A DNA stretch of 64,000 bases, from NCBI RefSeq assembly GCF_026210795.1, contig NC_089435.1, positions 3,472,001-3,536,000 of the forward strand. Reading direction: 5' to 3'. This DNA is from Rhizophagus irregularis (taxonomy: Eukaryota; Glomeromycota; Glomeromycetes; Glomerales; Glomeraceae). Shown piece by piece: positions 1-64,000 of this stretch; within the stretch, counting starts at the first letter, position 1; each line of letters opens with the position of its first letter. The position numbers and the translations under genes were made by a program. The notes below the pieces were generated by a model. The model saw only the letters and a program-made list of their open reading frames with translations. It had not been told where the DNA came from and did no database searches.

Positions 1-278
1 CTTATGAAGGTTAAACTAAATTCCTAATTCTAAGCTAATAGTATCGAAATTAATAAGTTAAGCTTACATGCATTGTTATATATGGTCACGTGTATATAAG
101 TCACGTGCGGGACAGACAAACGTAAAATTCCTCCGCTCCGCTTCGGACAATTAGTATGATATTACCTCCGTTGATGCACTATGCACCAATATAGCCGATA
201 TTTGACCATACCATAAATACATATTATACCCTTTATCGTCTACTGAATTATTGATATCGTTTAAAGTGTCGCATGTTT

Positions 279-440
279 GAACTCCAGTTAGATAAATACA
301 GATTCAAGTAGAATGAACTCTAGTTAGACAAATACAGATTCAAGTAGGAGAATGAACTCTAGTTAGATAAATACAGATTCAAGTGGAAGAATGAACTCTC
401 GAACCCTAGTTAGATAAATACAGGTTCAAGTGGAAGAATT
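279..440. repeat. Tandem repeat, about 38 bp unit, four copies
   Basis: Four successive copies of a unit that reads GAACTCTAGTTAGATAAATA followed by CAGATTCAAGTRGAAGAAT. Copies differ by a few substitutions and small indels; the last carries a short insertion after GAACTCT. It lies in non-coding DNA and has no evident function. Confidence 0.85.
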
Positions 441-1144
441 GAGAAAAATTATATTTTTTTAAAAATTGTCTTTATACAGTACCAATTAATGATTATTAGT
501 TTCACTTTATCAATTCTTCGTTATTAGAAGATTAGTTATTGTCATAAGTAATTTTAACTATATTCAAAATAAGATATTGAGAAAAAAAAAAAATTAAATA
601 ATAAATAAACAATGTTACAATAATTTATTAATTTCCAATTATGAATTTACAATTACAGTAATTACAGTAAAGTTGAACATTCAAGCCATTAAATTTAGGA
701 AACCTGTAGAGTGGGTAACACAATTTCTATATTAGAAGATAATCAGTGTAGCAGAGTACTATATAAGGAATTACAAAACGTATTATATTGTTTGTCATTT
801 TTTTTTTTTTTGAAAGTATTATAATAAATAAATAATGTATTGTTTGTTACCATAACTGATAATAATTAACGTTAAAACTGAATATTTTAAACCATTTAAT
901 AATGTTTAAATGTTTGTTATTATTTCGAAAAAAAAATTTAAAAAAATGTTTCAAAATGATCTGCGAACACGTGTCATTTCAACATACATTCATTATCGGA
1001 GAAAATATTATGTAAATCCAAAAAGTATGCCCCAGTCTATGTCTTATATTTCTAAAATAAAAAAAAAATCCAAAAAGTATGAAAAAAAAAATAAGAAGTA
1101 TCTTATTATGAATAATCTTGATGAAAAAATTTTTTTTTAAAGGT

Positions 1145-1262
1145 ACAAGTGCGTTATAACGACATCTCGACGACGACATACAGTACTATTTTTTTTGGAT
1201 TCCTTTGATGTCGTTATATCATTATAACGACGAAGAATATCGTTATAATGGGCGACACTTGT
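1145..1262. mobile_element. Small inverted-repeat element (MITE-like)
   Basis: The left end reads ACAAGTGCGTTATAACGAC and the right end, reverse-complemented, begins ACAAGTGTCGCCCATTATAACGA, so about 20 bp of imperfect terminal inverted repeat bound a 118-bp unit. The interior repeats GTCGTTATA-type motifs, giving further self-complementarity. No coding capacity is present. A non-autonomous DNA transposon remnant is the simplest reading, but target-site duplications are not clear. Confidence 0.45.
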
Positions 1263-2317
1263 AAATGAAAAAATTTTCGCAATCGACTGAAGGGTGATAT
1301 TTAAAAAAAATATCATTATTGAAAGAAAGCTTTTCTCGAGTTGAATTTCAAGTTAAAAACGAGTCATGCTATTATATTATACAACTAAAATTATTTTTAT
1401 ATGTTTATATGTGAAATTATAAGTTTATTTGGTGAATTATATAATTTTCAATTTATACTTCAAATAAATGATGTATTTTTACAATTTCCGATGAATATTT
1501 TTTTTTTATTTATTCATTTTATCTTTTCATCACAATTTTACTTAATAATAAAATTTACAGTAAATAATTTAAAAATATTAATATTATTAAACGGCCAAAT
1601 AAATAAATGTAATTATAATATTTTACTGTATGTGATAACGATATTCGATATTAAACTTTAAATTGATCGATTTTAACAGAATCTAAATTATTCAGAATTC
1701 TTAAATTAACTTATTAATCGAAATCGTTGTAACACGGACATGTACATTTCACGAAACATCATCACCGTTCTGTCATATCCCAATCAATTGATCCTACTGA
1801 ATTTCCTGTGTAGAATAGTAGAATACCTTCAGTGACAAACACTGAAAGAATATTTTATGGTTAGTTGTATATACTATTGCAATTTATTATTATTATTATT
1901 TTTTGAATTCGCAAGTGCTGTTGTCAAAAAAATATATAGGAATACTCAAATTTTTACATAATCAATCGGGTATAGTATGCGATAAATATTAGGCGATATG
2001 GTCACGCTATGAAAGTTATCCAATACCTCCTCAAATATTCATATCATCAATTCATGTAAATCTGTCACGTTATTTGTCCGGCATTATAAGTCTTCTACCA
2101 GAATTATAGCACTCGGCCGGCATTAAGAAAATTAACCATGTGATAATTGAGGAAAAAATAAAACAATATTCAAGTCTCACGTGATTTAAAAGACTAGACT
2201 ACAGGCTTTGGCTGATGACGGCTGTAAAGCTATTAAGAACGTTCTCGTTCATCGTATCGGAATTAGCGAAATATGGCATCAGTAGTAGTATTTCATTCGT
2301 AGTCCCCATAAAATCAA

Positions 2318-2640
2318 TTAGTTATCCTACCTCTAATGATTCTTTTGATTGAATAGTCGGCACTACTAAAATTTAACAATTTGGGATAATATGAGAAAAT
2401 AGAACAAGGTTTGGATTGTCATCTATGTTTATGGTGTCGTCGCGCAGTTGGGAATGCATTACTAACTTAAATTTTTGTGTTTAGTTATCCTACCTCAATT
2501 TTAGCAGTGTCTATTCCATCAAAAGAATCATAGATAGTTTAGGATAATATGGGAAAATTGATCAAGTTTTGGATTGTCATCGACTCTGTTTATTGTGTCG
2601 TCACCGACGTCACGGCAAGTGGGAATACATTACTAACTAT
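2318..2640. repeat. Duplicated block with direct and inverted copies
   Basis: The phrase AGTTATCCTACCTC occurs at about 2321 and 2482. GATAATATGRGAAAAT plus about 80 bp ending in CATTACTAAC occurs at about 2385 and 2545. ATGATTCTTTTGATTGAATA near 2337 is matched in inverted orientation by a segment near 2507. The arrangement looks like a duplicated foldback element. It is non-coding and lies 300-600 bp upstream of the Kelch-kinase gene. Confidence 0.55.
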
Positions 2641-2949
2641 AATTTTCGTGCAAAATGTGTAATTCTTTTTGTTCTACAATAAAATCACATCACTATTATT
2701 ATTATTTGCCGAATTTAAATAGAAATCATGGGTCGATCATTCTATTATTCTAATTTATTTATAGTTTAGTTCTTCATATTTTTTGATTTTTTAGTGGCGA
2801 TGAAATCCAAAATAGTACAAGTCAAAACTTTATTGGTTCGCACCAAATCTATTTAAAGTTAGATCGACGATTATGTTATAAACTTCTTTAAACCGAATGA
2901 AACCTTAAATTTTTTCTATCCTAACTACTTTTTTAATTTTTTTTTTATT

Positions 2950-5900
2950 ATGTCAAAGAAATTTTTAGTGTATTCTATATTATGGAGTTTAATTCAATTA
3001 GTTGAAGTAAATTGTCGAATAACATCACGACGATTTGATCATACTGCTACAATTTTTAATAATAACTTATATATTTTGGGTGGTCGAAATCTTAATTACG
3101 CCGACATTGTTGGAAAAGATTTTTTTTATTTTGATATATCTGTTGCATTGAATACTCAAAAACTTCTATGGCATCAAGTATCAAGCATTAATAATGTTCC
3201 ATCACATTATGGTGCATCTTTTGTTAAAGGAGGTGCAAATAATAATACATTAATTTTATATGTACCAGAGCATATTCAATTCAGTTTTTCAAGTCCTGAT
3301 ATTGATTTTGTTTATACATTTGATCCACAAGATAATTCAAATAATGCATGGAATATACCAAAAATAATAGGAAATAATGCAATTATAGAGAAATTTTCAA
3401 TTAATATTATTAGAAAAAAATTTTTGACAGGAATTGTTGATTATTATGGAAAAATTTATTTATGGGGTGGAATTAAACGATACGAATTCGATTCTGATAT
3501 GTATATTTTAGATACAACAAACTTTAGTTTGGAAAAAAGAAATATAACAAATATATCGAATTCTAATTTACCAACTTTAAGAATTCATTATGGTGCCGCT
3601 TTATTACCTAACAATAAAATCATTTATATTGGTAAGTAAACAATTCTTTTTTTTAAAAAAAAAATATTATTTGTTATTATTTGTTTATATACAGTATTAT
3701 CTTCTTTTTAGGTGGTTATGATGGTAAAAATTATTTAACGTTGGAGCAGGTAAATTATTAATTCTATTCTTTCTTTTTTTTTCGAGATTAAAGAAATCAG
3801 AGCGTAAATTTACGAATAATTTTATTATTTAGGTTTATATTTATGATACCATTAGTAATAATTGGTATAGAGAAGTAAGTACTATATTTAACATATTTTT
3901 TGTTCAAAATTGATATTTGTTACAATAATTTTTTTTTAATAAATTTTAGATAACTACCGGAATAATACCTTCTAATAGAGGAAAATTATCTGCCGTTCTT
4001 GGTATGAATTATTTTTAATTTAAATTACGATATTTATTATTATTTATTATTAATTATAAATTTATCACAAAAGGATTAGATGGTCAAAAAGTAATCATCT
4101 TTGGAGGTTCTAATAATTCTAATCTTAAATCTAATGAATCACTTTATGTATTAAATTTAACAAATTTTGAATGGTATATTCCGAGAATTTCCGGAAAGAT
4201 TCCGAAAAATCGATATTATCATAAAGCAAATGTTATCGATAATTATATGATCATATCATTCGGTAAGTCATTAAATGAAATGTTTTTAATTTTTTAAACG
4301 AAAATTACAATTAAAAGAAAATTTTTTTTTTTTTTTTTTAATAGGACGTGGTTATAATCAATCAATTGAAAGTGACATTTTATTACTTGATATAAGTAAT
4401 AACGAGGAATATGTATGGAAATGGCTTGAGATTAGTCAATCTATAGATTTATTAACAGATTCATTAATAGATTCATTAATAGATCAATTCAATCTAATAG
4501 AATTAACGAAAACTATATTAATTATTACTTTTATAATTATAACTCCTATATTTTACTTTAAAAAGAAAAAGAATAATAATTCCAATTGGCTTGAAGAAGC
4601 TATTTCCAATAATTATATTAAATATTATGAATATAAACATTTTAGTAATATACAAAAAATTGGTACCGGTTATTTTGGAGAAGTTTTTCGTGCAAATTAT
4701 AAAGATTCAGAACAATATTTAGCTTTAAAATCTTTTTTTAACCTTGATATCGCCACCATTAAAGAAATCATTCATGAGGTACAGTATTTAAATTATTTTG
4801 AAAAAAAAATTTGTTAAATTTTTTTTTTTAAAAATTCATTTTTTTTTAAAAAATTAAAATTTTATTTGTGATGTTAAGCTTAAACTTCAACGCGAAGTTG
4901 ATTTTCATAATAATGTTATTCGTTTTCATGGAATCGCAAATTCTGAGTCAGGTATGTTAAAAAAATTAATAACATAAAATATAATAAACGAATTATTATT
5001 ATTATTAATTTATTAATCTTACTAGAAAATCTAGAAAATCAAAGATGTAATAAATTTATATTAGTATTAGAATATGCGGATGGTGGTTCCCTTAGAAATT
5101 ATTTGAATAAGAATTTTGATACACTTGCTTGGAATCACAAATGCAATCTTGCTCATCAATTGGCATGTGCCGTTTCTTGTTTACATGATGAAAATATATT
5201 ACATTGTGATTTGGTAATTTTAATATTATTTATCATAAATTAATTATTTTTAAAAATTATTTAAATTTTAATTATAATATTATTAAATTATAATTTTTAT
5301 TTTTATTTTAAAATTTTAAAATTTTTAAAAGCATTCTGGTAATATATTGGTTCATCAAAATGCCATTAAATTGGCTGACTTTGGATTATCAAAAAGGATT
5401 GAAGATGCAACAAATCATCATTCAAAATTACATGGAATAATTCCTTATATTGATCCTAAAAGATTTAATAACTTAGATTCAATACAAGTATATAAATTAG
5501 ATAAAAAATGTGATATATATAGCGTTGGTGTTCTTTTATGGGAAATATCAAGTGGTAAACCACCTTTTTATACCGAACGTGAAACAAATTGTTGTTTAGC
5601 TATGAATATCTTACAAGGTCTTAGAGAAACTCCTATTTTGGAACCAGATATTCCTTCCGATTATATTAAACTTTATATTGGTAATTATTATTTTATTAAA
5701 TTATTATTATGTATTTATATTTAAAAATTTATTTTAACACGAATTGTTATTTAGCGTGTTGGGATGGAGAACCTAATAAACGTCCAACTATAAAACAAGT
5801 TACTTCACAACTTAAAGCAATGTTATCCCAAATAGACGAAAAAGATAATTCAATAGTAAATTTAAATGAAGATGATAATAATTATCCAGTAAAAAATTTA

Positions 5901-6020
5901 ACCCGATTATCACAATTACTTAATTCAGATGACAGGAATGAGGTCTCGGATTTTTTTGGGTTTAATGATTTGACAAATGAATTAAAGGAATATTTTGAAA
6001 AAAATGAAAAAAACAATTAA
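2950..6020 (+). CDS. Receptor-like Kelch-TM-protein kinase
   Basis: Ten exons: 2950-3631, 3712-3749, 3833-3874, 3950-4001, 4074-4262, 4345-4778, 4879-4951, 5026-5213, 5332-5680, 5755-6020, giving 770 aa. Residues 1-22 (MSKKFLVYSILWSLIQLVEV...) look like a signal peptide. Kelch-type repeats follow to about residue 370, with IGGYDG and FGGS blade motifs. A single hydrophobic helix lies at about 389-406 and is followed by KKKK, a stop-transfer signal. The kinase fills about 425-700: glycine loop GTGYFGEVF, lysine in LALKSF, catalytic loop HCDLHSGN, DFG, and IPYIDPKRF in the activation segment. HRD is HCD here, as in other TKL-like kinases of this type that lack the arginine. The predicted topology is an extracellular or lumenal propeller with a cytosolic kinase, so a receptor role is inferred. 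The Kelch part is split by many short introns. The four introns in the kinase part match those of the kinase at 50170-55414. The start is the first ATG before the signal peptide. Confidence 0.88.
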
Positions 6021-8320
6021 TAATAAATTAACAAATTAGTCTTGTTATATCGAAATTTACCATTTAAATATGATATTATTATTACTTACAAAATATTAGG
6101 AAGTCAAGTGATTGTGACAAGACTCTCTTCTAAAATTTTAATAGATGTACTGTATAATGAAAACTGGGAATTTTTATATTTAAAACAAACAATACACGAG
6201 AAATTGTAATGTAAATAAACGGAAAATCAGTAAATCACGATTTTGCTTATATTACTATTATATGAAGAAATTTAGAAATTTTTATGAAGTAACCTGGATT
6301 GGTAATAGATTTGAAATTTGTATCATTACCGACAATCATCCGTCCAATTACGAGTTGCCCGCCCTTAAATTTTTCTTTGAGACGATGAATTATAAGTTCG
6401 ATTCTTTATCAGTTATCACTGATATCAAGATAAGATTACCGTTACCAATGAATTGTTGAAGGAGGAAGAAATTGTACGCTATTATTTAACATGAATGATT
6501 TTATATTATTGAATTTTCGGCATTTCTTCAGCATATTGGGTCAAAATCCATTATGGTTTACAGTAACTATATTGTATGGTATTTCGGGGATGACAAAAGT
6601 AATTATCAGAAGTAAGGATTTGACAATGATAGTAATCTTTTATACCGATCGCAGTTGCGAAGATGGAACAGTTAGCGCCTTAACGGGTTTATTTGAAATA
6701 ATTTCCGAGATTCTCGGTGATAATTTAATTATTTTTGTTTTATCGTCTTTACCATCTTCAATAACTTCAGTTGTTATCTTGTATATACCATTGAATTTCC
6801 TAAATATTACCTGTCTTCTTTCTCTTTCGGCCTACTTATTGACAAAAATTTCTTATCCCCTCTTAACGACTTTACTATAAAAAAAAAATTACTTATTCCC
6901 GACGAAAAAAAAATCATATTTTATTTGAAAAATTTGAAAAATTCAAAATGATGCTCAGTAAGTGTAAAACCTTACTAGTATGTCTTTGTAAGAATTAGAC
7001 ATTTTGTCTGCATTAGGAGTGGAATTTCTTAAGATAGTTAATCGTTTAAGCATGATAATATTAAAGTTATATTTTTTTTTTACAAAAGAAATTTCTCGCG
7101 GTGGTTGCGGAAAAGATGACCATAGTGTTTACTTTTGCAGAAATATCCAAAAAGCTGTTCCAATTTGATTGTTTCTCTCTATTTTTTAAAAAATCTAAAT
7201 TTTAATAAACATATAGTTTAAATGCCCCTCTAAATTTTCCCGAATTTTCTCAAAAATTTCTAAAAGTTTTATTATATTCATTTTATTTAGTTTATTTAAT
7301 GAAAAAGCCTTCCCCCTCAAACTTTTCAGAAAATCTGGAAAATCTGGACGTTAAACAAATAATCAGTTGTGAACGGTCTAAGTGCATAATGTTGATTTTG
7401 ATCTTCCAATAATAATGTCCACTAATTTATTACAAATCTTTTCGCGCTATTATAATAATATTGGGATGTAGTAATTTTCTTTTTATCTATAATATTAAAA
7501 AAAATTAAGCCTCAAAAAAATTAATTACATAAAAAAAGAATGATTTGTGCTAAGGAGGTAGAAAATCTTATCTTTGTACATCCGTATATCGAGATTGACG
7601 TGTTTATAGTTAGTTAGGTTCGTCCAATCTACGATAATCGTGTAAATTTAATTTATTTATACCCAATAAAGAAATGAACAAATAAATAAAAGTTTTAATT
7701 GCTTTAATTAAAAATGATGGAGGAAAAACCAATTCTGAAATATAAATATATGGAAAAATAAAAAATACATGGCAAACCTTTTAAAAATTAAAAATCGGTC
7801 TTGAACTCATAATGAACTAAATTGAATACGAAACAAAGGTGCTATATCAAATTTCATTTGTTAAAAATCGGTTTAACATGAATATCGCATAATCGTTAAG
7901 TTCTGACTTGCTAATAAAATGTCGTAGTTTAACGTTTTTGCGAACAGTCTAATTCATTTTCTTCTTTATTTCTTATGTTTTCCTCCACATGCTTCTTCGT
8001 GCCTTTTCAAATTTGACATCGATATGATTCTATTACATTTACATCCTTTATGTAATTTATTTATTTATTTTATTTCAAGAAGAGTAGTAATCCGAGTCCA
8101 ATACAAATTAAAGCCGAAGGTACGTGAGTACGAAAAAACTAAAATATGTGCATAGATCACAGACTAACATCCCATACAGGACCTCAGGACCTCACCCTTC
8201 GGTGAAGAATAGAGCTATACCTAGGTGAAATTACGCTGCCTAAGATTTTACATCCTTTATGTATCGGGAAAATTACGTTTTATTAACATTTCATTATAGA
8301 GTCAACATGACGAATGTACA

Positions 8321-8440
8321 GTGAGAGTGTACGATAACGTGCGAACTGACCGGAATTAACGTCAACGCTATCGCGTGTAAGTGCATAACTCCCAAACTCG
8401 GGCCAGTTCGTACGTTAATATCGTACACCCCCTCCCTCAC
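8321..8440. mobile_element. Inverted-repeat element (MITE family, copy 1)
   Basis: The left end GTGAGAGTGTACGATAACG and the right end (reverse complement GTGAGGGAGGGGGTGTACGA) form an imperfect inverted repeat across 120 bp. The interior has ACGCTATCGCGTG and AAGTGCATAACTC, also found at about 46600-46668, so this is a dispersed family. A related AGTTATGCACTAACACGTG stretch is seen in inverted orientation near 55754. It is non-coding. Confidence 0.5.
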
Positions 8441-8469
8441 ATGACACCTTAATCTGGTTTTTATCTTGC

Positions 8470-8515
8470 CTGCATTATAGGTGCTCGGCCGGCATTAATA
8501 ATTAACCATGTGACA
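8470..8515. repeat. GGCCGGCATTAA dispersed repeat, upstream of sacsin-like gene
   Basis: GCATTATAGGTGCTCGGCCG is followed by GCATTAATAATTAACCATGTGA. The same core, an ATTATAG stretch, CGGCCGGCATTAA and ATTAACCATGTGA, occurs at 2096-2140, and a variant is at about 18713-18735. Short, GC-rich and partly palindromic in an AT-rich genome, it may be a transposon end or a regulatory box. Confidence 0.5.
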
Positions 8516-8937
8516 GTTGTGTCACTCATGACACTCATGTGACGAATAAAAATTAACGAATAGGGTTTCTCACGCCGAAAAAACAGAAATGTTGATCCAT
8601 CATGAATAAAAATAGTCAAATGGATCATCCCAATGTTTATTTCTTCTTCGTTTAAAATGATTTATCGGTAAAAGATATATTTATTTTGCAGGCTATGTCG
8701 TATTGTTATTTTTTATTTATTAATTTTTGAGATACATGACACAAGTCACATAGCCACATGCCTTTTGCCCAAATTCTATTGTTATTTATGTATCGTTTTT
8801 TTTAAAGAAAATAAACTATAATTTTTTAGGAAAAAAAAAAATTTTTTGTTTTTCATAATTTTATAAATAAAGCCATCTTTTGGAACCTATTTTAAAACTT
8901 AATGTCAAATTTAATTTGATAAATTTTAACGTTAAAA

Positions 8938-11900
8938 ATGGAAGGAGAAGAATTTAATCCAACTGAACCTTATACTCGTCGTTTACGTAAAATCCTTGAA
9001 GAATATCCTGATGGTTCACAGATTCTTCGTGAAATTCTTCAAAATTCGGATGATGCAAAAAGTACTGAACAAGTTTTCATTTTGGATCATAATACATATC
9101 CATCAAGTAGTTTGTTTAAACCGCATTTGAATAATAATTGTCAAAGAGGACTTGATAGTTATCAAGGTCCCGCACTTTTAGCAAAAAATAATTCCTTATT
9201 TGAAGAAAGGGATTTTAAATCTTTGCTAAGTTTGGCTAATAGTGAAAAACACGATCAATTTGATAAGATTGGAGGTAAATTTTTATTTATGCTCATAAAT
9301 TTGTTTGTTTTACGCAACTTACAAATTCTAATAACTTTCTACATTTCAATAGTAATGGGAGTAGGATTCAATTCAGTTTATCATATAACCGACTCTCCTT
9401 CATTTATCACTGATGATAAATACGTTATTCTTGATCCACACAAATGGTGTTATAATGGTGGTGTCAAATTCAACTTTATCAACCATGAATTGGCTGAAAA
9501 ATGTCCAGATCAATTTGCTCCTTTCAGAAGAATTCCGTGTGATATTCCATGTGATGAACTATTTAAAAAACCATTTAAAGGCACTATCTTTCGTTATCCT
9601 CTTCGTGATACTACCGGTTCAGATATTTCTGACAAAATTTATAACCCGGAAGATATCTTAGAAATGTTTCACAAATTTTACGAAATTGACAGCATTAATT
9701 GTTTATTATTTTTGAAATATATCGAGTGTATCTCTTTTTATGAATTGGAAAAAGGCGCCAATGAACCTAAATTACTTTATAAAATTCAATTAGAGAATGC
9801 TGAAAAAGTACGCCAAGAACGTCATTTTATAGTTGAAAAAATTATACCAATGATGGATTTGTTAAATTCAAGTAGTCTTAATGAAAACAATCAACTAAAA
9901 GCGACTTATGTTGCATCATTCAGTCGTCAGAAAGGAGATTCTAAAGAACCTAATTCAAAATGGTTAATTTTGAATTATCTTGATGATTTACTCGAAACTC
10001 AAACATATTTTCAAAATAATTTTAGAAAAAACATAAGAGACTACAAATTTATTCCTAATGTTGGGCTAGCGGTTCCTTTAAATGATTTAAATGTTACCGG
10101 AAAATTATTTTGTTTTTTGCCTCTTCCTATCCCAATGCCCTTCTCAGTTTCCGTGCATGGATATTTTGCGGTAGGAGCTTATTATTATTATATTGAATGT
10201 TTTAATAAATATTGCATATCATATATTAAAAATTTTTTCTGACTTGCTTAACAGGTTAACACTAATCGACGCTCTTTATGGTCTGCTGCGGATAATGAAG
10301 ACTTGGTAAAAAATTGATTTTTTTCACAATTATTTTGTTAAACATAAATATTAAAAAAAAGAACTCTTGAAATTTAGGCTGATAATGCATTAGCGCATCT
10401 AAAGGTTAAATGGAATCGATATTTATTTGAAAAAGTCTTACCAAAAGCTTGGGTAAAATTCCTTTGTGAACTCCCATCTAATAATATTCAATCAGGTGAT
10501 TTGTATAAATTCTGGCCGATAGTTAAGGATGATTCATCAGGAAATATAAGTATCTTTTGCAAGGATCTTTTACAAAATGTTGTAGATTGTCTTAGTCTCG
10601 AAGATCGCGTATTCAAAGGTCCATCATCAAGCATCATTGGTGAAATTAGTGGAATATCAGCAGATTCATATAATACATCCTCATTTATCGAGTCCGGATT
10701 TCATTGGCTTTCACTTTCTAATGGCTATTTGGAGGATGAGAAACTATTAAGTTTTGATTTACCCAAAATTATTGGAAAAATAGGATTTCCCGTAATATCA
10801 ACTTCTTATCATATCATAAGTGTCTTAAAAAATTCTAAATACAAAGATTCTCTTAAGTTTTTTTCTCCTGGAGTTATTCGTACTTATTTAAAGCACAATT
10901 TTGACAAATGGGAAGGAAATTTACCAAGAAAAGAAATCTTACAATTATTCGAGTACATATTAAGGGATCAAAATTTTAACGAATTAGAAGGTTTTAAAAT
11001 GATTCCACTTGCGGACAATGAACTTGGTACTATAACACTGTCTAGCGATTCTAATGTATATATTGGTCCGGACAATAACATTGAAGACCATAAATTTGAC
11101 GAACGTCATATCTTCGAGAATCAATTGAACAAATTTATTGACAAATCAATTGACTTTGGATTGTATATGCGTTTGTATGATAATGCAAAGGCTGGATGGA
11201 ATATAAATATCAAAATTCTAAACGAGTCCGTTGTCGCTGATATGATAAGATTCTCATTGAATTATTCGATAAATAAAAAAGACTCCGAAGAAATATCAAT
11301 TCCAAATAATCTTGAATGGATTTATCGATTATGGAATAATTTAAGATACAGAAATTGGAATCTGAGAGAGTTTGAAGAAATTCATTTAATCCCAACAAGC
11401 AACTCTACTATTAGGAAATTAAAAACACCCAGAAAAATTTTTTCGAATAAAACAAGCGAAAATATTTCTACTAATACCTTAATACCTATTTTCGAAAAAT
11501 TCGGTGCTGTTTTCGTGGATAATCAATTTATAGAAATTTCTAAATGGGATAAGTTAGTATTGCTAAATTATAATCTCTTCATATTGTTTCTAAACAAACT
11601 AATTATCTTCACTTTCTTTTTGATAGAACATCTCCTTATATTATTAAGCTTAATGACATTATATCAGTTTTGGCTTCTTTGCGAGCTGATACTTTGTATC
11701 CAGGGAATTTGAATCAAAGTTTACAAATTCATGAAGCACCCGCGCTTGTTGAGCATCTATCTAATTATTTGCGAATTGCAAATAAAGATCATCTTACGCA
11801 AGAACTTATTGAAGTTATCAAGCATCTTCCAATTTTTAATCAAGTGGATCATACTGCAACAATTTCATTATTACCTGGAAATAAAGAATGGTATCTCCTA

Positions 11901-14900
11901 CCTCAGGGCGTAGAGGATTCATATGGTAGAATTATTTATCCCGGTAATAAGGGAGGATTTCTGAGTACAACATCACGAGATTTATGTGATATATTAGAAA
12001 AAGTCATAAAGATTCCTCGACTAAATGTAAATGATTATTGGCGAAATTATGTGATACCATTTCTTGAGACGCAATCATCAGAAAACATAGATATAGTAAT
12101 TGACAAGCTTTTTGATCGATTAACAAATATAATTGATGTTAACTTGAAGGATATTCTCGGAAGAAAGTCTTTTGTACTTACTGGTACACTTAAAATGTCT
12201 CAACAACAACAAAAACCTGATAACGTAAAATTAGCAAAACCAATAGATCTATATGATCCGGAAGAAGAAAAATTAATTAATTTATTTTTTGAAGATGAAC
12301 GTGTATTTCCCGCTGGCAATTATGGCATTTCCCAGACTTCTTTACCTAATAAGTTCCTTTCAAATTTGAAATTGTTGGGAATCAAATCAATTCTTTCTCC
12401 AAATGACGTAATTTCTCGGATCGACGCTATTATAGATCGAAGACAAACTTCCAATGTTCCTGAAGATTTAATCCATACTAAAGCATTAAAACTTTTTAAA
12501 TATCTCGATGAAAATTGGATTAAGATTATTGATGATACACAAATTCGAGGAAATCGCGAGCAATTTAATGCGTTCTTAAAAGTAATTATAGAAAAAGAAT
12601 GGATACCAACTATTGACGTATGTGAGAAAAAAATCTTTTCGAACATTAAAAAATGTCATAGTCAAAAAGACAAAGATTTAGTCTGTCTGGTCACTCCGAT
12701 AGTTGATCATAAGCTTAAATGTAAGAAACTTTTGAAACAATTGGGGTGGGATACATATCCTGTTGTTGGGATGATTATAGAACAACTAGGACTTTGTGTC
12801 AAAGGCGTAAAAAACAAGCAACCACCTAAAAATTTAGTAAAGATTTGTACAGCGGTTTACAAATATATGGACGAAATTTTTAAAGCAAGTGACAATAAGT
12901 ATAATAAAGAATTCAATTATATGAAGAACTATTTGAAAGATAAGCCATGGATCTTTTCGTCGCATGAAGGACAATTTTATCCAGCTGATAAAGTTATCCT
13001 TAAACTTCCGAAAAAATTTCAGAAAAATGAATCTTTAATCATTGAACTTCCAGCAGATTATGGTAGTTTTAAATCTTTATTTGAAGCTATGGGAGTTCGA
13101 GATGAAATTGGAATTAAAGATTTTATTTTAATTATTAATAGCATGGTCAAAGGGAATAAAGACAAAATTTTATCTCCAAACGAAATAAATAATATAATTC
13201 AAATTCTTGAACATATCGCCAGTATACGAAAGAGTAATAGAGGAGATGGAAACAACCCGAAAGAATTAGATGGGCTATTAGTACCAACTAACAAAAATAC
13301 GCTCGCTGACTTACAAGAAATATATTTTGACGATATGGAAGATAGACTTAGTGAAGAAGAGAAAAGAGAACATATAATTGCTCATCGTCTTGTAATTCCG
13401 TATATTGCTAAAGAGTTAGAGATTCAAACTTTAACTGGAAAACTATACGGTAATTATAATGGTACATCAGATATAGATTGGGACACATATGAACAGGATG
13501 AAAAATTGACCACCAGAATTAAGAATATCATCAAGGTAACTTTTTTTTTTTGATTTTTACATTTATTTTTAATTCATATTAGATCCAAATTTTATTAAAT
13601 ACTTTTTTGATGTAATTAGGATTATAAAATAACTTCATTGTTTAAAGAGTTTCTTCAAGTAAGTAATTTTATTATATTATATTCAGAAATTTACTTTTAT
13701 CACATTTACACTACATATTTTATGCGAATATAGAATGCGGATGATGCCGGAGCCACCCAATTTTTAGTAGTGGTAGATGAAAGGAAAACAAATCGGGATA
13801 ATAAACAAAAAAAATCTTTATTGTCAGTAGAAATGGCGGATTGGCAAGGACCAGCAATATGGATATATAATGATGCAGAATTTTCCCCTAAAGATTTTCA
13901 GGCTTTAATCAAACTTGGAATAGGGAGAAAAGCCTGTGATGATACTAAAATTGGAAGATTTGGGATTGGATTTAATTGTGCTTTTCATGTTACAGATCTA
14001 CCTAGCTTTGTAAGTGGAAGATACATTGCATTCTTAGATCCAAATGCAAATTTTCTTCCAGCGCAAGGATATCCTCCTAAAAGGCCGAGGGGTACTCGAA
14101 TTGACTTTATTGATAAGGAGTTTGGGAAGTTTCGGGATCAATGCTATCCTTATGAAGCAATATTCGATTTTATTAAGAAAAGTTTTCCTGATAAGTATAA
14201 AACAACTGAGAGTTGTAGTTTTTCGAGCGAGTTCAATGGAACATTGTTTAGACTTCCACTTAGGAACCATGAGTCGAAAAAAAGTGAAATTTCAGATCAA
14301 ATTTTTGAAATCAAGTATATCTTGTCGTTATTTAACAATGTCCAGAATAATAAAGAAAAGCTCTTTTTAAGGAACATAGAATCATGTAGTCTGTATCACA
14401 TGAAGCAACAAGCTACTCAACTGGTATGGAAAACGCAAATCTATATATCAGATTCAGGTCGCAAAATTCGTAAAAGTGTTATCGATAAGGCACAAATATA
14501 TCAAATGGGTATTGAAATTATTAATAATATGGATCAATCGAAATCATCAGAAATATGGCTTTTATGTACAGGAGGACATGGTAGGGTTACTAAGGTGAAA
14601 CTTGAAAAATTTTCAGAGAGTGAAAAACTCAAAGTAAGCGTAACTAGTAATAAATATGTACATTATATATTGGTCCATTTAATATAATATTCTAATAATT
14701 TTATTCGTTTTATTAAGCCAAGAGGCGGGGTTGCTTTCTTGCTTGCTCAATCTGATAAAAGTTCATTGAATGAATTAAAGGCTGCACCAGTAAGTATATT
14801 TTCTTTTCTTTTCTTTCTTTCTTTTTTTTTTGTATTATTGCATTTACGTGTTATCAAAACTATTATAGTTTTCAAATCTTCCTGAACTTGAAGGCAAAAT

Positions 14901-17900
14901 TTACTCATTTTTATCTTTATCAATAAACACCAATTTGGGAGTTCACTTGAATGGAAATTTTTCTTTACCTAGTGCAAGAAGCGCTATTCTACAGTCTGAA
15001 AACGATTTCTTGAAAGCAGATAGTGACGATGCAAAATGGAATAAATATATTCTATATGACGTTCTATCTGATTTGCACATTAAACTACTTGAGCATATTG
15101 TAGAGCTTGATAAAATCAGACACAAGAAGGAAGGAATAAAGTTCATTCCACATACCACAAATAGGTTTTGGCCAATTAAAAATGACTCAACTATCGGCTT
15201 GTACAAAGACTACGGTTTAAATGTTATTAGGAAATTAGGTAATGGTAATCATAAAATTTTTTGGACTGAAGCTAATGGCGGGCAATTTATTCCGTTAAAG
15301 GATGCCAAAATTTTTGAGGAAGAAGAAGCAATAATTGCGGATATAATTAAATTAGGAATTCCAGCTGTGAAACTTAGTAAGGACAAAATTGAACACTTAA
15401 GTAAGATCGGTGAATCTAAAAATACCCTTAATTTCCCATACAAACCTGTTAATGGAAAATCTATTTGCAAAGAATTACAAATGAAAAGGTTTTCACTACC
15501 TTCTTTTAACACACATGATTCATTGATCAATTTACTTAATTTTATTTTTCAAGATAAAGATTCTTTTAAAGATCTTATTGGATTGCCATTAGTTCCATTG
15601 AGCAACCATTCAATTGGAAAGTTTGGTGAACAAATTTACTACATTGGGGATCAAGAACAAATAGAATTGTTCCAAAAGGCTGGTCCATCTAGATTTGTTT
15701 CCATTGACTTACAAGATAGCTTATTGAAAATTTTTAATGCTGATTTTTCTGAGACTACCAAAATCAGAAAGTTTGACGCTTATGGAGTCTTAGATCTTTT
15801 AAAGGAAGAGTTGCCGATTGTAGAAGAATTGGATGAATCTATTCCAGTCGATAGTTGGCTTGAAAAAATTTGGTCAATATTAATTAAAAGCGCCGAAAAT
15901 ATGGATTTTAACAAACTTACAATATCTCCTCTTTTACCAATTATTCAACCTTCTAGAATGCTAGTTAGACTTAATGTGACAAATCCACCACTCTACGATA
16001 ATGGACATAACTTAATACCATTATTAGTAAAGCTAGAAGTGCGTTTCACTAATATATCGTTTCAAAATGTTCAAAATGAAAAACTCAAAAAATGTGTTTT
16101 GGCATGCACTCCTATTAATATCATTAATTCTTTGGAGAGGACTTGTACTTCATTGTATTTAACAATGGAGGATTTATTCGAGAATAGTGATTTATCGGCT
16201 CATGACTATGAGGACTTTAGAACATTTATTAAAGTAAATCTTGAAATTTTGTTAGGCAAGTGAAAAAAACTGCAAAAATAATTTATGTTTAATTAAAGTT
16301 AATATTCTGTGTTGACATATTTATTTGATTTACGTTTTACAGGACATTGTCGAAATCAAGAAAATTTTATGAATATTCTTTGTTCGTTACCGATATGGCC
16401 ATTACATTCTTCCGAAGATAAATTCATTGATGCCAAATCTGGAAAACTCCTTCCATATAAGCTCCCATTTTTTTCTTTTGATAAGAATACTGAATTTTAC
16501 AAATGTGATCGTGAAATGGATTTCGAAGTACTTCGAATATTAGGTGTCACTCCTATGAGTGAATTAGAATATATTAAAAAAAATATAATACCGAAATTTA
16601 AAGATTTTCAAACACCATCTCAGAAATATATCGATTTCTTGCAGAGTATTTTATCGGGTAATCAAGAAATTGAAAAACATCTTAAGAAATATCCAGCAAT
16701 ACCTAATGGATCACTTACTGAATTTGTAAAAGCTGATGCTTTATATGATATTACCGTTCCATTATTTAGTTATGTTTTTAAAGATGACGACAAATTTTTA
16801 CCTAGAATATTTTATAGTAATAAGGTTTTAATGGCAGCTTTAAAAAGAATGGGTCTTAAGTACCAAGTGAATTGTGAAACATTTATTGAATGTGCACAAG
16901 AGATTGAACAACAATCTGATATTCAATCTGATAGGTTTTCGATGGAAGAAGTCAAAATGATGATAAATCATTTATATAATAAATCTATTTCAAATCTAAA
17001 ATTCTTGGATGACCAGTGGAAAAAACTTATAAATATCAAATTCGTTCCATCGAAAATTATTCAAAATCCACTTTGTGAGGAATCGAAAGAAACCCTGAAA
17101 TTTGGAAGTTTCTCGGTGCTTTGTTTTCAAAAGTATAAGGATGTATGTTGGACCAAAAGGCATTTTTTTGAAAAAAATGTTGAACCTACTGATTCATTTT
17201 GTAAACGTGATCCTAGGATCGGAATACCGTCGCCAAAAGATATTATAGAACACTGGTCTTTCGTTGTTAAAAATATTGAATCAATATTTGGGCAAGATCG
17301 CAGTGAAGCTAAAAGAGTGATCGAAGAAATTTATAAAATAATGAACAAAAATGTAGAAGAGTCTGAGGAGTTGGAAATTGATAACAAAGAGGAATTATTC
17401 TTAAATGGGGATGACCCACTTGATGAAAAATGTTGGGTAACAGGGAGTAAACTTGCGTTTGGAATACAAGAAAATACTGAAGCTAGAGATAAAGTTGTTG
17501 ATTTTTTAGCGCCTTATAAGACTTTATTATTACGTGCTGGAGCTATGGAGGTAGATGATAACTATATAAATGAGTACAAACGAAGTGAAAAACTTTCTCA
17601 AAAAGACAAGCTGTTTAAAAATTTATTAAAATTTATAAATCATGAAAATAAACATCATGATGTTACTTTTATTGTTGGTAAAGAAGAAATAAGTGCTAAC
17701 AGATATGTACTTTCTGGTACGTTAATTTACTTTTTGAGAACTTTTTTTTTCCCCTTATTAATAGTTATTTAAATCTTTCTATATAGCTGCTTCAACCCAT
17801 TTTGAAATGGTATTTTGTGACTTAAATAAGACGGAAATCAAGGTTGAAAAAGAAAAGCCACATACAATTAGGGTATTTCTTCGATGGTTATACGGGGAAG

Positions 17901-18172
17901 AAGCAGCCATAAATGAAGAAAACTTTGAAGAAGGAAAGGAATATTATACGGATTATTTGACGTTTCTAGTTGACTTATTAAAAGTAGCTGACAATTATGA
18001 TGTTGAATTACTCAAAAATGAAGTGGAAGATGTCATTATAAGTGATCGACGTATTAGTGTTCATAATGTAAATAAAATTCTGAATTGTTTAAAGGAATGC
18101 AAGGCACCTGCATTGAAATTAAAAGAATGCTGTGAAAAGTTTAAAGAAGATAATAGCGAACTTTGCAGATAA
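8938..18172 (+). CDS. Sacsin-like double HSP90-type ATPase with BTB domain (paralog A)
   Basis: Eleven exons: 8938-9274, 9353-10170, 10255-10305, 10378-11552, 11627-13535, 13620-13658, 13734-14633, 14718-14789, 14869-16255, 16343-17716, 17787-18172, giving 2815 aa. The first GHKL/sacsin ATPase is near residues 10-260: N-box REILQNSDDA, YQGPALLAKNN, GVGFNSVYHITD. The second is at about 1434-1700: EFLQNADDAGAT, DWQGPAIWIYND, KIGRFGIGFN. Long repeat-type regions follow each. A BTB domain occupies about 2660-2800 (HHDVTFIVG, RYVLSAASTHFEMVF, FLRWLYG). Human sacsin instead ends in DnaJ and HEPN domains. A chaperone-like ATPase that recruits Cullin-3 through BTB is a reasonable inference. The intron after 16255 has a GC donor (GCAAGT). 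Intron 1 (78 nt) has no in-frame stop, so a read-through would keep the frame. The C-terminus is shorter than in paralog B. Confidence 0.88.
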
Positions 18173-20981
18173 TGAAGGCATTAGGATAGTACTTTCAGAC
18201 ATGACATTATGATAAGGTTTAAGCATATGGACAAAACTGAAGATTCAACTAACGCTGTTATTTATATTATCAAATTATAAACGTGGGATCAATTTTTTTT
18301 ACACGACTTTAATATCAATGAAAGAAATGAAGTACAAATAATGCACGGTTCAGCTAATTTGGATTGAGCAAATATTATGCTTTTAGAACTGATTTTATTC
18401 ATATTTTTAAATCTATCTTATTATTGTGTTTTTTTATGTAACCAGCATTTAATTTATTAAATTTTATATTTTTACAATAACTAAAATTTAATTTTTCATC
18501 GTACCTTATTTGTGTAAGTTTTATCCAGAACTACAATAATTAATTCTTCGTTCAAACAGTTTCTTTTAAACGAGTTCATAACGTTTAGGCGGAAATAAAA
18601 CAATACGGTGAGAAAAAAAGCGTTGTTACGTGTTCGGAAGTGGCATGGTCATTTGGCCATTTAATATCGCATGATTTAATCGAAAAAACAAAAAAAAAAA
18701 TTATTAAATGTAGGCCAGAATTATAGTGCCGGCCAACATTAATCTCAAATGATGACTGACACTTATCATTTGATCACTTAACAGTTAATACTTTTTTGAA
18801 AGGTATATAAACATTCTTAAAAATTAAACTTTTACTTCTTTTTAAAACTAAATATCATCAAAAATTTTATAAGATAAAGTATTGATATATTGGAAAAGGA
18901 GATATGATTGATTTTTCCTAACAGGTAAATTTTACATGGCACGTGCTTAAAAATTTGTGTTATATTACATTTCGTATTGTAAGCACAGTATATTAAATTG
19001 TATTTATTATGAATATATATTTATAAAACATGCATTCAAAGTTTAAAAAATCAAGTGAAACTAAGTTCTATTATTATACAATATGAATACATGAGAAAGA
19101 GCCAGCCTGTTAATAAATGAAAGTAATAAAATAAAAGAGAAGCAGGAGGAAGAATTAGCTGAGCTCTACCCCATATTATGACGTTCTTTCGTTTTGCTAA
19201 TCATGATGTAAAATATTATGAAATTTTTCAAAACTACTTGGCATTTTGGTGAAAAAATTTTTTGGTAATTTTTTCAAAGTAACTTGATTGATACAAATTT
19301 TTTTTGGAATTTTTTTTTATAAATGGTAGATGCAGGCCGAACCTTGGTATTTAATAAAATATCTAGCAATTTATAACCAAAACAGTAATCATATGTAAAA
19401 TAAAAAGCAAATATCATACCTGGTATCCGCCTTTCGCTTTATTCAAAGGCAGATTCTATGTCAAAATATGAGACTTTATACATAATCACATCAGGAAATT
19501 TTTTCCCTGCGACGGGGGTGTAAACTTACGTAAATTTGTGTAAATATGCGTTAGTAAACTTACGTGGGATTACATCCCCATAACAGGGCTACGAATTTTT
19601 ACATCTAAGATAAGTAACATCGATAAATCGCTATAAATAATCCCCATAAAAAAAATCCAATAAATGATCATTTTTCTAGTTTTTATTCCGAAGAAACTCA
19701 CACGTGATCATTTTTCTGAAAAATTTTTTATAGGGCTATAATTTTAAAACTTAGTGTATAAACCTAGCAACTCCGTACTTTGGATAATGCTTTAAACGTC
19801 AATGTGATTTTGACAAAAAATACCTAAGCCCATTAGTAACAGCCCTAAGTATAATACGGATTATTATAAAAACGTATCTTGGAATAACTTTTCGTTATTG
19901 TAAGTTCAAGCCACATTCAATTTAGAAGATGTTACAAAAATATCAATTAAGGAATTATGATAAAGAATTTATTAAAATCAATTTATATTTTCTTTAAAGA
20001 ATTATTTCAATACTAATATTAAAATAGAAGAATTTGTTTAGGAAATGTAGTGAAAGAAATTAGAAACTAATTTACCTAATACTTAGGACCAAAGTCAGAT
20101 GTAGTGCAACAAGCAATTATTATGAATTAATGAAATTTAAAGCAGTTATTCCAAAGCTTTGAGAATAGATGATTATTTTTTTTTCAATTATTTACAAGAA
20201 TTTATTTTTTCATTTTATATTTTAGTAAGATTGTTTTCATTCAATAAAATGTAAGCATATTATACAATCCCAAGAACCTTACAAAGTAATGGACACAACA
20301 ATTGCTTCTTCAACAAAATTTCAATGTCAACACGCTATGCTATTTTATATGCCAATTTAAAAATTGGTAATTACAAATTTTATTAATCACAATGCATATA
20401 GGCAATGCGCACTAATTAATATTCTTTTACTTGTTTTACTTTGTTTTAAATTTGTGATCAACACATGACCGTTTTACATTCTTGTGTTGATACTCGGTGA
20501 TACGAAATGTGATATAAAATCATTTTTCAAGCTTATCTGGATAATCATTTTAACATCATTGTTCCCTATTGCAGTAAAAACTTTATAATGTTTGAAAGAA
20601 TTAATAAATGCTTCATAATAATCTTCGATATCTGTGTAATGATAAACAAGTAAAATTTTACCTGTTTTGGAAAACAAGGCTATAGAATTTTAAAACAAAT
20701 AAAAACTGTGTTGCATAGTTTTTTATACTAGGAAAGAAAAGCTTCATTTCAAAACCCATAAAATCTTTTTATTATGTCTCCGGAATCTCCATCGGTGGAA
20801 GTTTCCGGGTTCCTTATCAAATTACCTTTTTTGGGTTCAACAGTATGATTGATGTCCAAATTTGTTTATATTTATTTTGTGTGATGCTATAAGCCATTTA
20901 TAAAATTAGAGTTTGCATAATTTGTTGCATATTGCATAAACTTCTTTCGTGTTTATAATTTTTTAATTTTTAACACGAAAA
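18173..20981. other. Intergenic between tandem sacsin-like paralogs
   Basis: AT-rich, no convincing gene. A variant of the CCGGCC-ATTAA dispersed repeat lies at about 18713-18735. A minus-strand frame at 20474-20677 (67 codons) has mixed composition and could be a gene fragment, but nothing is recognised. A short imperfect palindrome occurs near 20782-20810 (CCGGAATCTCC...GGAAGTTTCCGG). Promoter signals for paralog B are not evident. Confidence 0.5.
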
Positions 20982-23900
20982 ATGTCTAATAAAATAAATA
21001 GTTCTCATACTCCCAGGAGAGCAAGAGGAAAAGAATTTAAACCACGTGAACCTTATACTCATCGTCTACGTAAAATCCTTGAAGAATATCCTGATGGTTC
21101 ACAAGTTCTTCGTGAAATTCTTCAAAATTCAGATGATGCAAAGAGTACAGAACAAGTTTTTATTTTGGATCATAATACATATCCACCGGATGGTTTATTT
21201 GAACCAGATTTGGTGAATAATTATGAAAGAACAAACTTGAAACTTGATAGATATCAAGGACCAGCATTATTTGCGAAAAACAATACCATTTTTGAAGAAA
21301 GAGATTTTCAATCTCTATTAAAATTGGCCGACAGCGAAAAACGGGATCAATTTGATAAGATTGGAGGTAAAATTTGTTTCATATCATTAATTATTATTAT
21401 ACTATAATATAATATATAACCTAATTTTTCTTTTTTTTAAAAAAAAAAACTTAGTAATGGGAGTCGGTTTCAATTCAATTTATCATATTACCGATTCTCC
21501 TTCTTTTATTACTGGAAGTAAATATGTTATTCTTGATCCACACGAGTGGTATTTTAATGGTGGTGTCCAATTCGACTTTGTTGATGATAACTTAGCCGAG
21601 GATTATCAGAATCAATTCGCTCCTTTCAGGATTCCGTGTAATAAACCATATGAAGGCACTATATTTCGTTATCCTCTTCGGACTGATGAAGACTCTATTG
21701 ATTCAGACATTTCTAAAAAAGTTTATAAGCCCGAAGAAATTTTGGACATGTTTAAAAAGTTTTATGAAAATGAAAGCATTAATTGTTTATTGTTTTTGAA
21801 ATATATCGAACGTATTACTTTTTATGAATTGAAAGAGGGAGCTTCTGAACTTGAATTATTATATACAATTCAACTAGATAATGCTGAACAAGTACGGGAA
21901 CAACGACGTTTGATAACTGAAAACATTGTTTTAATGATGAATAAACTACAATCAAAAAGTCTTGGCCAAATTAATCAATTACAAGCATCTTATGTTGCAG
22001 AGTTTTCACAACAACAGAAAAATGATTGTAAAGAGATTAGTTCATGGTTAATTTTGAATTATCTTGATGACTTAAATGAGGCTGAAAAACACTTTCTAGA
22101 AAAATTTGATAAAAATATAGGAGATTACAAGTTTGTCCCCAATGTTGGTTTAGCTGTTCCTTTGAATAATTTAGACGTTACTGGAAGATTATTTTGCTTT
22201 TTACCACTTCCCATTGATATGCCTTTTCGTATCTCTGTGCACGGTTATTTTGCGGTAAGAATCAATGAAATTTTTTTTTTTGATTTTTAATATTTTAATG
22301 CTTAATATTAATTACCTTTCACTTTTTAATTACTTAATAGGTTAGTACTAATCGGCGTTCCTTATGGTCAGCAGCAGACAATGAAGATTTAGTGAGTCAT
22401 CGATATTCATACTTTTTTATTAGGATTTATGTGATCTCAAAGATTTTACATTAACTTCTTTTTTTAAACATATTATTGACTTTAGGCGATTGATGCATTA
22501 GCGCGTCTTAAAGTTACATGGAATCGATATTTATTTGAAAATGTTCTACCTAAAGCTTGGGTGAAATTTCTTTGTGAACTTCCGCTTAAAGTTACCAATA
22601 TACAGCCGAGTGATTTATATAAATTTTGGCCAATGTCCAAAGGAAGCGCATCTAGTAGCATCAATAACTTTTGCAAGGATCTTCTGCAAAACGTTATAAA
22701 TTGTCTTAAAGTAGAGGATCGTGTATTTCAAGGACCTTCTTCATTAAGCACTATTGGAGAAGTTGAAAATTCAGCGACTTTATATGATTGTTCTTTGTTT
22801 AAAGAATCTGAATTTCATTGGCTATCACTCTCTAATGGTTATTTAGAAGATGTGGCTAATGTTTATTTGCCTAAAATAGTTGGAGAGATTGGATTCCCTG
22901 TAATAACAGTTCCTCCTGACTTCATCAAAATCTTAAAGAATTCTCAACATAAAGTCTCTCTTAAATTTTATTCTCCTGCCGTTATTCGTAAATATTTAGA
23001 TCTCAATCGTGCTAGATGGGAAAATACAATACCAAAAAAAGAAGTCTTACAATTATTTTATTATATATTGAAAGACAAAAAATTTGACGAATTGGTGGGT
23101 TTCAAGATGATTCCACTTGCGGATGGTGAACTTGGTACTATAACGCTGTCCAACGATTCTTGTGTATACATTGGTCCAGACAATGACATTACAGACCATA
23201 AAAATGATGAGCGTAATATCTTCAAAAATCAATTGAACAAATTTATTGACAAATCGATTGATTTTGCATTGTATAGGCGTTTGTATGATAACGCAAAGGC
23301 TGGATGGGATCTAAACATCAAAATCTTGGATGAATGTATTGTAGCAAATATGATCAGATTCTCACTAAATTCTGATATCACTGATGATAACCGGAATGTA
23401 GATACCATTTTCGCGAATTCTGAAGAGATAGATATATTAGATCGTCGTGAATGGATTTATCATTTGTGGGAAAATATTAAATATAGAAATTGGGATCTGA
23501 AAAAGTTTGAAGAAATTCATATAATACCGACTAGTCGATTTACTCTCAGAAAATTAAAAACTCCAAAGAAAATTTTTTCTAGTCAAACAAGCACAAATAA
23601 CTCAATTAAATCTTTGATTTCTATTTTCGAAAAGTTTGGCGTTGTTTTTGTGGAAAATAAATTTGAAATTAGTAAAACTTCTAAATGGGACAAGTAAATA
23701 TTTTTAATTAATGATCATTGTTTCCGTAAGTTCGTTTGTTTTCATGGTCGAATAAACTAAATACCTTTTTTCTTTTTCTTTTACTAGAATTTCCCCATAT
23801 ATTATCAAACCTGATGATATTATATCAGTTTTGGATTCTTTTCAAGCCGATACTACCGATACTTCATGTCCAAAATATCCTGAGAATTTGAATTGCGTGT

Positions 23901-26900
23901 TACAAGATCATGAAGCATCAACACTCGTTGGATATTTATCTAATTATTTACGACTTGCTAATAAATATCATCTTGTACCAAAACTTATTGATGTTATCAA
24001 ACACCTTCCAATTTTTAACCAAGTTGGTCACACTTCTCCAATTTCATTATTACCCGGAGATAAGAAATGGTATCTTTTACCTCAAGGTGAAGAGAATTCA
24101 TATGGTAAAATTATTTATCCAAGTGATAAGGGGGGATTTCTCAGTACAAAATCGCGAGACTTAAGTGATATCTTAGAAAAATACATAAAAGTTCCTCGAC
24201 TAAATGCGAATGACTATTGGCGGAATTATGTAATACCATTTCTTGAGACACAATCACCAGAAGACATAGATATAGTAATTGACAAGCTTTTTGATCAATT
24301 ACCGCATATAATTGATACTAGCTTGAAAGATATTCTCAGAAGAAAGTCTTTTGTACCTGTTGGCACGTTTAAAATGTCTCAACAACGACAAAAATCTGAT
24401 AACGTAAAATTGGCTAAACCAATAGATTTATTTGATCCGGAAGAAAAAATCTTAGTTGATTTATTTTTTGAAGATGAACAAGTATTTCCCGCTGGCAATT
24501 TTGGCATTTCTCAAACTTTTTGTTCTAAAAAGTTTCTTCCAAATTTGAAATTGTTGGTGGGAATCAAATCAATTCTTTCTCCAAATGATGTAATTTCTCG
24601 GATCGACACTATTATAGATCGTATAGATCGAAGACAAACTTCTAATGTTCCTGAAGATTTAATTCGTACAAAAGCATTAAAACTTTTTAGATATATCGAT
24701 GAAAATTGGAATAAGTTTATTATTGATGATACACAAACTCGGGAAAATCGTGGACCAAGTAATGCATTCTTAAAAACAATTCTAGAAAAAGAATGGATAC
24801 CATCCGTCGACGCATTTGATAGTAAAATTTTTTCGAGCCTTAAAAAATGTCATAGTCAAAAAGATAAAGATTTGATCTGTTTGGTCACTCCGATAGTTGA
24901 ATATAAGGTTAAAAATAAGAAACTTTTGAGACAATTGGGGTGGGATACATATCCTGTTGTTAAGATGATTATAGAGCAACTAGGACTTTGTTTCAAAGGC
25001 GTAAAAAACAAGCAACCACCTAAAAATTTAGTAAAGATTTGTACAGCGGTTTACAAATATATGGACGAAATTTTTAAAGCAAGCGATATTAAATCTAATG
25101 AAGATTTCAATTATATGAAGAATTACTTGAAAGATAAGTCGTGGATCTTATCGTTACGCGAAGGACAATTTTATCCAGCTGATAAAGTCATCTTTAAACT
25201 TCCAAATAAATTTCAGAATAATGAATCTTTAATCATTGAACTTCCAGCAGAATATTTTAGTTTTAAATCTTTATTTGAATCTATGGGAGTTCGAGATGAA
25301 ATTGGAATTAAAGATTTTATTTTAATTATTAAAAATGTGATCAAAGGAAACAATGATAAAGTCTTATCCGCAAACGAAATAAACAACGTTATTCAAATTC
25401 TTAAACAAGTTGCAGAAATACAAAAAGATAATCGAGATAATCCGGAAAGCTTAGATGGATTATTAGTTCCAAGTACTGAAAATAAGCTTGTTGACTTGCA
25501 TGAAATTCAATTTGATGACATGGGAGATAATCTTAGTGATGAAGAGAGAAGCAAACACAAAATTGCTCATAAACTTGTAATTAAGGATATTGCTAAAGAA
25601 TTGGAAATTCAAACTTTAAAAGGGAAAATTTATGGTAATTATAATAAATTAATATATTTTCTAAGATTATGAACTTTAATATGTATTATTTGAACTTTCA
25701 TCGATTTCAATGGCAGGTAATGATTATACCGGAGATATGGATTGGGAGAAATATGAACAAAATGAATCTTTAACAACTAGAATTAAAAATATTATCAAGG
25801 TAAAGTTTGAGATTTATTACCGAGTTATATCATTTGATTTTAATATATATTTTTGAATATTTTTGGTTCTATCAATAGGATTATTCGATAAATTCATTAT
25901 TTAAAGAATTTCTTCAAGTGAGTAATGTATTTTAAATGTTATTTTTCTAAAAGAACTTATCTAGTGAATTTGTATTTGGATTTATAATGATATAGAATGC
26001 AGATGATGCTAAGGCTACTCGCTTTGACATAACAGTGGATGAAAGACGAATATTTCAGCACAATGGCCGAAAATACTTATCAGAAGAGATGGTAGATTGG
26101 CAAGGTCCTGCGATATGGATATATAATGATGCAGAATTTTCTCCTAAAGACTTTCAGGCTTTGATAAAACTTGGAACTGGAGGAAAATCTCATGATGAGA
26201 CTAAGATCGGAAGATTCGGAATAGGATTTAATTGCGCTTTTCATCTTACGGATTTACCTAGCTTTGTGAGTGGAAAATATATTGTATTTTTAGATCCAAA
26301 TGCAAAATATCTTCCAGCACAAGGATATCCTCCTAGAAGGCCAAGGGGTACTCGAATTGATTTTATTAATAAGGAATTTAAGAAAAGCTTTCCGGAACAA
26401 TGCTATCCTTACGAGGCATTAGGATGTAATTTTTCAGAAGAATTCAAAGGAACATTGTTTAGGCTTCCACTTAGGACTTTAAAAACAGCAAAACAAAGTG
26501 ATATTTCAGATCAAGTTTTTGAAATCAAAGATATCTTGCAACTATTTAGTGGTATTAAAAGTAATAAAGAGATGTTATTTTTAAGGAATATAGAATCGTG
26601 CGGCCTGTATCACATGAGACAACAAACTAATCAATTGATATGGGAAGCGCAAATTGATATGTCAAACAAAGATCGTGGTATTCGTAAAAGTGTCATTGAT
26701 ATCGCTCAATTATATCAAATGGATATTGAAATTACAAATAATAAACTTAATAAGAGAGTATCAGAAATATGGCTTTTATGTACAGGGGGAATTCAGAGTA
26801 ATATAAAACAAGACTTAAAAGAATTTTCAGAAAAAAAACGACTTAAGGTAATGTAATGTATTTTATTATTATGTATATAATATTTTAGTGAAACTAATAA

Positions 26901-29900
26901 ATGATTCTTTTTTCATTTTTATTAATCAAGCCAAGAGGAGGGGTTGCATCCTTGCTTGCTCAATCTGATAAAAAATCATTTGCTGAATTAAGGACTGAAT
27001 CGGCAAGTATTTTTTTTTTCTTTTTATTTTATATGAAAAATCAATTACCTAACCTGTAAGAAAAAAATAACCAATTTTCAAATTTTTCATTATAGTTTCC
27101 TAATCCTCCTGAACTTAAAGGAGAGATTTACTCATATTTGCCTTTATCAATAAGTACCAATCTGGGAGTCCATTTAAATGGGAACTTTTCTTTATCTAGT
27201 GCAAGAAGTAATATTCTACAGTCTGAAAATGATTTCTTACAAGCTGATTGTGATGATGCAAAATGGAACCGCTATATCTTATATGATGTTTTACCCATTT
27301 TACACAATAAACTACTTGATGAGATCGTGAATCTTGAAGACATTAGATACAACAACAATAGAACTGATTTTATTCCACATACCTTAAATAATCTTTGGCC
27401 AATTACAAAAAATTTAACTATGGGATTGTACAAAAGTTACGGATTAAATGTTATTAAAAAGGGTAATAATAGAATTTACTGGACCGAAGCCAACGGTGGT
27501 AGATTTATATCATTAAAAGAAGGCAAAATTATTGAAGGAGAAGAAACAATGATTGGCGATATTTTGGGAGAATTGGGAGTTTTAATTTTGAAACTTGACA
27601 AGGACAAGCTTGAACAAATCAAGGAGATTGCTAAAAGTAAAAGGAGTCTAGGGTTCAAATATGAAACAATCAGTGGAAAAGAAGTTTGCGATAAATTGCG
27701 AGGAAAAGATAGTTTTATAAATTCATTTATACAAAAGAATAATGATAGTTCTGATAAAAAGAAGGACCCTCACGAAACAATATTCTTATTGCTTCGCTTT
27801 ATTCTTAGTAGTATTGATGGCTCATATAAAAATCTCGATAGATTACCATTAGTTCCATTGAGCGATGATTCGGTCGGAACGTTTGGCGAAGTCTATTATA
27901 TAGGGAAACAAAAGCATATAAACCTGTTTCCTAAAGTTGGGCCATCAAAATTTGTTCGTGTTGAATTACCGCACGACATAGAAAAAGTTTTTAAACGGGA
28001 TGATTTTTCTGTATTAAATATTAGACAGTTTGATTCTGCTGCAACTTTAGATCTTTTGTCCTTAGAATTTCCATACAAAAATATTAAGGAATTGGATTGG
28101 GATCCTTATGGCAAATCTATACCAAATGACGAATGGCTAAAAGAAATTTGGTCTAAACTTACATCTAGTAAGACTATAGATTTTACAAAACTTTCAAAAT
28201 TTCCTCTCTTACCAATGATCCAACCTTCCGAGAAGCTCGTTCAACTTGACATAACAAATCCGCTTTTAAATGTTGAACACGGAAGCAATTTATATCCAGT
28301 ATTAAAAAAGCTCAAGTTACGGTTCACTAATATGAAATTTCCAGACAACGCTAATTCAAATATCAAACAGTGTGTATTGCCATACAATCCAGTTAATATT
28401 GTCAATGCCTTGGAGAGGACTTGCATTTTATTGGATTTGTCTATGGAACAATTATTTAAAACTAGTGATCTTACAAATAAGGACTATGAAAGATTTAGAA
28501 CATATATTAAAGAAAATCATGAAGCATTTAAAAGTAAGTTAATGATTGATAAACTATTATATTTGATTAATAGCTTGTTAATAACTAACAACAAATTATC
28601 GTAACAGGACCGATTCGAAATCAAGACTTTATGAATGTTCTTCGTTCATTTCCAATATGGCCAGTACATTCTTGTGATAATAAGTTTATCGATGCCGGAT
28701 CTGGAATTCTCCTTCCGCACAATCTTCCATTTTTTTCCTTTCAGCAAATTGGTAATTTTTACAAATGTGATGAATATGATTTCCGTACTCTTTTCGGCTT
28801 AAGTGTTACTTACATAGATGAAGAAAAGTATATTAAAGACTATTTCATACCTCAACATATAAATACATTACCATCCGAAGATTATATTACTTTCTTGCAG
28901 AAAATTTTATCTTTAGGAAAGAGAGAAATCGAGCAATATTTTGAATTATATCCATTAATTCCAAATAAATCACTTACAGCTTTGGTAAAGGCTAATACCT
29001 TATATGACAATAATGTTCCTTTATTCTGCAGTGTTTTTGAGGACTCCGACAATTTTTTACCTACAATATTTTATAGTAATCCAGCTTGTGTGACAGCATT
29101 GAAAAGAATCGGTCTTAAGTATCAAGTGAATTGTAAAACCTTCATTGAATGTGCACAAGAGATTGAGTCACAACTTCAAAATAACAAATATCCAATGAAC
29201 ATAATCAAATATCGAGCAAAATATGTAATAGATTATTTATATGGACATATTGAAACTCTAAATTTCTCAAGTGTTCAATGGGCAGAAATTATGCAAATAA
29301 AGTTCGTCCCATCAGAAAAAAATTTTCAAAATTCATTATATGAAGATGTGAAAGAAACTTCTGGATTTGAAAGCTTTGCGGTGCTTTGTTTCCAAAGATA
29401 TAAGGAAGTATGTTGGACACGAAAGCCTTTATTTGATAAAAGTGTTGAACCAAACAGCTCATTTCTTCTGCGTCGTCCTAAAATTGGAAAACCATCTTCG
29501 GAAGATGTTATTAATCATTGGTCTTATGTTGTTGATAAAATTAAATCAAGATCTTTAGTTTGGAGATCTTCAGAGAATTATAGTGTTGTTAAGAAAATAA
29601 TCAAAAAAATTTATGAAATAATGAATGAATTTTCCAAAGAAACCCCTGGGTTAAGTATTGACCCAGAAGAGAAATTATTCTTGAATGGAGAAGATCCATT
29701 TGATGATGAAAATTGGGTAGCAGGAAGTGAGCTTGTATTTGGGGTACAAGAGGATATTAGAAAGGGATTATTACATAAAGTTAATGAATGTTTAATCCCT
29801 TACAAGGAATTATTGTTAGTTGCAGGAGCTCTAAAGCTGGAAGAAATAATAGAAGATGAATTAGATTTTAACGAAAAACACGATCAAAAAAGTTTGTTGC

Positions 29901-30606
29901 TTGATAGTTTGTTGGATAGACTTGTAAAAGGCCTTAATACAAAGCATCATGATGTAATTTTTATTGTCGGTGAGAAGGAATTGAAGTTTGGCGCTAGTCG
30001 TTACGTCCTTTCTGGTGAGTTAAGGAAGTTATTATTTTTGCGCTTTATATTTTATTAAATTACTTATTAAAATGCTTACGTCTTTTATCAATAGCCGCAT
30101 CTAAATATTTTGAGAAAATGTTTTGTGGTCACACAGCTGAGTCAATAGAAAATCAACAGATCGAAATTAGAATAAACGATATTAATCCGGATGCTTTTAA
30201 AGTATTCCTTCGATGGTTGTATGGACAATCTTTTGAAACCGCAAAAAATGCTATTTTACGCAAACAAACTGATTTTAACGCAGAACAAGAAGATTATGTT
30301 TCTTACTATTTATCATTTCTTGTTGATCTGTTGAAAATTACAGATATGTATGAAGGTGAACCACTTAAAGATATAGTAGAAGTTACGATTATAAAGGGTA
30401 AATACATTAATGTCAATAATGTATGTGAAATCCTTGAATGGGCAAAAGATTGCAAAGCTTCAAAACTAGCAACTCGCTGTGAAAAGTATATAGAAAAAAA
30501 TAAACATATAATCGTGGAGAAAAGGTTGGAACTTTGTGAAACTGAATTGGACGACGAAAGAAGGGAAGAAGAGTCACAAATGTTAGAGTTATTATTAAAC
30601 AATTAA
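20982..30606 (+). CDS. Sacsin-like double HSP90-type ATPase with BTB domain (paralog B)
   Basis: Twelve exons: 20982-21366, 21455-22254, 22341-22391, 22486-23693, 23788-25634, 25717-25799, 25879-25917, 25996-26847, 26931-27002, 27096-28533, 28608-30014, 30095-30606, giving 2897 aa. It is the tandem duplicate of the gene at 8938-18172, with the same domain order and ten shared intron positions. The first ATPase has REILQNSDDA and GVGFNSIYHITD; the second has EFLQNADDAKAT, DWQGPAIWIYND and KIGRFGIGFN. The C-terminal BTB has HHDVIFIVG, LSAASKYFEKMF and FLRWLYG, then an extra acidic helical tail absent from paralog A. One additional intron (25635-25716) interrupts what is continuous coding in A. 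The intron after 27002 has a GC donor (GCAAGT), where A has GT. The 16-residue N-terminal extension before KEFKPREPYT is also specific to this copy. Function is inferred as for A. Confidence 0.88.
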
Positions 30607-30907
30607 TGGTAATTAACTTTGTGAAAATTTTAGTTGCAAATTCTTTTTAATGTAGTGAATATTTGTTTTTTTTTGTTCATGAGCCACAATTGTATATTCG
30701 TCTAGTAGATTTATAACGTTCATATTTATTTAAACTTTATTGATTTGTATTATACATTAATTAAATACTTTTTCAATTATAAAAAGAATGGTCTAAGAAG
30801 AAACGAATATATATAAGAAAAAATGTTTTTTATACAAAAGGTAGCTATAAAAAAAAATATATAAAAAAGTACGAACATACGAAATTTATGTATACTTATG
30901 AAATAAA
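30607..30907. other. Short convergent intergenic spacer
   Basis: Three hundred bases between the stop codons of paralog B (+) and the channel gene (-). It is AT-rich and must hold both 3' ends. No gene or repeat is seen. Confidence 0.7.
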
Positions 30908-33900
30908 TTATACATTTCCAGTCCCAGCAGCTAATTTATTCAATACGTTTAACATTTCAGCTAATCTACCCTCCAATAAATTTAATCTCTCACCAATAGA
31001 ACCTTCAATAGTTTTTATAGAATCCTTTAATGATACTATTTCACTTTGAATACTACTTGCATCTTCAATCATAGGTGATATTACATTTGTAGTTTCAGAT
31101 AAATCATCATTTTTAAAATTAACTTTCTTATTTGTTGAGCTCTTCTGAGAAGTTTCGATGTTTTCATCACTATCAGCTGTACTCGTACTCCAACTACTAT
31201 AAAATTCTATCCTACTTTTCCTATTCATTGACTTAATATTCTTTTTATCATAAACATCAACGTCTAACCCAGTTATATCCCATCCTTCCTTTGAAGGCTC
31301 GTTATCCTTATCATTATTATCATCATAATATTTATTATAATCATAGAATTTCTCTTTAGTCGACGATTCCCTCAATTTCCAATATTCTTCACATTTTCTT
31401 AACCATTTTGTCAATTTATTGATATTGCCTAAATAGAATATATGTCTTGGATTTCCTTTTGTATCTCCAAATGGTTTTTCTAATATTTCATATTCTGCGA
31501 TTAAATCGGAACGATATTTTAATACTGCTAATCTACCTTCAGACTTAGCCTCATCGAATACACCCCTAAATTAAATAAGAAAAAAATTTTAATAAATTCC
31601 TTCGTGAAATAAATAATCTTTATAATTTTCTATACGTTAAATATACTTACGACATAAAAGCGATTAACATATTTTGCATAATAATGACTAATATAACACT
31701 AGCGATTAAACTCAATACACTAACAGGCCAAAAATTCCATTGTTGTAATTGATCCCAACGTCCATTAATCCAAAAATAAACAGCTACTACGGATTGAGCA
31801 AAATTTGCAAAATAATTGTCTGTTGCTTTATTTAAATCAAACGTTTGATGAATCGTCCCAGTCTTTATTCCATTATTATCTTGTAAATCAAATTGTGTAC
31901 CATCCGGTTCAAGTCCAATTTTTTCTGGTTCACGAAGTAACAAGTACCTAAAAGTAGGAGAGTAAAAAGTGAAAGAAAGTTAGAGAAAAGAAAAATGAGA
32001 TAAAGAAAATGTGTACACATATTTTGATAATTACATCGCATGTCCGTGTGCAAGTACCACAATACCTACATGTTATAAAAATTATAGGATTAATTTAAAC
32101 TCAAAAAAAAAATAAAAAAATAAATTATATATATTTTTAATAAAAAAAAAAAATTTATTTACCCATGAATGCGATGAAGGGCCAGACGTTACGTACAATA
32201 TTTATAATTATATAAATAAAATTCCCTGTTACCGCGAAATATCTAAGTAACAAGAACTAATAAAAGAAAAGAACGGTTAAATAAATCATAAGAAAGAAAT
32301 CATTTTTACAATATAAATTATATACCATTTCAATCCATAAAACCAAGATAGTGAAGGACATAGCCACTGTTGACTGTTGTACCTGATTTATTGGTACAGT
32401 TCCTCTAGATTCCCTTACCCATGTAACAGTATAAGCAGCTAAAGGCATAATAATACTAGCTAGATCAAAAAAGTTATAAACGCTAATATATCTTCTCCAG
32501 CCTTCGTGATAAAATTGTACAATTTCACTAGCCAGTAGATAATAACCCAAATAATAAAAAGTAAATATCAAAAGCTTTACGAAAGCCCTAATATGAACAT
32601 TTTCTTCATTGTTAGCATTAGCACGCACATTATTTACTACAAAACTATTTTTTAATGCGCCAGTTAATACAGCAAATAAAAGCGCAAAGCAAACGAACAA
32701 AAGTGCATGACGCAAGAAATGACTACGCGCGTATTCCCACTTAAAGTCTATTACAGCTTCCATTGCAGGATTATCAAATATCATACCATCCTTATCTTTT
32801 CTTACTACTCTAAGGAAGGGGGATAAATTTGATTCTTTTTTAATGGCGTATCCACGTGGCCAAAATAATATACGTAATAATTGAAATGGCAAATTACGAG
32901 GGTTTAATTCTTGACTTTTTGTACCTTGAGGATATACAGTGAAATCTGGTAGTGGAACCGATCTTAATGCTACTAATGCTGATGAATCTCCTCTCCCTAA
33001 TCCTGGTATCACTTTTTGTAATGCTACCAATTGCTGGTTATGCGTAATACTATTAACAAGAAAAAAAGATTAATTGAAAGTTTGGTTACGAATTTAGACT
33101 AAAAGTTAATAACATTTTACCTGGTCTTTGATTTATCTATTATATTCGCGATGGGCTGTAATATTTTAAACTTACGTAAGTTACGTAAGCTAATTGGCTT
33201 TTCCTTAGGTTCTAATCTGGTATTTGGGTTGAATGCTTTTATATACCTTAATTTACCTTGAGGTAAATCATTGGGATTTATATGCGATTCGTCCAGATGG
33301 ATTTCTTTCATTCCAAATATAGGCTTAGAGAACAGATCTTTAGCATATGAGTCTAAACGAAAAAAAAAAGTTAAAAATATATTTATTTTCTGTATTTTTT
33401 ACTACTCCATATTCCATTTAATTTAACTTCTTACCAAGATGATGGTCAAACAATAAAGGGACAGCACAAGACACTGTAAACATCCAGCCAGTATTATCCA
33501 TTGCATTATCAGAATAATAATCCAGAAGAAAACCGACCATAACCGCATCTCTTTGTCTTCTTCCTTCACTACATTTTATTGCAATCTCTAAATCACTTGT
33601 TTTTTGTTTTTTTGGCCACTCGTTCAGTCGTGGAGTATGAAGATATCTCATCCAAGGATTAGATTCTTCATTATTAAGAATTTTTTGTATCAAACGTATA
33701 CGACGACCTTTAATAAGACTAGCCATAACATCATATCTAACATCAATTAATCTCCAAATAGCGGGGCGTTTCTTAATGAATTGTCTAATCAATCTTTCGG
33801 TTCTATGAACCAAGTTTTCATATTCTTGTTGCTTCTGCAGACCAGCTGGATCATCTCTTCTATCGTATAAATGCCAAAGAGCGGAACAAGCATGATTAAC

Positions 33901-35775
33901 AGCATTAACTTCAAACGGCCAATGAAGATTTAATACAGATTCCGTTGTCATAGATTGATTTGATTTTATATGAAGACAAACTTCAAACTCACGTTGTCCG
34001 ATTTTCAGTGATTCAATAGAAATTTTTTTGTCTTTTGGAGCAACCCAAATATATTTAAGTTGTTCCTTTGCATTTACATCTTTCCTATACCATACTTGTA
34101 CGGTTGTCACTCCGATGAATAATTGAGTCGTTCTTTCGTCATCCAAGAAAGCAGATATACGAGCATATCCTTTAGAATGTATCCAAGGTTCTTTATCGAA
34201 TACTATAACAGGTTTTGTTTCGGCATTATCACGTTCTCCATCTTGATAAAATATGGTATGGTGAACAGATAAATCCCATTCAGATTCACGAAGATACTTT
34301 ACGTCAAGTGTAATTAAACCTTTTTTTGATTTAATAGTAGGAACGAGTATTTCTTTAACAAGAGTATGATCCAATACGGACGTAACGCTTCCATCAGAAC
34401 CAGCAAGTATAATATTTCCACAACTTCTAACTAATTTATAACTTCCAGATGAAAATAATTCCGTAGCATCTTGTAATATTCTAATAGCATTGTCCATATA
34501 ACTAAATAAATCCCAAACGATGATTAAGGGTATCAAACTTTCTTTTTCTTGTGCAATGATAATTAAAGATTCATCATCATTTATAAAATCTACCGAAAGA
34601 ATTCTTTCAACTCGAGGAAAACTTTGTGTTGAGATTTCCAATGAATTTTCTATTAAGTAAATTGTAATCGAATTAGCGCCACGACAATAAGCTAATAATG
34701 CATTATGTTTTGAAATGGCCACAGCGGGATTTCCATGACCAAATGCTGTTACTGCTGATTCTGCCCTTTGATGGAACACCATTTCTAATTTATCAGTTCT
34801 TAAATTATACATTTCCACCACTTGTACTCTATCTTTATAATCTTCAATTAAAAAGTAATCATTTTCTATGCTCCTACTTAATAATTCCAAACATGGAGTA
34901 TTTTGATAAAGTTTTTCAAGTTCAGCTTGAATTTTCAGTGGAAAATAGAATTGTTGAAGTTGAGAAGATGATGAAAATATATTCAACCATGAATTATTAT
35001 TATTCTCATTATTAATAACGTTATTCGACATTACAATATTATCCAAATCAAAAAAAGTTTTAGATATTCCGTTAGCATTTACAACAACTATTGTAACAGT
35101 TTGTGGTTGCAATGGGTCATCATTTAAAAATCTAACCAATCCACCCGAATCATCAATTGCTGTTAATATTCTTGAACTATGAAGTGTTGAAATTATAAAA
35201 GTTGTCGAGTTTACTCCTTTAACTCCTTTTTCTTCATCATATGTTGGGTGATTTTTCTCATTTTCTAAATCATCACTCGATTGATTATATGCAATTGTTG
35301 ACATTGAACTATTCGTTACTGATTTACCTAACATCATTTCACTTTCATCAAAACAACTTAGGGCTATTAATGTATCAGAGTATGATTGTACGTTGTTGCC
35401 CATTTGTATAATATTAATCGGATTGGAAACTGCTAATGACCATACCAATTTAACGGAAGATACGGAAGATCTAATTTCATCAAGAGCTTCACAATTTACT
35501 GGGCGTTGCTTAAATAATGAATCAACTTGACAAATATTTAACTCGAGCGTAGCTATAATTGATTATGAAAATAATTAAACTCTAAATAAAATAAAATAAA
35601 ATAAAATTCTAAAAAAAAAATAAATACCTGAGTTAAAGGTGGCAACTTGTCGACCGTTTGGACTAACTGCTACATGATGTGTAGGATATAATTTTTTATC
35701 GGAATTTTCTATATTTCCAACACCACTAACACTTCCTGTAAAAGTATCCTTCGAGGTTTCGTATAATATATCCAT
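30908..35775 (-). CDS. WD40-like propeller fused to TRP-like ion channel
   Basis: Eight exons on the complement: 35775-35628, 35552-33435, 33352-33121, 33049-32326, 32256-32163, 32065-32035, 31947-31651, 31565-30908, giving 1433 aa. Residues 1 to about 750 look like a WD40-type beta-propeller (HHVAVSPNGRQVATFNS and similar strand-turn patterns). About six hydrophobic helices follow from about residue 945 (ALLFVCFALLFAVLTGAL, LLIFTFYYLGYYLL, FFDLASIIMPLAAYTV, AMSFTILVLWIEM, ITGN/VTGNFIYIIINIV), then a pore-like stretch FAQSVVAVYFWINGRWDQ and a last helix VLSLIASVILVIIMQNMLIA. This fits the ion-transport (TRP-like) superfamily. A charged cytosolic tail ends in a predicted coiled coil (SIGERLNLLEGRLAEMLNVL) that could drive tetramerisation. 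Exon 6 is a 31-nt micro-exon. A (TA)n run lies directly upstream of the start codon. Ligand and ion are unknown. Confidence 0.85.
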
Positions 35776-36810
35776 ATATATATATATATATATAATGTAT
35801 AGTATTTTAACTACGAATACTTTTTTTTCAGTAATTTCAAAAAAAATTTCTTTTACTCAATAAAAGAAAATTTTTTCTAAAAAAAAAAATAAAATAAAAT
35901 AAAAAATAATGAGAAATATATATATATGAAAATGGGGAATTAAAAGGAAAGGAATGAAATTGGCTTTTTTTTTTGTTTTGACAAGGGAAAGAAGGAATAA
36001 GGAAACAGTGGTCCTGTTAGAAACATTTGTGTAATTCGTGTGTACAGGCTAATAATTGTTAATATATATGGCGGATCTTTTTAAATTAACAAACAAAAAT
36101 GTATAAAATAATTTATTTTAAGCCTGACGTACGTACTATTGTTGTTATATTAATATTCTATTATATTATTCTTTATATAGATCATGATGTACGATACCAA
36201 CCAATAAGAAAGAATCTTTTATTATGAAACTTGGGGAATAATTTGTAAAATAGATGATGTTGTGCAAACATCCCAAAAAATTTTTTACCTGAGGAGGCTA
36301 TACGTATTGTGATACTAAATTTGAGAAGCAAAGTTACTTGATCTGTATCACTTTACTTTCTGGCCGCATATATATGTAATACAAGGTATGCTGGTCAAAG
36401 ATGGTAACACGAGAAGGGTTAAAGAAACATAATTCGTAAAATTCATAGAATTCGTAATTTCGTTAAACTTACATAAAAATATTATCAATGTCATATTTGG
36501 TAAATAAGTTTCCCTCCCTGAATTAAATAATTTAAACTTACGCCACAAGATTAAACAATCGATATCATTTAATTCGTGTTTCTAAATATAGTTTTTTTTT
36601 ACTAAGCATATCATTCAAAAATATGCGTTGTAACGCTATCATAGGCAGCAATATTAATTTCTTGGCATTATTTAGATCGAAGCATTTCTTGTAAGCCTCA
36701 ATTATACAAGTTTATAGCGTAGAAATTAATTCGTTTTCCCGATTGTTAGATTATCAAGTAATCTCCGATTTTACCATATGATAATTATGTAACCATTGTT
36801 GTTTCAAGAA

Positions 36811-36972
36811 TACCGCACTGCACAAGATATCCCTCTTTGATAATACCCCCATGTAAAGTATCCATTTCTAAAAATCTGCATAATTTAAAAATTTTTTTCA
36901 GGGGTACAAAATAACTTCTGAACCTAGGTATTTTTATATTATACCCGGGGTATCTTGTGCAGTGCGGTACGG
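36811..36972. mobile_element. MITE-like element with CGCACTGCACAAGATA ends
   Basis: The left end TACCGCACTGCACAAGATA is matched at the right end by TATCTTGTGCAGTGCGGTA, continuing CGGTA. The 160-bp unit has no coding capacity. The terminal motif recurs at both ends of the larger element at 48648-49355, so they belong to one family. The left copy lacks the outer TACCG present elsewhere. Confidence 0.65.
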
Positions 36973-37399
36973 TACCCTAAGTTTCAGTTTTTTAAGAAAC
37001 TGAACGGACTAAGCCAAGCAAGCATGCACTTACGTTGATACATTCCATATATATATCAGAATGGTCACATATAATTTACGCGATAACGTGATATCATTTG
37101 TTTCTCGTCACGTGCTATCAGAAATTCAATTAGATGGTAAATAACGTGACTTCTCAGTAGTATTTATTTTTTTATCATAAAATGAATAAAAATGAATAAA
37201 TGTTTATATAATATGCATTTATTACTACTGTTCTGTAAAAATAAAAATAAAAATAAAAATAAATGTTATGTAATATCTAATGTATTAATGTGATAAAAGA
37301 CACCTTTAATACACACATTTAGCTATCAATAGAGATAATTTTGGGCCTAGGTCCAGCCTCGGTCCATCCTAAAAATCATTAGACTGAAGCTCTCATGAA

Positions 37400-38526
37400 A
37401 ACATAACGTTTAGAAAATATTCACTCCCAATGCACAAAGCAGCTGAAAGACTTCCAAGAACTTTACAATCTCATCTAATGAGAAACGTAATGTCGCAGAC
37501 TTTATTTGTAAAACTGTATAAAAATGTTTTCTATTAGGGCGAAGTTCACTTAGTGTAATTCGTCACTAATATAATTCACAAATGTAAGAATTTAACAATC
37601 AAAGAAACTAGTAATAACATCACACTAAGTATACTACCAATACACTGAACCATACTGTAAATGTGCGCAAGTTCTTAACATTTTCTGCGCTCTTATCTAG
37701 GTAATCTCTGAGTAGAGATACCGCCCTCGGTGTCCTCTCTTACATGTTTTAAAATGGCATTCTCGGGACCTCCTGAAATTTCAATGAATACAATCTCTTT
37801 GTTGCTTGCGACTTTCATACCAATACCATCTACTTTATTTAATGTTAAATCAAACTCTGGAAAACAACTTCACATCTTTAATACAGTCAGCTTGCACTTC
37901 AATCCAATCAAACATGTATTCTTTGTAAAATGATTAAATTTCCTTTGAATAAAGCAACAATCCTATCTACGGTGTGTTCCTTTCCCCAATATTGTGATTC
38001 ATTGTATTTTCGTTGATCATAGAGAAACTGAATTTAATCAGTATAAGTTAGTCGGCCATTCCAAGAAAGAGGACACATTAGAGTCCTGGAAAAAAACAAA
38101 GTCATAAAGAATAGTTTCACAAACCTTCCGAAATTGATAATCAGCAATCAATGGAGTCATTATAGTACTCTTGGATGCACCTTTCTCTGATTAAGTAAAG
38201 AGATCTTTAATAAATATTTGATTTAACATCGAGGTTGATGTTTATTACTAATAATACATATACAAGCCACAAATTTCTTCTGGAATTACATCGACTCGAT
38301 CATCTTTCCTGATTATACGTTGATTGTTAACATTTATCGAAAATATTTTGCTAAATATTGTATAGAATGTTCGCTGAGGGTTGGTTTTCGTGGTGTAGGT
38401 ATAGTCATTTCGCGTGGTCTCAGATGTGGTATCTTGAGTTGATTACTTAAGCGTAGCTTTTAAAAATGAATTACGTAAAACACATTTCAACTCACGCCAT
38501 CATCATTTGATTTAGTAATAGCCATT
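37400..38526 (-). pseudogene. Decayed gene, family not identified
   Basis: Translations of the complement give protein-like blocks in several frames: a possible start MAITKSNDDG at 38526, SEKGASKSTIMTPLIAD at about 38200-38150, FLEWPTNLY at about 38060, DGIGMKVASNKEIVFIEI then SGGPENAILKHVRED at about 37850-37740, and SLLRDYLDKSAENVKNL at about 37730-37670. Frame changes and stops between blocks show a broken gene. I recall similar phrases from repeated uncharacterised families in Glomeromycotina, but give no function. Confidence 0.5.
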
Positions 38527-40542
38527 CTCCTAACCACGCACTTTCGTTTGATTCTAATCTATTAGATAGAAACCAATGTGCTGCCAGTCGAATTCTTCAT
38601 GAACGGAACACTAATTTTCTTACCCGTTTCTCCTCAATCATCCAAATAGCCTTGTCCGTTATCTCATTTTTCAACTGCAACAAAAGATAATATATATATA
38701 TAATCTGTTTTATAATACATATATATAATATATATATAGTCAATGAGCGATGGAAGGTGGGAAACGCAACTCCATATTTCATATTATCGCGAGAACGCAG
38801 CTTCTTCAAATTCACCCTACACTCAAGACGAGGGCGGGGAGCGCAACCTCATACTCCATAAATACACTGATTCTTACAGGAACGTAACCCGTTGGAATTC
38901 CCACATCTCTTGCAGGAACGGGACCGCACATTATAAATAAACTTTTCGATAAGTCTTTCGTCACATTTCTTCCAAAGGTATTTTTGTCTGTCCATGGTTT
39001 ATCTTTAAATTGTTCGACTATTATTTCTTTTTTACACATGAAATTACTATAGGATATTTTTGCAGAACGCGTTTCTTCGAAATACGCGCTGGTTTCTGTT
39101 CATAGATAAGATATGCAAGAAAGTCAGAACTCAGATATGTTGAACCTACCTTTATCGAAAGACATTTTGCTTAAAAAAACCTCTTAAAAAAACCTACAGA
39201 ATCTTAAATTATACTCGTATATAATATATACGTCGTAACTAGCCGGAGTAGTTGTCTCGTCCTGTAGATATGTAGAAACGTACGATATTTATTTAGTCGC
39301 ATAAATTTTTTACCGATAAATTGGTTTAAAAAAAAAAATAGAAAAAAAAGTTGATTTTCTAAAAATAACTCATTGCACGGCTTTATAAATTAAATTACTA
39401 TTTTTTAAAAAAAATAACTTGCAAACCTTATATATTATAATATTTATATCTAACAGGATGCCCACCTGACGCGTGCGGCGTGCCACTCGTCACATAACAT
39501 TAAGGTATAATTAAACATTAAAATTTCCAAGCTTAATGAATTTTTATTATTAAAGAAATTTATCAAAAAATGTGTAATACAAAAATATCAGAATAATGAG
39601 AAACTTCAATCAATACCTGACGTGCGTCAGTTACCCTTTCCAATGATACATGTATATACTAAATAAATTGTGAGACAAATAAATTTTATTAGTTAGATTT
39701 AATTATGTTTAAATATAATACAAGAATAAAATGATCCCCCTATAGAAACTTATTAAATTGCTAATAAAAATGTGCCATTTTTGTATAATTATAAAAAAAA
39801 AAAATATTTTGTTCAGGTACAAGCGTATAGTAAAAATCTCAGTATATTCAATTCAACTGGTTGACTGAATACCACCATTCTTTTTCGCCTTACCTTTTTA
39901 ATTTTTTCAAATTTATAGATTGCTCTTGAGAATTAAAAATTATTAGCCAAATTTGAACACATGGGAATAGGGCTTTGGTTCTGTTGAAACCAGGTAGAAC
40001 ATGAGATCAATTTTTGATTCATTATTAACATTAATTTTATAATTCACGTCGGTCTGATTTTGAGTGTTTCTTTTAAACCAGTGAGTTTTGTTCAGTTTGA
40101 ATTTAAAATTGTTATTAATCCAAACTTAGGAACTAGTGTTTATGATTAGCAAAAGTATTCACATTTTAAAAAAAAAAGTTTTTTTGATATGATATCTGTA
40201 ATTTGAATAGTATTTTAGTTTTAGCGGACTTTTAATTAATTGTTATATGGTGTCGATACGTTACTACTACCTTTACTACCTTGTTATATATGGTTTATTT
40301 ATTTATTTATTCATTTTTTTTTTTAATACAATTCCATAATGTTAACAAAGAAGATTAGTATCTATTATGGTGAGAATAAAGAAATTAAATTTAGAAATGA
40401 GTACGCATTATTGTAATTACCATAAGCAATTATTTTATTTTAATATTATTTGTAAAATGATAACGTTTTATCACAACTTTAATTCGAATTTTTTTTAAAT
40501 AAAATACGGAGGAATTGAGTTATTTTAATATATAAAATTTAT

Positions 40543-41550
40543 TTACAAAATCAAGTCATAAAAAAACTGAGGAATTATTGTTTGAACTTTTTTCACACAT
40601 AGCCCATATGGTCTAATATCTTTTTCATTAGGTGTAACCCAATACTTTCCACCTTTATGTTCATCAAACCCTACAGGATTAACTCTATTTTGAAAAACAG
40701 CTTTATATAAAGTACCATTGTGTTTAAATATTTTAGCATATCCTTCAGCTATCTCAATTATAGGAGTTGAATATATTCCTTTTCCATATGAAAAGCGTTT
40801 TCCTTTATCAAGACGATAACCTTCTCCAGCAATAGCATTAAAAAATTCTTTTTTTGTACCATGATAAGAAACTGGCCATTCATAAGGACTATTACCAACG
40901 CAACCCAACCATCTATCATCATGACCGTGTTTTCTTGAAACATTAAGGGCTATTCTCTCCCATCCATAAGGCCTTCTATACAATACTCGCTTCCCACGAT
41001 AATATTTTTCTTCATCATCTTTTAAATTCGTGAAATTATAATCATATTTAGGGTCTAAAAAATCTTCTGTGATAATGCAGTAATTTTTGATAGCACAGGA
41101 ATCCATGTTAAAATTCCCTCCCAATAGTCGAAGTGAAATATGTACATTATCACCTTGTTGAATGTTGTAAGATCTTAAAGTTCTATGATCTTCCAATCGT
41201 CTATTAGCAAATTCAAGGCGTATTAGTTTGATATCATATTCAAGCTTATCTTGAATGATATACTTCAACTCAAGAACAGTGTTATGTGGGTCCACAAATA
41301 TTGCCTGACTGTCTCCAGAAAGGTTGATGACAAAAATTTGAATAAGATTAGAGATGGTGAAAGTAAGGAAAGTGTCTTCAATTTCATTAACTTCATTTCT
41401 AACATACATTAAGGAATTATGAATGAAATTAAGATCTAAAATTTGTTCAGGTGAAATGGTATATCCATTAGCTATACATTCATCATAAGTTTTTACAGGA
41501 ATATCAAGTATAGAGGACATTGCAGAGGCAACAAGAGATAATTGAGACAT
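40543..41550 (-). CDS. Ubiquitin-like domain fused to PARP-like ADP-ribosyltransferase (copy 1)
   Basis: A single-exon gene of 335 aa. Residues about 69-145 form a ubiquitin-like domain (FVINLSGDSQAIFV, LIRLEFANRRLEDHRTLRSY) that ends in LRLLGG, resembling the LRLRGG tail of ubiquitin. Residues about 168-325 look like an ADP-ribosyltransferase fold of the PARP type: an HGT motif at 230-232 (SYHGT), GKGIYST at 257-263 and a following AEGYA helix, the usual order of the catalytic H and Y. The third catalytic position is not clear; DIRPYG at 311-316 is a candidate region. The protein could ADP-ribosylate a target or bind NAD, and the LRLLGG could be a processing site; both are inference. A near-identical gene lies at 47237-48241. 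The upstream TTATCTTATTGTCCGGAG motif is shared by both copies. Confidence 0.75.
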   Translation of the reverse strand: MSQLSLVASAMSSILDIPVKTYDECIANGYTISPEQILDLNFIHNSLMYVRNEVNEIEDTFLTFTISNLIQIFVINLSGDSQAIFVDPHNTVLELKYIIQDKLEYDIKLIRLEFANRRLEDHRTLRSYNIQQGDNVHISLRLLGGNFNMDSCAIKNYCIITEDFLDPKYDYNFTNLKDDEEKYYRGKRVLYRRPYGWERIALNVSRKHGHDDRWLGCVGNSPYEWPVSYHGTKKEFFNAIAGEGYRLDKGKRFSYGKGIYSTPIIEIAEGYAKIFKHNGTLYKAVFQNRVNPVGFDEHKGGKYWVTPNEKDIRPYGLCVKKVQTIIPQFFYDLIL

Positions 41551-42026
41551 TTTTTTTTTTGTTTATCCTTTTTTTGCCGTTATCTTATTGTCCGGAGTCT
41601 ACTTTTTATATTATTTTTTTTTTATTGAGAGTATTAATACGGTTAGTACTAAATCTACATCTATATTATATAACTAAAAAAATACATAAAAAAATCGTAA
41701 CGTTTAGACTAGCATGTATAAATAGTTTTGAATTGTGTAATATATTTTCTGCTTGCGCCTAATCTATTCCATGTTAGCGTAAGTTTTTTTTTGTTCTTTA
41801 TTTTCTAGATTATTTAGGTTAATATCGGTAAGTTCAAGTTATGAATTCCGAATTGCAGATCATCAATATTGTTACCGAAATTAGATCATTTGTTTAGATC
41901 ATTTGTTGTTAATTTTATCCACTAAACACGTAATTTTTTTTATATAAATATTTTTTCCCGTTATGACTTTTTTTTGTTATTTGATTTTTTTTTAAATACT
42001 TTTTGACTTTTTTCGATTATAACAAT

Positions 42027-42457
42027 TAGGCAATATAAAGTTAAAAAATTGGTTCTCATATCAAAATTTGCTTCAATTTAACCCGGCCGCACGGCTTTTT
42101 ACTTTTTTTTAGAATAAAATTTTTTTTCATCCGATCATGTAATACGGAAGATTTCATATGTAACATTTATTTTAATATAGCAATTCAATAAAAAGTCAGA
42201 CAGATTTTATATATCAAGTTAATTACAAGTTTATTTCTCATGTTTAATTGTAGTTTTTTAAAAAAAAATTTTTTTTTTATTGTTCATTAAATGTTAGGCA
42301 TTTATGGCAGATATATAAGATATGCGTACAAATTTAATGTATCATGTGACATAGCTTAGAGCAATTTGATTGGTTAACAAAAAAATAAAAATTTAAGATT
42401 CCCCGCTCTGACCCGGCCGGGATATAAGAACCAATTTTTTACCTTTATGTCGCCTTA
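42027..42457. mobile_element. MITE with long terminal inverted repeats
   Basis: The left end TAGGCAATATAAAGTTAAAA continues with AATTGGTTCTCATATC. The right end, reverse-complemented, reads TAAGGCGACATAAAGGTAAA then AAATTGGTTCTTATATC. Thus about 36 bp of imperfect inverted repeat flank a non-coding interior. A CCCGGCCG motif sits inside each end. This fits a non-autonomous DNA transposon. Confidence 0.65.
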
Positions 42458-43019
42458 TTTGATAAACGTTATTATTTTTTTTAATTAAAATACTATTTTT
42501 TGGTTTTTTTTTTACATAAATTTTTTTATAAAATAATAAGAAATAATTATAAAATTTATAATTAATTAATAATAATATTTGTAATATTTTTCACAATATT
42601 AAAATTTTTTCGAAAATACTTCTAAAAAGTTAATCAATTTTTATTGATAATTATTTTTTCACAATTCCTTAAACCTTAATTAAACGTCAAATCTTTAATA
42701 TAAATAACTACATTGTTGTAAATATAATCGGGAATTGCTAAACGTTGCCTGGGTGATTTGTCGCCTGGATTTTTTTAAATGTCACATGATGTACAATATA
42801 TAAAGAATAAATTTATTGATCTGATTTTTTCAAACTTAGCTAGGCTAAACTTAAAAATTTTATCGCAAACATCTATTTTAAAAAAAAAAATTTTTTGCAA
42901 GCATATTTATCCAAAATAATCTTATCTAATAAAATTTTGTAAATATTAAATTTTAAATCGCACATTTACGATTTTAAAGAAAAAAATCACTGTATTTTAT
43001 TTTTTAATGAAGTGATACA

Positions 43020-43330
43020 AATAAAAGAAAAGATAAGTAAATTACAATGATCAAGAAAAAGTATGCTAATAAAAAATGAAATAACAATGGAGTAATGAGA
43101 AGTAATAGAAGATGAAAGGGAGTAAAAAAGAGTAATGAGAAGTGTTAGGAAGTAAAAAGGAGAAATGAGTAATAGGAAGATGAAGAGGAGTGATGAGAGA
43201 CGAAAAGGAGTGATGGGAAGATGAAGAGGAGTAATGAGAAGGTGAAGAGGAGTGATGGGAGACGAAAAGAATGGAATAATAAGAAGTAATAGGAGGTGAA
43301 AAATGATGAGAGATAAAAAATAAAACAATG
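43020..43330. repeat. GA-rich minisatellite
   Basis: Purine-rich strand with repeated variants of AGTAATGAGAAG, AAGATGAAGAGGAGTGATG and GAGACGAAAAGGAGTGATGG. It is almost devoid of pyrimidine runs, so it could form triplex or slipped structures. Its open frames on the complement (Phe/Leu/Ser/Pro/His-rich) are by-products. Confidence 0.8.
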
Positions 43331-43479
43331 ATCATGATAGGAGGTTGGGTAGCAAAAGATAATGGTAGGAAACCAAGTAAAAAATAAACCATTAAGTAAA
43401 AAAAAATGAAGTAAGAAACGAAATATAAGATAGAAACAAAATAAAATAAATAAATAAATAAATAAGAAATAAAAAACAT

Positions 43480-43760
43480 ACCTTTATTAATTGTAGAACC
43501 GAAAAAAACTAAAAGATCTAAAAAATGAAATAAAATTAGTGAAAAACGAAATACGAAACAGAAACAAAATAAAAAAAATAAAAATAAGAAACGAAATGTA
43601 AAGTGAAAAACAACTGAACCTTAATTGCAGAACCGGAAAGACTAAAAGACCTAAAAATAATGAAATAGAGTTAGTAGGAAACAAAATGTAAGGATGTAAG
43701 TTAGAAATAAAAAGAAAAAAAGAAAAATACCTCGAGACCGAAATAACCGAGAAAACGAAC
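43480..43760. repeat. About 135-bp tandem repeat, two diverged copies
   Basis: TTAATTGTAGAACCGAAAAA near 43487 and TTAATTGCAGAACCGGAAAG near 43622 start two copies that continue with ACTAAAAGAYCTAAAAA, an ATGAAATA stretch, a GAAAC-rich segment and ATGTAA. The copies are non-coding and inside the 1.1 kb inverted-repeat element. Confidence 0.7.
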
Positions 43761-44029
43761 CTTGAACCTATAATGAAATGAGATTCTATAAACAAATAAA
43801 TATGACAAATCTGCCGCATGATCGAAGACCCAGGCGATGTTTACCAATTCCCAATATAATTTATATCATTCTAATATTATAATTATAATTTAGCACATAT
43901 TATTTTGTTAACTAATTATTACCTAAATTAAATTCCTAATTATAAACAAAAAACTTGCTGTAACCATCTTTAATTTACTTGGTATTACATTATAATACTA
44001 AAATTTTCTATTTAAACAAACTCATTGGT

Positions 44030-44058
44030 CCCGGTGCGGAGCAACGGGTAACTGCTAG
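44030..44058 (+). mobile_element. Helitron-type 3' terminus
   Basis: CCCGGTGCGGAGCAACGGG (44030-44048) folds into a short hairpin with CCCG/CGGG and TGC/GCA pairing. It is followed six bases later by CTAG (44055-44058) and then T. A GC-rich hairpin just before a terminal CTRR, with insertion into AT, is the standard end of Helitron rolling-circle transposons. The 5' TC end and any RepHel gene were not found, so this is a non-autonomous copy or a fragment. Confidence 0.6.
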
Positions 44059-44235
44059 TATATACTCAAACTTTCTCAATTTTCTCAAAACTCCTTGAAA
44101 AAATAGACTTTTAAAAATTCATTTTATCACTTTACAGATTTATATCCTACTCTGCGTTTTCTCGTGTTCTCGTGTTTACTTTCGAATAACTTTGTCTTTT
44201 ATTTCAATAAGAGCGTCGCAACAGAAGGTGTAGAA

Positions 44236-45137
44236 ATGTCATTTGAGGAGACCCGAGAGACCAGACGAATATCTACAATTAATCAGGTAAGCGACGTTTA
44301 ATACTGTTTAAGAACAATAGTAATATGGCTAACGAGCGACTGCAACAGATCTGTGCGATAATTGATCAATTATTGGAGCGAAAACCAAAAGGTGATGTCG
44401 TCAAGGTCCCTCTTCCTAATGAACTAGATAGAACAGTGTTGGCGCGCCTATACTTGAAGCAATACATGCAAAATATAATGCTGACAGGGTTGGAAACGAT
44501 TTATTTATTAAAGTAAGTTCAATTATAGCCTACACGCCCGTATATATCATTTATTAATCCTAGAAATTTTATATTTATAATTTAGTATGATGGATGTGCC
44601 AAGGAAGCTATCCATCGTCGACTAGCGAATTTGGCTGAAGCACACAATCCAGCCCGGTATGTAGTAAATCACGGAATATGTATTGTTAGAGGCATAGAAC
44701 GTCGACCCGACGTTGGTGTGTGGCACACTCAACCGACGCGTAGACAATGCATTAAACCTATTATTTATAGGTGTCCTCCCCGACGTATGGGTAGATGTAA
44801 TTGTATTAAATCTTTATTTAGGAAAAATGTAAATGGTTTGAGACTTATCAGATCTGAATTCTTGCATATATATAGAGATTAGGACCGAGCAAATGCAGTA
44901 AATAGGATTACCCATGCTCAACAACATTGGATTGGGATTGAATATATCGGCATTGCTATACCTGAATCCATTCGTCGAAACCCGAATCCCCAACAAGCTT
45001 CAGTTGCTGTAATTGCCCAAAACAACATCTCAAACCGACCTCTATATGCTATCCATTGGGACGCAAATAATAACCAAATTTATTATCCTTATAACTGGAA
45101 TACACATCTATTACTTAGATGTGGATGGACACTTTGA
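44236..45137 (+). pseudogene. Broken Uma2-like (PD-(D/E)XK nuclease-type) gene
   Basis: A possible first exon begins at 44236 (MSFEETRETRRISTINQ) and another start is at 44325 (MANERLQQICAIIDQLL). From about 44586 the frame reads YDGCAKEAIHRRLANLAEA, then RRPDVGVWHTQP, then after a +1 shift PDVWVDVIVLN, a compensating shift to NVNGLRLIRSE, a TAG stop at 44881-44883, and then continuous coding (AQQHWIGIEYIGIAIPESIR, NRPLYAIHWDANN, LLLRCGWTL) to a stop at 45135-45137. The order of motifs resembles Uma2/DUF820 nuclease-like proteins, including a PDV and later PDVWV-D pattern. Two frameshifts and one stop indicate a pseudogene, unless they are assembly errors. The splice between 44515 and 44586 does not keep the frame. 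Confidence 0.5.
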
Positions 45138-45734
45138 TTTTAACTTTGTTCTTAGAGAACTTTCGCGATAGATAGTTACTATTATACTCATTAAATATAA
45201 CATAAATAGCTTTCATTGCATATGAATTACACAATAAAGTATCTCTAGAAACTCTTGAATTAGTAGGTCTGAAAAGTTATCCGTTATGTTTACAAATAAA
45301 ATAAAAATCATAAATGCGAATTGATATTGATTGCTAAAAAGAAACGTTTTTATTACAAATAGCGTGTAGGTAAACACGCAAAAATACAAAAGTTAAAATG
45401 TGAAATATATAATAATTACTGCATTTACACCATGATAGATTTATGTAACACAAGACTTTTTTGGCTTTCCCATACTTTTTTAATATTTCCGGTATAATTA
45501 ATTAAAAAAAGCAGATTAAAAATGCTGAAAACTGTAAAATTAAACCCGCGTGTACATGATGTATTTATTATATACATACCGATTAATTCTAGCAAAATTT
45601 ATTGCGACGGGCAGAATTATGAGATGAAGGTCATTTCTGAAAAGGAAATAAACTCGGTTGGATCCAATATTACTATAAATGTGAAACCAAGAAAAAAATT
45701 TAAACCAGAAAAAATACGATACCATATTTGTAAC

Positions 45735-45890
45735 CTGTCAGGTACCTGCTACAAGTTCTGCCGCAAATCCAGCGGTTATCTGCTGTGAATTCAGCCACAA
45801 ATTCAGCAGGAATCTGCCGTGAAAAACGCAGATATCTGTCATGAAAGTAACAGGTACCTGCTGTGATAGCAGCAAAACTTTTGACCTGAA
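45735..45890. repeat. Palindrome-rich CAGGTACCTG repeat
   Basis: The palindrome CAGGTACCTGCT occurs near 45738 and 45850, with variants of TTCAGC, CTGCTGTGAA and CAGCGGTTATCTGCTGTGA between them. The region may be a degenerate inverted-repeat element or a short tandem array of a 20-25 bp unit. Confidence 0.5.
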
Positions 45891-46599
45891 CGGCTTGCCA
45901 TAATCTCCTTACACAACGTCAATGAATGGCGCGTGACATTCGGAAAATCCATATATTTATTACAAGCACTAAAAATTCTTTGCTTAAATTATTAAATTTT
46001 CCAGGCTTAATAAATTTTTATTATTAAATAAATTTATCTATCACATTAAAAATAAAAATATCAGAATAATCAGATTGATTAGACTCAAACTCGACGTGCG
46101 TCAGTTATTTTATCCAATGATATATACCAATATTATTCTAGTGTATAACAAAAATGGTATAAAATTATTTTACAATATTACAATTTTTTTATAAATCATA
46201 ATATTGAGATTTGATAAATAATTTATACCATTTGATTCATCTACAACCAATCTAATGAAAGTATATATAGAAATATAGTAACAAATTCTTTAGTTAAAAT
46301 TATATTATTATTTCCCAGAATTGTGGAATGGAACATAAAATCTTGATTATGTAAGTGACAAATATATTAGTTTTACAAGAATAAAACGATCCCAACCCAC
46401 ACACAAACCCACACTCCCAACCCACGCTCCCAACCCACACTCAATTGCTAATAAAAAGGTGCCATTTTTATACTAATATTATTCAGTATTAGCAATTTTT
46501 TACATTAATTCGCAAAGTATAATAGTATACGTTTTTGAAATAAACGTTAAAAAAGTAAAGTTTCTTTGTAAAAGATAGTCAGAAAGAAATATAAAATTA

Positions 46600-46668
46600 C
46601 AGTACGATAATTAACGTTAACGCTATCACGTGCAAGTGCATAACTCGGGCCAGTTTGTACGTAAGTCT
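46600..46668. mobile_element. Inverted-repeat element family, copy 2 (partial)
   Basis: AGTACGATAATTAACG, then TTAACGCTATCACGTGCAAG, TGCATAACTCGGGCCAGTTT and GTACGTAAG parallel the element at 8321-8440. It lies within the duplicated flank and seems absent from the matching position of the 39.5-40.5 kb copy, so insertion after the duplication is likely. Confidence 0.5.
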
Positions 46669-47236
46669 CCCATAATTTTATTTGCTAATGACAATAAGTA
46701 ACCCATCAGTTTTATAATGAGCCCATCAACTGAGCTTAAATATTAATTGGCTTGATTTTTCCAATCAGCCGATATGGTTAGTGTTTACTAACAGCAAAAT
46801 ACGGTATAGTATATTTTTAATTCATCACTCTTTTTCGCCTTTACCTTTTTAATCTTTTTCAAATTAGGAAATTAAAAATTATTAGCCAAATTTGTAACCT
46901 TGAACATGGGAATAGGAAGGTTCCACTTCAGTTCTACTTCGTTTTCTTGAAACCAGAGGTAGGGCATTAGAAACGTTAAGTAACGGTCATTTTATAATTC
47001 ACGTTAATAATGTCGGTCTGATCTTTTTAATCAGTTTGGAGTTTTGTTCAGTTTGAACTTTTAAAATTGTTAAAGTTTCTGGATTGATCCAAACTCAGGA
47101 ACTAGGGTATATATTTAGCATATTGGATTTAAAGTTGATAGCGCATTTTTTTAAAAAAAAAAGCTTTTTTGTAATTTGAATAGTATTAATATTATATTAT
47201 AAATATATATATATTTTTGAATACAATTCCATAATG

Positions 47237-48241
47237 TTATTGGTATCTATCTTGGAGAACTATCGTTTGAATATTATTTTTCACACACAACCCATATGGT
47301 CTAATATCTTTTTCATTAGGTGTAACCCAATAATCTCCACCTTTATGTTTTTTAATCCCTACAGGATTAACTCTATTCTGAAAAACAGCTTTATATGAAA
47401 TACCATTGTGTTCAAATTCTTTAGCATATCCTTCAGCTATCTCAATTATAGGAGTTGAATATATTCCTTTTCCATATGAAAAGCGTTTTCCTTTATCAAG
47501 ACGATAACCTTCATCGGAAATAGGATTAAAACATTCTTGTTTTGTACCATGATAAGAAACCGGCCATTCATAAGGACTATCGCCAACGCAACCCAACCAT
47601 TTATCATCATGACCGTATTTTTTTGAAACATTAAGGGCTATTCTCATCCATCCATTCGGTCTTCTATACAATACTCGCTTCCCACGATAATATTTTTTTC
47701 CGTTATCTTTTAAATTCGTGAAATCATAATCATATTTAGGATCTAAAAGATCTTCTGTGATAATGCAGTAATTTTTGATAGCACAGAAATCCATGTTAAA
47801 GTTCCCTCCCAATAGTCGAAGTGAAATATGTACATTATCACCTTGCTGAATGTTGTAAGATCTTAAAGTTCTATGATCTTCTAATCGTCTATTAGCAAAT
47901 TCAAGGCGTATTAGTTTGATATCATATTCAAGCTTATCTTGAATAATATACTTCAATTCAAGAACAGTGTTATGTGTATCCACAAATATTGCCTGACTGT
48001 CTCCAGAAAGGTTTATGACAAAAATTTGAATAAGATTAGGGGTGGTGAAAGTAAGGTAAGTGTCTTCAACTTCATTAACTTCATTTTTAACATACATTAA
48101 AGAAATATTATGAATGAAATTAAGGTCTAAAATTTGTTCAGGTGAAATGGTGTATCCATTAGCTATACATTCATCATAAGTTTTTACAGGAATATCAAGT
48201 ATAGAGGATATTGCAGAGGCAACAAGAGATAATTGGGACAT
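47237..48241 (-). CDS. Ubiquitin-like domain fused to PARP-like ADP-ribosyltransferase (copy 2)
   Basis: A single exon of 334 aa, closely similar along its length to the gene at 40543-41550. It shares the ubiquitin-like segment ending LRLLGG, then SYHGTKQE, FSYGKGIYSTP, AEGYAKEF and DIRPYGLCVK. The last dozen residues differ from copy 1 (IQTIVLQDRYQ in place of VQTIIPQFFYDLIL), through a local change near the stop. Both copies are intact, so neither looks like a pseudogene. Upstream DNA shares TTTATCCTTTTTTTGC and TTATCTTATTGTCCGGAG. Function is inferred as for copy 1. Confidence 0.75.
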   Translation of the reverse strand: MSQLSLVASAISSILDIPVKTYDECIANGYTISPEQILDLNFIHNISLMYVKNEVNEVEDTYLTFTTPNLIQIFVINLSGDSQAIFVDTHNTVLELKYIIQDKLEYDIKLIRLEFANRRLEDHRTLRSYNIQQGDNVHISLRLLGGNFNMDFCAIKNYCIITEDLLDPKYDYDFTNLKDNGKKYYRGKRVLYRRPNGWMRIALNVSKKYGHDDKWLGCVGDSPYEWPVSYHGTKQECFNPISDEGYRLDKGKRFSYGKGIYSTPIIEIAEGYAKEFEHNGISYKAVFQNRVNPVGIKKHKGGDYWVTPNEKDIRPYGLCVKNNIQTIVLQDRYQ

Positions 48242-48647
48242 TTTTTATTGTTTATCCTTTTTTTGCAGTTATCTTATTGTCCGGAGCGTAACAAAGAATA
48301 TACTTTATATACTATATCATTTTTTTTTATTAATACGGTTCGTTTTTCATGTGAAAAAATTCACAAATAGTTCACATGGTCATGTGATATTTGAAGCAAT
48401 TACATATTTACATGATTGAAAAATGTCACGAATAATCACGTGATCTTCTATCACCGGTCGTCAGTCGTCACCCTCCGTGTTCCATATTTCATAAGTATCT
48501 GAGGCAAAATCCTATTCGTCACGCAGTATCTGTCACATATGCGTCAGACGCATAATTCGCGAGATTTTGTGGCTATAAAAGCATTCTTTTTTGTCGCAAT
48601 TGATATTTACCTTATTTCGCTGTCAAAAGGTTTACCACTGGTTTTTA

Positions 48648-49355
48648 TACCGTACCGCACTGCACATAATACCCCAGGTATTATACAAAATACTGATTTA
48701 AAAATTATATAATACCCGTAGGTACTTAGATACCAGGTATTATATGAGGGGGATACATAATAATTTTAACCAGAATTAAGCTAAAGTTACTAGAATTAAA
48801 GGGGGGTACTAATTGAGAGTAAAAATTTTATTTCTAGTAAAATCCTGGGTCTTATAACGTGGGGGTACTAACTTTGGGAAACTACAGTCAAATCTCGATA
48901 TACTGAACCCACGGTTTGGGAGTAAAAGTTCGATATATAGTAGAGTTCGGTAAAGCCAATTTTTATTATATACCGAACCCCTAAGTTTTTTCAGTGAAAG
49001 TTCGGTATATAAAGAAAATCACGTGATTAATATCCCAATTTCGGCCAGAATTAAGATGTCTTAATTTAGGCAAAAATTAAGTGGTTTTAATTCTGGCCGA
49101 AATTAATTAATTTCAGGCGAAATTGGCAAATCATGTGACTGAGTTCGGTATATCAAAAATTCTTTTACTATGTTTTATAATACGCGGTGAATCAATAAAA
49201 GTTCGGTATACGTTATACAAAGTTTATATGATGTTCGGTATATCAAGATGTTTTTAAATACTGGTTTTTAAAAAAAAAGTTCGGTAAGTCGAGAGTTCGT
49301 TACATCGTGGGTTCGTTGCATCGAGATCAGACTGTATAGGCAGTGCGGTACGGTA
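48648..49355. mobile_element. TIR element, CGTACCGCACTGC family
   Basis: The left end TACCGTACCGCACTGCAC (from 48648) is matched by GCAGTGCGGTACGGTA at 49340-49355, giving a perfect 16-bp terminal inverted repeat. The same ends bound the short element at 36811-36972. Removing the inner element (48885-49334) leaves about 260 bp. The remaining interior repeats TACCCCAGGTATTATA-like motifs. No transposase is present. Confidence 0.7.
48885..49334. mobile_element. Pogo/Tc1-like MITE nested in a TIR element
   Basis: The element begins CAGTCAAATCTCGATATACT and ends, reverse-complemented, CAGTCTGATCTCGATGCAAC, with a TA dinucleotide on each side (48883-48884 and 49335-49336). A CAGT start, a TCTCGAT core and TA target duplication are features of the pogo/Tigger-Tc1 superfamily. 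The 450-bp interior is made of GTTCGGTATAT-type repeats and codes for nothing. Confidence 0.7.
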
Positions 49356-49487
49356 TTATTTTCTTGAATGATGGAAGAACGTCCTATAGTCTTATGGGTG
49401 TAATGAAGACACCACATTGACAAATTTTTATTCAACATACTCTCCTTAAATCTGAAATTTTTAAAATTTATATATACCGGAACAGGA

Positions 49488-49702
49488 CCCAGAAATATAA
49501 ATATAGGGGTCAGGTGATGAAAAAAATTTTTTACTAGGAGCTGTACGCATTTTTTCAGGGCCGGAATTATGATAATGCCGGTCGGTTACTATAATAGGAA
49601 ATAAAATTCTGACTGGCATTATCTAAAATTATCTAAAAAAGGAAAGATTTTCATGATCTTTTTAGGCAAACTCAAACCTGACCCTTATATATATATTTCT
49701 GG
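49488..49702. mobile_element. Small inverted-repeat element
   Basis: CCCAGAAATATAAATATAGG followed by GGTCAGGT at the left is matched by ACCTGACCCTTATATATATA then TTTCTGG at the right. Inside is a second pair (GGCCGGAATTATGATAATGC and GACTGGCATTATC). It is non-coding. Confidence 0.5.
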
Positions 49703-49857
49703 AACCTCGATATAACGGATCATAAGTAAAACCTTGATATAACGGAATTGACTAACGTATAATTAATTTACCCTCGATATGACAGAATTCTGATATAACG
49801 GATTTTTGACAAATTTTACTAATGGAATGGATGGTTCCATTATATAGAATTTCACTG
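49701..49857. mobile_element. Possible pogo-like remnant
   Basis: It begins GGAACCTCGATATAACGGA and ends GGTTCCATTATATAGAATTT then CACTG. Repeats of GATATAACGGA occur inside. CACTG with a following GAA(A/C)CTCGATATAACGGA-type stretch is commonly seen at Tc1/pogo ends, but the left end is incomplete. Confidence 0.35.
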
Positions 49858-50169
49858 TGTATATATTGACACTATTTATTTGGTTCTTTAGGGTTTCAAT
49901 AGGGTTAGCCTTAAAATTTTACTCCTTAGTTTATTAAATTCTTTTGAATTTTACATAAGCTGTCAGGAAAAAACTTCATCACAACATTAAAAATGGAACT
50001 AATTTTATTATAGGTATTTTTATAGTGTTTTGCGCATCCTTCACAAAATACTTCTAGGAACAATTTTTCTCAAAAAATTTATCGACACACCCGGTATTTT
50101 ATGCAAATGCATAGAAATAAAAACCTGTTTTATAATATAAATATTTGATTTATTTATACAGTATAAAAG

Positions 50170-53100
50170 TTAATGATTAATAATGTCTTTTAATTCGACC
50201 AGTTTTTCCATATCCTTCTTTGAAAAATATTTGTCCTTAAAAGTTTCTGGAACATTCGGATGTAATTTATGAATTGGTAAGAAATGGCCCATTTTAGGAA
50301 AATAGATTTTCTCTCTTTTAGATCGTATTAATCGAACATAATCCATTTTCTTTAAAATAAATTTAGAACATTGATTAGTAACCAACAATAATCATTAATT
50401 ATAATTATAATTTCAATAAACATGTACCAAAATAATAGAATGAGGATTAGACTCAATTGAAGGTCGCCATTCTGTATAATTCGTGTTTGATGTAAATGGG
50501 AGTGTATATTCAATCCAACCTAATCCACTAAGTTTTAACACATCCTCATATTTTAGCACATGTTTTTGCGAAAAAATTTCAGCGTTCTGATATTTGAAGT
50601 AATATATTCATAAATACTTCAATATTAGTAAAACAAAAATAAAAGATTTTTCAACAGTTAACAAACTCACATCTTTTCCTTCTACAATTACAAATTTTAT
50701 AAAACAATTTTTAGATAATATTTCTTTGACATTTATTTTCCAAGTTATGAAATATGAAGATATTTCATGAGTATCAGTAAGTTTGGGTAAACTTATAGGG
50801 AGTGATTCATCTTTAAAGGATAAGACCTGTCCCAATAAACTTTAGATGAAAAAATAATTAATTTCATTTCAAATAATTCTAATTGGTAAATAATTATAAC
50901 ACTGAAGAAATGAAGTTTACCTATTTGAATCACTTTCAAGAAATTGATAAAATTTACAGTTCAGATTTATAAGGTTTGAAACAAAAAAAACATTTTTCAC
51001 TATAAAATAATAATTAAAATATGTGTTACTATATAATTAAATTGAAATAAGAGATTTAAATATCAATTATTACCTTTATACATATAAGTACTAAAATTGT
51101 CAACAATTCCAAGTTCCGTGAATTCATTATTACTAATTTCATAATAATCACACAAGTACGACCAAAAATCCGAATACTCTCGTAATAAATAAGTAAATGA
51201 AATATCATCATTATTTAATTCAAATAATCTATTTAAATCCAACATCGCTTCATCATATTTCTTTAATTTAATATATATTTTACACTTCATAAAAAGTAAT
51301 GAATTATCATCATTAATATTAGGAATATTAAGATCATTGTCATCTGACAAATCTCTTAAATGATAAGTGATCATTTTTGATAAGTTATCATTGGGATCTA
51401 ATTCTATGCATTTGTCAAAAGCTTTGAGGGCATTATTAACATTTTCCATAGTGTAATACGTTAATCCCTTATAATAATATGCTATACAACTTGAGGAATC
51501 TAATTTTATAACCCTTTTTAAATCCAACAAAGCATTATCATATTCTTGAAGAAGATAATAAGTAATAGCCCTTTTAATTATGACATGAGTATTTTCGGGA
51601 TCTATATTATACGCTTTTGTAAAGTAAATTATTGATTCGTCATATCTTTTTAAATTATTAAGAATTTCTCCATAGTAGCATAAAATTAATGAATCATTCT
51701 GTTTAATAATAGCTAACAATTTATTCAACATATCTAAAGCATTCAAATAATTTTCTTGATTTGCATAAATATATGCGCAATTTTTAAGACATAAATAATT
51801 GGATGGATTATCTTTCAATGTAATATTATAATTTTTTAACGCACAATTATAATCATTATCTTTTTCTTGGTGCTTTTCTTGATTTTCTGCTTTAAGGAAA
51901 TAACTATTACCTAATATTATGGATACATTATTTTTGAACTTATAATTTATTGAAGTATTTAAATCAAATATTGCAAGTTCGTATTGACCTTGTCTGAAAA
52001 AAATTTCCCCACGAATGTAATATGCTATTGGATTTTTTTTCTTTAATTTAATAGCTTCGTTTAAATATAAATTTGCTTTTTCATAATAATGAATATTTCT
52101 ATAAGCATAAGCCAAAATGCATCTCATGGTGTAAGTTTTGGGGAATTTCTCTACATACTCTTTACATTTTAATATAGCCTGCTCGTAATTTTTTTCTTCT
52201 AATTCTTTTATAACATTCTGATATGCTGGGTTTTGCTTTTTTGATTGAAACATTAGTTGTAATAATCTTGAATTTAATTTAATTTCTTTAATTTCTCTAA
52301 TAACTTTCATTTTTTTATTTAGCATAATGTCAGCTTCTTCCTCGTCAGCAGAATTGTCAGAATTGGTATTATCATGATTACTATCCGATTCTATTGAAGG
52401 TAAAATGAATCCAGCTTCAAAAAAATATGAGTATAGATTTTTATAAATAACTTGCTGTGATAGATATCTAATATCATTTTCTTCAATTATTTCTCGGCAT
52501 TCAGGACATTTAAGATCTTTAGAATTATTATTTTGTTTAAACTTATTCAAGTTATTTAATGAAATCATATGTTGACATTTTAAAAAACACAATTGGTCTG
52601 TTGGTTCCTTGCTAATTGAACAAGTCATTTCAATTGCAATAAAATCTAAAATGTTAATATCATTTTTCTTTTGCTCTTGTTTGGGAACATTTTGTTCTAA
52701 ACTTTTTCCTTTCTCTTTTTTCATCTTATCATTTAAGATATTAAAATCTTTAAAGCATTTTTCTTTAATAAATTTTAATAATATTTGAAATTTTTCTGAA
52801 GAATCCGTTACATTAATTTTATTTAATTTTTGAATATATTGATCAAGATCATGTTCTATCATTGAAAATAATTCATTATTAATGTTATGTAAATGTAATA
52901 ATATTTCAATTGCTTTAAATTGAATAAAGTCATTTGGAGCTCTATTAAGTGATTCTATTGCTAAATAATAACAAAGACCATATGTAGATTTTCGGGTAGA
53001 TTTTTGAATAAGATTTTGTGCAAGATCCAACAATCCAAACCATAATGTATCTGGTAATGTGAGGATTTCATTTTTTGTAGGTTCATTTAAGAGACTATCA

Positions 53101-55414
53101 CTATCTTCTAATTCTTTAGATAATTTAATTAATACTTCATCAAATTCAGTTTGAGAATCTAAAATATACTTATTGGTCCACTCTCTTTCCAAGTAGTTCC
53201 AAAGATATTCCATTAAAATCATTTCACCAAATTTTCTACTAATAATTTTTTCGCTACCTTCAGACCAATTAAAAAGATTATGTTGAATTGTTAACATGAT
53301 TTTCCAATCAACGTAATAAGATGCTACTGAATATTTAAAACTTATACTTTGACATAATTGAGTAAGCATTAACAAAAAGTTATTATCATTCGATATAGTT
53401 ACTTTTGATGGTATAATATTCAGAGTATTTCTTAACAAATCTTTGACTCTTCTTAAAAGTTCTTGAAATGCAATACTGTTATGATGTAAACTATGAAGTG
53501 TATCTCGCAAGTGAATCAATAAAAAATCAATATTATAATTACGCATAACTTGATTTTGAGTAACTTGTGTTATATTGTGATAAATTTCAGCAAATTTTGA
53601 TAAAGAATCATATAATTCATCTCGTAAAACTTTTTTAAGAACTATTGGTGAAAAACATATTCGTTCTAAAACTATTATCCAAGTTCGTAGATGTAACTCT
53701 AATCTTGGTGCGCATTCTTTTGAATAATTATTAAATGAAATAGGATCAGATAATGCTTTAAGTGAATTTATTAAGGTTTGAGAAAAAAATGAGATCTGTA
53801 AATTTTCAAAAAGGGATTTTAGAGCATATAAATATTTTGTTTCAGTTAATGCCTTTATAAGTTTTTCTACTTTTTCATCTGGTGTAATAAATCCATCCTC
53901 TTCTAATTTGAGATTAATATCCATTGATGATTCTGTCGTCGCACTTGATGGAATGTCTTCAATTTCCTCTTCATAATCACTATTTAAGAATGAAATAACA
54001 TTATCCAACTTTAAATCATAATTACTATCAATAGTTATCCCTCTGATTGATTTCGAACTTGATTGACTTTTTTCTGACGAACAGCATTCCTTCTCTTCTT
54101 CAATATCATCATCCGGTTCGGACGAGATCATCGCTTTAAGAATTAAAGCAACTCCTTGAGTATCTGGACGCTCATTCGGCTCATATTTCCAGCAATCTAA
54201 AAAAAAAAAATATTTTTTTTTAGCTATTTTTAATATTAATTTAATATATTAGATTTTTTGTTTATTACCTTTATATAATTTACTATATTCACTAGGCGTT
54301 CCATCAATAATATCTTCTCTTTTACCATCTAATATGGAAAACATTAAGCATGCATCATACTTTATACCTTTAGTAGAGAAAGGTTGATATCCACTCGAGA
54401 TTTGCCACATTAAAACTCCAATGCTATATACATCAGATTTTTTATTTAACTTATAATTTTCATCTTTGAATTTTTTTGGGTCTATATAAGGTATTATACC
54501 AAGTATTTGTGACGTACTACTTGATGCTTCAGCAATTTTTTTTGATAAACCAAAATCCGCTAATTTGATATTTTTCTGATGTACGAGTATATTGTTTTCA
54601 TGCTTTAATTACGAAAAAAAATGGAATATCAATCTTTATTATAGTAATTCATTAATAAAAAAAAAATGAATAAGAATAAATGTAATTACCAGATCACGAT
54701 GAATAATATCATTATCATGTAAATATTCTATAGCACTTGCCAATTGCCATGCTAAACGAAATTTGTCATTCCAATCAAGTTCATTAAAATGGTTTTTTAA
54801 ATAAGTATTTAATGTACCACCGTTAGCATATTCTAAGACTAAGGAATAATTTTTTATTTGATTGTTTATATCTGAAAATATATATATATAGAAAATTGTT
54901 TATGAATTATTATAGGGTAAGAGAGATATTCAAATATCATTTATAATTATTTAAATGCTTTCACCTTCTGTAACTTTTGTTATTCCATATAAACGTATGA
55001 TATTATCATGGTCATCAACACACCTATGCAATTTTAACTTTTGAATAACATACAGTAATATGAGTATTATATATGCAATATAATTAATTATAAAGCATTG
55101 AACATTATATATATACATATATGTATATAATTTAATCAAAATATTTTTAAATAATAATAACAAAAAAGTTCTTTTCGTACCTCTTTGACAACTTCTTTAA
55201 GAGTAAGTTCATCATTATTAAAAAATTTTAAAGCGAAAATACGATCAGAATTTTTCCAATTAACACGATAAACTTTCCCGAATGAACCTTTTCCTATTCG
55301 TTGAATACTTTTGAATTCAGAATATTCATAAAATTTAATATATTCTTCGGTAATTAACTTATCCAACCAGTTTATATAATAATTTAAATCTTGTACTTTG
55401 GTTTTATCTGACAT
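50170..55414 (-). CDS. Protein kinase-RING-TPR multidomain protein
   Basis: Nine exons on the complement: 55414-55181, 55037-54965, 54871-54690, 54602-54269, 54196-51074, 50999-50921, 50839-50671, 50586-50428, 50349-50170, giving 1510 aa. Residues about 35-300 are a kinase: [31 protein letters not shown] and IPYIDPKKF; all catalytic residues are present. An acidic segment and a helical region (possibly armadillo-like) follow. Near residue 800 is a RING/U-box-like motif ([18 protein letters not shown] then QH, later LKCPECRE). About nine tetratricopeptide repeats fill about 920-1310 ([37 protein letters not shown]). Four small exons add a C-terminal domain that is not recognised. It may couple phosphorylation, ubiquitin ligation and TPR-based partner binding. 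The first four intron positions and phases match the kinase part of the Kelch-kinase gene. The gene is divergent from the F-box gene at 55924. Confidence 0.85.
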
Positions 55415-55923
55415 TTTCTATATTTAATTATTTTTTTTTAGGAAAAAGGAAAAAAAAACCAAAATTGAAACGTATTTTGAAGTTATTTTATATTTACAAT
55501 GATTGCAAGTTCGTACGTGTGTTACAACGGAATGGATGGATAAACATCCGGCAGCCAAAATAGTTAAATTTTTTGGTAATACACTGAAACAGCCTATACA
55601 ATATTTTCGTGCAGATCATAACATTTTTGTTAATTGATTGTAATTAATCCAATTAATTTATTTAAATTTTGCAAAGTCCAAATGATATTATTAATACTAG
55701 AGACATAGGAATTTATGACCGAAACTAGCACGTGACTTTTGGCCCGCATTACAGAGTTATGCACTAACACGTGAACATGTGATCATGCGATATTTTTGAG
55801 TAATATGATCTAGCAAATTTTTGTTACACAATAACGTCAATGGACGGCGTTAGTGCAATGCTGAAATTCCTTATATTTATTACAAGCACTAAAAATTTTT
55901 ATTTTATTTTTTTTTTTAAAAAA
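55415..55923. other. Shared divergent promoter region
   Basis: Five hundred bases between the start codons of the kinase-RING-TPR gene (-) and an F-box gene (+), so both promoters should be here. It includes AGCACGTGACTTTTGGCCCG, AACACGTGAACATGTGATC and an AATAACGTCAATGGACGGCG segment shared with 45905-45977. Part of an inverted-repeat family resembling 8321-8440 may lie near 55741-55780. Confidence 0.5.
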
Positions 55924-57462
55924 ATGACTTGTCGACTTTCATCTGATTGCTTAAATGAAATTCTTGAATATTTAGAGGAGGATAGAACCACTTTACATTC
56001 ATGTTTGTTGGTTAATCGTTCTTGGTGTAGAATTTCTGTTAGAATTCTATGGAGAGAGTTTTGCGATTATCATGGAGTTATTTATGAACAACGACAAGCA
56101 TCATCAATTCTTAGTACATTAATTGCTTGTCTTCCTAATGAATCAAAAGAACTCTTGAAAAAAAATAAAATATTCATTTCAACACCTACTTCAAATCCAC
56201 CACTGTTTAATTATGCAGGATTTTGCAGAGATCTTTCAATTAGTAGGATTGAAATGTTAGTTTCTACTGTCTTTGAAGATAAACCATCTGATAATTCATT
56301 TTTACTTATAGTGAAAAATCTGTTTTTACCATTCAGAGAAAAAAGAAAAATAAAAAAAACTATTTTAGTTGTAAATGAAATTATCAAAATGTTAGCAAAC
56401 CAAATTTTTTCTTTGAGAAAATTGGTTTTTAGATATCTTCATCATTATAATCTTGATAATTCTTTCCCTTATTTTCCTGATTATTTTCCTGGTGCAAGAA
56501 ATCTTTCAGAATTACAATGCAGTACACATATTCCTTCTAATTTTTTTTATCAGCTGTCACAAATATGTCATAATTTACAATCAATTTTAATATATTTTTA
56601 TTATGATGTTCCAGATGAGTTAAAAGAATTAATTTATTTACAGAATAATTTAAAAAATTTAACTTTAGTAATTTATAATTCAAATTGGACAAATATTATA
56701 CCAGCTTTAATAAGTTGCTCTCATACAGTAACAAAATTTAAACTTTATGGTCTTATTAATAATATACCATTATCATTTATTAGTTCATTCACAAATTTAC
56801 AAGAATCTATATTTTCATTCTTTGATGGAGTAGTAGTTATAGATTTTACAGATTTACTATATGCTAATTTTCCTAAATTACAAATTTTAAAATTTCCTGA
56901 TTCAAGTCCAAAACCTGAACATGTAACGAAATTTTTAGAAAATAATGGAAAAAATCTTAAAAAATTTTATATCTCTGAAAATAATAGAATATTAAGTTTA
57001 TCTGTTGCTAATTTTTGTCCAAACCTTAGAAGTCTTTTCATAATATTTAGTGAAATAGATATATTAAGAACTATACTTATTAGTTGTCTATACTTAGAAA
57101 GCATTACAATTTGGTGTGGTAAAAGTTATCATGAATATTTATCTGAAAAAGAAGTACTAGAAACTATTGCAAACCATTCACCTAATAATTTTTATGAATT
57201 AAAAATACGTGAATTTTTCGATTCAGATGTATTACCAGAAGATTTGGAATCATTTTTTATAAGTTGGAATAATAGAACACCAAAAAAATTACTTTCTTTA
57301 ATTATTTTTGACGTTAATAATAACAATTATAACAGATCTTGTTTAGAAAATGAAGAAAATAGAAAGATAATGGAAAAATATGAAAATTTAGGTATTGTTA
57401 AATTTGGAACTAAAAGTTATTATGATGAATTTGTAGATCAAGGTTCATTTTTTTCATTATAA
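55924..57462 (+). CDS. F-box protein with leucine-rich repeats (1)
   Basis: An intronless gene of 512 aa from the ATG at 55924. An upstream in-frame ATG at 55840 would add 28 hydrophobic residues, but the partner gene at 59531-61246 starts at the equivalent MTC, so 55924 is preferred. Residues about 5-45 form the F-box (CLNEILEYLEEDRTTLHSCL, LVNRSWCRISVRILWRE). The rest is degenerate leucine-rich repeats (NLSELQC, HNLQSILI, NNLKNLTLVI, PKLQILKFP, PNLRSLFII). F-box proteins bring substrates to SCF ubiquitin ligases through Skp1; the substrate is unknown. Such genes form very large families in arbuscular mycorrhizal fungi. Confidence 0.88.
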   Translation: MTCRLSSDCLNEILEYLEEDRTTLHSCLLVNRSWCRISVRILWREFCDYHGVIYEQRQASSILSTLIACLPNESKELLKKNKIFISTPTSNPPLFNYAGFCRDLSISRIEMLVSTVFEDKPSDNSFLLIVKNLFLPFREKRKIKKTILVVNEIIKMLANQIFSLRKLVFRYLHHYNLDNSFPYFPDYFPGARNLSELQCSTHIPSNFFYQLSQICHNLQSILIYFYYDVPDELKELIYLQNNLKNLTLVIYNSNWTNIIPALISCSHTVTKFKLYGLINNIPLSFISSFTNLQESIFSFFDGVVVIDFTDLLYANFPKLQILKFPDSSPKPEHVTKFLENNGKNLKKFYISENNRILSLSVANFCPNLRSLFIIFSEIDILRTILISCLYLESITIWCGKSYHEYLSEKEVLETIANHSPNNFYELKIREFFDSDVLPEDLESFFISWNNRTPKKLLSLIIFDVNNNNYNRSCLENEENRKIMEKYENLGIVKFGTKSYYDEFVDQGSFFSL

Positions 57463-59530
57463 TTGATTTTTTTTTTATGTATTTTATTCGTTTCTGTAAT
57501 ATTTTTTGGTGTAGTATCAGTAATATTTTTTATTAAAATTTTAAGATGTCACATATACCTTTTATTATTATCATTTGTTGTTTTACTTCTAAACTCAGAA
57601 AACTGAACCTTTATAAAATGGAATTACATACTATGCTATTAAGATTGTGTTAAATAACGTTAATTATTTTATCGTTTATAGATTGTTTTATTCAATGATA
57701 ACGATAATTAATAAATGTATCATTTAATACTAAAGTTTACACAGAAGTCTATGCTAACATCTATACTACTCTGAGAAGCGTTCAAAAACTGATCATATCC
57801 AGTATCCCAAACTCGAAACCCAAAATCTATGAAAAAAAAAGAAGCGAAAATGTCAGAAAATGTTTCAAGTAAATAACATTTACAAAGCTTTGCAAAATTA
57901 CGAAACTTACCAATATCCAATATCCCACAACCAAAAATTCCAAATCCTACAAAAAAAAATGAAAGAATTATTTCTTTTAATAAAAAAAGATAGACGAAGT
58001 TTCGTACCTTCAGAACTTAACGTTTTCAGATCTCCTGAACCCAAATTCTGATGCCTGCAATAAAATAAAAGAAAAAAACATTAAAAAAATAAATAAACTA
58101 ATTTTATAATAAGTGTTGTGATACTTTATTATTTTGGCATTTTCAAAATTCTGAACCCGAAATCTACAAAAAAAAGAAAAAATAAAAATCAAGGACCAAA
58201 GTTAAATCTACTACAAAAAGAAACGTTATTAAGCATTTCTTTAAAAAAGAAAACAAAAACATTAAATTTCTTGATAAAATTTACCATTAACTCTCCAATC
58301 GATGCAATAATGAAAGTAATGAAAGAAACATTATTTAACGTTTCTATAAAGAATAGAATAAAAAATGGTAATTTTCACAACGAACCACTTTTACTCTTCA
58401 ATTGATACTTCGGTACTATTTCATATGTGAATGCTTTCACAGGATCTAAAGTTAGTATAACATTTTTAAGAACAATTTTGGAAGAATTTTGAAACAATTT
58501 TGGAAATTTACTCAGGCTTTCATAATCGAAGCCGGCATTGGAATTTTATAAAAAATAAAAAAATTGTTTGCAAACGTTCCTTTAAAGTTATTGCCAAAGG
58601 GAATTTTAGTACGTTATTTAAAGCAAACTTCAAATAACCAAAAGAAAACAGACGTAACTATATCATCCGAAATGGCGTCAGAACGGAACGTTTAACTGAA
58701 GACCTACAATATAAAGAGAATAAGTAGTAAAATTTCTTTAAAGAAGTTTCAATATTACCTGGGTTTCGAAGCTTATAACAAGACTGGGAGTCTTACAAAA
58801 AGAAAAAAAGTAAAATAGATTTTAAATGATTATCGATTGATCAACATTATCTGATCGGTCTGTCAGTGACATATTAATTAAAAAAAAATCTCATTCTTCG
58901 ATATATATTTCCTGTGAGTATTCTGCCAGCGTAATTATCGCAATCGGTTTCTCTACACTAAGTTCCTACTTGGTTATCATGATCACACTCCTCAACGAAG
59001 CCAATATCTTTTCTGAGGATATAGATAGTATAGAAATAACCAAAAAATAAAATAGTAAAATAAATTTCTTTTTTTTTTTGTTTTTCGTAATAAACGGCTA
59101 AAGATTATTTTCTTTATCTCTCTCTCCCAAGTTTAATTTATAACGAATAGAATTTTCAAAATGCGAAATAATTGATAATAAAAGTTATAGGCGAATTGAT
59201 TATGACCAAGGTGTAGAAATTTTTTGGTATTTTGCCGAGATTTGCTGCATTTTTTTTCTCCAGGAAGCTATAAACCTTACATGTATTACAGAAGTTAAAG
59301 TATGAGGTGTTTGATAATAATAATCTACTACTCTATAGCCATTAAAAAAAAATGAACATTTCGTGACGTTAACAATATAACAAACATAAATGCAACACCG
59401 TACAATAAATAATGAATATTATTTAATAGAAATATTATTGAAATTTCTTAAATCTAAAAAATATAAGATGAATAAAATAAAATATATTTTTGCTTGAGCT
59501 CATAACAGAAACAACTTATAAAAAAAAACA
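57463..59530. other. Convergent intergenic region with periodic A-rich modules
   Basis: Between the two convergent F-box genes. From about 57780 to 58810 there are several loosely similar modules containing GAACCC(A/G)AAATCTACAAAA followed by an A-rich run. Read on the complement, each is a T-rich tract, TAG and then ATTTYGGGTTC, resembling 3' splice sites. Short open frames here are by-products. No gene is supported. Confidence 0.5.
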
Positions 59531-61246
59531 TCAATAATAAAAATAATAGTGTAATTCTTCATCCTTTATACACTCAATCCTAGATTTAATAATACCCAAT
59601 TTTTCATATTTTTCAATTATTTTCAAATTTTGATCATAATAATTTAACTCATAACTATACTTATGTTTCAGATCATTAATAATATCCTCATCAATCTCAT
59701 AATAATCAATCATATTGTCAAAAATATAATAATTTGAACTAATATAATACACCCCTTCATATATATTATACTTAATATACTTCTCATACTCTTCATACTC
59801 ACTAATAATATTACTCTGTCTAATAAACATTAATTTAAGTAATTTTTCTGGTTTTTTATTCTTCCAGCTTATAAGAAATGATTCTAAATCTACTGGATAT
59901 ATCAAGTATAAATTTGAATTATATAATATTAATTCACAAAAATATTTTGATGCCCAAGTTTCAATAAATTCAAATATCGTCCCAGCTATACTTTTTTCCT
60001 CACACCAAATGCTAATGAATTCTAAATATTGACACTTAATAAATATAATTCTTAATACATATGATTCACCAGGATTAATTCTTACACTAAGTCTTTTAAG
60101 ATTTGGACAAAAATTTGCAATAGATAAAATTAAATTTTTATTTAATAAGCCTTTCAAGCCTTTCAAGCCATTCATATTTAATCCAGTATTAAATTTCCCT
60201 TCATAGTATATCCCTTCACATATATAAATATTTGTAAGATTTTTTCCATTAGTTTCTAAAAATTTCATTAAATATTCAGGATTTGGACATAGATAAGGAA
60301 TTTTTAAAGTTTGTAATTTAGGAAAATTAACATATTGTAACTTTTCAAAATCTTTAGTATTAGCATATGGTATAAGAATTGAGAATGAAAATATAAATTC
60401 TTGTAAATTTGTAAATAAACTTATGAATGAAAATGGTAAATTATCATTATTATCATCACTATAAAGAGATAATTTTATCAATGTATTAGAATGTTTAGCT
60501 AAAGAAGGTATAATATTTTCCCAACTAGTATCAGAACGAACTTTTAAAGTTAAACTTTTTAAATTATTCTGTAAAGAAATTAATTCTTTTAACTTATTTG
60601 AAACATCATTTTCAAATGATATAGAAATTGATTGTAAATTATGACATATCTGGGATAACTGATGAAAAAAATCAGAAGAAAGATTTGAATTGCAATGAAA
60701 TTCTGAAAGATTTCTTGTTCCGGAAAAAGGGAAAGAAAAATTCCCATTAATTGGATAATAGTAATAAGGATCATGATAAGTCAATATTTTCAAAGAAGCT
60801 TGATTCATGAACATCTTGACAATTTCTTTCGTGACTAGATAATAACTATCACATAACCTACTACTACTATGCGGATTAAGAGATAGTGTATTTATAAGAG
60901 CTTCATTAACTATCCTGTCAATATCAGAAATCGAAAGGATTTTGCAAAATGCTGCATAATTAAACAAAGGTGACTTTGAAGTAGGTGTTGAAACAAAAAT
61001 CTCATTTTTATTTAAGAATTCTTTTGATTCATTGGGAAGACAAGCAATTATTGTATTGAAAAATGATAATGATGAACCATTATTGCTTTTGTAGCTACTA
61101 ATATCCCTCCACAAAATTCTAACAGAAATTTCACACAAGAGACGATTAACTAATAAACATGAATGTAAAGTAGTTTTATCTTTCTCCAGATATTCGATAA
61201 TTTCATGTAAACAGTCGAAAGGAAGTGTTGTAAGTTGACAAGTCAT
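59531..61246 (-). CDS. F-box protein with leucine-rich repeats (2)
   Basis: An intronless gene of 571 aa starting MTCQLTTLPFDCLHEIIEYL. The F-box lies at about 7-50 (EKDKTTLHSCLLVNRLLCEI, SVRILWRDI). It is followed by the same CLPNESKE, STPTS and LFNYA phrases as the gene at 55924-57462, and by leucine-rich repeats (NLSEFHC, HNLQSISISF, NNLKSLTLKV, PNLKRLSVRI). The two genes are an inverted duplicate pair. The acidic, tyrosine-rich C-terminus (ISSNYYIFDNMIDYYEIDED) is longer than in its partner. A role as an SCF substrate adaptor is inferred from the family. Confidence 0.88.
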   Translation of the reverse strand: MTCQLTTLPFDCLHEIIEYLEKDKTTLHSCLLVNRLLCEISVRILWRDISSYKSNNGSSLSFFNTIIACLPNESKEFLNKNEIFVSTPTSKSPLFNYAAFCKILSISDIDRIVNEALINTLSLNPHSSSRLCDSYYLVTKEIVKMFMNQASLKILTYHDPYYYYPINGNFSFPFSGTRNLSEFHCNSNLSSDFFHQLSQICHNLQSISISFENDVSNKLKELISLQNNLKSLTLKVRSDTSWENIIPSLAKHSNTLIKLSLYSDDNNDNLPFSFISLFTNLQEFIFSFSILIPYANTKDFEKLQYVNFPKLQTLKIPYLCPNPEYLMKFLETNGKNLTNIYICEGIYYEGKFNTGLNMNGLKGLKGLLNKNLILSIANFCPNLKRLSVRINPGESYVLRIIFIKCQYLEFISIWCEEKSIAGTIFEFIETWASKYFCELILYNSNLYLIYPVDLESFLISWKNKKPEKLLKLMFIRQSNIISEYEEYEKYIKYNIYEGVYYISSNYYIFDNMIDYYEIDEDIINDLKHKYSYELNYYDQNLKIIEKYEKLGIIKSRIECIKDEELHYYFYY

Positions 61247-61508
61247 TTTATTTTATAAAAAATATATATCGGTAGAGCAAATGGGAATATTATTGATTTT
61301 AAATTGAAAACCACATTGGCTCATTGTGCGAATAAATATATCATTTATGATGTAATTTGGCCCAAAATAACCTGATTTCTAACGCCGCATTGTGTAACAT
61401 TCGAGCTTTTTTCAGATGTTGATCAATTTTGACATATGATTCGTAAAACTGAAAAATTATGATCGATTCTGTGCGACCTAGGTCGGTATGTGAAATTGAT
61501 GCGACATC

Positions 61509-61749
61509 CAAAAAATGGTAGCCGGAATTAGGGTTAGGATTAGAGTTAGGTTTAGGGTAAGGGAATTTGGTTAGGAATTTGTCACGTAGCGTCGTCACAT
61601 CCTAGCTGTTCTTCAATTTTATAATTATTCTGTGGACCTAGAATTTTTTTATATGGTAAAACTCTAATTGCCGCCCATTAATTGTCACATCCATAATATT
61701 ATAAATATTATATGTAACCCGGCAAAATAAATCCGGCTACCATTTTTTG
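61509..61749. mobile_element. Inverted-repeat element with telomere-like tract
   Basis: CAAAAAATGGTAGCCGGA at 61509-61526 is matched exactly in inverted orientation by TCCGGCTACCATTTTTTG at 61732-61749, so an 18-bp perfect inverted repeat bounds 241 bp. Just inside the left end is a degenerate TTAGGG array (61527-61564). Confidence 0.6.
61527..61564 (+). repeat. Degenerate interstitial TTAGGG-like array
   Basis: ATTAGGGTTAGGATTAGAGT then TAGGTTTAGGGTAAGGG: about six imperfect units of the TTAGGG telomere repeat used by most fungi. It is too short and too internal to be a chromosome end. Confidence 0.65.
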
Positions 61750-61884
61750 AAGGCGGCGCTAGGGGTTACAAGATTATAATCACATGTGAGTTGGTGTTAC
61801 ATTAAAGTATATTTAAAAACCATAAAATGACATCACATCACATCAACTCACAACTTTCTTAAACTACAAGAATAAATCGTAAAT

Positions 61885-62094
61885 ATGTCTGAGTCTCTTT
61901 CCCGTTCTCTTTTTCCTCAATTTACGGAAGAAGTACTAGAAGGGGCAAGGAAAATATCTTTGAAATGTCCCGTGAATTAAATACAATAAGTGGGTTGAGG
62001 TCGGAAGACCATATGAAGAACACGAAGAAGTGCTAATGAATCTGAAATTCGAAAATGGATCATCTCAAACAAGATCAGTTGGTAAGTCCACTAC
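61885..62094 (+). pseudogene. Possible decayed coding fragment
   Basis: The frame MSESLSRSLFPQFTEEVLEG from 61885 stops at 61978-61980. A second frame continues protein-like (ENIFEMSRELNTISGLRSED), and a third gives RRSANESEIRKWIISNKISW up to a GTAAGT at about 62091. Frame changes every 50-90 bases suggest a broken gene. The N-terminal SLFPxF phrase resembles that of the fragment at 63300-63842. The family is not recognised. Confidence 0.3.
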
Positions 62095-63299
62095 TTCATT
62101 TTCATGTATATGATTGGTTATGTAGTAAAACTTATAAAATTCTTTTTTAAGAAACCAGACAACATGTTAACAGAAGACAAACTCGGAAATGGAATTAGCA
62201 CTCGCAGAAATTCCGGGGGCAAATCGACAAACCGGGAAAACAAGCAATGGAACTCTTTCCACAATAAGAACCCAAACCACCGCCTGTAAGGAAGGTAAAT
62301 ATTGCAGCCAAGATTCTGGACCAGAGAAATTAACAAAGTACACGAATCAGATGCATCGAGATCTACAAAAAGACAATATTCTTAATGATGTAATTTGCCA
62401 TAATACTGTATTATTGGGGTAGTTAGGGAATTTTAAATTTAATAAAAAAAGTGGTACCACATATATATATATATAAATCATTACTTAATGTTAAGACACA
62501 GGGGTCAGGTGCTTGGCATATTTCTCTTATCCATGGTTCCTATACACAATTTCTTAACATATTCTTTACTAATAAGATCTCTAGCAATAAGCCTTAAAGA
62601 ATTATAATATTTTTTTTTAATACCGTAGTATGAATCGCAATATGTAATTTTTTTTATACAAATAATAAACCAAAGACGCGTTTTTACATGGCTATATATT
62701 TTGTCGTATGATGTAGCGAGTGTGGGTTTGTGGGCATTATTTTTCGTTGCAGCCAATATAGAACACGAAATATACAATGTAATTCTTCAGAAATATCTTG
62801 TCAAGATGATTGGTGATCTTTGAATGGTGTTAGACTTTATTAATTGATCGATTTCCGCGACGAAAAATCATTTTTTTACGTAATGATCTATTCCAATTTG
62901 TGCTTACCACAAAAAATATACAATAAAAGGTTGAAACACTAGTTAATGATCCATTTATCCGATTTGTGCATAATTTAGCGAAACAAATAAATCTTAGCAA
63001 TCCTATGAAAATTTCGGACATATTATTCTTGTTAAATATGATCATCCGAGAGAAAATTGTGATCTCCAGCATATATTTTGTTTAATTATTTTTTATTTCC
63101 ACAAATTCAATGTATCGCAAGAATTTCGTTTTTTCTTATTTACTTTGCGAACGTAATAAAATCCAACTAACGTGATAAACACCTAATTATCATCATTGTC
63201 AAATATATAGTAGAATTTCCTGATTCTAAGAATACATAGAGTTCTATGAATTCTAAGATTTTTTTCTCATGTATATATAGATTATATATCTATAGAAAA

Positions 63300-63842
63300 A
63301 TGAGTAACTCGTTATTTCCATCTTTTAACACATACTACACAACACAACTTAACCAACTTTCACGTTCTATTAAAATGATATATGACGAAGTCTCAAAACT
63401 CGGAAATATCCACTAACAATAGAAGAGGTGAGTGGTATTCATCCTGAATTGGAAGAACTATTGAATCAGAGGTAGTCAATTACACAAAGAAAAAGGATCA
63501 TCAACGACCGAGAACAACGCCAGGTGGTATTGATGTTACTAACAGGTTAGTTTTATTCGAACAGACTCTTTCTGAACGAGAAAGGAAATAACTGACCGTG
63601 AAAAACCGTCATACCAATGTGAAGAAGAATATGCGAAGAAATTGGAACGGGCAAAATTAGAAAATCAGAAAATAATAACCAATCAAATCAAAATGGAAAA
63701 CGATGCTTATCTTAGTGCTGAATCCTAACGTTTGCAAGATGAACAAGAGAGATTTGCGGATGGTTTACGTTCATTAAAGAAGAATCTGAGGGAGCAATAT
63801 AATATCAAAATGTAACGTGAAACTGTCATGAATAAACCATAG
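63300..63842 (+). pseudogene. Decayed coiled-coil gene
   Basis: It starts MSNSLFPSFNTYYTTQLNQL and reads ...MIYDEVSKLGNIH to a TAA at 63414-63416. Later DNA encodes a strongly charged coiled coil (EEEYAKKLERAKLENQKI, QDEQERFADGLRSLKKN) interrupted by TAA at 63726-63728 and 63813-63815. In both of these the stop is followed by CGT, as if CAA had become TAA. A TAG at 63473-63475 breaks an intermediate block (HPELEELLNQR). No domain is recognised. Confidence 0.45.
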
Positions 63843-64000
63843 AAGAGAAAGACAAAAAAATCGCTCAATTATTATCTGTGTTTAGTCATAATATATTTGT
63901 TTTCGATGATATAAAGTATAAATGTTTGTCTAATTTTATTGCAACGAACTCTTGATAGTATTAAATAATACATCATAAAAGGCGAAAAATATTCGCTGCA

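Follow-up and report, generated by a model that had tools for sequence, protein, structure and literature searches.

Tandem sacsin-type ATPase genes ending in a BTB domain in Rhizophagus irregularis

Two adjacent genes of Rhizophagus irregularis, herein referred to as gene 1 and gene 2, each encode a protein of two sacsin-type repeat units that ends in a BTB domain plus a helical stretch matching that of SPOP, and both belong to a family with at least 18 loci in the genome of this fungus. The pair lies within a 64,000-nucleotide stretch of contig NC_089435.1 (positions 3,472,001 to 3,536,000; the window). No report of a sacsin-BTB fusion was found in the literature searched. Judging from the sequence, the family proteins would be sacsin-type chaperones held as dimers, and the paralogs keeping the phi-x-E motif might, with less confidence, also recruit Cul3; to this reading we assign a probability of about 0.5.

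Both gene models are on the plus strand, gene 1 starting with the ATG at position 8938 of the window and gene 2 ending with the final base of its stop codon at position 30606, and the two spliced proteins are 62.6% identical over 2900 alignment columns. The introns of both genes are 70-94 bp in size with GT-AG borders, except for one GC-AG intron per gene, and the ten introns of gene 1 were recovered again by spliced alignment using the gene 2 protein as template. The features are listed below in window positions.

8938..18172, plus strand: gene 1 (SACS-SACS-BTB), open spliced model of 11 exons, 2815 aa; Pfam on the spliced protein
8938-9274, 9353-10170, 10255-10305, 10378-11552, 11627-13535, 13620-13658, 13734-14633, 14718-14789, 14869-16255, 16343-17716, 17787-18172, plus strand: exons of gene 1
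8965..9780, plus strand: gene 1 ATPase module 1 (SACS), interrupted by intron 9275-9352
13728..14423, plus strand: gene 1 ATPase module 2 (SACS), range of the genome-search match
16343..17716, plus strand: gene 1 exon with the tail of repeat unit 2 and then, uninterrupted, the start of the BTB (from 17650); one open frame 16303-17772, BTB match on the ORF 20.9 bits
17787..18172, plus strand: last exon of gene 1 with the remaining BTB and a helical stretch (3-box-like); BTB match on ORF 17765-18169, 24.9 bits
20982..30606, plus strand: gene 2 (SACS-SACS-BTB), open spliced model of 12 exons, 2897 aa; Pfam on the spliced protein
20982-21366, 21455-22254, 22341-22391, 22486-23693, 23788-25634, 25717-25799, 25879-25917, 25996-26847, 26931-27002, 27096-28533, 28608-30014, 30095-30606, plus strand: exons of gene 2
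21045..21864, plus strand: gene 2 ATPase module 1 (SACS), interrupted by intron 21367-21454
25987..26637, plus strand: gene 2 ATPase module 2 (SACS), range of the genome-search match
28608..30014, plus strand: gene 2 exon with the tail of repeat unit 2 and then, uninterrupted, the start of the BTB (from 29942); one open frame 28589-30058
30095..30606, plus strand: last exon of gene 2 with the remaining BTB, a 3-box-like helical stretch and a short extension at the C-terminus; BTB match on ORF 30019-30603, 39.8 bits

A sequence-only reading of this DNA had proposed tandem sacsin-type genes with two ATPase modules each, and Pfam search of the two spliced proteins indeed gave two stretches per protein matching SACS (PF25794; 6.4e-147 and 1.9e-149). 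The ATPase domain of human sacsin (PDB 5V44) matched module 1 of gene 2 with E 4.5e-37 and module 2 with E 1.5e-26. The ATP site was compared at 15 positions of human sacsin (Glu116, Leu117, Asn120, Asp123, Ala124, Asn160, Phe164, Asp168, Ser178, Lys180, Gly188, Gly191, Gly193, Phe194 and Thr269; reference residues from excerpts of PMC9880540), for which gene 2 was aligned, the motifs of both genes were checked, and gene 1 was compared by eye. In module 1 of both genes, 14 of these residues are identical to human sacsin, the exception being Leu117, replaced by Ile; module 2 keeps 13, with Phe for Leu117 and Gly for Ser178, the latter also found at this position in repeat 3 of human sacsin. The equivalent of the catalytic Arg474 was placed tentatively (as NRR in the first unit and SAR in the second) and kept out of the count. 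Module 1, having N-N where module 2 has N-D, was considered as a candidate dead ATPase, but this was rejected because each of the three repeats of human sacsin has Asn where Hsp90 has Asp79 (Table 1 in the excerpts of PMC9880540), and both modules keep this sacsin-type Asn. Repeat units 1 and 2, each represented by 10 family members, were found to be homologous over 1035 columns by hhalign, and the match over 736 columns after removal of the ATPase (probability 99.2) indicates homology beyond the ATPase itself. For relatives of module 2, a pattern scan that detects close relatives only gave 28 matches in prokaryote genomes and 3 in viral contigs, none of which was confirmed.

Animal sacsin (SACS) carries SIRPT/SRR repeats, DnaJ and HEPN, together with Ubl in vertebrates. 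Gene 1 and gene 2 resemble it in HSP90-like SACS modules that retain most residues of the ATP site, in repeat units that reach well past the ATPase, and in the presence of an accessory domain at the C-terminus, but they have two repeat units instead of three, and the accessory domain is a BTB; the number of loci in R. irregularis, 18 or more, is a further difference. Neither spliced protein gave a match to DnaJ, HEPN or ubiquitin-like domains in Pfam up to E 1.

The BTB domain (PF00651, Pfam cut-off 20.5 bits) scored 47.2 bits (2.8e-12) in spliced gene 1 and 53.3 bits (3.7e-14, residues 2703-2778) in spliced gene 2. When single ORFs were searched, the BTB of gene 1 was matched on both sides of its intron (20.9 and 24.9 bits); for gene 2, no BTB was detected in the first half at E 0.1, and the second half scored 39.8 bits. 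Despite the intron, the first half of the BTB shares an open frame with the last repeat, and the fusion is therefore independent of any guessed splice. The same arrangement, repeat tail and BTB start in one open frame, was found at all 18 loci, and at L012, L013, L014 and L016 a single open frame spans the tail and the entire BTB (38.5 and 50.6 bits to PF00651 for the single-ORF BTBs of L014 and L016). The BTB thus ends each gene model, as had been proposed. A BTB match, one of them partial, stands behind all 17 SACS-match loci of the genome, and the 18th locus has the repeat and the BTB but lacks a SACS match; the BTB of L015, from which a stretch is deleted, scored 19.8 bits, below the cut-off. 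Since the genome holds very many BTB-like stretches (1561 first-look candidates, 150 scored), separate BTB genes directly behind sacsin genes might be mistaken for fusions through assembly or annotation, but the exon structure just described speaks against such separate genes and makes this extremely improbable. By a rough estimate from the 1561 candidates, about 0.003 same-strand BTBs per locus would be expected within 600 bp by chance, and the 17 of 17 observed are therefore not a chance outcome.

SPOP, KLHL3 and KLHL11 are Cul3 adaptors with BTB and 3-box, and the genome of R. irregularis has a Cul3-type cullin in which the BTB-contacting helix is conserved (contact residues from excerpts of PMC3616122). 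The top PDB match of the family BTB profile was SPOP (1.3e-13), with two matching stretches that scored 30.1 and 23.1 bits; the second, a modest match (i-E 5e-4), lies behind the BTB and may reach into the 3-box of SPOP. The profile and the motif alignment cover 17 of the 18 loci, L015 being omitted for its deleted stretch. Along this alignment, the phi-x-E motif of the alpha3-beta4 loop is strict in 8 family BTBs, reduced to the Glu in 4 and absent from 5; gene 1 has no such motif, and gene 2 a degenerate one (T-A-E). Among 20 other BTBs of the same genome, chosen from 150 high-scoring listed matches, 15 have the strict motif (Fisher p 0.10 against the family). In KLHL3, according to the excerpts of PMC3616122, changing the Glu of the motif, or either of two helix positions close to it, weakens binding until the Kd for Cul3 is unmeasurable. 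The Asp and Arg/Lys that presumably form the BTB dimer pocket are present in 17 of 17 family BTBs; such residues are shared by BTBs generally, and their conservation is therefore weak evidence for dimerisation. The idea that the BTB is a Cullin-3 adaptor, put forward in the sequence-only reading, thus stands as far as the cullin and the SPOP match are concerned, and falls short at the motif of both genes; of the two losses named there as speaking against it, that of Cul3-binding residues is seen in gene 1, whereas that of the dimer interface is not, the pocket residues being kept.

How far the link to Cul3 extends can be argued from these same observations. If every family protein, including those of gene 1 and gene 2, were a Cul3 substrate adaptor coupling ATP-driven client holding to ubiquitination, then the conserved cullin helix, the SPOP-like profile with its matching stretch behind the BTB and the eight strict motifs would all be expected, but a motif that 9 of 17 members, gene 1 and gene 2 among them, lack or carry in degenerate form and the behaviour of the KLHL3 mutants would not, and we hold this to be unlikely. 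The HEPN of animal sacsin dimerises, and the fungal BTB could be purely a dimerisation or oligomerisation module replacing both the HEPN end and the C-terminal dimeriser of HSP90, with no link to Cul3; the pocket residues kept throughout and the nine lost or degenerate motifs fit such a role, which we consider possible but doubtful, because eight paralogs keep the strict motif and the SPOP-matching stretch behind the BTB, for which a pure dimeriser has no obvious need, is retained. Between the two stands the preferred reading of a dimerised chaperone in which Cul3 recruitment is likely for some paralogs, while the gene 1 and gene 2 proteins, by their motifs, look like poorer Cul3 binders.

The family may also be viewed as one of diversifying recognition or defence, in which tandem sacsin-like sensors of foreign or misfolded proteins would signal through the BTB, a view that overlaps the others. 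Nine of the loci form an array inside about 298 kb of one contig, and in 6 of 7 pairs the repeat tail has a higher dN than module 1, in 5 of 7 a higher dN than module 2; the excerpts of PMC3710099 and PMC8195603 report sacsin-like proteins fused to DEATH domains, as in the sponge Amphimedon (PMC3710099), as well as animal proteins that join sacsin to TRADD-N. Yet no dN/dS above 1 was found among the seven pairs and six regions, wherever defined, and BTB amplification is, according to excerpts of PMC8647823, general in R. irregularis; we judge this view improbable. For the BTB with the following helices, dN/dS was 0.18-0.37, well below 1, in 6 of 7 pairs, which favours the preferred reading; it was 0.87 in the close pair L009/L010, on a dS of 0.09, and dS was saturated across the BTB of the gene 1/gene 2 pair.

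Trees were built from 13 of the 18 loci for the tail and from 15 of them for the BTB, L014, L015 and L016 being absent from both and L003 and L011 also from the tail tree for a missing stretch. In both trees L012/L013 stand apart from the others and the pairs L009+L010 and L004+L005 are found; most remaining forks of the BTB tree are weak, and gene 1 is placed differently in the two. L003 and L011 were considered as pseudogenes, which was rejected, many of the stop and frameshift events in their spliced models stemming from templates with stretches that both lack. Because both miss the same two internal stretches on different contigs, with frames open across the repeat-to-BTB junction, we read them as a probable short subtype. 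In L003, two frames overlap near position 1850. L007 shows module 2 alone in the stretch read, its upstream frame being broken.

With chaperone activity carried over by analogy from animal sacsin, the two ATPase modules may work as those of sacsin, holding client proteins and, driven by ATP, chaperoning or remodelling them, and the BTB, in place of the DnaJ-HEPN end, would primarily dimerise the protein. In the paralogs keeping phi-x-E, the BTB might in addition recruit Cul3, and held clients would then be ubiquitinated; the gene 1 and gene 2 proteins may work mainly through dimers, possibly heterodimers with other paralogs. A one-protein refold-or-degrade machine, as the sequence-only reading had it, is a hypothesis, and one not new in kind because animal sacsin has already been reported to be linked to the ubiquitin system through an XPCB-like region and Ube3A (excerpts of PMC3629688). 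Carried further, sacsin might have been rebuilt in this AM fungus as an enlarged set of single-protein chaperone-ubiquitin ligase adaptors, in which the repeats select and hold clients, the client range is determined by the homo- and heterodimers that tandem paralogs form through the BTB, and only the phi-x-E keepers pass clients to Cul3, refolding-only and degrade-capable partners being mixed; we offer this as a speculation with the odds well against it.

In plants, sacsin-like proteins ending in a RING finger likewise combine sacsin modules with a ubiquitin-ligase-type domain, but RING is itself the E3 domain, whereas BTB would require Cul3. Compared with SPOP, KLHL3 and KLHL11, the fungal proteins share the BTB and, in 8 of 17 members, the motif, but the putative substrate part is a sacsin ATPase in place of MATH or Kelch, and the motif is lost or degenerate in the other nine, gene 1 and gene 2 included. 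The Amphimedon proteins provide a parallel in that several sacsin-like proteins of one lineage are joined to another adaptor domain, which is DEATH in the sponge and BTB in the fungus.

ARSACS, an ataxia, is the disease of sacsin, and this family bears on how the huge ATPase repeats of sacsin choose and handle clients. With the Cul3 motif retained in some paralogs and lost in others, it provides a natural comparison between dimerisation and ubiquitination as what a sacsin-type ATPase delivers, and the family suggests that the BTB amplification of Rhizophagus has extended to chaperone-like proteins.

The two sacsin-type genes are arranged in tandem, head to tail on the plus strand, and both were modelled from stop-to-stop frames spliced at introns of 70-94 bp:

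8938-18172, plus strand: gene 1, 11 exons, 2815 aa, spliced model open throughout
20982-30606, plus strand: gene 2, 12 exons, 2897 aa, spliced model open throughout
16256-16342, plus strand: GC-AG intron of gene 1
27003-27095, plus strand: GC-AG intron of gene 2, at a position different from that in gene 1

Except for this single GC-AG intron per gene, all introns are of the GT-AG type, and the two proteins are 62.6% identical over 2900 columns. Using a purpose-written spliced aligner with the gene 2 protein as template, we recovered the same ten introns of gene 1, and the aligned protein differed from the hand model at the ends only (start three codons before the ATG, stop two codons early). 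Pfam identified SACS in two stretches of each spliced protein (6.4e-147 for gene 1, 1.9e-149 for gene 2), followed by BTB at the C-terminal end (2.8e-12 and 3.7e-14, respectively). The open models and the double SACS match confirm the tandem sacsin-type genes with two ATPase modules each, as proposed by the sequence-only reading. Beyond SACS and BTB, no Pfam match above the curated cut-off was found in either spliced protein, and none to DnaJ, HEPN or ubiquitin-like domains up to E 1; the first half of the gene 2 BTB, scanned alone as a single ORF, was not recognised.

Several other genes of the window were noted in passing. Two gene copies, 40543-41562 and 47237-48244 (minus strand), are 89% identical over 331 columns; the first carries a ubiquitin domain (PF00240, 2e-14), and then a region with a sub-threshold match to DUF3990 (E 0.049), which by eye looks like an ADP-ribosyltransferase type in this gene. 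An open frame of 1061 aa (51063-54248, minus strand) contains tetratricopeptide repeats together with a RING-like match below threshold, and its start resembles by eye the end of a protein kinase. Immediately downstream of gene 2 on the opposite strand, frames at 30908-35562 (minus) resemble by eye a membrane protein of the ion-channel type, with no above-cut-off Pfam match in the four pieces scanned, and upstream of gene 1 lie Kelch-like repeats and then protein-kinase-like frames (2863-6020, plus strand, by eye).

Among solved structures, the relatives found for the gene 2 ATPase modules come from human and lizard sacsin (module 1 at 4.5e-37, module 2 at 1.5e-26); a keratin match at 0.95 in the module 1 search was dismissed as chance. 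Of 15 ATP-site positions of human sacsin, taken from an excerpt of PMC9880540, module 1 has 14 unchanged and module 2 has 13, in both genes (gene 2 from alignments, gene 1 by eye via motifs). Leu117 is replaced by Ile in module 1 and by Phe in module 2, and Ser178 by Gly in module 2, the same residue as in repeat 3 of human sacsin. The position equivalent to the catalytic Arg474 can be indicated only tentatively. The two long repeat units holding the modules are homologous along most of their length, also when the ATPase is excluded. An excerpt of PMC3710099 describes sacsin as an assembly of Ubl, three HSP90-like modules, DnaJ and HEPN, as well as sacsin-like proteins of sponges that carry DEATH domains; a basidiomycete sacsin is named as a BLAST label (PMC11503967) and BTB gene amplification is recorded for R. 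irregularis (PMC8647823). No report of a sacsin-BTB fusion was found among the matches listed from the open-licence literature; protein databases may well list the architecture, the proteome being public.

Could the BTB belong to a separate gene behind the sacsin gene? In both genes it is cut by a phase 1 intron, but a single unbroken frame covers the end of repeat unit 2 and the first BTB part (16303-17772 in gene 1, 28589-30058 in gene 2), bearing out the proposed fusion in one gene model. The same unbroken frame from this tail into BTB was found at the other loci by genome search with the last 639 residues of gene 2 (L003 and L011 examined separately); a stop counted within the genome match of L004 is not in its spliced model, and at L012, L013, L014 and L016 tail and whole BTB lie within a single open frame. 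These uninterrupted frames make a separate BTB gene very unlikely.

A search of the whole genome (146,748,485 bases, 32 contigs) with the SACS model gave 41 matches, which were grouped as 17 loci: contig C7 carries nine (3.20-3.50 Mb, including both window genes), and the other eight lie on C2 (two), C6, C8 (two), C14, C15 and C17. A BTB match follows SACS in all 17, that of the C15 locus being partial (19.8 bits against the Pfam cut-off of 20.5), and an 18th locus on C16 has repeat and BTB with no SACS match; the family thus comprises at least 18 loci, since only the best candidates were scored. Both modules were matched in twelve loci, module 2 only in L007, and a single module in four (L012 and L013 on C2, L014 on C14, L015 on C15), in which no intron was seen inside the BTB; in L015 the BTB lacks a stretch following its first helix. 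Outside the window there are ten two-module loci: seven (L001, L002, L004, L005, L006, L008, L009) have open frames free of any event, L010 has one frameshift near its end, and L003 (C7:3278600-3285600) and L011 (C17:2632200-2639100) form a short subtype in which the same two internal segments are missing, one per repeat unit, with BTB kept. Trees of tail and BTB agree in the main split (L012/L013 against the rest) and in two pairs, L009/L010 and L004/L005, the remaining forks being mostly weak. Taken together, these observations point to a fusion that is old in this lineage and has since been multiplied rather than to a recent chance event.

For BTB plus the following helices, dN/dS in seven gene pairs was 0.18 (the window pair, with dS saturated at 2.0), 0.33, 0.36, 0.21, 0.87 (the closest pair, dS 0.09), 0.27 and 0.37, exceeding that of module 1 in five of the seven. 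By these values, selection maintains the BTB in most pairs, though under looser constraint than module 1.

The sequence-only reading had also made the BTB a Cullin-3 adaptor. A cullin of this type is encoded in the genome: cullin matches on C8 (2638691-2641458) cover most of the cullin model, and the first exon is closer in PDB to Cullin-3 (1.2e-27) than to Cullin-4A (1.2e-7). This set is one of three in tandem (2628369-2641458), the first exon of the other two being similar by eye. The exon retains the helix LSFEELYRNAY-MVLHK, which on our reading carries the equivalents of F54, Y58, Y62 and L66, the Cul3 residues touching BTBs according to an excerpt of PMC3616122. A profile from 17 family BTBs matched SPOP best (1.3e-13). 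One of the two matched segments is the BTB core (30.1 bits); the other follows it (23.1 bits), and we take it to extend into the 3-box. The Cul3-contact motif phi-x-E is strictly present in 8 of the 17, reduced to Glu in 4 including gene 2, and absent from 5 including gene 1; it is present in 15 of 20 control BTBs, which were chosen among the best 150 BTB matches listed for this genome so as to lie on different contigs. With a Fisher p of 0.10, the family is not proved different from other BTBs. All 17 retain the Asp and Arg/Lys that belong to the dimer pocket of BTBs, so that dimerisation would be the steady property of the family BTB and Cul3 binding the variable one. The adaptor proposal is supported in part, by the Cul3-type cullin and the nearness to SPOP, and the dimer-pocket residues are retained, but the contact motif does not bear it out for the two window genes.

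By homology with sacsin, the two ATPase units of each chain may hold clients, as thought for sacsin, and the conserved pocket residues suggest that the BTBs would join two chains into a C-terminal dimer like that of HSP90. In paralogs with phi-x-E, BTB and 3-box could then bind Cul3 and clients would be ubiquitinated, a step that is less probable for gene 1 and gene 2 on their own. A chaperone-plus-ligase function is accordingly rated as possible for the family as a whole and as a weak proposal for these two genes; SACS-BTB itself is a genuine domain fusion that has been conserved and has expanded, and a new form within the sacsin type.
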